Positions 1 to 64,000 of a DNA stretch of 64,000 bases are shown here, piece after piece (the first letter of the stretch is position 1; every line of letters begins with the position of its first letter). Source of the stretch: Cenococcum geophilum 1.58 (lineage: Eukaryota; Ascomycota; Dothideomycetes; Gloniales; Gloniaceae); NCBI GenBank assembly GCA_001692895.1, contig KV748205.1, positions 1,302,001 to 1,366,000 on the forward strand, read 5' to 3'. The notes below the pieces were generated by a model. That model had not been told where the DNA came from and searched no databases. It saw nothing but the letters and a program-made list of their open reading frames with translations. A program made the translations under genes and the position numbers.

Positions 1-645
1 ACCTACTAGTAGTAACCTGTATAGATAACTTATATACTATTCTATATATACGCTACGCAGATAACGCGTAAGGCTAAAGTATAGGTTAGCGGCGGATTTA
101 ACGGGCATATAGCCTTACCGTCCTAAATCTGGCCGTATATAAGTAACCTATAACCTACCCACGAAGTATATACGGCGCTACGCCGGTATAGCGTAAGGCT
201 AAAGCAGGGTCAGCGGCGGATCTAATAGGTATATAGCCTTACCGTCCTAAATCTAGCTACATGCGAATAACCTATAACCTACCTATAAGGTACTAGCGAC
301 CTACCTATATAAGCGAACCTTTAGAATATATCTACTAAATTTAGGCGACAGTATTAAGCTACTAGCTCTACCTATTAAATAAACTAATTAGGATTTTCCA
401 TACCGGGCATATAAAATTGCTATTAGCTCGGTAAAATGCAGGGAAGTCTTAGCAAGCCAAATCTAACCAATTAAATAACTTTAACCGGCGGTCAAAGTTC
501 CTTAACATCTTTACGCCGCGTAAGTATACTACCTATTTCTCTATGCGTAAAATCAGGACGCTCTTTCCCTTCCAATTTTTTCCTTTTAAAGGTTTTTACA
601 GGGTTTTATTAAGGCCTAAGTATATAAAGGATTGGGGACGACCCT
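1..645. repeat. RIP-like AT-rich DNA with a 121-bp tandem duplication
   Basis: Positions 69-163 and 190-284 are two diverged copies of one sequence, both beginning GCGTAAGGCTAAAG and sharing AGCCTTACCGTCCTAAATCT. The offset is about 121 bp and the differences are mostly transitions. The remainder up to 645 is AT-rich with no recognisable frame. It is probably the interior or 3' end of a decayed element, since a purine run follows at 646. Confidence 0.55.
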
Positions 646-785
646 TTTTAAAGGGGGGGGCATTGTCAGGTAAAACCTAAGTAGATAGCTATATAGTTAT
701 AAGGTATAGGCGACCTATAGGCGACTTGCCTATAAGGTATATGCGCTGCACATACCTATAGAAACCCCTTACCTCACACCTCCGT
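646..785 (+). other. Possible polypurine tract and LTR start
   Basis: A purine run (AAAGGGGGGGG, about 650-661) is followed by TGTCAGGTAAAACC at 664. That is the arrangement expected at the junction between a retroelement interior and its 3' LTR. If right, the LTR is interrupted by the satellite element at 786 and resumes after 3986, perhaps to ACCTCACA at 4082. No second LTR copy was found in the window, so this is tentative. Confidence 0.3.
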
Positions 786-1092
786 CAGGAAAAAATTTAC
801 CAGCATTTATTTTTACTTTTTAGCCATTTTAGCATTTCCTAGCATTTCCTAGCATTTCCAGCATTTCCTAGCATTTCCAGCATTTCCTAGCATTTAGTAG
901 CTAAATGCGGCATTTATTATTAAGTACTAGTATTTAGCTGCTAGATGCCGCATTTATAATTAAGTATTAGCATTTAGCTGCATTTATTACTAAGTATTAG
1001 CATTTAGCCGCTAAATACTACATTTATAATTAAGTATTAGCATTTAGCTGCTAAATGCTAGAAAATGCTAAAATGGCAGAAAAGTAAAATTA

Positions 1093-1790
1093 AATGCTGT
1101 ACGAAGCTCTGTACGAAGTTCTATATAAAGCTCTATATAAAGCTCTATACAAAGTTCTACACGAAGCTCTATACGAAGTTCTATACGAAGCTCTGCACGA
1201 AGTTCTACACGAAGCTCTATACGAAGTTCTATACGAAGCTTTATACGAAGTTCTATACGAAGTTCTACACAAAGCTCTGCACGAAGCTCTGCACGAAGCT
1301 CTATACGAAGCTCTGTATAAAGCTCTGCACAAAGCTCTATACGAAGCTCTATACGAAGCTCTGCACGAAGCTCTATACGAAGCTTTGCACGAAGCTCTAT
1401 ACAAAGCTCTACATGAAGCTCTGCACGAAGTTCTATACGAAGTTCTACACAAAGTTCTGCACGAAGCTCTGCACGAAGCTCTGCACGAAGTTCTACACAA
1501 AGTTCTGCACGAAGCTCTGCACGAAGCTCTACACAAAGCTCTACACGAAGTTCTATACGAAGTTCTGCACGAAGCTCTACACGAAGCTCTATACGAAGTT
1601 CTACACGAAGTTCTACACGAAGTTCTGCACGAAGTTCTGCACGAAGCTTTGCATGGAGCTCTACATAAAGCTCTACACGAAGCTCTATATAAAGCTCTGC
1701 ATGAAGCTCTACGCGAAGCTCTGCTCTATATAAGGCTTTACATAAAGCTCTATATATAGAGGCTCTGTATAAGGCTTTGCGCGAAGCTTT
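1093..1790. repeat. 12-bp satellite (GAAGCTCTGCAC), copy 1
   Basis: About 55-58 head-to-tail units of GAAGCTCTRYAC, with purine/purine and pyrimidine/pyrimidine variation between units. Because the unit length is divisible by three and lacks stops, long pseudo-ORFs with a four-residue period (such as YTKL) arise on both strands; these are not genes. Confidence 0.95.
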
Positions 1791-1959
1791 ACGTACGGAG
1801 GCTCTACATAAAGCTCCGTATTGGGTCCCCGCTATATTCCTAATAGCCTCTATACGTACCTCTGCTAAGTATACCCCCTATATATACCTAAGTAGCCACC
1901 TTATTTTTTACCCTTCCTTATATCCTCCCTACCTAGGAAGATACCAGAACGACAGCTAG

Positions 1960-2370
1960 TAGACGACCATTGCTAAAGCTAGACGACCGTTAGAGCCAGA
2001 CAACCGTCGTTAGAGCTAGACGACCGTCGCCAGAGCCAGATGACCGTCGCTAGAGCTGGACAATCGTCGTTAGAGCTAGACGACCGTCGTTAGAGCTAGA
2101 TAACCGTCGTCAGAGCCAGACGACCGTCGTTAAAGTTAGACGACCGTCGTCAGAGCTAGACGACCGTCGCCGGAGCCAGATGACCGTCGCTAGAGCTAGA
2201 CGACCGTCAGAGCCAGACGACCGTCGTTAGAGCTAGACGACCGTCGCCGGAGCCAGATAACCGTCGCTAGAGCTAGACGATCGTCGTCAGAGCTAGATAA
2301 CCGTCGTCAGAGCTAGACGACCGTCGCTGGAGCCAGATGACCGTCGCCAGAGCCACATGACAACCGTTTA
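1960..2370. repeat. 20-bp satellite (AGACGACCGTCGYYAGAGCY), copy 1
   Basis: About 20 units of a 20-bp repeat, each with the self-complementary core CGACCGTCG or a variant. It follows the unique spacer that includes CTACCTAGGAAGATACCAGA. Confidence 0.95.
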
Positions 2371-2445
2371 AACAACCAGCCAGCGAACATAATAATGATT
2401 TGATTGATCGATTAATTAAGGTAATATAGACAGGTAGGCACAGAT

Positions 2446-2730
2446 AAGTAGGCATAGACGGGTAGGTAGAGATAAATAAATAGATAGACAGATAGACAGA
2501 CAGACAGATAGATAGGTAGGTAGGTAGGTAGGTAGGTAAGCAGATAGATAGACAGATAAATAGACGGGCGGACGGGTAGGTAGGCAGGTAGGTAGGCCAG
2601 GTAGGCAGGTAAGTAGGTAGGTAGATAGTAGACAGGCAGACAGGCAGGTAGATAGGTAGGTAGGTAGGCAGGCAGGCAGACAGGCAGGCAGGTAGGTAGG
2701 TAGGTAGGTTAGTAGGTAGGTAGATAGAAG
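2446..2730. repeat. GGTA/GATA tetranucleotide array, copy 1
   Basis: Microsatellite of GGTA, GACA and GATA tetranucleotides with mixed phase. It is bounded by the AGCCAGCGAACA spacer on the left and by the conserved block CTATATTATATTAAATTATC (starting about 2743) on the right. Confidence 0.95.
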
Positions 2731-2934
2731 AAGAGAACCGTCGCTATATTATATTAAATTATCTAAAATAATATAATTTATTTTGCACCAACTGCGTAGG
2801 AAGAGCAATACCTATTTATTGCTTAAAGTAAGTAAATATATAGAATGTGTAAGAAGGGGCATTATATACAAAATGCGCGAGGAGGGCCATTATATATTAA
2901 TTGCGCATTAAGTGGCAAAATGCGTAATTAGCTG

Positions 2935-3091
2935 CACTGCATTGTTAAATACAGCAGTATGCCGTAAGTATATTATTAAATATAGGCAGTATATACCGCA
3001 CTGCATTATTAAATATAGCAGGTATGCAGCAGTATGCCGCACTGCTTATTAAATACCAGCAGTATGCCAGCAGTATACCGCACTGCATTAT
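2935..3091. repeat. GCAGTATGCCGCACTGCATT repeat
   Basis: About four or five irregular copies of a 30-35 bp unit containing GCAGTATGCCGCACTGC. Copy 2 of the parent element has only one such unit (near 26814-26840), so this array expanded in copy 1. Confidence 0.8.
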
Positions 3092-3093
3092 TA

Positions 3094-3863
3094 CAGTCCC
3101 TCGTCAAAAGTCTCCGTGCCGAGGTCACGCCAAAAATGACACTTTTTGCCAAAATACTATATAAAAGTCGCATAATTAATTCTAGAGCTTAAAAAAATAT
3201 CTAAAGCTACTTATAGATATATAATCTAGTAATCGCGATACTTTTTGAGTATTTAAAATCCATAGTCCTTTATTAAAAGTCTCTAGGTTTTACCAACTTC
3301 CTACTAAAACTTGCTATATTGAGCATATACTTTCTATTACTAGATATTAAAAATATTACNTAAAAAATTAATATCTTATAGGGATTTGCTTTTATTAAAA
3401 CTCTCTCTATTTAAANTTTTAATTAAAAAGTATTAAAATTTGTTATAAGGTTATAAACTTAAAAAAGAGTAAAAAAATGCAATTTCCCATACAAATTTGA
3501 AAAATTAAGGGTACAAAGGGTTATAATAAACTTTCACACTTTTAAAATTNAAATTTAAATAAAAAAAGTTATAGTAAACCTAAATATCTATAAGATATNA
3601 AANTTTTAAAAAATANTTTNAATATTTAGTAGTAGAAAATATATATTATAGATTTTAGATTTTAGTAAAGAATTAATAGGATTTCTAAAGGAGTTATAGA
3701 TTTTAAATTTTAAAAAAGGGTATAATAGCTAGATTATATATATAATATAAACTTAAAATATTTTTTATAGCTTTAGAATTAATTATGTGGTTNTTATATA
3801 GTAATTTAGNAAGGTAGGTTGTCTAAAAAATGCGCTCGCACGGAGACTTTTGACGAGGGACTG
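3094..3863. mobile_element. TA-flanked foldback element with perfect TIRs (Tc1/mariner-type)
   Basis: The left end CAGTCCCTCGTCAAAAGTCT (continuing CCGTGC) is repeated as a perfect inverted copy at the right end (3838-3863). TA lies on both sides (3092-3093 and 3864-3865). Removing the element restores the repeat phrase CTGCATTATTAAATA of the host array, which supports a TA target duplication. The two halves are inverted with respect to each other well beyond the TIR: a segment with TTTCTATTACTAGATATT on the left mirrors AATATTTAGTAGTAGAAA on the right. It is therefore a long foldback MITE. There is no transposase frame. Several N bases lie inside. Confidence 0.85.
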
Positions 3864-3986
3864 TAAATATAGCAGTATGCCGCACCTTAGTCGATACCAT
3901 ACGCTACATATTATAGTGCGCGAAATGCGCATTTGGCCGCCAAATGCTGCCAAATGCTGTAAAAATGCTAGTAAAATTTTTCCTGA

Positions 3987-4994
3987 CGTCAGACTCCTCC
4001 TTCTCCCTTAAGGATTCGTCTACTTATACAATATACCCTATTATTCTATTATTGGACTCCCTATCTATATCCTCACCTCACAGATACCTAAAAAGAAGGA
4101 GATAACTAAGGGGAGGAAGAAAACGGTGCTGTAGATATATCTAGTAAGGCTATATTAGGTATTATAGTTGCATTAAAAGCAGGTTTAGTAGAGGCCTAAA
4201 AAGGTAAAATTAAACAGAAGATAATATCGGAAAAGCTAGGTAGAGCTCTTTAATTTAGCTAAATATTGCGTTCAGTATATAAGGGAGGAAGGGTAGGAGA
4301 ATACGCAGGGGAAGGCGTACTTAGGGGTTAATTTTCGTCTAAATTCTCGTTAGAGGCTATATCTAAAGAAGTGTATATAGATTAATGTTAGAAATAATTA
4401 ATTTTGGTATAAAAAGGGCTGATTTTAATAAGAGGAATATACTGTCCTTTTATACAACCTTAAGCTCGCCATACCTGCCAAAAGTCGTCCCCTAAGTTGT
4501 CCCCTAAGTCGTCCCTCTAACCCAATTACTTACCCAACCGCTTACCACTACCGTCACTACCTCTCTACTTTTTATAACCTCTACTATTACAGATAAGGCC
4601 GCTTAAAGAGGCGTATAAGTCTTTCTATATAAAGAAACGCGTTAAGTATTGTAAATATTAGTTAGTAATATGAAATTAAGAAGAGCCTTATTACAACCAT
4701 ACCGGGAGAGCACCTAATTATAGAGCTGAAGAAAATGAGTCAAAGGCGTCAAAGGCGTCGCGGTCACATCACGAGTTGAGGTTGTTCAGATATTTCCATT
4801 TAATATCGGCGATCGATCTACATACGGCTAGTAGGAGGCTTAATCGACACGCACTTACAACGAGATGTGACAAGGTGGTGTACTTTCGCATGCGATTTTG
4901 GGCGAAAAGGTACATAATTTATATTAGATCGGTACTTCTAGACGGTCGCGTAATATTACTCTAAATTTATAATACCTAAACGGGCTCTATTCCT
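3987..4994. other. Decayed DNA, no gene recognised
   Basis: Up to about 4730 the stretch is AT-rich with many stops in all frames. At 4141-4330 a plus-strand frame reads like a helix-rich peptide once TAG is ignored, but no family is recognised. The part at 4740-4960 has more balanced composition and an open 62-codon frame that I do not recognise. Confidence 0.4.
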
Positions 4995-5039
4995 ATATTA
5001 AGGCGTCTTAGTTACTATAGTGTAGTTATATATTAAAAC
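4995..5039. repeat. Left part of 35-bp tandem array, split by the Gypsy insertion
   Basis: One to one and a half units of TATATTAAGGCGTCTTRGTT-type repeat adjoin the left LTR. The same unit continues on the other side of the LTR element at 13927-14125. The last five bases before the LTR (AAAAC) pair with AAGAC after the right LTR as a target duplication with one transition. Confidence 0.8.
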
Positions 5040-5256
5040 CGTAAGGGGATCTTGTAAACAGGGGGCTATAAGGACACGATTGTAGAATAGAATAGATTGG
5101 TAAGAAAGACGAATCCTTAAGGAGGTAAGGCCTCTGGGATTGTGGAGACTATATACTACAGGCACGTGCCGGAGGCACATGCCTGGCAACTATCTGAGGG
5201 GCGTCCGGGGGTTGTCCTAAGGGCAACCCAAGGTGTCCGCAATAATATCCCTTATA
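5040..5256 (-). repeat. Gypsy element LTR (3' LTR in element sense)
   Basis: 217 bp, matching 13710-13926 over its whole length with mostly C/T and G/A differences. Includes TTGTCCTAAGGGCAACC and GGTGTCCGCAATAATATCCC. This copy is more GC-rich than its partner. Confidence 0.92.
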
Positions 5257-5272
5257 TTCCCCCCCCCCTTCT
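5257..5272 (-). other. Polypurine tract of the Gypsy element
   Basis: Read on the minus strand it is AAGAAGGGGGGGGGAA, ending exactly where the LTR begins (TATAAGGG). This is the position expected for the second-strand primer and fixes the element's orientation. Confidence 0.8.
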
Positions 5273-5699
5273 TACGGTTAGCCCCCAATCGCTATTACCT
5301 TATAGTAGGGAGATTATAAGGGCTTATCCTAGAAGGGGTTTAGAGAGATATTAGTATACCGCTATATATTATCTATCTATCTAACCCCTACTTTAAACTC
5401 TTAAAAAACCTTAATAAGGAAAAAATATAACTAGAGAAAAGATATAAGGATTGCTAGGAGACCTATTAGAAGCCTAGTAGAAGTATACTAATAACTACCT
5501 AAGCTAATATAGGGATTTTTATATAACTCTACTTTTAAGCCTTTATACTGGTCTATAATTAATTATAAGTATTATAAGCAATTTAGTGTTCTAGTATAGT
5601 TCTGTAGAACCTTTTAGTATAGAATTTAAAGTATAGAGCCTTAACTTGCTAATGTCTTTAACTATTAAAATATAATCTATAATTTATAATCTGTAATTA

Positions 5700-8600
5700 T
5701 TTTATATAATCCTCTACGTTATTAACATATCGTTTCTATATCTGCCCTTAGGCTATTAAATATAGTTAAGGTATTAATTAGTTAATTAAGGAGACTTATC
5801 TACTAAGATTTAGTGCATATTCTCTTAAATCTAATAGTCCTATACGTGTACTTAGCGTAGCTCTACTGCTTAGTAAATAGGAGGGACACTTTATAATAGC
5901 ACTTATAGCTATTATACAATTATTAAAAACGTCTATAACGTTAATCTTTAATACTATAGTATTATTTAGGTATAATTTAACCTATATACGTCTTTAATTA
6001 ACGTCTTAATTACCTTCCCCTGGCCGCGTACTTGGTTTTTTATAAGGAAGTAATAGTTAGATAATATATACTTATATTTCCTTTCTTTTAAATAACGCTA
6101 TTATAACGGAGTTATATCGGTAAGGTTGCGGCTATTTACTAAAAGGGTATTAGACGGTAAAGTATAAAGATACTTTACTTATTAAGCTTAATCCTTTTCC
6201 TTAATACCTTACTTCCCATTATTAACCTTTATTTAATTTAGACGTATCTTTAATATATTATTAAAATTTCTTATTTTTTATTATTAATTTAATATACCTC
6301 TTTATTCTCCTACTAACTACTCTTTTAAGTAAATTTTATAGCGTATCCTAGCCCTACCTTTATATATAGAACCCTAACCCCTACTAACTTATAACTAGTG
6401 CTAGTCCTACCTAAATAATTTTACCTATACATCTTTAAAAGACTAGAAATCTAATAATAGAATTCTAAAGGCTTATAATAAGACGCACTATATTAAATTT
6501 AATACCTTTAGTCCTTATAATTAATGCATGCACACTAAAAGCAGCAGTTACGTTAAGGTAAGCTTTTCTATTCTTAATAGATTTCTATTACTAACTTTAA
6601 GCTTTAATAGCTTGGGCCTAAATAGCGACGTTCCTTTAATGTTCTTAACTACTATATCGCCCGGGCTCTTTCTTATTTTAGTATAAATATTAAACAACTT
6701 AGCCGAATTTAAGACTATACCACGGCTATCTATACTGCCTATAATTCCTAGTAAGCTAGCTAGTAACGCCTAATATAAGAGTAAGGTTAGTATACTAAGG
6801 ATAGGGTAAGGGATAGGGGTAATAAGAAGAAGGTTACTGTCTACTATAGAAAGGAGTTTATATATACGCGTTAAGTTTTAAAAGAGTATAACATAATATA
6901 GTATTAGGTAGATTACCCTTTAGGTACCTAGCGAATAGGTAACTAATAGTTACTATAGCAAGGTCTTAGTGGTTCTAGGCTATATTAGCCAGCTAACGTC
7001 TCTATTTATTCTAGGCTTAAGCGTATCTTTATTAACTATAAGCTTACGCTATAAGAGCTTTATTAGTATTAGTATTAGGTGTTTAAGAGTCTCTACTCTA
7101 GCTATACCTTATTATCCTACCCCTATTTTTATACCTACTTATACCCCTACTAAGGGGTCTAGATCCCATTCTTATTAGCTATTACTTAATAGCCTAATAG
7201 ATCCTAATCCTACTCCTAATAATAAGATATAGTAGCTTTTTAGATTAGGCATTTATAGTTTAAACTTTTAAGATTTATTCTTATATATAGTAGCAATTAA
7301 GGACCTTAATTAGGTGCTTAGGAAGGCCTTAAAAGGTTTTTAGAAAGGGCTTAGAAGCCCTAAGAACAATATTCCTAGTATAGATTAATTAATAGGTATG
7401 CAATTCTAGCAAAATGCTCTATTAATTCTATACTATATATGTAAAAAGGCTAAGGACCAGTCCTACCTTAGGCTATAGCCCTAATCTTTACAGTTTCTGG
7501 AGCTTGTCCGTTCTATATCTAATTTAACCTATTTACTCTTTTTATAAGCTTTCTTTATAGGTCGCAATAACACCATAGTATTAGAGCGCTTTCTACGATT
7601 TATAGATTATAGACCTTAGTCCTAATATTCTTTTAGAATATCTTTATAATAATTAAGGTAATCCTCTAGTTTCTATATAGAGTCCTTAGTAGGCTAGCCT
7701 AGCTATTTAACTTTATATTAAAGCTTATTCTTAATAGACTTATAGTATAGTATAGCTTTAACCTTATACCGCTCGCCCACTACCTTAGGGTGTTTAATTA
7801 GGCCTAGACAGAAGTTCTTTTCTAGCGGTAGTCTATATTATAGCTTTAGTAGGTTTATATAAAATACTAGATATATATAGGCTATAAATAGGGGTAGCTA
7901 GAGACAATAGGCTAGCTTACCAATTTATTCCTTAACTTAAAAGGGACCTAAATATCTTATATTAAGCTTCTTTAATAGTTAACGGGTCTTAATATTTGTT
8001 AAATATAATAAAACCTTATCGCCTACTCCAAAATACTTATCTTAGTGCTTACGGTTATACCAAAGTCTTTACTACTCTTAGGCATTTTGTAGGCTCTACT
8101 TTATATACTTCCATTACTTCTCCTATTCCTAAAGGTATCCTTATACTCTTTAGTAGATATCCTTAGACTTCCTAATAGGATCCTATAACTAATTATACGG
8201 CCTTAGCTAGTAATTATTAGGTATATTATTAAACCTAAATAGTTAGACACTATAGGCAATCTAGATTAGTGCATACTTATATAATGCGTATTGCTTTAAA
8301 TTATAAGCGTACTCTGTATACAGAAGTAGCTTACACCAGTTATCTTACTGGTAGTTTAAATATATTTATAAGTAAGACTCTAGTTTCTAATTCTATCGTT
8401 CTATTTACCCATCCGTTTATAGATAAAAAGCTATACTATAATAGTGGTCTATCTTTAAATAAAAGCATAAGTCCGACTAGTACTAGCTTATAAAGACGCT
8501 GCCCCTATTAGTAATAATAGAGTGCGGCTAATCTACTTTAAGAAAGCATTTCTCCTTAATTAGATTAACTAGCGCTTATACGTTAATCGTCTTATTAACA

Positions 8601-11600
8601 AAAAGGTATTAAACGTACTTTAAAAACCTATTAATAAGTATAAGGACCAAATTATATATTTATTCTTAGCTATCTTTAGATAGCAGGAGATCCGTAATAA
8701 AGTCTATAGCGTAATATTGCTATAGCTTACTAGCGGGAGGAACTAATTTAAGTAGACCCTATAGCTTATACCTACGGATCTTATATACTTAATACTTCTT
8801 ATAGTAGCTAATATACTCCTTTACTTCCTAATTAAGCTTTAGCCAATAATATTTACACTAAAGTAATTCTACTATTTTTGCTTAACTATAGTAGCCGCCT
8901 AAAGGATTATCGTAATTCTTTATAAGAATCTTCTATTATAGATTTACTTCTTATAGCACCTAAACCTTACTACCTCTATATAGTAGGCCTATTAGGTCTA
9001 GTTCCTAATAGTAGCGCCTAGCAGCTTCCTTTCTATTATATTTCCAGTCTACTTCCATATTAAGGATAGTATAAAAAGCGTCCCTTTGTTACACCTTACG
9101 GATAAAATCCATTAACCTTTTAGATAGTTCCTAGGTAAAAGCTATTTTATCCTATACTACTCTAAGTATAAGACTAAATAGTACTATAAATCTTATAACT
9201 CTTTAATACGTATACTTTAGGAAGGCCGCTATAAGGTTAAAGTCCTTTAGTTATTATAAGGCTCCGAGTTCCAATTACTCTATAGCTTCGCTATTAGTTT
9301 AAGGGGATAGCTTAGCAATTAGAAATAGTATATTACTAGGTTCTAAGAATATATTAGGGATATCCTATTTAGGTATATTCGGACCCTTATTAGTAATAAA
9401 CCGGGTACTAGCTAGAACGTTAATAGAAACTAATAGGGCTTATACCGCCTAAGACTTAGTATATAGAGCTATAGGTACTTAAGCATCCTATACCTAGAGC
9501 TTATTCTACAATATAGGGAGTAAGATATTTATTATCTATTTTCCTTCTCCCGTTTTAAAGCCTTTAGTATAGTCTGGCCGTCGTAACGGTCTATTAATAG
9601 GGTTATTTTCCCTTAGCTTATATTTAATCTTAAAATTAAATTATATAAGCTCCTCTACCTATTTATCTTATTAAGGTATAAGCTCCTTTATAGTTATAAA
9701 GTAGCGTAAATTATAGCAATCTAAAAGTATACGAGTGGTATAGCTCGCGTACTTAAGGTAGTGTTACTACTATTTAAAGCAGTTAACTATAGCCAGCAGT
9801 TCCTTATTATGGGAATAATACCTAACTTTAGGCCCCTAGAATTTTCTGCTATAAAATACTACTAGTCTTTAGTAGAGCCAAGTAGCGTCTAAATACCTAT
9901 TAGGTTATAGTAGGATACTAATAAGGGCAAAATTTAATACATTAGTAATTATTATTAATAGCTAATCTAGGTTAAAATACCGTAGTAATAAAGCCTTTGT
10001 AAATTTTACATAAAGTTTTTAAAAGGCCTCCTATATCTTTCCGGGCTATAACTATGGTTTATTCTATTTAGTTAGTCCCTTCTTAGTTTTCTTCCTTACC
10101 GCCTTTAAGCTTTTTACTTCTTAGGTTAGGTCTTAAAAAGCTTCCGTAATATAATTAGATAGGTATTAAGCAACGTCCGAGTTATTATAAATAAAGCGCC
10201 TATAGAAATTAGCAAAGCCTAGGAACACTTAAACATCCTAATAGCTCTTTAGCTCTAGCCACTCCTAGATTATCTACACCCGTATTAGGTCTATAACTAC
10301 ACCTATAGGTGTTATAATATAATCTAGGAACTTAACCTACTTAGTATTAAAGATATACTTTAACGCCTTAGTATAGAGGCCCTAATTATCTAAGCATTCT
10401 AGTACTTCGCAGACATGTTACTTGTGTTAATCCTTATTTTTTTAAGTAGATTAAGATATTATCTAAATAAATAACGTATATACGGTTAACTAGTCCCCCT
10501 AAGGCTCTATAAATATATAATTAGAATATTATAGACGTATTAGCTAGCCTAAAAGGCATTACTAAATACTTAAAGTAGCCGTATTAGGTTTTAAAAGCGG
10601 TCTTTTATTTATCCCCTTCTTTAATACGGAGCCTATAATAGGCGTCTTATAAATCTAGCTTTATAAAGATCTTCGCCCTAAATAGTTAATCTAGTATTTT
10701 ATTAACTAGTAGTAATAGGTAACGGTTTTTAATTATAATCTTATTAAGACCGTAATAGTCTATATATAGCCTTATAGTTTTATCTAGTTTTAAAATAAAG
10801 AGGATTAGTGCGCCTACCGGTAACTTACTAGGCTAAATCTACCTCTTTTTTAGTAAACTATTAAGGTACTTCTATAGGATCTTAAGCTCTTTATAAAAGA
10901 GGTTATAGATAGGAAGGTTTAGCGGCTATTTACCTTCTTTTAGATTAATTATATAATTATACTCCAAGTTCTATAGTAGGACTTTGGCTCTCCTACCTAA
11001 AAATACCCTTAGTAAGTCCCTTAGGCCTACTAAAATATTTAATAAATTAGGGTTGCGTTTATCCTCTATATTATTATTAGGTAGGTTTTAAAGCTCCCTT
11101 AGGATACTTACAGGCAGCGTTATACGCTATAGTAGTTACTTATACATAGTTACTACCGTACGTTATACCGTTTTATACAGTAGCTAGTAAAGAGTAGGGA
11201 ATTCTTTAACGCAGCGTTTAAGGTGCCGTAGTATACTCTCTACGTATTACTTAAGCTAGAGTAACCTATAACGGTTAAAGTATCTTATAAAATCCTTAAG
11301 ATCGCCGCCTCCCTATAATATCTCCGCAACCTATCTAGTAGTTCCCTATAGGGTCTCTATTATAAAGGGGTTATTACCTATACTAGGCTCTATACCTATC
11401 TTGCTATTAAATAGGGGTTAGATCTAATACTTCTTTAGGTATAAAGCGTATACTATTTCGCCTAGGGCTATATTCTCTAGGATATCCTTTAGGCTTATTA
11501 GTAATATACACCCTTTTAAATCTTTATTGTTCTACTATTTAAAGGCTTCTATCTTAAAGCGTATTTTAAAATCTACTTCCGCAAGCTAAGGGTATTTAAG

Positions 11601-13650
11601 GATGAAGTTATAACCTATAAAGTTAGCCGCCTAGAAGGGTTACGGGCCAACTACCTTAGTATGATTATATATGTTAGCTACTAATACTATAAGCTTATAG
11701 GCACTATATAGTTTAATCCAGTGCTTATTTAGGAAGCCTATAATAGGGTTTCACCTTTAAAATAGGATAAGTTTATGCTCTTTTACCAAATTATATTATA
11801 TAAGATTAATTTTAGCGCTGCTATTATATAGTACTTAAAACTAATATACCTTACCTATAGGGAGTGTTATTTCTAGCTTAATAGTAATATAGAGAGTCTC
11901 TTCTTCCGTATCTTACCCTAGTTATAGCTAGGAGAAGTCCGCAACTAGAGCTTTTCTTTTTTTAGATTATTAGTACGGTTATTACCCTACTTATTTTTCT
12001 AATAAAATCTACCTTTACAGTTTTCTCTTAACTTTTTAAAGTATTTCTATAAAGGTGCCAAACGGGTATTAGGTTAGCCCTAAGAGTCTTTCCTATTATT
12101 TAAGGTTCCTAACTTTAACCCTTTTAAAGTTCTCTTTAAAAACGGCTTCTTTAAAGATTAGGCCTACCCTATATTACTACTAGAATACCTATACTTTTAG
12201 TAACCCCCTAGCTTCCTACTAAAAGAGGTCTAGTTCCTTACTATATCTTTAGCGTTTAAAACTGCTTATTTAAAATCCGTATATATAGTAATCTATAATA
12301 GGGCTTCTACGCGCTTTATTTTATTATAAATTACTAGCTTAATTCTAGCCTAGATAAACCTAATCTTCCCCTTCTTATAGATACTACCGTTCTTATTTTT
12401 AAAAGGCTTTAAATCTATCTATTAAGCACGAGTTTTTATAAAGTTTATAAACTAGCAGAAGTTATAGTGGTTAAGCTATATCCCATTCTAGAATAGCTCT
12501 ATATTATTATATTATATAATATATAGATCTTAAGTCTATTTCTTTAGAAAGGTTTGCAGCTATAGCTATATAGTAATTTACTCTTTATTAAGCTAATTAA
12601 GTGCAATCTAGTTTAGTAATTAGTCTTTAATCTTACTAATAATCCAGCGTATACGCTCTTTAGTATTATCTTATATTATCAATATCTTAAAGAAGTTATT
12701 TACCTTATAAACCTAATTATCCAACTACTAGGCGTTAGGTCTATAGCGGAGTTCTAAACTACTAAAGGCCTTAGCTAACTAGTCTATATCCTTTTTCTAT
12801 TTATAGCGTAGATAACTCTCTAAGTCTTCTATACCTCCTTAAGTAGGTACTAAGTAGCTCCTAAGAAGCCCTTAGCCTTAGCTAGGTTATAAAAGATTTT
12901 ATTTAGCCTAGATTAAGCTCTACTAAATCTAGACCTACCCCTAAAGGTTTCTAATATATTTATTAGTAGCTTCTTTCCGTATAGCTTCTAAGAGCCTTAT
13001 AGCAGCTTCCTAATATCTATCTTAGAGAATATTAGTTTAGGGCTCTTAACTTTCTGGCCTTAGCCTTAGGGAAGCTCCGGCTATAGAGGTAGTATTAGTA
13101 CTAGTAGCTAGTATAGATTTCCCTATAAGGCTTAAGTTTTAAGTTAGTAGTTCGTTTAAATTACCTAAAGGGGTAGGCCCGCTTAGCTTATAAGCAGTCT
13201 ATATACTACTACTATACTAATTAGAGGCCGGTAGTCTTCTAGAAGGGTTCTAGTTAGTTCCCTAGTTAAATATATTAGTATATTCCTCTAGCATTTCTAA
13301 CTTAGGGGAAGATCTTAAAGTTACCTCTAGCGCTTAATCTTCTAATTAGCCTAGGTAGGGCTAAAGGGGTTGTAGTTACTTTCTAGTAGCGTTGCAACTA
13401 TTATAGAGGGTGTTTATATTTTCCTTAGCAGTAACTATAGGTATATAAGAGTCTTCGAGCTCCTAGAGCATCTATATATTAAGGCTTATTTAGCTATCTT
13501 ATCTAAAGGGTTATATTATTGCAATCTCTCGCTATTAGAGGGACCTTTCTACCTTACCGTGACGGCTTTCTATAAGGTGCCCGTAGAGTTTCTATTTAGG
13601 TTATTATAAGATTTTAAGAGTAAATAGTGGTTATAAATAAAAGATATAAA
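5700..13650 (-). pseudogene. Gypsy gag-pol remnant
   Basis: The minus strand can be read as a polyprotein only by passing through many TAG/TAA codons. Identified parts are the reverse transcriptase core (about 10.2-10.9 kb) and a following segment around 9540-9600 reading RYDGQTILKALKREKE, consistent with the RNase H to integrase linker region. Integrase would lie at about 7-9 kb and gag at about 11.5-13.6 kb; I infer these from order, not from clear motifs. It cannot make a functional protein. Confidence 0.7.
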
Positions 13651-13709
13651 TAAATAATCTAGTTCTTAAAGCTAACTACCCTTCTAAAAAAGAGTAGAAA
13701 GGATTTAAA

Positions 13710-13926
13710 TATAAGGGGATCTTATAAATAGGGGGCTATAAGGACACGATTGTAGAACAGAATAGATTAGTAAGAGAGATAAATCCTTAAGGAGGTAAGG
13801 CCTCTAGAATTGTAGAGACTATATACTATGGGTATATACCTTTAGTACGTAACCGGTGACTATCTAAGGGGTGTTTAGGGGTTGTCCTAAGGGCAACCTA
13901 AGGTGTCCGCAATAATATCCCTTATA
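13710..13926 (-). repeat. Gypsy element LTR (5' LTR in element sense)
   Basis: Partner of 5040-5256 with identical length. More AT-rich: CG and TG sites in the left copy are TA here, consistent with RIP acting unequally on the two copies. Confidence 0.92.
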
Positions 13927-14125
13927 AAGACATCTTGGTTACTATAGTATAGTCCTATATTAGGGTGTCTTAGTTAATATAGTATAGTATATATTAAGGC
14001 GTTTCGGTTACTATAATATAGTTCTATATTAAGGCGTCTTGGTTACTACAGTTTAGTCCTATATTAAGACGTTGTGGTTACTAGTATAGTCTTATATTAA
14101 GGCGTCTTAGTTACTATAGTAAAAT
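13927..14125. repeat. 35-bp tandem array, right part
   Basis: About 5.5 copies of the unit GGTTACTATAGTATAGTCCT followed by ATATTAAGGCGTCTT, with transition differences. Together with 4995-5039 it forms the insertion site of the Gypsy element. Confidence 0.85.
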
Positions 14126-17100
14126 AGGTATTATCTACTACCTAAAAGAGAGCCTTTCCCGCCTTAAATGTTTTTATAAAGCTAATCTAAAGAACGCTAG
14201 CCTTATAGCTATTCTAGCTAGTTAATAGCCTATCTCTTATCTCTTACCGTACCGTCTTTTACGCGCTATCTTATATTCTTAATTATCCTACGGCGACGGC
14301 TATAGAATATAGCCTCGCTATTAACCCGTTAGCGTACCCTCTAATAATAGTTAAGAGCTTTAATTAACGGCCTACCCGCTAGCCTTAAAGTCCACTTAGT
14401 CTAAAGCTAAAAGACTAAATTACTACCTTAAAGCATTTTATATTTCCTTAACGATGCCTATAGGTTAAGGATAAATAGAAAAGATAGTTAAGTATTAGCT
14501 TATACCTACGTTAGTAGGGGTAATATAAATATAGTAGACGGCAAAGCGGGCGGTACGGATATAGTAGATAGCTAAGTAGGCGGTATAGATATTATAGACA
14601 GCTAAGTAGGCAGTGCGGATATTATAGGTAGCTAAGCGGGTAGCGCAAATATAGTAAACGTTATAGTAAACGGCACGGGCTTGCCTAACGGTAGACGTAT
14701 AGACTTTATAGGCCCTATTTTAGATACGTATCTTTTTTTACTAGATCTATATAGGTGCAAATAATATTAATAACCTTTTTATCTTGCCAAGGCGTTCTAA
14801 AATCGTCTATACGTATAATTAAACCCCCTTTATTTTAGAGATCGCGGCCTTATATTTTAGCTTAGCTACGGCCTTATAGGCGGGCTAGTATTTCCGTATT
14901 ATTAGCTTATTTAGCGTAACTACGTTAGCTAGCGAGCTTTTTACCTATATAGTAAACCTTTAGTACTCCTTATAGCTAAAGAGGGGGTCTTTTTATAGGG
15001 GGTAGAGCGGGAACTGCTTATATAGAATTACTAAGTTTTATAATAGGATTACCCTAAGCGTATAGAGGAGGCGTAGAAATTCTAAGCCCGTAAGGTTAAG
15101 CTATAATCTTATTATTGGCCCTATCTAGGTAGTAGGCCTCTATACGTTTTAGCTAGATATTAGTCTTAAGCTATATCTTTAAATAAAGGGCCTATTTTAG
15201 CACCTCCCATGTATAGGGGAGAAAGTAGCCCTTTTTTTCCTTTAGAAAGCTAGTAATTAACCATATAAACGTATAGGGTAGGTAGCTAAGGTAGGCTCCC
15301 GTATTACGTCCATATTCTAGCATCTAGCCTATTTAATTTAGGTCTTCTTAACGCTACTAAGCTTAGTATACCAAATACTCTACTTATAGGCGCTATAGGT
15401 TTTCTCCTTTAAGTAAATTCCTTCCCCCTAGAATATCTTTTTGTTTTATTTAAACTACGTATAATAGCTTAGCGGCTATTATAGTACTTTAATACTACTA
15501 GGGAAAACGTATAGGTTATAGTAGTTCTCTAACTACTAAAAGGATAGAAAGCTCTTAGCGCTATCTTTACCCTAGCGGTTAAAGAAGTAAAAGGCTATTA
15601 TAAAGAGGGGGTAGAGAATAGGGTTAGCGTTCTGTATATAGCCTATATACTTAACCTTACCATACTAATTCTGCTTCCCTTATATTATTAATATAATTAT
15701 ATACGGCACTAACTTATTTAGTTTAGGCCCTTTATTCTTTAATTTAATAAAGATAAGGTTAGTAAGCTAAACGTCTTATCTACTTTTACTATAGGTAATA
15801 GTGTAGGAGGGTATAACTACTCTTAAATAGGAAAGTTATAGTGCTGTCTGTCTGTTGGTTGGTTAGTCGGTCAGTTATAATTAGTTAGAAGTAATTAGTA
15901 AAGCAGTTAGTAAAAAGAGAAAAAAAGAATATATTCTATAGGTTTGTAATATATAAGGAGGAAAGCCAAAGGCTATATAAATATAGGAAAATGCTAAGCT
16001 ACTAGGCGTAAGCTATTTTACCCCACTATAATAGTAGTATAGCCTAAAGAATAGGTTAGAAAACGGCAGCTATATAGATTAGGTAAGGTATATATAGACC
16101 TAATAAATACTTAGCTGTAGTTTAAAGGTAAAACTTAACTAAACCTAGTATCTTAAAGCCCGTCTTTTAGTATTAAATAATTACCTTTTTAAGCCTTTTA
16201 ACGTTATAGCCGCTAGTAATTATAAATAAGCCTTAATTAATAAAGTTAACGCGTTAAATCTAGTCTTTATTATAGCGAATACTATCTAGAACTGCTAAGA
16301 GCTTCGCCCCCTATAGCGGCTATAAGGTTTTACCTTTTAACTACTATATATAAAGCTTAGTAATAGCGGAGATATAGCTATTTATAACTAAGTATTAAAC
16401 TATCTCGTTAAATAGGGCGTCTAGGGCCTCCTCGTCCTATATCTCCCCTTCCTCCTTTATAGCTTCCTCTCCTATACCTATAGCTGCCCCTATAACTACC
16501 CCTATAGCTACCTTCCCCCCTAGCTACCTTACCTACTTAACCGTCTTCTACCTCTTTTTTGCCTACTTACTATCTTTTTATATCTCCTTCTATTTTAACT
16601 TCTATTTTTAATAGCTAGCAGCCTATAATTTTTAGTTAATAACTTACTACTCTAAAAATAGGTAAAGCTTATTATCTGTTACCCAGGCGCGTCTATATTA
16701 CTTTTTAGTCTTATATACTAGTCTTTTTACTTTTTTTACTTTGGCTTATACGCCTTTATAGTATTCTTTAAGCGCTAGGCCTTATAAATATTGTATAGCC
16801 GTACTGTTTAGGCCTTAAATTCGTTCTAGAGGCTATAGGAGGAAAGGAAGGAAAAGGCTAGGGGGGCTTTCTTTAACTATAAAGTAGACCGTAGGGTAAG
16901 AAGATTCTTAAAAGACTCTATCTCCACAAGAGGTTAGGGGGAAAACGCGTAAGTATAGTATAGGTATAGGTAAATAAAGCTACCAAACGCGTAAATATTA
17001 AAGGAGGAGGAGAAGAAGAAGAGAGCTCTATATTATAGAATTAGAATTATAGCAGGCCGTTCTATATAAAATTAGAAGCCCTATATAAGCTAGAAGCTAG

Positions 17101-17248
17101 CGCAGGTATAAAAATAAAAAGAGTGTTAAAAAATAGATTATTAAGGTAACGATAAGGTTAAAGGCGCGCGACAAGGTCCTTTATACTAACCTAGTACTAA
17201 CCTAGGCCTTAAAAACGCGTCTAAAAAGTAGGGGCTACTACTAAAAGG
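14126..17248. other. Decayed element interior, family not identified
   Basis: AT-rich, with stops in all frames. It contains a short coding-type tandem repeat (14533-14661). The plus strand near 17100-17240 reads as a basic peptide (KARDKVLYTN) leading up to a purine run at about 17245-17256 and a possible LTR start. This could be the interior of a plus-strand LTR element, but no reverse transcriptase or integrase motif was recognised. Confidence 0.35.
14533..14661 (+). repeat. 30-bp minisatellite encoding a decapeptide repeat
   Basis: About 4.3 units of 30 bp. Read on the plus strand the first unit is VDGKAGGTDI, and later units have TAG at the fourth residue (CAG expected). The period is divisible by three, which suggests the array was once translated as part of a gag-like or other element protein. 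Confidence 0.7.
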
Positions 17249-18208
17249 GGGGGGGGTGATATTTGGACGATATATTACGGACCTTAGAGGGTCGTGCGTA
17301 ACCCGAGGTTATGCTAAGCTTAACCCCGACCTCCAATACCTAGGGTTGCGATCCGTCCGAAATATAAATCCTAATCTAACTAGGTTCGGAAGATCCAGAT
17401 CCTAACCGAAATTCTAAGCCGGATCCTCTATATTTCAAAGGCCTAGATTTTAACAATTCTCCGGTTTTTATATAATAGATTTTAAAGATAATATTACGAT
17501 ATATAACTTTAGGCAATTATAGGATTTTATTAAGCTAGTAGTGTTATATAGAGGCTTTAAATTAGCTAACCTCCTCCTAGTTTAAAAGCTGCTAAATTGT
17601 ATTTAACTCCTCTTATAAAGCTGGGTTCTCTATAACGTACTAGCCACCTAAATAAGCTAGCTACCTACCTTTTACCGCATATGCAACCTTACTAAAAGGT
17701 AGCACCACACTTCAAAACTTACGCATACCCATCTTTCCATCAAAAACAATTAATTTCCTAACTATTAAGACCTAATTCCTACTACCTAGCGAGCTAAAGG
17801 TGGATTTATTTGTCGTTTTACCCCCTTTTCCCTAACAGAAAATTCTTCTTAGGGGTGGTCCTAGCTTATAAGCGAGGCACGGATAGGAATACTAAAACTA
17901 CCGCTACCTCTTCGGAGAAGAAAAAAGCGGCCGAAATCGGCATATAACACATTTTATTCAATATTAAAACAAACACTTATTAAAATTTTATACGGTTTAG
18001 TGCATTAGAATTGCAAAACGCTTCTCTACAAGTCCTACTCTTAGTATATAATTTTATATATGGTAGTAGGGGAGTTTTAAATTTTATCGTGTTTAAGTGT
18101 TTACGATTTAGTGTTAGCGCAAGTGCCAATTTCAGCCTATTTTTTCTTCCCCGAAGAGCACTACTACTACTACCACCACTACCACTAATACCAAAACTAT
18201 GGTATAAA
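17249..18208 (+). other. Purine tract then LTR-like sequence; rest unassigned
   Basis: The purine run ends at 17256 and is followed by TGATATTTGGACGATATATT, an LTR-start-like TG after a purine tract. No second copy was found in the window. From about 17.6 kb composition rises slightly. A region at 17880-18200 just upstream of the LINE ORF1 start may be the LINE 5' UTR; the frame open at 18011-18340 covers it but only its part from 18209 looks like protein. Confidence 0.35.
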
Positions 18209-19123
18209 ATGCCAAGGCCTAATAGGTTAAAAAAAAAACCTCCTATAGAAATAAGCGATGAAGAGTCTACATTTACTTTTTCTCCCCCTTCTCCCTCTCT
18301 TAGCCTATTTAGGATAGGGGAAAAAAGAGGACATCCTTAGTCTTCTCCTGAAAAAGAAAACCAAAAACCTATAAAAAAAAGATAATAAAACTAACAACTA
18401 CTACGGATAGTATACCTAGTATACCTTTCTTCTCCCTCTTTTTAGAACAACATCTATATAAGGCTTTAGAAAGCCTAATCTAGGCCTATAAAGTGCTAGA
18501 AGAAGAAGAAGAGAAATAAGAAGAAAAATAAGAATAAGTTAGATAGCTAGTAGACTATATACAAAGTATACTAGAAGGAAGGGATCCCTTTATAACTAAA
18601 GAAAAAGAAGAGACAAAAGATACCCTAAAAGGACTAGTAGAAGAAATAAGAGCTCTCCGTAAGGAGGTAGCTCCTATTAAAGAAACTTACGCAAAAAGGC
18701 TAAAGAAGGACCTCCCTTCTTTATCCTCCCTGCCTTCCTTATTATTATTATCGTCTACCCCTCCTTCTTCTAGCAGGGTAACTAGTAGCACGCTAGCTCT
18801 ACCTCTACCTCTATTAAAAGTAAGAAAAAGTAGCTATAAGAAAGGAAGCTAGTCCTAATTATAAACAAAAAGGACTAATTCCTAGATATATTCTCTATAC
18901 GAAATAAATTCAATTAACTATTTATATTAAAACTGCAAGTAAAAAAGCTAGTATTAGCGTCTATAGCTAGAACTAAAGGAAAATAAAATATTCTCATTAC
19001 GACTATAGAAGAGTATAATGCAGATTTCCTAGTCAAATATAAGGAGATCTGGCATAACTGCTTTACCTTTTAAAGAGAACAAAAACTAAAACTATGGGTT
19101 TAAATTATAGCCTATAGGGTTCC
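18209..19123 (+). pseudogene. Non-LTR retrotransposon (LINE) ORF1, N-terminal part, interrupted
   Basis: Starts at an ATG giving MPRPNRLKKKPPIEISDEES, a basic then acidic/serine-rich start. It continues through stops as a Lys/Glu-rich, coiled-coil-like region (18480-18720). The frame is broken at 19123 by a Copia element whose 5-bp target duplication (GTTCC) abuts both halves. The second half (24679-25199) carries zinc knuckles. The arrangement fits Tad1-type fungal LINE ORF1 proteins, which bind element RNA. No ORF2 (reverse transcriptase) is present downstream, so the LINE copy is incomplete. Confidence 0.7.
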
Positions 19124-19298
19124 TGTTAGATAATCTGTATTCTATATAGCGTAGGGCGTGCACGAGTTACGTGTACGGAGTATATATATTATAAATATCT
19201 TTATCTAAGCCCAGGGGCCCCAGGTTAAGACAGGATTAAGATTATCAATTAATTAACCTATTTTTATTAAAGAGTAGCTCTATATAAACTATCTAACA
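19124..19298 (+). repeat. Copia 5' LTR
   Basis: 175 bp with 9-bp inverted ends. It differs from the 3' LTR mainly by transitions. It contains ATATATATTATAAATATC, which could hold a TATA box, and ends at AACTATCTAACA. Confidence 0.95.
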
Positions 19299-19309
19299 GT
19301 TATAATCCC

Positions 19310-22300
19310 GGTCCGCCAACATAAGAAGCTATTTAGCTATTACTTAATTATTTAAAGAAATTCTACCTTATCGTCAAACTCTAACACCTCATTATTAAAG
19401 GACGCAGACTCTAACAAAAATCCTACCTTAATTGTTACAGGACGAGATTCCACGAGATTCTATAAAATTCTATAAGATTCCACCTTAATCGTTAGAGGAC
19501 AATCCTATTAACAAAATCTTATCTTAATTCCTCCTTTGCCTATTAGTTAAATGACTCCACTAAGGTTAAGTTTGTTTACTATAATTATCCTTAATAAGCT
19601 AAAAGACTGGGAGTAATAGATCTAGCAACTATAAGCCCTCGTAAACAAATAAATTTAGGCCTACGTTAACCCAGATAAAAAAGCACCTTAATAAGGTCTA
19701 CTATAAGAACCACCCTATCTAGAAGTTATAGATTTTAATAAGAATGCAACCTTATATATATAGCTCTCAACGAATTAACAGAGGGCGTATAAGAATAGCA
19801 GACAATACTATAACTAGAATATAAAGTATTTCCTAAAATAAGAAGAGTACCTTTAATAGATCCGCACCTAAATTATATCTATAGTATTAATTTAGAAGAA
19901 GCTATTGCTTAACCCTTCCTTAATAGTTAAAGAATAGCTATCTTAATTAAAGGAGAACACAGAACCTACCTTAACGTTTATTAAAAAGAAGGTACAATAC
20001 TAGTATATAGAAGCTCTTAAGGGGTTTAAACACTTATAAAAATTAAATTAGTGGCTAGATTAATGGGAATATATAATATTACTAGGAGAGAAGTATAAAA
20101 TACCTTAAATATCTAATAGAATCTGGCTTTAAGAATTAGTAAAAGTTATTTAACCTTTTAGCGACGCCTATTATATAAAGTACACTACTAAGTTAAATAA
20201 CCCTTAAAAGTTAAGATTTTCCAAATACTATAGAGTAGCAAAGGAGCTGCAAGAAGGACTTAGAATACCTTTAAAAAAAAGCTAATACTACTATAAGAGG
20301 GAGTACTTTTAATGCAGACTTTACAGAACAAGCTATTAAGGATCACTCTAATACTACTAAAGGTTTATAGAGAGGAAAAACCTTAGTATATAATAGACGC
20401 TTAAAGAAAGCTAAGATACTAGTAGATAAAGAGACGTCCTATAAGAAGCTAATACTTAAGTACTTAGCGTGCGGAATACAAAGACATTCTATTTAGGACT
20501 ATTAGTGTTTATTTAAAGATAAGAGACCTATAGGAGTTATAATTAGAGATGCTCGCATTAATAGGGTACTAAAGAAGGTAGAAAAGAATAAGGATTTTAC
20601 TAACTAAGTTATAAAGATCAGACTTAAAGAATAAGAAGATAAAGCTTAATAATAATAGGACAAGAGTTAGAAAGTTAAAATTAAGGGAGAAGCTAATGCG
20701 ATATTCCTAAAATTATATTATACCGGTTAACTCTATCTACTAAAGCTATTAACCATTCTTAACTTAGGAACCACTTTTTATATCTTTAATAACCTCCCTT
20801 ATTTCTATAATTTTAGGAAAGCTCTAAAATACAAATATATTACCACTGGCAGCTTAGAAGTGCCTATACTAGGCTATAGTAATATTACTATCTAAATTAC
20901 AAAACTAGACAAGAGTAAGGGAATTCTATGTCTTAAAGACGTTGCCTTTTATACGGACTTTAATATAAATCTAGTGTTGTTCTATCTACTTTAAAAATAA
21001 AAATACTATTAGGATAATAAAGGAGATAACAATCTTCTAGTTTAGAAGAATAATATAATCCTATATTAAATAGAAGAATATTACGGATAATAGACTATTA
21101 AATACGTCCGATTAGAAAGTCTATTAGCGTTTAATATAAGCTAACTACTATACCACCAACAGAAGTGTAGAGTATTGTTAAGAGACATTTGTCTAGATGC
21201 GAAAGGTAATATATAACTATAGTATCTGCGTCTAGGTTATCTAGGGCCTATAAGCCTTTATTATTTAGGTATTAACGCCCTAGGAGTTAAGCTTTAAGGC
21301 CTTAAGATAACAGAATATTAACACTATAGCCTTGCTAAAATTAAGCGTTAGGTCTTATAAAGGTTCTTAAAACAAAATATTAATAAACCCTATTTTAACC
21401 TCTATATTAACTAGACTAACCTTAAGAAAGCACATACCGGATTTATACGAGTTATACTTATCCACAATACCTACTTAGGAAGATCTTTCCCGTACTTTAT
21501 AATAACGCATAGTAAGGAAAAGGAGATACTATAAATGCTTAAAGATTTTATCTAGTGAATTTGTCTAAGGTATAACCCTAAAGTTAACACTATTAGATTA
21601 AACAACGAGCTAGGGAAAAAGAGAACCCTTAAATAGCTACGGACTTAAGGGATTATATTTAAGCCTTTAGCGCTATATACCTAAGCTTAAAATAATACCA
21701 CCAAACGCTTAGGGGGTATAATTATTAAGAGAGTATAAGTAATAAGAATTGCTGCTAATTTACTACATAATCTATAGAACGAGATAGTTAACTATATAGT
21801 CTACCTTTAAGATTAAACGCCACGGGAAAGTAATGGATGGAAATCGCTATATAAGAGGTTTTATACCTTCCTAGCTAATAGGAGATTAAGAAAACCACAA
21901 CTAGCGCACCTAAAAGCCTATAGCTATAGGGCGTACGCAATAACATTAGACGCCTAGCTAAGGAAGAAAAGGCTAAGTAAGCTAGATCCGCGAGCCTATA
22001 TCAGCTATCTCGTTAGCTATAACTCTACCAATATCTATAGGATCTAGATCCTATATAAGGGTATTATCATCTCTATAAGGGATATTATCTTTAATAAAAA
22101 GATATTCTTTAATGGCAAGTAAACGGACATCTTAGAGGACCTATACGCTAAATTAAACATGCTAATTAAGAAGATTTAACTTCCTAATACCCTAACTAAG
22201 AATAAGGTTCTTGGGCCTAGAAGATAATAAAGTAGTATTTAAACCGTCAATTTAAGAGAAAAACGACGACGTTAATAAGCTAGTTTAAACCTTTAATAAG

Positions 22301-24490
22301 TTAGTAAACCGTAAGCTTGTAAGAGCTCTTAAAGACGTATATTATACGCCACCTCCAATAAAAGAAGATAAAGAATCTCTATATGCCTTTTACGTTAAGT
22401 ATTCTATAAAGTTAGATATATAAGATTAGGACATTATCTAACTAATAGGAGACGGGTTTAATACTTAAGGGGTATTTAACGACTTGGTTAAAGACTTATT
22501 TAAGAAAGCCGGTAATAATAGGTTTAAAGACTTTATTACTAAAAGGATTACTTTAGCCTATTATAGCGCCTTCTTAGCAGGAAGGAAGTTTAACCTTAAT
22601 AGTTAACTTAACAACAGTAAGCTAAAATTAGGTAGAATACGTAATGTCAGACTATAGAGGAAGAACTTACCTCCTCTACCTTAGTTAATCTAGGACCTTA
22701 ATATACACCCTCTTTAAGATTATTTCTAAGAGGCTTAATAAGCCCACCTCCAATCTTATTATTAAATAAGGTTATTTTAAGAAATAGATAAAAAGTACGT
22801 AAAGGGACAGCAGATCTTTAGCTTAATGCAGGTGTTTATCTATAAGACGGATAAGTACGGATTCCTCCAGAAATATAAGGCACGCTTAGTAGTATATAGA
22901 AATTAATAGGCCTCAGGAGACCTACCTACGAGAGCTATTATATTAGCAAGTACAACCTTCCAGACCCTAATGGCAATTACCGTAAAATTCGACCTAGAGA
23001 TAACACAGAAAGATATAGTTAACGCGTTTATTTATTACGATCTTAATAAGGTTATCTATATAAAGCTACCGCTAGGGTTTAATAAAGGAAAGACAGATAA
23101 AGTACTACGCTTAAGAAAAGCCCTTTACGGACTATAACAATTACCACTATTATGGTAGAAGAATCTTATGAGCTCGTTAAACGAATTAGGTTTTAAAGAG
23201 GTACCCTAAAAGCTATATATTATGCTAAAAGATAGAATAGTTATCTTCTTCTACGTTAACGATATTATCTTCTGCTACTAAAAAGATAGATAAGAAGAAA
23301 GCTTAAGAAGCAATTAAGGAGCTAAGTAAGAAATACCAGATAAGTACCCTTAGCGAGCTAAAATGGTTCCTAGAAATCTATATACTACGTAATTATAGCT
23401 AAAGGCTTCTATAGCTATCCTAGAAAGCCTATATTAAAAAGATAGCTAACTAGTATAAGATAGATCTTAAAGGGCGTCTTTTAAACACTTCTATAGTAGA
23501 ATTAGAACTTCTTTTTACTAATTACTAATTAATCCGTCTAAAGCGTCCGTCCCCCAATATAGACCTATTAGTCCGTCCTATATCCCTACCAGCTTCTACA
23601 ATGCTATATTAGAGAAAATTAGTTTTAGTGCTCTATATAGCTACTACAACGCGTCTAGATATTGCTTTTATAGTATTACGGCTAGTAAGGTTTAATTAGA
23701 ACCTAAGCTAAAAGCACTATTAAGCAGTAGACAGAGTAATCTAGTACCTATATAGCACGAGGAGCAGAGCAATCTACTATAGAGGAGATAAGGAAGGAAT
23801 AAATGGTAAAGGGAGTAATAAAGGAATATGTAATAAAGGACGAGATAATAAAGACAGTAGAAGTAAAGCGCAATTATTTATCTATGCTAGTAACGCATTA
23901 TTTACAAATAACTTTATTAATAGAAAGAGCTTATAAGGATATATTATAAAGCTATTTAGGGGACCTATTGCCTAGAGAGCAAATAAGCAGAATATAGTAA
24001 TGACGTTAAGTATAGAGGCTAAGTTATTAGCCCTATTACAGACAGCAAAGGAAGCTATCTTTATTAGTAGGATGCTTAAAGCAATAACGTTAAGGCTAAA
24101 CGAGCCCTTAATTATTAACTGTAATAATACTTAGATACTCTAACTAATTATAGAAGACACTATAAAGCTAATTATAAAGCTCTAATACGTCAACATCTAT
24201 TAATACTAGTTGCGTTAAGGATACGTAATAAAAAAGTACTATTTTAATAGAAAGCGACAAAGGAGATAATTACTAATAGATTTACGAAGGCCCTGCCTAA
24301 GCAGAGGTTTTAAAGCTTCGTTAATATAATCAGAATAGTAGATATTAAGGAGTATCTAAATAAGGAGAAGCAACTAAAGGACCTAAGGGAGAAGATTAGA
24401 GCGAGACGGAAGGATTTAGATAAGATTATGGTTTAATTAACTTATTAACGGACACAAGAAGGTAGTTAGCTTTAACCTTTAAGAGCTTAA
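19310..24490 (+). pseudogene. Copia gag-pol remnant
   Basis: One long plus-strand reading with many in-frame TAG/TAA codons. The RT box reads YVNDII where the family has YVDDII; GAC to AAC at the catalytic Asp is a RIP-type change. The integrase region retains LRLGYLGP and a TGFIRVILIH stretch. It is not functional. Confidence 0.85.
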
Positions 24491-24503
24491 AGCTAAGGGG
24501 GTG

Positions 24504-24678
24504 TGTTAGATAATCTGTATTCTATATGGCGTAGGACGTACACGAGTCACGTATATAGGGCACGTGTATTATAAATATCTTTATCTAAGCCTAGGGGCTC
24601 CAGGTTAAGACACGATTAAGATTATTAATTAATTAACCCATTTTTATCAAAGAGTAGCTCTATATAAACTATCTAACA
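24504..24678 (+). repeat. Copia 3' LTR
   Basis: Same length as the 5' LTR. It is preceded by the purine-rich AAAGCTAAGGGGGTG (24489-24503), a good polypurine tract. Confidence 0.95.
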
Positions 24679-25199
24679 GTTCCTACTCTACCTTTCCTAG
24701 GAGAAGGAGGCTCTAAGCTTCTAAAAGAAGAAATTGAGACCTTTAATCCTATAAGGATACAAGGACTACCTAAATAGATCTTATTTAGCAAAAAAAGATA
24801 TAATTTATAGACCAGATTTGGCTCTATAGTTTTACTATAGAGAATAAAGAAAAAAGACAAGAAATCCTTAAGTAAAAAGAGATATTAATTACAGGTACAG
24901 CTACTAAGGTAGTAAAATACCTTAAAGTCTCTCCTACTACGCAGTGCACTAGCTGCCAAAAATTTAGCCATATAGGAGACAGATGCTCTACTAGAGCCCA
25001 TAGATTTTATACAGCTGCATATTTATCTAAAGACCACTCCTATTCTACCTATATAATAATAAGCAAGCCCTATAAGCATACTACCCCTCTTTATATTAAC
25101 TGTAAAGAAAACCACTTTATAAATAGTAAAGACTACGAGGTTCTAAAAGCAGCTAAGCTAGTAGGTAGTACTAGCTTAGAAGGTTTTATAGAAAAATAA
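24679..25199 (+). pseudogene. LINE ORF1, C-terminal zinc-knuckle part
   Basis: The continuation of the interrupted ORF1. At about 24945-24986 the frame gives CTSCQKFSHIGDRC, a CX2CX4HX4C zinc knuckle. It is followed by CKENHFINSKDYEVLKAAK, the second cysteine-rich unit usual in LINE ORF1/gag proteins, and ends at TAA 25197-25199. Upstream of the knuckles several stops break the frame. Nucleic-acid binding is the expected role. Confidence 0.75.
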
Positions 25200-26710
25200 A
25201 ACAAAACAAATAGGATTCTAGAAGGAGGTAACTCCTACTAGGCTCTTAGTAAAAAGATATTAGAAAGTAAAAGGATAGAAATAAATTGCAAAAGGATAGG
25301 AATAGGTGTTAGGATTTCCTATAGTTTTTCCTACCGTTTTCTCATTCCCTAGTAGTTATAGTACCTTAGTGCCTTACTAAGGAGCTATAAACTCTTAGGG
25401 GTTTATAAACTATTAGGATATAGCTACTAGTATATATTAAGCTACCTAGAAAGGATTTATGTATATAGAACTATAGCGCTATAGCCTAGAGGCTGCATGC
25501 GTAGTATTATACGTAGTATAATATAACGGACCTAAAAAATATATATATATAAAAGCCAGCCACCTAAGCGAGCCACCTAAAATTATACTAAAATCAGCTA
25601 TATTTATGTATTAATAACTCTACTACTACTTAATATTTAATTTTTATATTTTTAAAATAAAGACTTATATACTTATACTACTAATATAATCAGCCTTTTA
25701 AGCGGAATTATTATTATTTCTATTAAAGTTATACTTTTACTAGGTAAAAAATAAGATAAAGACCACGTATTAAGAAATAGAGGCTTTCTTTATAGGCAAG
25801 GCGCCCTTATTTATTAACGCCGGCTAAGCCAAAACTGCCCCTTAACCTCAACTATAAAAGGCCATTTCTCTCGCTACTTTTCCTCTTATCCTCCATCTTT
25901 CCTTTCTCCTAACGCTACGCCTCCTCCTTTTCTTACTACTAGTCCCTAGCACGGTCGCATTAAGGCATTTCTGCCGTCCCCTTAGCGCTTATACGTATAT
26001 ACGTCCAACCTCTTATTCCTTTATTCCCCTATATTAAACTAATTATATAGTTAATTACGGCCTTTCTAATAGGTAACTCTTTCTTCTATAGCGATATATA
26101 GACAACTATAACCTCCTAATTATGCCCCTGTTACTAATAGCTTTAATTATTATTAAGCTTTTTTAGCGCTGCCTTATTTAGCAAGCGCGTATATACCTTT
26201 ATAATCCTCTTCTCTTTTACTCTTTCTTCTTTAGCCTTTTAAATAATGCTAGCCCGTAATTATCTTATAGGAAGTATTACGGGACTTAGTTAATTGAGGT
26301 ATAAGCGCCGTAAAGAACGCATGCAAGCCTATATAATTAGAATATCTATTAATAAGGATATTAAGCTAAGGGGCAGAAGGTAGTGAAAAGGACGTCTATA
26401 TATATATGCTAAGTCTTAAGCGAGCCCCCTAACTAGATCCGTTACGGTGCTGTAATAGGAAGGGGGTTAGAGGAATTCTGCAGTTACTAGCCGCGTTAGT
26501 ACTATTATCTTACTTAACTCTGCTCTATATCTCCTTCTAAGCTAAAAGGATAGGCGTATATATTACCCCCCTAAGGGCTTAAGAGAGCTTATATCGCACT
26601 TATTTTAGTAACTTACGTTTCTCTCCTAGGATATACTATTAGTTAAATGGCCTGCTTTAGCGTTTACTAATAGCTAAAGCTACCTATATTATAACTTATA
26701 TTAGGCTACG
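25200..26710. other. AT-rich stretch with a possible solo LTR; no gene
   Basis: TGTTAGGATTTCCTATAG begins at 25307 and a TATA-like ATATATATATAAAAGCC lies near 25538. A possible end is TAATATAATCA at about 25692. No target duplication was found, so an LTR is only suspected. At 25853-25920 a TATAAAAGG followed by pyrimidine-rich DNA looks like a promoter. A segment at 26284-26350 is a mutated relative of 33867-33935 (GACTTAGTYAATYGAGG). Confidence 0.35.
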
Positions 26711-27057
26711 TTAGGAAAAAATTTACCAGCATTTTTGTAATATTTGGCAGCATATTGCGGCCAAATGCGCATTTCGCGTATTGTAACGTATAGCGTATGG
26801 TATCGACTTAGGTGCGGTATACTGCCGCATTTAATAAAAACCAACAGCTAATTGCGCATTTACGGCTACTTATACTTAATGCGCAATTAAGATATAATGC
26901 CCTCTTTGCGTATTCTATATATCTTACTTATTTTAAGTAATAAATAAGCATTGCTCTTTCTATGCACTTAATAGTATTTACTTAGTCTGCGCAGTTAGTG
27001 CAAAATAAATTATATTATTTTAGATAATTTAATATAATATAGCGATAGTTCTTTTCT

Positions 27058-27317
27058 ATCTACCTATTTACTAACTTACCTACCTACCTACCTACCTACC
27101 TACCTACCTACCTACCTACCTACCTACCTACCTACCTACCTACCTACCTACCTACCTACCTACCTACCTACTACCTACCTAACCTACTAACCTACCTACC
27201 TACCTACCTACCTAACCTACCTACCTACCTACCTACCCTACCTACCTACCTGCCTGCCTGCCTATCTGCCTACCTACTTACCTACTTACCTATCTACCTA
27301 TCTACCTATCTATCTAC

Positions 27318-27360
<43 letters not shown>

Positions 27361-27373
27361 CCTATCTATCTAC

Positions 27374-27409
<36 letters not shown>

Positions 27410-27440
27410 TTATCTATCTATCTATACCTACCTATTTATA
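27058..27440. repeat. CCTA/CTAT tetranucleotide array, copy 2
   Basis: Long pure CCTA run (27058-27250) followed by CTAT-rich repeats. Complement of the GGTA/GATA array of copy 1, and purer. Confidence 0.97.
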
Positions 27441-27515
27441 CCTACCCGTCTATATTACCTTAATTTAATTAATTAATTTAATCGTTTATAGTGTTCGCTA
27501 GCTAGTTATTTAAAC

Positions 27516-27770
27516 GGTTATCTAGCTCTAGCAATGGTTATCTAGCTCTAGCGACGGATATTTAGCTCTAGTAACAATTGTCTAGCTCTAGCGACGGCTA
27601 TCTAGCTTTAGCAACAGTTGTCTAGCTCTAATAATAGTTATTTGGCTTTAATAACAGTTATATAGCTCTAGTAATGGTTATCTAGCTCTAGCAATAGTTA
27701 TCTAGCTTTAGTAACGGTTGTTTAGCTCTAGCAACAGCCGTCTGGCTCTAGTAATAGTTATCTACTAGCT
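27516..27770. repeat. 20-bp satellite, copy 2
   Basis: About 13 units of TCTAGCTCTAGCRACGGTTA, the complement of the 20-bp unit in copies 1 and 3, with heavy C-to-T/G-to-A change (CGTCG has become variants such as CGATTG or AATGG). Confidence 0.93.
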
Positions 27771-27915
27771 ATTGTTCTAATGTCCCCCTAGGTAGGGAGG
27801 ATATAAAGAAGGAAGGGTAAAAAATAAGGTGGCTATCTAGGTATATATAGGGGGTATACTTAGCAGAGGCATATATAGAGGCTATTAGGAATATAGTATG
27901 GACCCAATACAGAGC

Positions 27916-28125
27916 TTTATATAAAGCCTCTATATATAGAGCTTCGCGTAGAGCTTTATATAGAGCTTTATATAGAGCTTTATATAGAGCTTTATATAGA
28001 GCTTTATACGGAACTTTATATAGAGCTTTATATAAAGCTTTATATAGAACTTCGTATAGAGCTTTATATAGAGCTTTATACGGAACTTTATATAGAACTT
28101 TATATAGAACTTTATGCGAACCCTC
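27916..28125. repeat. 12-bp satellite, copy 2
   Basis: About 17 units of TATATAGAGCTT, the complement of AAGCTCTATATA. The TGCAC/TACAC of copy 1 is almost always TATATA here. Confidence 0.93.
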
Positions 28126-28130
28126 TATAT

Positions 28131-28281
28131 TAGGAAAAAATTTATTAGCATCTAATTTTACTTTTCTGCCATTTTAGCATTTTCTAGCATTTAGCAGCTA
28201 AATACTAGAAAATGCTAGAAATGCTAGAAAATGCTAAAATGGCAGAAAAGTAAAATTAGATGCTAGTAAAAATTTTCCTAA
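28131..28281. repeat. 151-bp terminal palindrome (hairpin)
   Basis: TTAGGAAAAAATTTATTAGC at the left is mirrored by its complement at the right end. The arms continue inward through ATTTTACTTTTCTGCCATTT and TAGCATTTTCTAGCATTT to a short loop (AGCAGCT). The arms are nearly perfect, about 70 bp each. It forms one complete end of the composite element; copy 1 has a longer, repeat-expanded version at 786-1092. Confidence 0.9.
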
Positions 28282-30246
28282 TATACTTAGCGGAAAAGCA
28301 GCTAGGGATTTTTAATTTAAGCGACTACGCTATATAGGGCTATGTTAGGTATTATTTAAATATATATTATACGGAGTATCGCTTAGGTCGCTATATATAC
28401 CTTCCTAATAGTATAGTTACATTACTATAGATGTTTTAGTAACGTTATTTAATCTACTAGTTTAGGGCTAAGGGGCTATTATTTTAAGCTATAGGGCTAT
28501 AGTAAGAACCACTTAAATTAAAATTAGAAGGTTATAGCTTTTAAGCGTATAATGGATTAATAGTATAGTAGCATAACTGCGTAGAAATCTCTAATACTAG
28601 CTAGTTATATTAAGAGGGCAAGTATCCCTATATAGTTTTTTACCTAGTATATTTATAGATATATATATAATTACCGTGTAAATAGTAGGCGTATTTATTA
28701 CTAGGCGGTTAGTATTAGAGAGCCCTACCTACCGCTAATAAGGATACTGCCTCCTTTTATTATAGATAGCTTATAACGCGTATATATAAGCGGGGCTTTA
28801 CCTCCTGCTAATATAAGTGGCGTAGAGGATTAGCTAGATCGGTATTATTAGGAAGTAAATAAATATATTAGCGCTACCCTTTTCTAAAAGATAAAGGTAA
28901 AGAATTTATGCCACTAGCCTTCTAATAAGGGGCTAGATATAATAGCTATATTAAAGCTAAATATACTAGCTTAGACGGGCGGATATAGTTTAATTATAAT
29001 TTGCTAAGGGTATTAATTAGGCGCTAGAAATTTAAGCCCTTATAAACCTTCACACCCTATAAATAGTAATCTACTTTAGTCTATACTAGAGGCACACGTA
29101 TTAAGTTCTTTAATTTAGTAAGAAGCCTAGGCGGGGGGTAAGGGGTAATAGGTAATAGATAAAAGCTAGCGGCGAATAGAGGACTAGTGTGCACTTAAAA
29201 AAACCTATAATCCCCCTTTTAAGGCTTTTAAAAGCTATAAAGTAACGGTAACTCTAATGGAAATAATACCAGCACTACCTTAATCTTTATTTCGTATCCC
29301 TTCTAAAATTTCGCTTAATAATAATAATTTCTATACTAGTCCCCCTAGAAAATTAATAGCTTTATCCTAGTATTATATAACTACAGCTTCTAAAAAAGGC
29401 GTAAGTAGTATACCTTGGACAAAGTATAAAATACTACTTTTCCCCCTAAAAAGTTAAGAAGTATTAAAAGCTTAGGTACTTAATAGTATATTATTCTCCC
29501 TAAGGCCTTAATTTAGAGATTCTATCTAATAAAGCGCCTATAAACCATATATATAATTATAAGAAAGCCTATAATAAGTATTATAAGGATAATAAGGATA
29601 ATAAGGAAGATAGAGATGGAAATAATGGTTAAGTCTTTAGGGGAAGTAGTTAAGGTAATTATCCTAATAATTACCCTACTACTCTCCCTTTTTCCTTAAT
29701 AGTTCTAAATATATAGTTTTAATAACTAGTAGTAAATCTAATAGTTATTAAAGATAATATAGCCAATCTAGAGTTAGAAACTAAGGGTAATAAAGCTAGT
29801 AACGCTAATAATAAAGCTAATAAAGTTAACGAGGCTAGTAAAGCTAATAACTGACTATTGCCCTATAAATTGAGTATATATATTCCCTTTAATTTATAAT
29901 GGCCTTATTTAATAATTAGTAAATAATAGGAATAATAGTAGTAATAAGGATAATAAAGAAGATAAGGAGCTGCCTTTATTAAAAGTGCTATAAAAGGAGG
30001 TATGTGTACCTACGTATAATCGTACTACACCTTTAACGCTAGATAGCAGTTAAACGGATAATTTAGCTAAGGGGCATTATATTAAAACCGCCCCGCGGTT
30101 TAGGTAGGAGCTTAAAATATTAATAAGCGCTAGTTAAAAGTCTTTAGGAGTTAAGAAGTTAAAAAAGCGGAGGTTTAATTAACTTAAGTAACTAGATAGC
30201 ACTAATTATATCTCTAATACTTTTGTTAGCGAGGGTGGCAAGAGCC
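28282..30246 (+). pseudogene. Decayed element ORF of unknown family
   Basis: From about 28560 to 29710 one plus-strand frame can be read with stops only at TAG/TAA where Gln/Trp codons would fit. It has segments such as YIYRYIYNYRVNSRRIYY and VSSIPWTKYKILLF. This is what a RIP-killed transposon protein looks like, but I do not recognise the family. Repetitive AATAAAGCTAATAAAGTTAA runs (29795-29850) give an Asn/Lys-rich tail. The remainder to 30246 is unassigned. Confidence 0.35.
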
Positions 30247-30248
30247 TA

Positions 30249-30593
30249 CAGTCGAAACTCTTTAGTACGATATTTAATTATAACGATATACTCTATATTA
30301 CGATCTACACCCCTTAATCAATTTTTTTTGTGTAATATTACGATATACTGACTATTTACAATATCGTTAAGTTTTCTCTACCAAAATCGTTATAACCAGT
30401 AGAGATTTTGTATGGGAGGGGTCCTACTTAGCCCGTGAAGTAGATGCCCTACGCCCTTTTAGGATGCTTAGCCACGCGTCAGCCTCTTTTTTCTTACTTA
30501 TTAACCCAACACGTGACTCCATATATAACAATACTATTGGTATTACGATACGGTCGGCCGTACGACCCGCATCGTTATAAAGAGTTTTGACTG
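30249..30593. mobile_element. 345-bp MITE with TA target duplication (Tc1/mariner-type)
   Basis: The left end CAGTCGAAACTCTTTAGTAC is repeated inverted at the right end (reverse complement CAGTCAAAACTCTTTATAAC). TA flanks both sides (30247-30248, 30594-30595). The interior is non-coding and has repeated ACGATA motifs near the ends, possible subterminal binding sites. Its GC content is higher than its surroundings and its ends are well preserved, so it may be a recent insertion. Confidence 0.88.
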
Positions 30594-30595
30594 TA

Positions 30596-30904
30596 TAACC
30601 TAAGAAGCAATAAAGATTACTAGCTTTTTAAAGAACCTCGCCTCTTAGCCCTCCTACCCCTAACCTTAATAGTGGCAATAACCGTATTAAGGAGCGAGCG
30701 GCCTCTGCTACGCGGCCTACTAGCTCTTTACTTTAGTAATCTTTTTTTTCCTATAATATTAAACCGCTATAAGATAATCTTAATAATTTTATTAACGGTT
30801 TAGCTAAAGAATATAATTATAATAATAAAAATAAGAATAGCGACATCGGGAAAATATTCGCAGGATAAGATTCAAGTAGACTTTAGTTTTCGCATTTCGC
30901 GTAA
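30596..30904. other. Unassigned AT-rich DNA
   Basis: No frame or repeat recognised apart from A/T-rich runs. Confidence 0.4.
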
Positions 30905-31258
30905 TTGACATGCAATTTGACCAACTTGATACGCAATTGACCAACTTAACACGCAATTGACTAACTTAATATGCAATTTAACCAATTTAACACGCAGTTA
31001 ACCTACTTAATATGCAATTTAACTAACTTAATACGCAGTTGACCTACTTAATATGCAATTTAACTAACTTAACACGCAGTTGACCTACTTAATATGTAAT
31101 TTAACTAACTTAACACGCAGTTAACCTACTTAATATTGCAATTTAACTAACTCGACACGCAGTTGACCTACTTAATATATAATTTAACTAACTTAACACG
31201 CAATTAACCTACTTAATATACAATTTAATAACTTAATATGTAGTTAACCTACTTAACA
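30905..31258. repeat. 20/21-bp alternating tandem repeat (about 41-bp dimer)
   Basis: About 17 units alternate between ATGCAATTTAACYAACTTAA and ACGCAGTTRACCTACTTAAT. The alternation gives a higher-order dimer. The left-most units keep TTGACC where later units have TTAACC, so the left edge is less mutated. Confidence 0.9.
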
Positions 31259-31394
31259 ACTTTAAAAGCTAACTGGTATATTTCTTGACGTGCGATTAAG
31301 GTAAAGTTATATATACTATATATTTAACTATTATATATAATCCTATATAATCTTATACAATCTTATACAATCTCATACAATCTTATAGTCTTAT

Positions 31395-31770
31395 TACTTG
31401 GAGCTCTGCACGAGGCTCTACACGAAGCTCTGCGTACAGAGGCTCTGCACGAAGCTCTGCGCATAGAGGCTCTGCACAAAGCTCTGCACGAAGCTTCGCA
31501 TAAGGCTCTTCACGAGGCTCTACACGAAAGCTCTGCGTACAGAGGCTCTGCACGAAGCTCTGCACGAAGCTCTGCACGAAGCTCTGCACGAAGCTCTGCA
31601 CGAAGCTCTGCACGAGGCTCTGCACGAGGCTCTCTGCGCGAGGCTCTGCGCGAAGCTCTGCGTACAGAGGCTCTGCACGAGGCTCTGCGAGAAGCTCTGC
31701 TCGTACAGAGGCTCTGCACGAGGCTCTGCGCGAAGCTCTGCGCGTACAGAGGCTCTACACGAAGCTCTGC
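31395..31770. repeat. 12-bp satellite, copy 3
   Basis: About 30 units of GCTCTGCACGAA. Many carry the variant GCGTACAGAGGCTCTG, giving a higher-order pattern not seen in the other copies. Confidence 0.95.
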
Positions 31771-31899
31771 ATCGGGTCCCCCGCTATATTCCCGATAGCC
31801 TCTACACGTGCCTCTACCCTATGTAACCACTTATTTTTTACTTCCTTCCTTCTTTATATCCTCCCTACCTAGGGAGGCACCAGAACGCAGCAGCCAAGC

Positions 31900-32780
31900 A
31901 GAGGACCGGTTTGCTAGAACCTAGACGACCCGTCGCCAGAACCAGATGACGTTACCAGAAACTAGACGACCATCGCCAGCCCAGACGACCGTCCGCCAGA
32001 ACAGACGACTGTCGCCAGAACCAGACGACCGTCGTCGCCAGCCAGACGACCGTTACTAGAACCAGACGACCGTTGCCAGAGCCAAGACGACCGTCGCCAG
32101 AACCCAGACGACCGTTGCCAGAGCCAGACGACCGTCGCCAGAACCAGACGCGACCGTTTGAGCGCCAGACGACCGTCGCAAGAACCAGAACGACCGTCGC
32201 CAAGCCAGGACGACCGTTTACCAGAACCAGACGACCGTTGCCAGAGCCAGACGACCCGTCGCCAGAACTAGACGACCGTCGCCAGAACCTAGACGACCCG
32301 TTCGCCAGAACCACCAGACGACCCGTCGCCAGCCAGGCCAGACCGGTTACCAGAACCAGAACGACCGTTGCCAGAGCCAGACGACCGTCGCCAGAACTAG
32401 ACGACCGTCGCCAGAACCAGACGACCGTCGCCAGAAAACAGCGACCGTTACTAGAACTAGACGACCGTTGCAGAGCCAGACGCCGTCGCAGAACCAGACG
32501 ACCCGTTGCCAGCGCCAGACGACCGTTGCCAGAGCTAGCCGACCGTCGCCAGACCAGACGAACCGTTGCCAGCGCTAGACGACCGTCGCCAGAACTAGAC
32601 AACCGTCGCCAGCCAGACGACCGTTACCAGAACCAACAACCGTCGCCAGAACGACCGTCGCCAGAGCTAGACGACCGTCGCCAGAACCAGACGATCGTCG
32701 CTAGAACCAGACGACCGTTACCAGAACTAGACGACCGTCGCCAGAACCAGACGACCGTCGCCAGAGCCAGACGACAACAA
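31900..32780. repeat. 20-bp satellite, copy 3
   Basis: About 44 units of CGACCGTCGCCAGAACCAGA with single-base length changes. CG-rich and least mutated of the three arrays, and more than twice as long as in copies 1 and 2. Confidence 0.95.
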
Positions 32781-32837
32781 CTAGCCAGCGAACACTATAA
32801 ACGATTTATCGATCGATCGAATCAAGGCAGCATAGAC

Positions 32838-33225
32838 AGGTAGGCACAAACAGGGAGATGCTGACGGGTAGGCAGATGCTGACAGGTAGGCAGATGCAGA
32901 ACTGGTAATTAGATGCAGATAGGCAAGCAGATGCTGACGGGTAGGCAGATATAGATAGGTAGGCAGATGCAAATAGGTAGGCGATGCAGACAGGTAGGCG
33001 ATGCAGACAGGTAGGCAATGCAGATAGGTAGGCGATNTAGATAGGTAGGCAATGTAAACAGGTAGGCGATGCAGATAGGTAGGCGATGNAGACAGGTAGG
33101 CGATNTAGANAGGTAGGCAATGCAGATAGGTAGGCGATGCAGACAGGTAGGCAATGTAGACAGGTAGGCGATGTAGGTAGGTAGGTAGATAGGTAGGTAG
33201 GTAAGTNAATAGGTAGATAGGTAGA
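32838..33225. repeat. 17-bp array (GGTAGGCGATGCAGACA), copy 3
   Basis: The position occupied by the tetranucleotide array in copies 1 and 2 holds a 17-bp unit built of GGTAGGC plus GATGCAGACA. It ends in plain GGTAGGTA near 33175-33210, so it is likely a derivative of the tetranucleotide array or its precursor. Confidence 0.9.
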
Positions 33226-33280
33226 AGAGAACCATTGCTATATTATATTAAATTATCTAAAATAATATTTATTTTGCTAG

Positions 33281-35608
33281 CCTTATAAATAGCCTTAAAG
33301 TAGCTTTTATTTATTTAAAATATGCTATTAGTATAAAAGAGGTAAATATAATTNTNGTTNCNAAATNCGCAGATTNCTGGNAGGTTTCGCGNAGGTTNCG
33401 CGCAGGTTGCGCGCAGACTGCGCGCAGGCTGCGTGTTAAAAAAACACGACATAGGCTAGTTGGTCGAGTTGCCAAATGCCCTTAACTGCGCGCCAATTGC
33501 GTCAACCACCAACCATTGAGGCCATTGGTAGGGTACCATATTTTGCCGATGGAGAACGTTATAAATAAAGGTAAGGATAAGAACTATAATAATAAAAGCA
33601 ATAATAGTAGCAATATAGATAATAATAACGCTAGGGATAGCGATAGTAGTAATAGTAATAGTAATAAGGGTAATAAGGCCTTCGGGTATATAGGGCGACA
33701 AGGATTACTAGCGCTTATTAGTAGTAGATTAAAACCAAAGCGTATTACAAAGTATTATCTTTAGCGGTTTTACCTTTCCCCTTTAATTCTATCTATATAC
33801 ACGTCCAATTAAAGGACTATACTTAGTAGTAATTATTATAATTAGGCTAGATTCCCTATTGTTAGCGACTTAGTCAATCGAGGCACGAGCACGGCAAGAG
33901 GGACGCGCAAGCCTGTACGATTGGTAATCTATAAACGAAGATCTAAAGCTAGAGAAAGGAAAGGAGACGGAGGGCGGCGCCGCTCGACGTTATATACGAT
34001 CCTCTGGTTACGTGACGGCAACTGTCTGGAACTGTATGAAACTGTCTGCGACTGTCCGCCATAATCTACCAATATCCATTAGCCATAATCCACCAGTTTC
34101 CACCAGTGCCGTAACACCTATATATAATCGCCTTTATACCTAAAAGCCGTTATTAAACTTAGCCTCTAACTCTAACTATAGTAAAGCAATACTTAGAGCC
34201 GCCTTAAATGCTAATTTAGAAGAATGGTTAATCTAAGCAGCTTTTAGGCGCTAGGAAAATGGGTTATATATACTAGATATCCTTTCTTAATAATTCCCTA
34301 ATAGCGTTACCAATAATTAGAGTGATATTTTAGACCTAGAGCCTACTATAAAGCGCTAAACCCGGGCTAAAAAAGACAAATAAAATAAAATAAACTTAGA
34401 TAATAAATAGGAGATTAATAATATTTTAGGGGAAAGAATAATTAAGTTAGGGCGTAAATAAAAGGTAGTTTAAAAGCCTACTTAGGTTTATAAAAGCGGG
34501 CTTTTAAATTCTAAAGATGCCTTTAAGTCTTACTAAAGACGCGTCTAGTATGCTAAGGTTAGATTACTATAGGTATACTTTATAAAAGTAAAGGGTAGAG
34601 CTGCCGTATATAAGGGACGGTGGTAATACTTTAGGATATCCTTGTTCTTAAATAGTGGTACTCTTTTTAACTTAGAGGTCTATTTCTAGTTTAGTATTCT
34701 TATCCTTAGCGCATATAGTAGAAATATCTTATAATTGCTAGTTTAATAGATTTAAATTCTTTATATACGATATACGATATACAGCCGTAAAACTCTAGTT
34801 ACTGCCCTACGTAAGCTATATTCTTGCTTAGCCTAGTTATATTATACTAAGTCCTAATACCGCTTTAATTAAAAACTCTTTAGTATCCTAGCATATCTCC
34901 TACCTTTTACTTATCTTATTCCAATTTTTAAGTACTTAGTTATTAAAGAAAGTCTACTATAGGGAAACGAATATGCATTGCATAGCTAAATTAGTATAAA
35001 TATCCTATCTATTAGTATATAATTCTTAATAATTTTAAGGACTTCTTTATACTGCTTATTTTTTGTATAACTAATAAACGCAAAATTATATTTTAGTGTC
35101 TATCTATTTCTTTTGGCCTTATTTAACGTATACGTAATAATCGCCCCTAGTAATAGATACTAAACTATCCTTATCTCCTCTTTGCCCTTATTTATTTTAG
35201 TCTATACTATATATATAAAAAACGCTAGTACTTTAAAGAATTATTATAAGATCTATCTATTACTCTATTAAGCGTAAATACTAGCCTATCTTTATTTTTA
35301 GAAATTCCTATTAGTATCTACCTACTAGTAGGGCTATAGATTATATAGATTATTTTAATATACTCTAAGAGTTTAGGATTGTCTAGTGACTAGTGGATAA
35401 TTTTTATACCACGACGTCTATATCCTAATACCGCTTTACGCCTAAATATTTAATAATTATTAAAATATAGTTTTGCTGTTATATAAAATATATTAATAAA
35501 ATTCTTATAGCGGTTAGTTTTCTTCTACGAGAATATAAACTAGTTACTTATATAAACTTTTAAATACTTAAGTGCTCTAGCTAAACTAAAAGCCGTTAGC
35601 TGAATAAT
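33281..35608. other. Unassigned DNA between elements
   Basis: 33370-33430 has a GCGCAGGTTGCGCGCAGACTG-like short repeat and Ns. 33540-33760 is an Asn/Ser-rich low-complexity frame without a credible start. 33860-34110 is more GC-rich (with ACTGTCTGGAACTGTATGAA-type repeats) and includes a relative of 26284-26350. From 34150 a plus-strand frame with stops (ANLEEWLI, then KSYQRRVQYAKV near 34530) suggests a decayed element protein that I cannot place. Confidence 0.35.
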
Positions 35609-35862
35609 GTAACGGTGCTAAAGCGCGTCACCTGCCAAATTCGGCCCAAGTTCTGCCATATTCTACCACCTATTATATTATCGCATACTATCTAGTACCG
35701 TTTTCTACTATTAGCTCGCCTACTACTAGCGCCTTGGCGGCTTGCGCTACTTATTTATTTACACCAGCCCTAGCGACCCCCTTTCTTTCTCTTTAGCTTA
35801 GTATCTTTAATAGATAGCAATCTGTAAGCTTCGGTTTAGAGGCATTTATATAAGCCGTCACA
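35609..35862 (+). repeat. Probable 5' LTR of a Gypsy-type element
   Basis: Begins TGTAACGG and ends CCGTCACA, inverted with one mismatch. It has a TATA-like TTTATATAAGCC near its end and lies about 240 bp upstream of a gag start. No partner LTR was found in the window. Confidence 0.5.
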
Positions 35863-35876
35863 TTATACTAAGCTCT

Positions 35877-36020
35877 CCTATACTGCCTGAGAAGGCCTTT
35901 ATAATATCCCCTCCTAAAAAAAGAAACTTTATCTACAATAACGCGTTAACGCGCTATACTTAGATACTAAAATAACTCTATACTACCTGGGAAGGCCCTA
36001 ATAATATCCCACTCTATAGG
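35877..36020. repeat. Diverged duplication in the element leader
   Basis: CTATACTGCCTGAGAAGGCC (about 35880) and CTATACTACCTGGGAAGGCC (about 35978), each followed by TAATATCCC, form a roughly 100-bp tandem duplication between the LTR and gag. Confidence 0.6.
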
Positions 36021-36105
36021 CCAGACTGTACTTAACCTGTACCCCTTAAAAGAACTCTAGAATTAAAACTAAACCCTATAATTTTAATAAACCCTAGGAA
36101 GCTAA

Positions 36106-37950
36106 TAATGGCACCTAAAGTAAGCTTATCTAAGAGAGCTGCCTCTACTTAAGAGGAACCTAAAATCTAGTTAGGATTAGAAATTGAAAATAACGATAAT
36201 ACTATAAATATACGCGAGCAGGTTTGCGCCCTTATAGCTAACTAGGCGGCTAATTATCTTAAGATCTAAAATATATAAGATACTTTAGAGAGGATTCTAA
36301 AAAGTATTAAGGGCTTATAAAGTAGCTCAGCTTCCCCTTCCTAAAGCCCTAGCTAACCTATCTACTCTACCAAATGCGATATACTAGGAAGTATAAATAT
36401 AGTAATAAAATAGCTAAAATCCGTTAAGCTTCCTAACCCTTAACCACTATCTAATAGAATAGACCCTACCTTTAAGAACTAGAGGATCTAAGTACAAGGA
36501 AACTTTAAATTAACTATAACTATTTCCCCTCTAAAGAAGCCAAAATATTCTACCTCTTTAGCTAAACCATGGGAGATACCTAACGGCACCCTTAAGCCAA
36601 ATTTAAGGACAAATCCTTTATCCAATTTATATCTGTTAATAAAATGCTATAGTACCTAGCTACTATTTATATAAATCTAAATAAAGTATAGGATACTAAA
36701 TATAAGTATAACCGCTTAATAATAAAACTAGGCTAATCCTTTACTAAGTTTTAAACGCAATTCTTACACCTTACGGGAGAAGGCTAGGTTCCCCTTAATA
36801 ACTACCGTTTAGACCTATACGATAAACTAATAATTAGACTATAAGAGAAGATCGCTATAATATTAGACGACCTACTAACCTATAACAGAATTGCAACTTA
36901 TTACCTATTATTAGATTCCAAACTAATGCGAATTAATACCTACTTTAATTAGTAGAAGTGACCCTAAAACCTATTAACTATACTTATAGGAGCTAGGGTA
37001 GGAAGATAAGCTACTACGGCCCCTATAGTAAAAGCGGTTATAACTATATACCCATAAGCCTCGCCTAACCCACCGTATACTACACCCTTTACTAGCACCC
37101 ACCGCAATACTCTAATTAACCGTACTATAGTTACGTACTATAACTGCAGAAAGGATAGTTACTTTGCCTCGTCTTACCTAGAGCCGAAGGATATAGGTAA
37201 TATTAAGGAGATAGAGAAAGGAGAAACGTCTAACAAGTCAAAAAAATAAGAATCTTACGGAAAGACCCCCCCCTAGGGTATCCTATTAATCTTAAAGAGA
37301 TTAATCTAAGTTAGTTAATAGGTGGAAAATACTTTACGGTTCTATATATAGTATCTTAAAATGGATATAGAGTTAATATAACTACCCTTATTAACACTAG
37401 AGTAAATAGCTTTGCCTTTACAAATACTACCTATGCGAATAATATTACTAAGTTCCTATATATAAAAGCTACCCAACTAGAGAAGCCTATTGAAGTAAAA
37501 GGCTATAATGGTTTAGCGGTTTAGGTTACTATATATAGCTTTAAGAAGTACAACTAGGCTTTATACTAAGTTTAGCTAAAGAGGTTTAATAAGGTTAGCT
37601 ACCTCTTCTCCTAGTTAACTTAGGGCGCAATAAAGTTAGTTAGCTTTAGTTAGGTAATAGTTAGCTTATTTTTAAGCTAGCTTAAAAATAATTAGAGCTC
37701 TTATTATTTACTAGCAAATACTAAGGGATTTAATAGTTATTCGGATTATTATAGTTGGCTTTAGGGTAAGTAACTACTGTAGGTTTAGGGCTTACGTTCC
37801 GCGTATTTATCTCTAGAGATAGCGTTCGGTCTTAAGGTCCTAGCGTAGATATCTTAAGGATATAAACTTCTTCTTAAAGGTCCTTAATTAATTGCTAGTG
37901 CTATACTTCTTATTTAGCTTATTATTAATTTAAAATAGCTTGGTTTTATA
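36106..37950 (+). pseudogene. Gypsy-type gag-protease remnant
   Basis: Starts at ATG 36106 (MAPKVSLSKRAAST, then TAG) and runs in changing frames through gag. At 37375-37460 the frame reads TTLINTRVNSFAFTNTTYAN, which fits an aspartic protease active site (family LIDTGA). Asp to Asn and Gly to Arg both match C/T or G/A transitions. No reverse transcriptase follows before the hAT region, so the element is truncated. Not functional. Confidence 0.6.
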
Positions 37951-38939
37951 TAAGGGCGTCTATAAAAGACTTCTATATCCCTACTAATTATTTTTAGAGT
38001 ATAGATATAATACTAGCGGCCGTTATAGGAGCTTTGGGTTCGTTCTATATATTAACAATAGTATAGGTAGTTAACGTAACGTAGTATTACAAAGTAAATA
38101 TAAGCAACGATAATATATAGCGGAGTAGATACTATTAAGCTATATATATAAACTATATAATAAAGTTAAGACGTTACGTAAGAAAAGAAGGTAAGAAAAT
38201 AGGAAGAAAGCGTATATATTATTAGCTTAGTTACTTAGTTAATACGTATATAGAGTAGAATAGGATTTAGGTAGTAGTCCTAGGAGAACTTAGCAGGATT
38301 TAGTAAAACTTAGCGGAATATAGTAGAATATAGCATATTACCGTCAGATTGCCGCAAATTGCCATTAGATTACTATCTTGTGATTAGCCTCTAGTTACTA
38401 AGTTAGTAGAAATAGATAGACGTATATAAGGTATTACGGGTGTGTCCCGTAATAGCTAGGGTAGAAAAAAATAGAGGAATAAAAGATAAAGTAAAGTTCT
38501 ACGCTAGTAAAAAACCAGCAATAAGCTATATTATAAAGTACCTTTCCACTAAGAACTTTCCCTAGTAGTTTTAGTTAGAACTCTATAAAAATTTATTAAG
38601 AGATAAAGTCTTAAAAAACTAAGACCCTTAAAGGGGAGGCAATTATAACGGGCTCTCCTAAAAGGTATATATTAAATAAGATAGATAAAGGTTTTACTAA
38701 TATTCTACTAATATCCTAAAGAAGACATAGTTAAACAAATAAGAGGTAAAGGGTTTTACAAGTATCTTAAAAGGATTATAAAGGGAGCTAGTTCTTCTCT
38801 AGAGAAGAACTAGTAATTAGTCTCTAAATAGAAGATATTAAAAAGCATTTATCCTTTAATACGTAAAGCTCGTTCTATTTTTAACCTACCCCCATCTTAC
38901 CTATAGCCTATAGGTAACACTATTGGTTAGATAATTATA
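37951..38939. other. Decayed DNA between gag remnant and solo LTR
   Basis: 38200-38450 is LTR-like in composition but without defined ends. At 38480-38900 a plus-strand frame (FYASKKPAISYIIKYLSTKN, later ILKGL, then RELVLL) is readable through TAG codons and may be an element protein of unknown family. It could also include the far end of the hAT element read in reverse. Confidence 0.35.
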
Positions 38940-39121
38940 TGTAAGCTTTGCAGTGTGTGGAATTAAACGAGCGACTTAATTGTAAATCTATGGAAATCAA
39001 GTGGTATAAATACATGAAAGTAGACCCCTGAACTCCGAAGTCCATAACTCATTTTAACTATATCCGAGACATACGAGGGTAGTGCTGACGCTAGTGAAAC
39101 AGGGTCTGGTAGTCGGTTACA
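38940..39121 (+). mobile_element. Solo LTR, family shared with 63097-63328
   Basis: 182 bp, from TGTAAGCTTTGCAGTGTG to AGTCGGTTACA, flanked on both sides by TTATA (38935-38939, 39122-39126). It contains GTGGTATAAATACATG, a likely TATA region. A perfect 5-bp duplication with no interior means recombination between LTRs removed the body. It lies in or beside the hAT transposase remnant. Confidence 0.92.
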
Positions 39122-39727
39122 TTATACATTCTAGCTAGACTAGCCTCTTACAATTTAGTATAGTTAGTAAAAAGCTTAGTAGTAGTAGAGGTAAAGGATA
39201 GAAATATACTAGTAATATAGCTAAGCTGCTTTACTTTAATCTTATGCTTCATAAGCATCTTTATAAGTATTTCTACCTATTATTTACTACTATAGCTTTT
39301 CTTATACTCTTATAGAGTAAGTATTACCTTTAAGAGCTTCCTATTTTTATTAATAAAGTAAATAGTTACTGCTTAATAAGCTATCTTATTTAGCGCTATC
39401 TAATAGTTAATTATAAAGCAAAGCTTTAAGAGAGCTATAGAAAGCCTCTTACTAATAAAATCTTTATAAACTGTAAATATTTTACTAAGTAATAGAGGTA
39501 TAAAGTTTTATAACTTTATAAATAATCCTTTTAGACTAACTAGTATATAACTATAGATATATAAAAAGGCCTAAAACTTAGGCTATTTAATATTTAAATA
39601 AGGAAGATTATAAGTAATAATAAGGTAGTAGAGAGAATTTAAAAAGTCCTCGTCTACGGCTTCCTTAAGGATTTTTATAATCTTTAAATCTTTTCCGTTA
39701 TTATTTTACTATTGCTTTATAAATAAA
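39122..39727 (-). pseudogene. hAT-type transposase, C-terminal part
   Basis: Read on the minus strand, downstream of the 9.15-kb insertion, the frame continues with KILKEAVDEDFLNSLYYLII, LSKIFTVYKDFISKRLSIAL and TIYFINKNRKLLKVILTLQE-like segments (CAA read as TAA at one point). It ends near KVKQLSYITS. This follows the order of hAT transposases around the RNase H fold (GYITSDNAS region). Many stops are TAG/TAA. The coding sequence was one unit with 48889-49145 before the large insertion. Confidence 0.65.
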
Positions 39728-39844
39728 GGACAGCGGTGGAGGGACACCCCCCAATTGATACGCGGACACCCCCCACTGATTAAGTTTAGTTCCTCCCTAA
39801 TTAAGTTAAAATATCACGTGAATTTAGGTTGTTTGCATCTGCAT
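39728..39844 (+). repeat. Left terminal inverted repeat
   Basis: 117 bp. Contains two tandem copies of GGACACCCCCCA separated by ATTGATACGC, then TTAGTTCCTCCCTAATTAAG and ATATCACGTGAATTTAGG. It matches the right TIR apart from one fewer 22-bp unit and single-base changes. Confidence 0.95.
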
Positions 39845-39944
39845 TAGTGCGCACGTCGCGCGCCTATACCTTATCTCATAAATCAGACCCCCGGGGAGAA
39901 ATCCCGCCACGGCGTGACGCTAAGGATCTAGTGCCACGCTTGTG

Positions 39945-40016
39945 GACTCCTGCAAAGTCCTGAGCCAATCAAATTACTATACCCTAGTCCTGTAAAGTCC
40001 TGAACCAATTACATTA
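39945..40016 (+). repeat. ACTCCT motif, left subterminal pair
   Basis: ACTCCTGCAAAGTCCTGAGC followed by CAATCAAATTA (39945), and AGTCCTGTAAAGTCCTGAAC followed by CAATTACATTA (39986): two copies 41 bp apart. The inverted form lies at 48296-48325 near the other end. Confidence 0.8.
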
Positions 40017-40228
40017 CACCGAGAGGAATATCTCCCTGAGAGTCTGAGAGCTTATAGGAGCCCTTTATATACAAACTTAAAGTTTCTTATTAGGCGACAA
40101 CTCTTCTATTACAACGCTATATCTTATACCCTAAATTAACTCTAAAATACTTCCGACCGTATTTAATCGAAAGCTATTTACTTCCTCTATCTTATTAAGA
40201 AATAATAGACGTTACCAGCAGAATACCT

Positions 40229-43037
40229 ATGCCCCTATCCGACGATTCGCAAAGCCTTTTATCTAGCGTCCCTCCTAGCTCTCTTCCGCCTTCTGATAAA
40301 TATCCTAATGGGTATCTTAATAAACCCGACAGCGATATGGATTACCTTAATAATGAACTTAATAGCGACGCTATTAAGGCCCTTTAGCCTTCCTCTGATA
40401 GACCTTCCTCTCCTACCCGCGATCGATATAATATAAGCGATAGGGAACGGCAGTCTACGCAATTTAAGCTATAATAGGTGGCTAATATACTACGCCGCGT
40501 TTAATGAAGCTTTTAAGGCTTTATGCTTGCTTAGGTTAGGTTAGAAGAAGGCTAAGAGGTTATAATTAAGCACCGCCTGTATAGCAGTCAATAATAGCGA
40601 CGGCTTAAACTAAGGCATGCTATAGACGATCCGCGCATAGGGGATATCTGCTTGCGTTGTTCTCTAGTAGACTGTTTTGCTGTAGAGCTTGATAATCTTA
40701 TCTATTAGCCTTACTTTGCTTAATTTAATCATACTATGGACCTAAAGACGCTTAACTTTGAGCTAGCCTTTAGGACTATCTAGGAGGTTGCCCCTATATA
40801 GCATACTGTTCTTATAAGACTTATAAGCAATTAGCGCGCCCACTAACCTAGTTACGACGCTCTGCCTTAGACTAATGCGTTATTTAGGCGATTGTTTACT
40901 ATTACTAGTATAGTATATTATTCTTAAGCTAAAAAGCGATCCGCCTTCCTCTCTTTAATACTAGATATCTATCTAGTAGGCTCTGGTGTAAAGCGGTAAG
41001 TAATTAAGACTCTGTCAGGGCTTAGAATATATTATAGTTACTATTAGGCTAGTTGGTTAATAAATAAGATCGTTAAGGCGGCAGAGGTATAGTATCTAGC
41101 TTCTCTAAACTCCTAGGCTAACCTGCTAACTTCTTTAGAAATAACTCCAGCTTTAAGCGTCTAATAAGTAGATAGTAATTGTTTATAATAACGTCAACTT
41201 TAAAGACAGAAAAAGGGACGAGGTTACGGGCTATACGGATACTATGCGGTTAATAACAACGGCGGCTATTGTTCTTTACCCTAAGCTACTAACTTCGGGC
41301 CTATATTAGTCTATGCATAATCCAATAATACCCCTTAGGCTTAAAGATATATTGGCTGCCCCTAGTATATCTAGTAAAGACGGCGGGATTAGGTTAAGTA
41401 TTATACGAAGCCTTATATTAGATGCAATTAAGAGAATTTATACAGCTGGCGTTACTTCTGTATTTAGAGATAGTAATTGCTATCCTAAAATGCTAAGTAT
41501 GTATTGTCTTAACGTGAACAAGACTAAGTTCTGGTAATTTGGGGCTATATTTAAGGACGAGGGTACTATTAAAGGTATATATGGCGTCTATAAAAGTATA
41601 TTCCTAGACTAGCTTAATCTATAGGCTCCAGAAGACCCTACCGAAGCTAGGGCTGTCTATAACAACTTCCGTAATCGGCTCTGGCTTATCTATAGAGACT
41701 AACTTATAGCACGCTATATTAGGGCTATCAAAAACGAGCAAACCTAGGCACGCCGACCATATAACGGACGGGATTGGCTTCTTAGTTTACCTATATAGTT
41801 CTATATCCAGATAAACCTACTAAATACTATTATCCGTACGTATTAGGCACCCACTCTTTCTAGAGAGGAGGCTTATTATTGTATACGAGCTAATACTACC
41901 ATATAGGGTCGCAGTTAGTGTAGTTAGGAGAATGCTAAATACCACCTAATGGAACCAATTGTTGCGTAGGGCTTTATAATACGCGTAGTTGCATTATTTT
42001 ACGCGGCAATGCGACGTAGGGGTTACCTTATTGCCTCTAGTAGAGACTTCTTTAAGCGAATAGACCACGTTACTAACGCTATTAGTTCCCTTACACCGGA
42101 TTAATTTTTAGAACTTATAGAAGACGTCCGTCTAGCTATATTTATATTAGATGCGTGGAATAGTAATAGTTCTACTAAGCAACTATATAACGATATTGAA
42201 TTCCAGACAATATGTCGTATGCTTTAAGAGGTCGAGCTATTTTTATCTATTCGGTATGCTGTTAAATATACAGATATAGGTATACTAAGGCACTTTATTA
42301 ACCCTCTTATTATCTACTTTTTTGGCGCATCCCAGCATAACTATAGCCGCGAGATGTTATTCTATTGGTGGAATCTCTCCCCGGTAAACACTCCTAAGTT
42401 ATAGCATGCAATACTATCCTCTGGGCTTATAAACTGGCTTAGTAGGGCAACTATATATAAAGTAATTGACCTTAGGCTTAAGTATCTTAACGGTAGCTGT
42501 AAGATTAAAATAAAGTGTTATAAGAACTTAACCTATAATACGGATATTATATTTAACCAAGTATATCTATTAAATACTTAGGTTAGAGCTTTACGTAAAA
42601 GACTAGAGGCTATATTTAGCGAGCACATGCTTAGGAGTTATACTACTGCTATAGTATTACCGGATATGTTTTTACTCGCTCATACTCTCTTTACTTTAGA
42701 TTTAGCTGAACCGCGGAGTACTAAGTAATTAGCTAGTATAAAGTTCTTTAATTCTTCTAATATCTTATAAGAAGGTATTAGGGTGCTAGCGGATAAGGTT
42801 AATTAGTTTAACTAATAGCATGTTTAACAATTAGATACAATTAGAGGGTCGTATTCTTTTAAGACTATAGATAATATTAATAGATTTGCCAATATAAAAG
42901 ACTATACTGACTAGGTTGGGGAGGGGTTAGATAGGGTTATTAATCTAATAATTAACCTTATAATAATCGACCTTATCAACCTTATAGGAATTAGGGTAGC
43001 TAACTAATCTCTAAACTCCTATAAACTCCTAGACTAA
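40229..43037 (+). pseudogene. Transposon ORF resembling the fungal DUF6589 family (putative transposase)
   Basis: Starts at ATG 40229 (MPLSDDSQSLLSSVPPSSLP), a Ser/Pro/Asp-rich leader. The conserved part runs from about 41175: NNVNFKDRKRDEVTGYTDTM, then LTSGLYQSMHNP, KTKFWXFGAIFKDEGTIKG, LWLIYRDXLIARYIRAIKNE, NAKYHLMEPIVAQGFIIRVV and YYCIRANTTI (X marks a TAG). Frames shift between segments, partly from introns. It ends at TAA 43035-43037 inside an ACTCCT motif. The resemblance to DUF6589 proteins, which are abundant and repeat-associated in fungi, is from memory. A catalytic role in transposition is inferred from its position as the only large non-helicase ORF. It is damaged by TAG codons (CAG/TGG expected). 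Confidence 0.6.
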
Positions 43038-43156
43038 TTAAATACCTATGTTTATTAATGCTCCAAACCAGTATACTAGCAACAACTCCCTTAGGTTAAA
43101 TTTGCCTAATCCTTAAACTCCTATAAACTCCTATAAACTCCTAAATCATATAAACT
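43012..43156 (+). repeat. ACTCCT motif, gene-1 end cluster
   Basis: AAACTCCTATAAACTCCTAG (43012) contains the stop codon region of the upstream ORF. Three more units AAACTCCTATAAACTCCTAT follow at 43115-43145. Confidence 0.8.
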
Positions 43157-43291
43157 TATGCATAAACTTTTATATATACTTTTATACGAAATTTTATATA
43201 AGATAGTAACAGAACCCGGCAACTATATTTAACTACTATCTACTTATACTACCTACTAGGTAACTCTAGGGCTTCCATAATACCTTATAGT

Positions 43292-43465
43292 TAAGCCCGC
43301 ACTAAACAGTACCGTTATTTAGAATTACCCCTTAGATTAATATAGCCGAATTAAAGCTTACCTATAAAGGATGCTTTACAGTTAGGCCCGCACCGGATAG
43401 TATCGTTAACTAGGTTTTACCCCTTAGATTAACACAGCCAGATTAAAGCTTACCCACAAAGAACA
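43292..43465. repeat. 90-bp tandem duplication between the element's genes
   Basis: Two copies share CCCCTTAGATTAA, GATTAAAGCTTACC and a GCCCGCAC start, offset about 90 bp, in the non-coding zone downstream of the DUF6589-like ORF. ACTATAAAAGCCGCC just right of it could be a TATA box for a plus-strand transcript. Confidence 0.6.
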
Positions 43466-43552
43466 TACTATAAAAGCCGCCACTTTAGCATACCGGAGTG
43501 CCAGAAAGCAACGCCAACCTACCCCTCCCTTTACCTCTACCCCCCCTCCCCC

Positions 43553-43849
43553 TTACGCCGTAATGCCACTACTGCTAGGACCTAGTGGTGGACCACTAGA
43601 CGGCTTGTACGCCGCCAAAGACCTTAGCCCAGGAGGTAGGGGCGAGGGATCCTTAGGGTCCTTACGCCTACGCTTTAAGAGGCTGCACCCACCAGAGCGG
43701 GCCGCCACTTAGTAGCGAGCGTAGGTATCCCTAGGCCTACTCACCTGCTATATACCCTTTTTAAAGTATACCTAACACTCATCGCCCAAGGCTTGGTAGG
43801 TAGTACATCGCTTACCGCCTACTAACTCTACCCCTAACTCCGTCTCCAT
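43553..43849 (-). pseudogene. Small Cys-containing ORF inside the 9.15-kb transposon
   Basis: ATG at 43849, TAA at 43553-43555: 99 codons in one frame, with three internal stops (two TAG, one TAA). The product would begin METELGVELVGGKRCTTYQA and contain CTTYQALGDEC, then GGC, then a basic LLKRRRKDPKDP and a Pro/Ser-rich end. Cysteines plus the basic stretch suggest a DNA-binding or zinc-binding accessory protein, but no family is recognised. It may be the last exon of a longer minus-strand gene starting near 44430. Confidence 0.5.
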
Positions 43850-44035
43850 TATCCGGCCAATATAGCCCTAGTCTCTCTACTTATTCGGCCCTATAGCCGC
43901 TAACCCTGCCACCAATTACAACCACCATTTACCTTAGGCGGTGGGGGCGTACGCGGCAGTTGTCTTGCCGTGGGGGGCCTAAGCCCACGGCAGGCAGACG
44001 GGGTTAGCGCGCTAGGTAAGGGCAAACCCAGTAGT

Positions 44036-44424
44036 AGTAAGGGTGGGTAGCAGAAGGGTAGATAGCGGGGGGAGGGTTAGGGCGGGAGCCAGGGCTAGGG
44101 CCAGGGTTGGTAATAGTAATGGTGGTAGTAGTCTATAAATATATGTGAGCTAAGTATATACTATATAGTTATTAATACTTACGGCTCCTCTTTTAACTCT
44201 CTACCGCTAAACCATTTATCCTTATCCTTATCCTTGTCATTAGCGGCGGCAGCAGGCGGCAGCGGCGGCGGCAGTACTAGCGGCGGCAGCGGCGGCAGAG
44301 GAGGAGGAGGTGGTGCTGGTGCTGGTGCTAGTACTAGTGCTAGTACTGTTACTACTGCTAGTGCTACTAGGGGGGAGGGCGGCGGCGAGGGCGAGGGCGA
44401 GGGTAAGGGTAAGAGCGCCTATTA
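44036..44424. repeat. GC-rich low-complexity segment
   Basis: GGCGGC, GGTGCT and GAGGGC hexamer-like repeats. Plus-strand reading gives Gly/Ser/Ala only; the minus strand gives Pro/Leu/Ala then NDKDKDKDKWFSGRELKEEP, followed by GTAAGT. The minus-strand reading with its splice donor is more protein-like and could be the first exon of the small Cys gene. Confidence 0.45.
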
Positions 44425-44749
44425 AATCCAGTTAGTTATATCTCACAGTTAATAGTTAGAGTTCTAATACTAACTACGTCTTAATACGAATTCTGCTAGA
44501 CCAAAGCTGGCGATAACGAAGGAGGGCCATAGCCCGTAGTATTCTCTCCTCATTAAGGAGGACGTTGGGGGGGTACGCACGCACCTAGAGAGCAGAAGGA
44601 GACATTTTAAAAGCTTTTTATTAATAAAAAAAGCCTTAATAGGAGACGGTTAGGATATAAGTACAAAGAAGAATTTTTATAAGGTTAAAAATATTATTAA
44701 ACGAAATTAGAATTTTAATTTATATTTACTTTAATATTCTTAATTTTCT

Positions 44750-44905
44750 AAACTACTACAAACTCCTAGGCCAATTAAAAATAACGTACTATCTCCTGTA
44801 AACTCCTATAAACTCCTATAAACTCCTATAAACTCCTAAGCTAATTAAAAACAATATAATATCTTCTGCGAACTCCTATAAACTCCTAGGCCAATTAAAT
44901 ATATT
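44750..44905 (-). repeat. ACTCCT motif, helicase 3' cluster
   Basis: Three groups: ACAAACTCCTAGGCCAATTA (about 44758), four tandem CTATAAACTCC units (about 44808-44842), and GCGAACTCCTATAAACTCCT (about 44868) then AGGCCAATTA. The helicase stop codon (44876-44878 on the minus strand) lies within the last group. Confidence 0.8.
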
Positions 44906-47736
44906 CTATATATCGATATAAAAGTTCTTATTACCCTTTAGAGTTATATGCCTTATACGCCCTCTCTTTAAAACAGGTATAAAGGTTAGCATTTTATCTG
45001 CATTTAAATCTCTCTCTACTAACAGCAACCGACGTATTAACGGGGTAGTAGGCTCTAAACTATTACGCCTTTACCTTTATCTTTTTTAACTAAAAGTAGC
45101 ACTTTTCTGCGTATCTAATACATTAATAACTAGCTGCTGGACATTTAACTAACTGCTATTAGGGCTATACCTAGTAACGTTTACTCCTAAGATGCGAGCT
45201 TATTTAAGCTGTCTTATAGCACACTAAATACCTTTTAATATACCATTAGGTGGAACAGGTAAGGTTAGTAATAGCAATACTGGCGTACTAATTACTCTAT
45301 TAACCCATTCTTCTAGTTATAAGGTTAACGGTAGTATACTAACTCTCGCTATACCTAACAACGTATATTTATTAGCTCCAGCTATCTTAATTGCGCGTAA
45401 CTATATAGCCCTTAACGCCTCTCATCTCGCAACCTATATAGTAAGAGTATTATCCCTTTTACAAATAGTTGCGGCGTAATTAGATGCACTAGTATAAGAT
45501 TCCTAACTATGCTGGCCTTATAACTCCTATAGCTGCTATTACTGCTTTCTTATATATCTTATAGCCTTTATCTTAGTATATAAATTGTTAACCTCCTTAA
45601 TAAAGTACTAAAGTTGCTCTACTAATAGTTGCCTAGCCTCTTCTCTATAAGGCCATATTTAAAGTAAAGAAGCTTTAGTATAGAGACAATTAAAGGTAAG
45701 CGTATCCTAAAAGTCCGGCCCTAGTTTGTACACATATACAAGCTACTAGCGGCATATTTTATTTATATACCTATTTGGTGGTATAGGGAAGCGCCTACCT
45801 GTACTATATAATACTTCCGCCTATATAGTTATCTATTTATTAATAAGAGTTAGGGCAAAATAAGGTCGCGAACCGCCTTTTAGCTAAGTAATTAGTAGTA
45901 GGACATCCGGAGCCTAGGTAAGAGTTAAAAGTAGTACTAGATTGCAACAACTATAATATTAATCTGGCGGTACGCGGGTAACCTAAACTTGTGGTAGTAA
46001 CTTATCCTCGCCAAGGTAAGTTAGAAAGGCCTTCCGATGGCATATGCCGTTAATTATTTTTATCTATATAGCTAACAGTCCAGCGTAATAAGACATTTCT
46101 GCCTTATTCTAAAATTTAGTTATTATAGCTTTATTAACAGGAGCAGGAGCCTGGCTTAAAGCTGATATTTAAGAGGAAATACTTTCCGTGTCACTTGCGT
46201 CGCTGGGCGTATAGCCGTTGGCCAGCTAACTATATACTATTGCTTAATTAGCTAGTAGTTAATTCTAATATAGCCTATAAGTAGTCTTCTAAGGTGCGTC
46301 TAGTTATAACTGTAGCTGTTTAATTTCTGGTCTATTAACACCTTCCGTGTTAAAGGCCCAATACGGCAGAAATATATAACCTTTACTAGTCCGACCGTAG
46401 CCCTGTCCACTATAACCAAGACGCTGCCAATGATTTGCAAGACTCTTTATAATTAAAAACTTCTAAAGCGCTACCTATTTAATATCTGGGACATTAATAC
46501 CTATGCTAAGAGAGGTTGTTGCCACTATAATCCTTATAAACGATAAGGATTTCTTAAACTCTTTATATTAAGTAGTACGATTATACTCTTAAATATGTGC
46601 AGTATATACCTAGACCACATTAGTAACGCAACAGGCTTTACTATTAGCATTAGTAGTATACTGTTTGTTAGGTATAAAGGTTAAAGTCTTTATAAGGAGT
46701 GCTCTTTAGAGGTATACCGCTACTTCCTAGACGGACTAACAACCGTCTATAAAGATAATCATCTTTAGTATTTACTCTGAGACTATAGTATCTAAATCTG
46801 TATACGCGTCTAATAGGAAGTATAGTACGTCCTATAAATCCACTTTGCCTCTACTAAGCGGCAGTACGTAGATTAAGATATTAGGGCGATTTATAGAAGT
46901 CCTAATAACCTTAGTCTGGTATATGCGACTACCTATAGAGCAAAAACCGGCGTTCTAAAGAACTAGTTGCTCTACCTCCTTATTAAGTATAGCCGAATAA
47001 CCAAACCAAACTATATCCTGACGAAGTATTGTCCGTAGCTCGCCTATTATAGTAAACGCTAGTCAGAACGCTTCCTATTGCTTTACTAGATAATACTTAT
47101 TAATTATAACAAGTTTAATCCTAGCCTGCAGTTCTAGGCTCTTTAATATATTCTAGAAAGACTTTAATAAGGCCTGCTTAGGACTAAGAAAAACGTGTAT
47201 ATATATACTATCCTTTACCTTTATAATTAAGGCCTTATCTATAATCCTACTCTTAGTAGTAATAAGACACAGATTAGAACTATTAAGCTTCTAAATATCA
47301 TCCAACTGCTTATCCCTAAGCTTACTTAATGGGACTAACTGGATAGTAATCTTACCCGTTAAGATTAAAAAAGTATAAAAAATAAGACTCTTTCTAAAAC
47401 TAGTACGTGCAATAAGAAGTATATCACTAAAACTAAATATTAGACATCTTAAGGTGCGCACCTACTCCGGATAAGGGGTCTAAGGGCGGCCTCCTGGGTT
47501 TATATACTGGAGTATTTATTTAAGACATTCTTTTAAAACATTTATCTGTAAAGAAATATTTCCCTTACGCCGAGCTTCCTAATAATAGACGGTAATTCTT
47601 CTAGATTTATCCGATTAATTGCTGCAATACGACTTGGTTACAGTATTAGGCGTAGATAAGCTTCTGCCCTACCTATCCCCACCTTCCGCCGGCCGCCCTT
47701 ATACCATTTCTTCCTATAATTGCAGTTAGGCGGCAT
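44876..47736 (-). pseudogene. RecQ-like superfamily 2 helicase carried by the transposon
   Basis: ATG at 47736 gives MPPNCNYRKKWYKGG. In the middle, LVIINKYYLVKQQEAF-type sequence occupies the DEAH-box position (family-like DECHLV; Asp to Asn, Glu to Lys, His to Tyr are all G-to-A/C-to-T). Then come WFGYSAILNKEVEQLVLQNA (motif III region), NRPNILIYVLPL, KTLTFIPNKQ, SFIRIIVATTSLSIGINVPD (motif V region) and KSLANHWQRLGYSGQGYGRT (motif VI, family QRxGRxGR). That order is RecQ-type. The C-terminal half is unrecognised. It would unwind DNA, perhaps during the element's transposition (inferred). Inactive: many TAG codons and loss of Walker B and motif VI residues. It ends TAG at 44876. Confidence 0.75.
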
Positions 47737-47740
47737 TTAA

Positions 47741-47945
47741 TTGGCCTAAGAGTTTGTAGGAGTTTATAGGAGTTTATAAGAGTTAGTAAAAATATAGCCT
47801 AGTTATATTCTAGCCGGTAATAGGTGTTTACAGTAGGGCAACGCGTCCTAGTGTCCCGTATACAAGCGTTCTAGTTAACCTAGGAGTTCGTAGGAGTTTA
47901 TAGGAGTTTATAGGAGGTTATAGGAATTAACTCATAACGAAAAAT
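47741..47945 (-). repeat. ACTCCT motif, helicase upstream clusters
   Basis: Inverted copies: TTGGCCTAAGAGTTTGTAGG then AGTTTATAGGAGTTTATAAG (47741-47785), and AACCTAGGAGTTCGTAGGAG then TTTATAGGAGTTTATAGGAG (47878-47925). They lie immediately upstream of the helicase start. Confidence 0.8.
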
Positions 47946-48295
47946 AGACGTAATATGGTTGTAGTGTAGATAATAGTAGGTAGAACGGTCCGTAGGTAGT
48001 ATAAAGATGCGTTTTAAAAACGCGCTTAAGGTTTTACGCGCTATATCTTATACCTCTAAATATATTATAATTAGTATTTATACGTATAGAATTAAAGGTT
48101 ATTACCTAAAGATTAAAATATATTAAATAAAGCAATAATAACTGTTAATGGGGCCTCTGTAGAGCTAGTTGAAGCTGAGATACGCGATCTAAAATATTAA
48201 GTTACCACTAAAGAGACTCCCATAAGCTCTTAGACGCTCTGTAGAAGATTACTAGTGATAGGGGGTGCGTAGGGGGCTGAAACTAGTTTACGGTT

Positions 48296-48325
48296 CTGAT
48301 TGGTCTAGGAGTTCGCAGGAGTTAG
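48296..48325 (-). repeat. ACTCCT motif, right subterminal copy
   Basis: TGATTGGTCTAGGAGTTCGC then AGGAGTT: the complement of AACTCCTGCGAACTCCTAGA then CCAATCA. It mirrors the left subterminal pair at 39945-40016. Confidence 0.8.
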
Positions 48326-48544
48326 TGTGCGGCCCATGCGTTGCCCCGAGTCACCTGAAATCTTCTGCGGAGCGTCGGATTTATAAGATAACCCATACCC
48401 AAAATATTACCTCGCATATGCCTTACCTATTCCCACCCCAGCTGAGCGCCTCCGCGGCCGCCCGGCTGGCTCTGTTTGCGTTAATACATCGACTTGTCGC
48501 GAGCTATTAGCATTCGAACAGAACACCGGGTATACTACGCGTGG

Positions 48545-48625
48545 GTATAGTCGTGGGCGCTGGTGCGGGCGCGGGCGCGGGTGCAGGTGCAGGTGCGGGC
48601 GCAGGCGCGAGTGCGGGCGTGCTCA
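48545..48625. repeat. GGTGCG/GGGCGC hexamer repeat
   Basis: Twelve or so GC-rich hexamers (GGTGCGGGCGCGGGTGCAGG type) near the right end of the transposon. Strikingly GC-rich against the AT-rich interior. Confidence 0.85.
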
Positions 48626-48741
48626 CAGGCAATTCGTAAACATCAAGCAGATGTAGCAGCACCTAAATAAGTTCATACGGCGCCTCACAGAGTACTGCGC
48701 AATCGAGGTGTTACAGTCATAAGAGTAATTTAATTTTCGCG

Positions 48742-48880
48742 ATGCAGATGCAAACAACCTAAATTCACGTGATATTCTAACTTAATTAGGGAGGAACTAA
48801 ACTTAATCAGTGGGGGGTGTCCGCGTATCAATTGGGGGGTGTCCGTGTATCAATTAGGGGGTGTCCCTCCACCGCTGTCC
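48742..48880 (-). repeat. Right terminal inverted repeat
   Basis: 139 bp, complement of the left TIR. It carries three rather than two tandem 22-bp units (ATTGATACGCGGACACCCCC type), which explains the 22-bp length difference. Very few other differences. Confidence 0.95.
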
Positions 48881-48888
48881 TAAATAAA

Positions 48889-49145
48889 ACAGCTAATATA
48901 GCTTTGATATTAACGTTAGCTTTAGCCTTTTTTAGTATATAAAGGACTTTATACTTATTTTTAAGGTATTACTAAACAGTAGTAGCGCTAGAATTGTCCT
49001 TAAAGTACCGCTTATAGTAGAAGATCTCTTAACTAAACTTGCCCTAGTTAGGCTTACTAGGTAAAGGCTTTAATAGGGTATAAAACTAGAACTTCTTATT
49101 CTCTTATAGCTTCTTCCTTTTAGCTTTATATATATTAATTTAGTA
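48889..49145 (-). pseudogene. hAT-type transposase, N-terminal part
   Basis: On the minus strand: SYYXINIYKAKRKKLXENKK, then FXEIFYYKRYFKDNSSATTV, then YLKNKYKVLYILKKAKAN (X marks TAG/TAA). The order resembles a BED-type zinc-finger N-terminus in which the Cys/His are hard to see. The frame runs directly to the TAAATAAA target site and resumes after the other TIR at 39727. Its promoter end is not defined. Confidence 0.55.
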
Positions 49146-51110
49146 GTAAGAATCCTAATAGACAAGTATTATATTATTAAACTTATGCGAATTATAATTG
49201 CTAAGGAGGGAAATAGTCTTAGTTTCCTCTTTTTATAGTTGCTTTTAGGTAAAGGCTTATAAGCGTAGGCGATATAAGGAAGATATAGTTAGTATATAGG
49301 TATAAAAATATAGGGAAATGGTAATTAAAAAGGAGCTCTAAATAAGATACGTATTAGCGCGTATATAGTAACTTATTCTAAAAGCCCGCACGGACGTTTT
49401 TTATATATAAAAACACAAGTTCGGCGCTTTATATTAAACGCTAATTATTATAAAGGAAAATTAAGAGGGGACGTTTTTAATACTAAAGCTTTATTACTAC
49501 ATTCTATTCCTATACATTCTTACTATAGGTAGTTATATTAATTATTATAATTATAAAGGTTAATTGTGATTATAATTAGGTATATTATATAATAATTATA
49601 ACTTATATAACTAATTAAATGATTATATGCATCCATGCCTTCTATAACGATATTCGAGGGCTTCCTTAGCTGGCAGGATAGCTCTCTTACTTTAGTAGGG
49701 TCCGAGAGTGCGCAATTAATGGTGAGCATCAATATCTAAGGAGACCGTGATTGGTGATCATGTTTGTAGTCATGCTGCCAAATAGATGTCAAAATGTGCT
49801 GTTAGATATAAGAAGATTATATAGAATTGCCGAACTGCGTAGTAAAAGATCTGGCGGTTGCAGATAGATATTATTATGAAATTAACTAGGTTGTATGATA
49901 AGGTTCTTAACGAATGTAAAGCAGTAGGACACTCCCGGCAAAAAGACACTCAGTGTCGACCTGAATCAGGTTGTCTTGCCACCCGACTCAGTTACCTACC
50001 CCTCGACTCAGTCACCTACCCCTGCTTGACTCGATCACCTACTCCCTATTACGTACCCCCCCCGCTGGTCCTGCACCGACATCATGTATATATAGCCTCT
50101 TTTCTTTCATAGATCAATTAATACACGAGTTCTCCAGATCGACACTCAGTCAAAGTATCTAGAAGCTACTTCTGGATCTCTAACTATTCTACTTAGCTAA
50201 GCCTCCGCGCAGCCCTTTTACCCGTGCATTAGAGTGTCCTAATTTCTGGATCTGAGCATGATGACTATAGTTTTCTACGATCGTTTATAGCCCCAATAGG
50301 TGTATTAGGCTCGCTTAGTCTTCGTACTATCCTTCCTAAACTTCCGGAAGGCGGCTGCGATATTAAGATCCTTATTTCTACCACGCTTTATAGATATATC
50401 GGTGGTAGTAGAGCTTTTAAATCGTTAGGAAGATAACGATATAGTTTTAGTTAGCGGCCGTACGGATAGATTTGTACGCTAATATTATAACTTAAATTAA
50501 GGTTACACTAATAAGGGGCCTAGGGTTTTAAAAGACGCTAGTGACTGTCTAAAACCTGACCGTAATTAATTCGGGTATCTACCCCTACCTTAGGCACCCA
50601 AACCTTAAAAATGGCGAAAAGGCGTGAAAACGTCATTGGGCCTTAGCAGTAGTGCGTAAACTATAAGAGAACTGTATAAAGCAACAAACCTCTATACGCC
50701 GCTAGCCAATCTTTTAGCAAGCTACTCTATATTTTAATGAGGCTCAGCACCGCGCCAAAATGGTGCTTGCTGCCGCGCAGAACTACCTCGATAACTTCTC
50801 TTATCATGGACAGCGTTGGAGCCATCCCTTAACCTGCTGGTGTCCAGGGCTTGTCGATAAAGATTTGCACTAGAGCACCAGAACAAAGGCTATGCAGGAC
50901 TTAATTTGGCTGCAGCGTATGTAAAATACCGTTCTGTGGAAAGGGTGAATGCTAGCAGCCTTATATCGGTTAACTTAACTCCCTAGATTAAATATATATA
51001 CACGTTTTCTATAGTAATTATTGAATATCACTAGCTTTAAATATCTAAGCGCTGGTAATTGATCCTAGCCACCTAATTGGCTGGTCCTTATCGATAACCT
51101 CTGGACGCAA
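49146..51110. other. Transition zone from AT-rich to balanced DNA; no gene
   Basis: 49146-49740 is AT-rich, with no frame recognised. From about 49740 composition becomes balanced. 49984-50045 has three imperfect 20-bp repeats (CGACTCAGTYACCTACCCCT). ATGTATATATAGCC at about 50084 could be a TATA box, and 49930-50240 could be a decayed LTR. 50240-51110 has no recognisable coding frame. Confidence 0.45.
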
Positions 51111-51119
51111 GCCAGCGGG

Positions 51120-51966
51120 TTAAGGGATAATCAACGTCCTTTTGGGCAAAAATGCTACACACTCCGCTAGATGGCGAAGCGCCAACTTCGTCACGAAGAG
51201 TATAGCGTCGGGTAGGTGTGCGCGCTGCCCGTCGAGCCTGCTACCGCTCAGTCCCAAACACTTCACTGGCGCCGGGGCGGCCACGGCGTAACATCCTTCA
51301 TGCCACTTACGTGTAGTGATCCATAATGGGTCAGTTTGAACCCGTTCTAGATCAATATATTGCTTCCTACCGTACACGGCACTAACTTACAACGGTCTAC
51401 CTGCGATTGACGCAGCCTCTGACGGTACTATGCGAACTACATTAGCTAGTATATATACCATACCTTCTCATCTCGACGGAGCGAGGTAACATAAGAAGGG
51501 GGGTGCTTAGGATCCTCATGGGTACCCTCGATTCCAAATGCAATATTCCTAACGAAACCTTTGAGGAACAAACAGCTTCAGCAGTGAGACTAGGGGCCAC
51601 GGCGCGTTGACCAAAGCTACGGAATATGCGATGTTCACTCTTTTCTCCCCTTAAGTCTATTCCCTTCGGCTTGATTTTTTTCTCCTTTCCATTGAGTGGA
51701 AGTCATTGACTACTATCCGAATCCAAGCAGCGTGTCAGTATTGGGCAAGAAACGATGGCTACTCGCTCCAGATCAGGCCACACCGCATATCAGGCTACTT
51801 CGGCTACCTGGTCTCGGCGGCTAAGGACTTCAGAGTCATGCCAAGTCCAGCTGCGTTTCCGCCCACATGCCAAGGAGGTCTTACATGCCGTCTCCTATTT
51901 CTGACATAGATGAGCCCCTTCTCCTTCCGGGCTCCCGTCCCTGTGCGTGTCAAAACTATTGGGACG
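51120..51966. other. Balanced DNA with a possible gene fragment; nothing certain
   Basis: The minus strand is open over 51120-51377 (TDPLWITTRKWHEGC, then APVKCLGLSG), but there is no ATG in a good place and no known family. It may be an exon fragment. 51378-51966 shows no coding signal I trust. Confidence 0.3.
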
Positions 51967-53523
51967 CTACATATGGACCGATTTCTGACATCTGAAAAAG
52001 TAGTGCTTCGTTGCTCTGGCAAAAGCGTCACATAGACGGTGCTTCGGATTCGCCAGAATGTCGTCTGAAAAGAAGTCCGCAAACCACCACCGGGTGACCT
52101 CGTTAACGAAGAATCCATCTCGGTCAGGAGATACGCAGATGTCGAGCCTTACGCCGAGTTCCAAGGACTCGAAAGCCTCACGCTAGTCGTGGCGTTTTCG
52201 GAGTTGACGGTACATTCTAACCGCAAAGTCTCGAAGTCGATCTAGGCTGAGCATTGGGCAGCCCGATAGATATTCCGGAGTAGCTTCCTGAGGTAGAATA
52301 GTGTCCTTGTCAAATGATGTCTTACAGACGTGGATGACCTTCTCTATTAGACCGCGTAATCCGCCGCCAGAAACGGTTCTGTGGCAAGGAAGGAGCGAAA
52401 CTGGCCAATTTCGTTGAAGGTATTGACAATCTCCTGGTGAAATCAGACTCATCCGCCTGTGCTTATGGCCCTCGATGTGGCGGAAGTTGCAGGCCCACGC
52501 AGGTTGGGAACGATGCATGACAGCTCGCCACGATGGGTGCATGGCTTTTTCCCCGTTGTTACGCTTGTGGAATGACGTAATATCTTGTAAGACACACTGG
52601 CTACCGGGAAAATAGGTCACCGGCCTGTATTCCTAGTCTCTCTAGCGATTTCGTCTAGTGTAAGTATGTCCTTGACCCTCCCCGCGCCTGGGCGACCTCC
52701 AAGGATCTAGGAAATACGGTAAGGTCGAGGCTTACCTTCACTACAAAAGCTTCAAGCTGAGCGTATAGTTTCGAAAGGAGGTCGTCCGACACTCGAACAT
52801 CGTGCGTCCAGAAGAGGATGACCAGGGCGCGGCGCGGCGAGTTTGCGGCTAGGAGCAGTTCGGAAACTACTTTGCTATCGACTGCCTTTCTCTTGCCGTT
52901 CCAAAAGTACTCCACGGGACGAGCTCGACCGGGCACTCGCAATAATAGCGCAGTAATTCCATTGTAAGGACCCCTTGATGGAAGTACCAGTCGTTATCTT
53001 CTTCTCTAAAATAGATGAAAGCATCGCCTAGAGAATCCCGATAATGTTCTAAGCTATCTTTGGACAACCACGGAAAACAGCCATCTTCCTCGCTGGCAGC
53101 AGGAACAGCCACCCATAAGGCCCTCTACCCGTCAACTCGGTCCTCTACTGGATTCGCTGGTATCTACATGACTAATTCGGGCTGCGGAGCTATGACCGTC
53201 GTCGTTGAGGGTGGGTGATGGTCTACAGTTTTGAATGTCAGCGCTTCCTCACTCCTGCTGCTGTTGCTACCATTTATTTTGTTTATAGAGGGCTCCTTAG
53301 TGTTCTGCTGTGGACCGGAGGAGAGCTTTCTACGAAACCGTCGAGACCGATTCTCGCGTTTGAATGTGTGTCCACTTTCCAATGGTGCGTCTGTCCGCGC
53401 AGGTACCAATACCACGTCCGTATCTGGGCGGCGAGTTTTGATGTGCCGCCGTCGCTGCGAGAACGCGGGGTCTTTGGAGCATTCTGGGCACCGCCATCGC
53501 TCGCCTTTTGGTATCGACGGCAT
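51967..53523 (-). pseudogene. Pseudogene with zinc-finger-like N-terminus, unknown family
   Basis: Proposed start ATG 53523 gives MPSIPKGERWRCPECSKDPA, then RRRHIKTRRPDTD, resembling a degenerate C2H2 finger. It continues FPWLSKDSLEHYRDSLGDAF, VVSELLLAANSPRRALVILF, AWACNFRHIEGHKHRRMSLI, LRGLIEKVIHVCKTSFDKD and GVRLDICVSPDRDGFFVNEV, to TATKHYFF-like KHYFFRCQKSVHM (end 51967). In-frame TAG codons lie at 53164-53166, 53125-53127 and 52183-52185. At least one frameshift falls near 52900-52945, and a possible TGA at 52617-52619. A GTAAGC donor near 52733 may be a real intron. The stops fit TGG or CAG to TAG changes. I do not recognise the function. The last segment looks like a conserved domain (LDICVSPD, then FFVNE). 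Confidence 0.6.
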
Positions 53524-53589
53524 ATTCTGTAGAGAGCTGAAGAGTATCACGCAGAGAAAGCTGAGAAGTTTCGCACAGGGGGTGCCGCA

Positions 53590-53640
53590 TAGACGAGTGT
53601 CGCGTAGACAAGTGTCGCGTAGAAACATGTCGCGTGCAGT
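53590..53640. repeat. Three 16-bp repeats (GTGTCGCGTAGACAA)
   Basis: GAGTGTCGCGTAGACAAGTG then TCGCGTAGAAACATGTCGCG: three imperfect copies upstream of the minus-strand pseudogene start. They could be promoter-proximal or chance. Confidence 0.5.
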
Positions 53641-53703
53641 CAATTGCACGACTACCCTTTGGCGAGCTGCAGGTTCGGTGGATTAACTAAAAGCCAAGAA
53701 TAG

Positions 53704-54409
53704 GGTATGATCTTATTTCCCGAGGCTCAAGAAAAGGCCCATGAGGAGATTGATCGAGTCATTGGCGACGAAAGATTACCTGAATGGGAGGATCGGGAGA
53801 ACCTTCCATATATTCATTGTTGTTAAAGAAAGATTCTGGTGAGTGCCAATTCAACCTTTCATGGTATAAATCTTTGGCAGACTCCTTCCAGGGTTACCTT
53901 CTGTTCCTCTGGGCACTGTACCACATGCTACGTCAAGGGATGAGGAGTATATGGGCTACAAGATCCCTGTAGGCAGGCCTAATCAACAATGTAACTATGT
54001 TCCGCTCTACAACTCGTAAGGCCTTCACTTGCAGACTAGACCACTGCTAACCAATATAGGTTTGGACGATTAACAGTGACGAAAATAGGACTCCGGAACC
54101 TCGCAGATTCAACCTAGATCGCTAGGATGGCGACACTGCGTGGTCGGGAGAATCAGCAACCCGTCCTGATCCATCCAAACGCGACCATTTTAATTTTGGC
54201 GCCGGCCGGCGTCTCTGACGCTCTGTCCCGGCCTGCACGCTGCTGATCGGAGTCTCTTCCTCTCCATTGCGCGTCTTGCGCGGGCTTTCAAGTTTTCCGG
54301 GTCGCTCGACGCAAATGGAGTTCCTATTCCTATAGAACGAGATGCGTTGAAGCTGGGTTTGCTCTCTCGTGTCCTGAGTTCCCGCAAGCCTTATTTCCGG
54401 ATCTTGTAA
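53704..54409 (+). pseudogene. Cytochrome P450, C-terminal fragment
   Basis: The first segment (53704-53823) is [20 protein letters not shown] then [20 protein letters not shown]: the helix I-J to K region of fungal P450s. A stop and shift (TAA 53824-53826) destroy the ExxR helix. After a GT-AG intron (53839-53880) comes LLPGLPSVPLGTVPHATSRD then EEYMGYKIPVG, then a frameshift, AGLINNV, an apparent intron, and VWTINSDENRTPEPRRFNLD followed by TAG. The heme-loop start HFNFGAGRR (about 54182) is followed by an 8-bp duplication that throws the frame off at the Cys. It resumes as LHAADRSLFLSIARLARAFK and ends RKPYFRIL at TAA 54407-54409. The N-terminal half (membrane anchor to helix I) is missing. 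It cannot be active. Confidence 0.85.
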
Positions 54410-56148
54410 ACGGATTGTGTCAATAGCTGACGGTTTGCTAGGTGTGACATAGAGGTTCGTAGTGAGAAGAAGGCAGAATTGATTAGAGGGGCGCATCGTG
54501 AGTCGTTGAGGTGGTTGGACCAGGACGATGATTATCCGGATGAGTTCAGGGCACTAATTTTGGGGACAACAAATGAGAGGATGAGTTTCGGTGTTAGGAG
54601 CATAACATCTGAAACGGATAAGAAAAACACGGCATTCACTCAACTTTGTGTCCTCGTTCTGCCTCTGTAAATGTCCGCAGATGCTAGAGAGAGGTTATAT
54701 TTAGATGCTTATCAGATGTTTATCTGAATCGTGTGGGGTGGTAAAGGCGGAACAAATAGGCCCGGTGCGGATGTGCTTATCAGCAGTGCAGGCATAGATC
54801 GGAGGAGCGTAATTTGAAATAACTCCTGTAATGATAGTTACGAATTCTGTGATCGGACTGGGGAAATGAGAGATTGTAATCCCAGTTGCTGTGTAGCCCT
54901 TCATTTAGTAATTTGCTTTTGCGTAAGGTTGCCTGGCCGGGCGTGGAAGGGGGTTTTGCCTTAGGTCGGGATTGCTCCTAGCTAGGGTAGGCGAGGGTGG
55001 CCTGGAATGCAGACGTGAAAGTCGAGGCTGGTCGGTCCCATGCAATGTTCCCCGGTTTGTTGAATGTCGGGCCTTGTACCGTATTTGGGGAGTTGCGAGT
55101 TGCAGCCTGGATTGATTCGCGTCGGCAATCGTGAGGACGCGACTAGCAATGCAAGATGTCGCACGGTGACATTGCTTGCTAGGCTTCAAATCACGTACGA
55201 ATTTGACGACCTTGGCAACAGAGCCGCGCGTGGAAAGTGGGCTGCTGTATGGGAATCTTGTGCATGATGGGTGCAGGAAGGATTATTGTTTTGATTATTG
55301 GTGGCATCAAAGCTTGGCGTACTTGCACGTCTGTACCTGAATGGTGGCCTGATGTTGCGAGGTTATCGCCGATCACTTCACTTTTCTTCATACTTTTGCG
55401 CTTTTCCTAGGGTCTTGTGGATTCTTTGGGGGAGGGTGCGCGGGCCATCGCAGATCACTCCCACTTTTGCACAGCTGACTGGCTGACTACTTGACCGCTA
55501 AACCCAGGCAGTTCCATGGCAACGGGTCGTCCCACTCCGGCATCTCCGACACGCCGCTCTGATTTGCCCGACCGTTCGCAGCACCGTTCCTGCTTGTCCC
55601 GTGTGGAACGTGCGGGGAGGCGGCCACGGGACGACAGTTCGTGTTCATCCTTTCTTGCAGCCAGCCACTCGTAGCAGCTCCTCCTAGGTCCTCAGAGCCA
55701 CTCTTCTCTGTCACTCCCAGATCACGATTTGCTTTTTTGAATCACGGCTGCTTCGAATAATGGCTGGAACACTGCAAGAAATCGCCCACTCGGCGTCTTT
55801 ACCCTGTGGCTGCTCTTTTCACTGCGCCTTGCTCCAGCTCAGCTCCAGCTCCAGCTCCGGCTCCATGCTGCTGCTGTCTCGACCGCAAGCTAAAATGCCT
55901 CCTGCAACAGGCCAGTGCTTATCACGTCTGCATTCCATGCTGGCAATGCAAGCCGACTGTTTGTATTATTAAGATAGCTTGGCAGACCAACTTCTTCTCT
56001 GCCATCCACCAGCCTTAAGATAACCTGTCTGTCACATCCTTTTTGAACAGGTCCGCTCCCGCACTCAGCCCTGCGCTGGTCTTGCAGCTGCCATACTGGC
56101 TTCGGTGCCATTTTTGTACAAAGTGGAGAGAATCTCCTGCGAGCTTTC
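54410..56148. other. Intergenic DNA, including the probable 5' region of the next gene
   Basis: No gene recognised; short open frames on both strands lack family resemblance and codon periodicity. 55836-55875 has CAGCTCCAGCTCCAGCTCC-type repeats, and CT-rich tracts occur to 56148. This could be the 5' UTR or promoter of the seven-TM gene that starts at 56149. Confidence 0.45.
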
Positions 56149-58204
56149 ATGGCGGTTTTTGCGCGCCTGAACGTTGGTGGAAATGCGCCCTACTCCGCGT
56201 CACCCATTCCTGTCGCTGGAGAGGTCATCTCAATTACCCTCTCCATGATAACCATAGCCGCCCTCGCAACATGCCTCAGTAAGACAGTGGCACCAAACTT
56301 GGCGATTGGTCGATTATCCTAACCGGTCTGTAGCTCGACGTCTGCAATCAATTTACTCTTGGAGACGGCTCCCACTCACCGGCTGGCGTATGTGAAGCCC
56401 TGGGTATTTCATCCTGTGCTAAGCAAACTGAACATTCAATAGTACTCGTCTTAATATATTGCGATTCATTTGCATTTGTCTTCCTTACCGGAATCATATC
56501 CAGAGGATTTAATATGAACGCCTTGAATATATGCCGCGGTGTGATACTGCTGTGTACGTTTCCCGTACCTTCGACGATGAAGTACCGCTGATCATCGGCA
56601 CAGGCCTCGCTTGCTACATGACAACCAAAGTAAGTTGGCAAGACTGGAACAAGTTATCTCAACGCTAAATCTCTTTTCTAGGTGGTAAGCCTGAAATTGT
56701 CACGTTCCCGGATCAATTCAAAGGTTCGGTAATAACCATAGTGTCATAGCTTATTTATCTCTTCTTGGTCGAGAAAGCCGTATGTCTCCAACCCCTTATC
56801 TACAGCTCTGGTTAACACTACTTCTGACAGTACATTGTTCGTGGAAGACGACAGCCTCGCCTGAAAGACAAATTGTATCTTTTCAACTGCTTCGGCATGA
56901 TATGTGAGTCTTCTAACTTTCTCGACAAAACACGTGACTTAAAGCTTCTAACCCTCTGCAGGCCCTTATATTGGGGTGTTTGTATTGAACTTTATATTGT
57001 AAGTTTCCGGGAGTTTTCGAGCTGTTGGATTTCCGCTCACATCATGACAGTCGAATCGCCTACATCGGCGATGATGGAATATGTATAATAGGCATGAAGA
57101 GGGTGGCTATGATCCCCCTACTTTCGTTCGAGATTGTGGTGAACGTAAGTCTACCTGTTCCTACCTCGGAATACATACTAAACATGAGTTGCAGGTGTAC
57201 CTCACACTACTTTTCATCCTCCCAATACGAAGTAAATATATAAGGTCTTTCCTCTTGGTTCAGGAGTCACTAACCTTTTCGATTGTCTTAGAACTTTACT
57301 CCTATCGCCACAACGTCAATGCTGCCCTCCGAGCAGTTGCTCTCCGAACATTTATTGGTAGTTGCGCAACTCTTACTTCTAGCGTCGTCAATATCACCGT
57401 CCTTATGGTCCTGGAAGGTGAGCCAGCTTGGATTTGCATGATGTGTTGCAATGCCGATAGTAAGTCTTGAACTCATTCCTCTTCTCTACCCTATCCATAC
57501 CTGGCCTTCTTAACCCGCCCGTGCCGCCCACAAATCTTACCCTTTAGAGTCTCTCTTGTCACCCAAAACTAATCACACATACAGTCCTCTTTTCCGTCCT
57601 TGTTCTTCACTGGGTCTCATCCCCCGACAACAGCCGTTTACCGCAAGACCCCGCTGTTCTCCCCAATATCAACGATCTCCCCTTTGATGGCACGACAGGT
57701 GGAAGTATGCCACCAACGCTGGGCCTCTCCTTGGACCTTGCACAACACAAGCGCGCTCATATACGGGATAAAGGGAACGGAAACATGCTTAGAGGGTCTT
57801 GGAACCCAGACTTCGAGATGAAAAGGCAGCAGCAAGGACGCGATGAGAACCAGCGTGGGCGTAGAAGCAGCCAACATCAACGGAAACAATCCAGCCAGAG
57901 CCAACACGGGCTCGGACGGGGAACCGGGAAACATAAGCCGTGTGTGACAACTCATATCGCCGCGAGCCGCGACGCGGATGGATCGCGGGAAGCTATGCCT
58001 ACTGACACGATCACGGTCCGGACGGAACAGGTGCGGTGCGTGGAGATTGAGAGCCAAAGCGATGGCGTGAGCGAGGCTAGCGCCGAAACGGGCGAGATAG
58101 GGTCGCAGACTGCGGGGCTGGAGGCGTGTTCTGGCTCCACGGACTCGATTGTGGGAGTCGGTTCGACTGAGGAGATAATAGCTGTGGGCGAAGAAAACAA
58201 ATGA
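56149..58204 (+). CDS. Seven-transmembrane fungal protein (GPCR-like topology), 11 exons
   Basis: Exons: 56149-56278, 56334-56387, 56443-56553, 56604-56629, 56750-56779, 56831-56903, 56962-56998, 57051-57144, 57195-57231, 57292-57459, 57585-58204. The sum is 1,380 nt (459 aa), in frame throughout with GT-AG borders. The start is MAVFARLNVGG. Seven hydrophobic segments at about residues 22-43, 60-83, 92-114, 136-155, 166-196, 213-238 and 242-264 are followed by a hydrophilic tail of about 190 residues rich in Gln, Ser, Glu and Arg (KRQQQGRDENQRGRRSSQHQ). The 120-nt intron 56630-56749 contains another good acceptor (TTTCTAG at 56675-56681), so a 3-nt micro-exon is possible there. The most conserved-looking part is VALRTFIGSCATLTSSVVNI. 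It resembles uncharacterised fungal integral membrane proteins; receptor function is only a guess from topology. It appears intact. Confidence 0.8.
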
Positions 58205-59418
58205 ATAAACACGGTTAATAGGGAGCAGTTTTGCTGTCGGTAAGACCATGTACCGTATATGCTAATCTCATGGGCCGCCGCTGCGTAAGAGTCCCCAAAG
58301 TCTGCGTCTGAGAGGGCATGTGAGGCGGATAATGAGGCGTCACTTGAGCTATGGGTGGAGTTGATATGGATGGATGGATGGATTGATACCACGACGGCAT
58401 TACTTATTTTCTTCATTGGACTGGCGAGTTGGGATTGTTCTTGCGCCTACAGAAAAATGAAAACGAAGTAGGAACACGCGATTCGCTGAGGAGAGGTCGA
58501 GAAGTGAAGCATGGTGGACGTGCGTTTAGTGATGAGCGCGATTGTCGTCACATATGCTGATTATTCGCATCCAGGGAAACTCCGCATTCTTTCGACCATT
58601 TTAAATCTCCAAGCCCGGAACCGCAGCTGGTGATTCGGACTCGACGTCCACTCGAGCCAGAGAAAGTTCTTTGCCTTGGTCGGCAAAATTATTTCCTCAT
58701 GGCGTAACCGAGGCATGGCTTTTTCTCATGAATCCCTTTGTACGCTTTGGACGGGTGCGCTGCGCATTTACCCGGATTAGCGAGGTTGTCTTGTAAGAGA
58801 TACGTCGAGAGTGCAACTGAGCACTCGGGACAAGTTGTCTCAAATTGGTCTTACGACATTTCAGCGACTAGGAGCTATATTGGCTAACATCGCGTCTTCC
58901 GAATGCCCTCAGAAGAACCACGGCTCGATAAGCTAGCAGAGCACCAAGTACTTCGAAATAGAGGAGCTAAGATACCTTTACCGTTAGAGTGCATTAATTT
59001 CATTCTGCCTTAATCAATTCACCTGTCACTGATAGAATTCTCTGAAACATTGAGCAGCAAGGAAAAAAGGCTACCAAGCGATTAGCCAAATTAATCACAC
59101 CCTAATACTCAACCATTCCAGGAGCTGGGCTCTTAGCAGCTGTTTCTGCCTAACAAACCACTGCCGACCTCTCGAGAGAACAACGTATAATAAGTCAAAG
59201 GCTAGGAAGGCATAGTCTAGCATCGGAAATATAATTGTTCGTTACATATCACGATATTTACTGGCCTTCTATTTTTCTTTTGGGCAAATGGATGTCTCTG
59301 ATCAGGCCAACCAACCGGATGCTTCGCCTAACACCACCAACCCCGTTCCAGCAATGAAACCGGTACGAGTGACCTTGCAGTCTCTCGTGACTAGACCGAT
59401 AGTATTATTCCTGCTTTC
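58205..59418. other. Intergenic DNA
   Basis: Between the seven-TM gene and the ankyrin pseudogene. (ATGG)n at 58366-58384 is a short microsatellite. The frame open at 59288-59536 (MDVSDQANQ) overlaps the ankyrin pseudogene in another frame and could be a leftover 5' exon or chance. Nothing else is recognised. Confidence 0.45.
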
Positions 59419-60706
59419 TGGGGGGTCTATGGAACTCAATCATACGGTCTGCCAAACTATACGGAGATTGAGCAAGATGGCGGCATCTAGTCTACGATAC
59501 AGGAACTTTCAGCTGCAGCCTCAGCGGGTGGCATAGAGCTGCCCATCACAGCATATCCACCAAGCCATGACCATAGGGACAATCTTCCAGTCGGTCGCAC
59601 CCACAATTTGCGCCAGGACATCGTGCGCTCCTTCAATGCCACCACCACAAAGGACGAGGCTGTAGCCCTGATGATCGAGCACAACCTCGTGACAGCCAAC
59701 ACCACGGACGCAACGGTCAGACGCCACTCTTCGCGGCCGTGCCAGTCGGCAACATCCGCATGGTGCAGGAACTGGTGGACTTCGCGCCGACGTCGATGGC
59801 TACGGCGTCCGCACCGAAGGGAAATACGGCCAAAAGGCGGGCGGGAAGCCCAGGACATCGCACCGTACCGCGCTCCAGCTCGCCGCCGCGCTGGGCAATC
59901 TCAACCTCGTCAAGCTCTTTGTGGACGCGTACGGCGAGCTGGCGCTCCGCCTCGCGGCCGACAATGGCCACCGCGAGATCGTCGACTTCCTCCCGCTCCA
60001 GCACGGAGGCGGCTGGCGGCGCTGGAAGACCAGGCACGCCGAAGCCGTGGATCACGCCAAGAGGGCTGCGGAGAAGACATCGCTTCGGCCGGTTTTTCGT
60101 GTGGGAGGCGCCGAGATTCTTTTTCTGGACGGTGCTGAGAGTGTGCCAAAGGCATCAAGTATGCTGCTGTGTGAGCGTGAAAACTCCGGAAACAGTTCAG
60201 CGGGTGACGGAGCTGCCAGGGAGCTGCCAGGGAGCTGCCAGGAAACTGGTGAAAGCGATCCTGAAGGCCGTTAAGCATGGCGCGGTCCGCCTTTGGGGAG
60301 TCGTAAAGGGAATCCCCACGGCTCTCAAGATCGTGGCGCAGTGGCTCTGGAGCGGGCTGAAAACTGTTGGTCACGGTATTGCCTCGATTATCGGACGCCT
60401 GTTTTCGCTCCTTCACACGGTTTTCTCCAAAGTCCTGCTGTTTTTCCGGAACTTGACCCTCAAGAATGTCTGGAGTGGATTTCGTGCTCTCCTTCATACA
60501 ATGTTGGTCGAGATGCCATTGAAGCTGTGGAGCTGGGTCAAGCGTTTGGAGAGGTATCGGGTAAAGTTATGGTGGCGCTTTTTGGCACGCTCGGATTAAT
60601 GAAGGGATTTTTGTGGCTTATTGTCTATGTTCCAAAGAAGACGCTGGTTATCTTGTCAAGTTTTGGTGAGTCTATCAGCAAGGCGTGGGTTAACCCGAAG
60701 AGGTAG
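59419..60706 (+). pseudogene. Ankyrin-repeat protein with hydrophobic C-terminal half, broken
   Basis: The reading starts near GVYGTQSYGLPNYTEIEQDG (no ATG; a TGG stands where one would fit). It meets TAG at 59488-59490, then reads STIQELSAAASAGGIELPIT, RDNLPVGRTHNLRQDIVRSF and ATTTKDEAVALMIEHNLVTA. Ankyrin-type units follow: TPLFAAVPVGNIRMVQELVD, TALQLAAALGNLNLVKLFVD and LALRLAADNGHREIVDFLP. Frameshifts lie near 59715 (one G lost), 59784 (one base lost), 60080 and 60540. The C-terminal half alternates Trp/Lys-rich helices (VVKGIPTALKIVAQWLW, SVL-type hydrophobics) and ends ISKAWVNPKR at 60706. Similar intact proteins occur in moulds (from memory). GC is balanced, so decay here is by small deletions, not mainly RIP. 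Confidence 0.82.
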
Positions 60707-61171
60707 AAAGATGATTGCAGGGTGAATAATAATAAGTCAGGTAATCCGTGCAAGGTTTGAAGAGGTTATGACCCCACAGCCCCCACTGGTTCAACAGGCC
60801 CCTCACCTGATAAACCAATAAATGTCAAGTAAAATGTCACCAAGAGCGAATTGCCCGAATTCCCCTTCCCTCGCGTTTCCGTCGCGGCAGTAAGAAGCTT
60901 TTGCTAACCCTCCTGGAGCCAAGCCGGCTGGCGCCATGCTGCAACGGTGCCTGTTGATGCGAACGCTTTGTACGCGACCCTGCCAACTGACGTCGTCAGC
61001 GTCTGAACAACGGCAAGAGAGAGGGGGGGCACTACAAACTACTCCACTACACGTGCTCCATTTTACGATATTGATTGAGCTTCAGCGAGAACACGCAAAG
61101 TGCAATGGACACAACGGAAGCCTACATAATGGAGCGCCTCGTTGCAGTTCCTCCACAGAGGTCAGTCAGCC
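60707..61171. other. Intergenic DNA, probable promoter of the phosphatase gene
   Basis: 465 bp. A short open frame at 60936-61310 overlaps the phosphatase start in another frame and is judged a shadow. No clear TATA box. CACGTG-like ACACGTGCTCC lies at 61049, about 120 bp upstream of the ATG; in fungi CACGTG-type E-boxes are used by phosphate-response factors, so it is a candidate regulatory site only. Confidence 0.4.
61049..61056. promoter_or_regulatory. Possible E-box (ACACGTGC) upstream of phosphatase
   Basis: CACGTG core in the upstream region of an acid phosphatase gene. Pho4-type bHLH factors bind CACGTG in phosphate-regulated fungal promoters. One site alone is weak evidence. Confidence 0.3.
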
Positions 61172-62782
61172 ATGCCTCAACCCCTCAGGTCGTTGGCGGC
61201 AATATCGGCCGTGGCTTTCGTTACCTGCGCTGCCTCAAAGGCTGGTGACAATGGGCCTGTGCCAATGCAGCTTCGTCTGGCTTATGCCGGCGACACTGGG
61301 ATGGTGGTAAGCTGGAACACATTCTCTCAGCTTTCCCACCCAACAGTTCGCTATGGTCTTTCTCTCCACGATCTTCGCGAGACTGCCTGGTCAACCGTTT
61401 CCGTCACCTACCCAAGTTCGACAACCTACAACCATGTTCAGCTCAAAGACCTCAAGCCCGATACTCTCTACTATTACCAGCCAGAGTTCAGTAATTCCAC
61501 GACCCCCTACACCTTTAGGACGAGTCGTCCGGCCGGCGATGACACTCCTTATTCCATAGCTGTCGTGGTGGATCTCGGTACAATGGGCCCGGACGGCTTG
61601 ACAACACATGTTGGGAAGGGAGCCGCCAACCCGCTCAGAGTGAACGAGACCAACACAATTCAATCGCTTTCGCAATTCAAGTCTGGATATGACTTCCTCT
61701 GGCACGGTAGTTCTCAGCGCTTTTAACTGACTTATGTAATTTGTGCTAATACTATGAGCAGCTGGCGACATAGCCTATGCTGACTATTGGCTCAAGGAGG
61801 AGATTCAAGACTTTCTTCCAAACACAACCATCGCCGAAGGCGCGGTAGTCTACGAGCGGATTCTTAACGAGTTTTACGATGAGATGACGACCGTCACAAC
61901 CGACCGTCCCTACATGGTCGGACCTGGTAAACACCACGTCTTCCACTTGATGTTACCAGACTCCCCAAGCTAATTAGGATGCAAGGTAATCACGAAGCAA
62001 ACTGCGACAACGGTGGGACGACTGACAAGGTCCATAATATCACGTACGACGTCTCGATCTGCATGCCGGAACAAACTAACTTCACTGGCTACCGCAATCA
62101 TTTCCGCATGCCGTCATCTGAGTCAGCAGGGCTTGGCAATTTCTGGTATTCCTTTGACCACGGGATGGTCCATTACGTCCAGATAGACACCGAGACGGAT
62201 CTCGGCCATGGACTGATTGCCCCAGACGAGCCTGGTGGCTCAGAAGGCGAGGATGCAGGCCCTTTCTCCAACATTAAGAACGCACAAACGAATTGGCTTG
62301 CCAAGGACCTTGCATCAGTTGACCGGTCAAAAACGCCTTGGATCCTTGTGGCCGGCCACCGCCCGTGGTACATCAGCGCGCAGAACGACAGCTCGGACGT
62401 GTGCCTTGAGTGCCAGAGCGTGTTTGAGCCGCTATTCATCCAATACGGCGTCGATCTCGTCCTCTCAGGCCACGTGCACGCATACGAGCGCAACGCGCCA
62501 CTGGCGAATTATGCCGTCGATCCGGCTGGCCTCAACAATCCCAAGGCGCCGTGGTACATCACTAATGGTGCGGCTGGCCATTACGATGGGTTGGACTCGT
62601 TATTGGAGCCGCTTCCATACTATTCAGTCTTTGCGCAGGATACGGCGTATGGGTGGAGTAGGATTACGTTCCATAACTGCACGCATATGACGCACGAGTT
62701 TGTTGCGAGCGCGAATGGGACGGTGCTGGACTCGGCAACACTTTTCAAGAAACGGACATGTGACGAGCAGAAGAAGTATTAG
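61172..62782 (+). CDS. Secreted purple acid phosphatase (metallophosphoesterase)
   Basis: Exons 61172-61706, 61762-61926, 61986-62782 (498 aa). The introns are 55 and 59 nt; the second ends in AAG, giving the required G-G-N-H reading. The ATG at 61172 is chosen because TAA lies in frame upstream. The N-terminus MPQPLRSLAAISAVAFVTCA is a signal peptide (about 24 residues). A fibronectin-like domain (about 29-118) precedes the catalytic domain, which shows all metal-ligand motifs in order: VVVDLG (about 131-136), GDIAYADYW (from 180), GNHE (234-237), GHRPW (about 356) and GHVHAYER (about 395). Several NXS/T sites suggest glycosylation. It should hydrolyse phosphate monoesters outside the cell or in the vacuole with a dinuclear metal centre. 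Length is normal and no defect was seen. Confidence 0.95.
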
Positions 62783-63091
62783 GACCATGGCCACGATAGC
62801 CACTAACGGTAATGTGTATGCTTGGAAAGCGGTGGATGTTCTGTTGCGTTAGTCATACCCAGGTTTGCGATCTACAACTACGTAGCGACAGCTAGATTTT
62901 GGACAGAGTATTGAGACCAGTGATGCAATTGGATTGAATCTATTTTGGTCTGGTTTAGACAAACCAAAATCTCAAGTAGATCCAGTTTATTATCCAATCC
63001 GATTGGCCGATCTGGATCGGTTTTGAAGCTCTAACGATAACCGAAATACAGTATAACCAATGAAGGCTTAATATTGATAAATTTAGTAAGA
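62783..63091. other. 3' region of the phosphatase gene
   Basis: No gene. 62926-63001 contains an imperfect inverted repeat (ATTTTGGTCTGGTTTAGACA, then AACCAAAAT), possibly a hairpin or MITE remnant. The AT content rises towards the solo LTR at 63097. Confidence 0.5.
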
Positions 63092-63096
63092 GGTAT

Positions 63097-63328
63097 TGTA
63101 AGCTTTGCAGTGTGGGAGAATTGAGTGAACGACTTGATTGTAAATGTAGCTCTAAAGTCTCTATATATACACGAGGTAGGGGGCAAGGAGATGACGATGA
63201 TGTATAATTGCCTCGGTAGACAGCGCTTACAGTCGGCAATAGGTAATGAAAATAGGTAGTGAGACATACGATGTCAAGAAACGAGGTGGCGAGTCACAAG
63301 GTGATGCGAGCCTCTATAGTCGGTTACA
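63097..63328 (+). mobile_element. Solo LTR, family shared with 38940-39121
   Basis: 232 bp, from TGTAAGCTTTGCAGTGTG to TAGTCGGTTACA. Exact GGTAT duplication at 63092-63096 and 63329-63333. About 50 bp longer than the copy at 38940, mainly in the middle. TCTCTATATATACACGAGG gives a TATA-like site. Composition is near that of the gene region, so it has suffered little RIP. Confidence 0.93.
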
Positions 63329-63333
63329 GGTAT

Positions 63334-64000
63334 CGCATACAAGTGAGATATGGCTCATGTATTATCTTAAAATCGCTCTATCCCATGCGCTGTCAAGATA
63401 GGCGTACAAGTGGACGAGCCAACCAGAGGCTCTAGATCAAATGGAGTCTTGATAAACTTAGAGTTTAGATTCTATTAGTTAAAATTATATATATTTTAAA
63501 AGCTTTAACTTTTTATAAAAATTTTAATAGTTAGTGGTTTAGTATATTCAGTCTGCTATATTAAATTATTAAATTATTATAGATAATATATAAGGCTAAT
63601 TAATGAATATTGCCTATATAGAGTATTATAAACACGTTCTAAATATATTTCAAGTATATGCCAATCCTATTCTGACTATATTCTAATCTTATTCCTAAAC
63701 CGTCTTATTATCTTTATTATCTTTATTATCTATCTTAGGTCTATACTAAATTACAGTAAAGAAATGCTTTATAGTTATGTAGATAGCTAACTTAAAGTAT
63801 TTTAAAATGTATTAGGAATGGAGTTAATATATAATAAGAGTATATACTAATTAATCTAGTAGTTTAGTAAACTATATAAGAAGATAATAGTCTAAACTCT
63901 TTAGCGAGGCGATTTATAAGGTTGTAGTTATATTAATATAGCTAGAAATATAAATAAAATATAAATAAAATACTTACTAAGCCTTTGTTTTTTATAAACT
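63334..64000. other. Balanced flank, then AT-rich DNA to the window edge
   Basis: 63334-63450 is balanced. From about 63440 the sequence becomes AT-rich and TpA-rich. No frame or repeat end recognised before the window ends. Confidence 0.5.

Follow-up and report, generated by a model that had tools for sequence, protein, structure and literature searches.

A degraded transposon with DUF6589 and RecQ-like helicase genes nested in a 0.62-kb non-autonomous element of Cenococcum geophilum

The window, i.e. the whole 64,000-nucleotide stretch of Cenococcum geophilum 1.58 DNA analysed here, contains two degraded genes within one mobile element, which itself lies inside a shorter repeated element (Table 1). 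The first gene matches the Pfam family DUF6589 (PF20231, 1.4e-36 when stops are replaced by X; domain at about 41415-42617). The second is a RecQ-like helicase gene, with Helicase_C matches of 5e-4 and 1.4e-4 that were slightly short of the curated cut-off and with a sequence alignable with open RecQ-like homologues (alignment A3). Both genes had been recognized in a first-pass annotation of this DNA, and both identifications were confirmed. In the profile search of the genome (162 contigs, 177,193,698 bp; the window lies within contig C30), the DUF6589 gene corresponded to C30:1343415-1344617, with 11 TAG and 4 TAA inside, and at least 102 PF20231 loci were found (274 candidates).

Table 1. 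Features of the nested elements (window positions; strand "." where none applies)
Feature	Position	Strand	Basis
Outer element, left duplication TAAATAAA	39720..39727	.	Flank reading
Outer non-autonomous element, left part, including one copy of the inner target	39728..39870	.	Sister borders; rejoined-element alignment
Inner element, left 8-bp target duplication CCTATACC	39863..39870	.	Junction reading
DUF6589 + RecQ transposon (inner element, the real mobile unit), 8,521 bp	39871..48391	.	Homology borders in sister loci; ends and target duplications
Inner element, left short TIR TTATCTCATAAATCAGAC	39871..39888	+	16/18 match to right TIR
DUF6589 pseudogene, proposed transposase	40200..43010 (approximate limits)	+	PF20231 match; translation
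RecQ-like helicase pseudogene	45061..47701 (approximate limits)	-	Helicase_C; alignment A3; translation
Inner element, right short TIR, read as TTATCTTATAAATCCGAC	48374..48391	-	Junction reading; match to left TIR
Inner element, right 8-bp target duplication CCCATACC, one mismatch	48392..48399	.	Junction reading
Outer non-autonomous element, right part, with the second inner-target copy	48392..48880	.	Sister borders; rejoined-element alignment
Outer element, right duplication TAAATAAA	48881..48888	.	Flank reading

For the boundary comparison, a 9,153-bp unit (39728-48880) was set against four sister loci (L041-L044, on contigs C1, C18, C34 and C9). The left homology border was at unit position 144 in all three sisters showing the left side (C18, C34 and C9), and the right border was at unit position 8664 or 8665 in all three showing the right side (C1, C18 and C34). 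Sister copies match only unit positions 144-8664, which delimit the inner element in the window, and their flanks differ. The ends of the inner element read TTATCTYATAAATCMGAC, with A as the seventh base in one copy. Besides the duplications of the window copy, CAATAATA/CAATAATA was read in C18 and GCTCTGCA/GCTCTGCA in C34, where the right end was placed at 9331 by a motif scan; the sample is limited to three copies because C1 and C9 show one end each. All three have 8-bp duplications, and the only mismatch is that in the window. The identity between the two short TIRs of the window copy was reached by 4 of 200,000 random position pairs. TIRs and target duplications of fixed length, which are general traits of transposons with a DDE/RNase H fold, are both present.

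The remaining parts of the 9,153-bp unit form the outer element. Its inverted repeats pair 39742-39844 with 48742-48844 (99% complementary) and 39727-39775 with 48833-48881 (96% complementary), and its tips GGACAGCGG..CCGCTGTCC lie at 39728 and 48880, with TAAATAAA on either side. When the 143 bp on the left and the 489 bp on the right are rejoined so that the inner target is kept once, a sequence of 624 bp (0.62 kb) results, which aligned nearly end to end with five insert-free loci (L004-L008) at 79-87% identity. At least 49 matches to the outer element were found in the genome (best 40 of 297 candidates scored), and there were 31 tip sites with up to two mismatches vs 0 for a reversed control pattern. 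The target duplication was 8 bp in all three cases with both tips read (TAAATAAA in the window, AAAATCAA in L004 and TAAATTTA in C19). The outer element is a repeated non-autonomous family and the host of the DUF6589/RecQ insertion.

The first-pass annotation had described the entire 9.15 kb as one unit that moved together. The long TIRs and the 8-bp TAAATAAA duplication on which it relied are real, but they belong to the 0.62-kb outer element and not to the DUF6589/RecQ element; because they frame the former, the ends of one element had been joined to the genes of another. It is very improbable that a single unit bounded by these TIRs moved whole with the TAAATAAA duplication: the outer TIRs are indeed long and near-identical and the outer duplication is perfect, but the sister copies share the inner element only, the outer element occurs without the insert at five loci, and the inner junctions bear a separate duplication of their own. 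Without the corrected anatomy, wrong ends would enter a repeat library. A small Cys protein had also been assigned to the unit; the ORF presumably meant (48387-48656) starts 5 bp before the inner end, lies otherwise in the outer element and had no Pfam match. The proposed insertion into a hAT gene could not be upheld either, as none of the 12 flanking frames had a Pfam match at E ≤ 0.01. Because these flanks are full of stops, a decayed hAT host gene may still lie there.

DNA of the window DUF6589 gene was present in at least 51 pieces in the genome (best 40 of 69 candidates scored) and that of the helicase gene in at least 41 (best 40 of 71 candidates scored). When merged, the matches listed gave 39 DUF6589 and 38 helicase loci. 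Among these matches, 29 of the 39 DUF6589 loci had a convergent helicase within 26 kb, and the spacing was 2,488-2,929 bp in 22 of the 29; since two of the 29 (C37 and C76) are apparently further fragments of copies counted already, approximately 27 distinct paired copies are present. Of the 10 partnerless DUF6589 loci among the matches listed, seven belong to a subfamily (66-76% DNA identity) and three are close copies, and 6 of the 38 helicase loci lacked a DUF6589 partner. When 30 PF20231 loci were examined with up to about 1.5 kb of flank, a convergent helicase was found in 14 and none in that flank in 16, at least one of which (C23) has a helicase 2.7 kb away. A check that all copies have 8-bp duplications and both genes had been proposed; the duplications are present in the three copies with both ends read, and some loci among the matches listed showed only one of the genes.

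A second family was found where C41 ends and where C43 begins. Its DUF6589 frame is 957 aa long, and the convergent helicase frame, which continues past the contig edge, measures 781 aa or more. The C41 and C43 loci share 99.95% identity across 5,735 bp; on the left, the limit of this family is visible only as the divergence between C41 and C43, and the right end is unassembled. A search for intact copies with the GGACAGCGG TIRs and both proteins had been suggested; both frames are open here, the helicase frame being incomplete, and those TIRs belong to the other element. Contigs C9, C42, C74 and C149 start with one and the same mid-gene sequence, and C88 ends inside the gene. A link to telomeres was considered in view of the open DUF6589 copies at contig ends, but no telomeric repeat was present in the ends read (C9, C42, C74 and C149). 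Considering this and the shared mid-gene starts, a better fit for the contig-end copies is that the assembly broke within copies that are recent and almost identical. Recent activity is suggested by the occurrence of near-identical copies with open genes.

The intact DUF6589 protein matched DUF6589 as the sole Pfam family at E ≤ 0.1. In two models it is predicted to have an RNase H-like transposase fold, and VIA rows were in agreement (a second look at 1000 Foldseek chains; fold families outside this list may also match). The predicted triad of conserved acids is D311, D469 and E762, the last of which was picked by conservation and end offsets. The first-pass annotation had suggested modelling the protein for an RNase H fold with such a triad, and both are predicted. 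A protein search with alignment A1 gave 64 matches, compared with one among 8000 candidates scored in an earlier search. The PDB sequence search with alignment A2 gave no match under E 0.1, and a scan of IMG/VR gave 98 pattern stretches and 0 relatives of the element. The predicted fold, the conserved acids, the short TIRs, the 8-bp target duplications and the recurrent pairing all support the suggestion that a helicase-carrying TIR element has DUF6589 as its transposase. In an open-licence literature search, there was no mention of 'DUF6589', and 'PF20231' appeared only in an unrelated context. This transposase assignment is new, and it provides a Pfam family of unknown function with a testable one (DDE transposase).

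With regard to the helicase, 59 related proteins were found. The open 781-aa piece matched recQ_fam (TIGR00614) at 3.7e-30 and 105 bits, under the cut-off of 219.8 for this model, whereas DEAD and Helicase_C were over their cut-offs and RecQ_Zn_bind was matched weakly (0.089). Its top match among solved structures was a RecQ (5.4e-19), and its Walker A motif reads AKTSFGKS.

The window copy is RIP-like in composition, with TpA/ApT of 1.73 vs 0.99 and (CpA+TpG)/(ApC+GpT) of 0.55 vs 1.22 in an open relative. Stops occur throughout the translations of both genes, and in the DUF6589 gene the first acid is replaced by N and the proposed third one by K. Judging from its sequence, this copy is unable to encode either full protein as it stands.

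It is likely that the inner element is a RIP-degraded DDE-type transposon with a DUF6589 transposase and a RecQ-like second protein, nested in the 0.62-kb element. According to the models, DUF6589 would have a core resembling RNase H into which a large helical part is inserted, as in the hAT, P-element and RAG1 enzymes, and the convergently encoded RecQ-like SF2 helicase would be the second protein. Most likely, the short TIRs are bound by DUF6589, which frees the element ends and would join them across an 8-bp staggered target, giving rise to the 8-bp duplications by a presumed cut-and-paste route. In view of the recurrent pairing, the helicase would most likely unwind the ends or the target, or aid repair of the donor site; the available text of PMC3627910 names RecQ in Academ as one of the transposon proteins that may take part in transposition. 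The window copy had landed in the non-autonomous element whose long TIRs and TAAATAAA now frame it.

There is about an even chance that the element is a fungal AcademH, in which case the Pfam entry DUF6589 would stand for the Academ transposase, and the RecQ-like gene would encode the helicase of AcademH. This would be a narrower form of the above explanation and is not contrary to it. As far as the available parts of the sources go, AcademH is likewise a TIR DNA transposon that occurs in fungi and encodes both a transposase and a helicase of RecQ type/SF2, this combination being given for animals and fungi, and 1,568 of 1,938 Academ copies in 625 fungal genomes have recognizable domains, e.g. 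DEAD/DEAH helicase and recQ_fam (PMC6416283). On the other hand, AcademH duplications are given as 9 or 10 bp in the available text of PMC10045372, whereas they are 8 bp in all three copies here. If the element is AcademH, the novelty would be limited to the 8-bp length of the duplication and to the connection of the two names. The AcademH study, concerning the Academ superfamily, is reportedly Kojima 2020.

With a clearly lower probability, the fungal DDE transposons that have DUF6589 as transposase may form a superfamily of their own, in which DUF6589 works with its own RecQ-like helicase, independently of Academ and Kolobok. If so, DDE transposons would have allied with a helicase on three or more separate occasions. 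Such a superfamily would span ascomycetes and, at a distance, Lactarius; its targets would be 8 bp, and the ends in the present family would be short and of the TTATCT type. Slightly more doubtful still is that DUF6589 alone moves the element and that the RecQ-like gene is a passenger carried as cargo. Many cut-and-paste transposases require no element-encoded helicase, and some DUF6589 loci among the matches listed have none nearby. However, two families show the pairing in the same orientation, and other DDE transposons repeatedly carry RecQ helicases in the parts of the literature available.

The first-pass annotation had not recognized, from the described superfamilies, the combination of a DUF6589-like ORF with a RecQ-type helicase and a small Cys protein. 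The element is not the first helicase-carrying class, as RecQ is already in print for Academ (PMC3627910) and for KolobokH, which is described as found only in fungi (PMC9587614), in the available text of both papers. A 'new helicase-carrying class' would be too strong a term because such DDE transposons (AcademH and KolobokH) are already in print. What is new is duplications unlike those of AcademH (9-10 bp) or Kolobok (TTAA, in the text available). Helicase-carrying DDE transposons would gain a lineage with 8-bp targets, which is relevant to the question of why a RecQ-like helicase is retained in them.

KolobokH resembles the present element in being a fungal DDD/E transposon with a RecQ helicase, but the TTAA rule does not apply here, where 8-bp duplications vary in sequence. 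Moreover, its helicase is described, in the portion available, as downstream of the transposase domain, whereas it is a separate convergent gene here; in Kolobok-1_CCri, RecQ is on the other strand (PMC9587614, same portion). Repeated RecQ-like genes in fungal genomes are also known as subtelomeric helicases (PMC4522978, available part), but those studied here lie inside elements bounded by TIRs and target duplications, and contig-end copies had no telomeric repeat in the stretches read. The hAT elements (Hermes) share 8-bp target duplications with this element, but the Pfam result for the intact protein and the helicase gene set it apart. Helitrons are not known to have TIRs or target duplications, both of which are present in this element. 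Finally, KDZ (Kyakuja-Dileera-Zisupton) elements are likewise fungal, with 8-bp duplications in Zisupton in the source text available, but DUF6589 was the only Pfam match here, KDZ being compared through Pfam alone. For some KDZ elements a TET/JBP gene is reported, whereas a helicase is present instead in this element.

Near-identical copies of the DUF6589/helicase element were found at contig breaks in the 162-contig genome searched (G000), namely at the starts of contigs C9, C42, C74, C149 and C43 and at the ends of C41 and C88, which suggests recent activity of the element and collapse of its repeats in the assembly. The copy at the start of C43 may have inserted adjacent to a host gene, since the open frames adjoining it (positions 6114-7320 of L040, the fetched locus holding this copy) resemble by eye a serine palmitoyltransferase subunit. 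Within the inner element in the window, a minisatellite with a unit of approximately TAAACTCCTA occurs several times.

For the outer element, the 0.62-kb non-autonomous element split by the inner element in the window, two tip-bounded intervals were identified elsewhere in the genome, on C19 and C29. Neither had a DUF6589 or helicase DNA match among the matches listed, and the C19 interval has TAAATTTA at either side. These intervals may represent further nested inserts or an autonomous partner of the outer element. At the ends of two other outer-element copies (G000:C10:1800358-1801033 and C12:353410-354073), the terminal motif is present in tandem repeats.

Locations of minisatellite stretches and tip-bounded intervals
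Feature	Location	Remark
Minisatellite stretches	window 43082-43143, 44794-44850, 47736-47784, 47869-47925	both orientations
Interval flanked by outer-element tips	G000:C19:1379631-1391156	size range of the two intervals 10.5-11.5 kb
Interval flanked by outer-element tips	G000:C29:1669236-1679732	size range of the two intervals 10.5-11.5 kb

Tandem arrays with 12-, 20- and 4-bp units were also observed in two stretches of the window (about 971-2763 and 27011-28151), which lie in mutually inverted order with approximately 24-26 kb between them (for example, arrays 1762-1935 and 27793-27966 are 84% complementary) and are possibly the termini of one large element. In addition, two open frames of 198 and 283 aa at window positions 61130-62782, resembling by eye a purple acid phosphatase-type metallophosphoesterase, likely represent a host gene.
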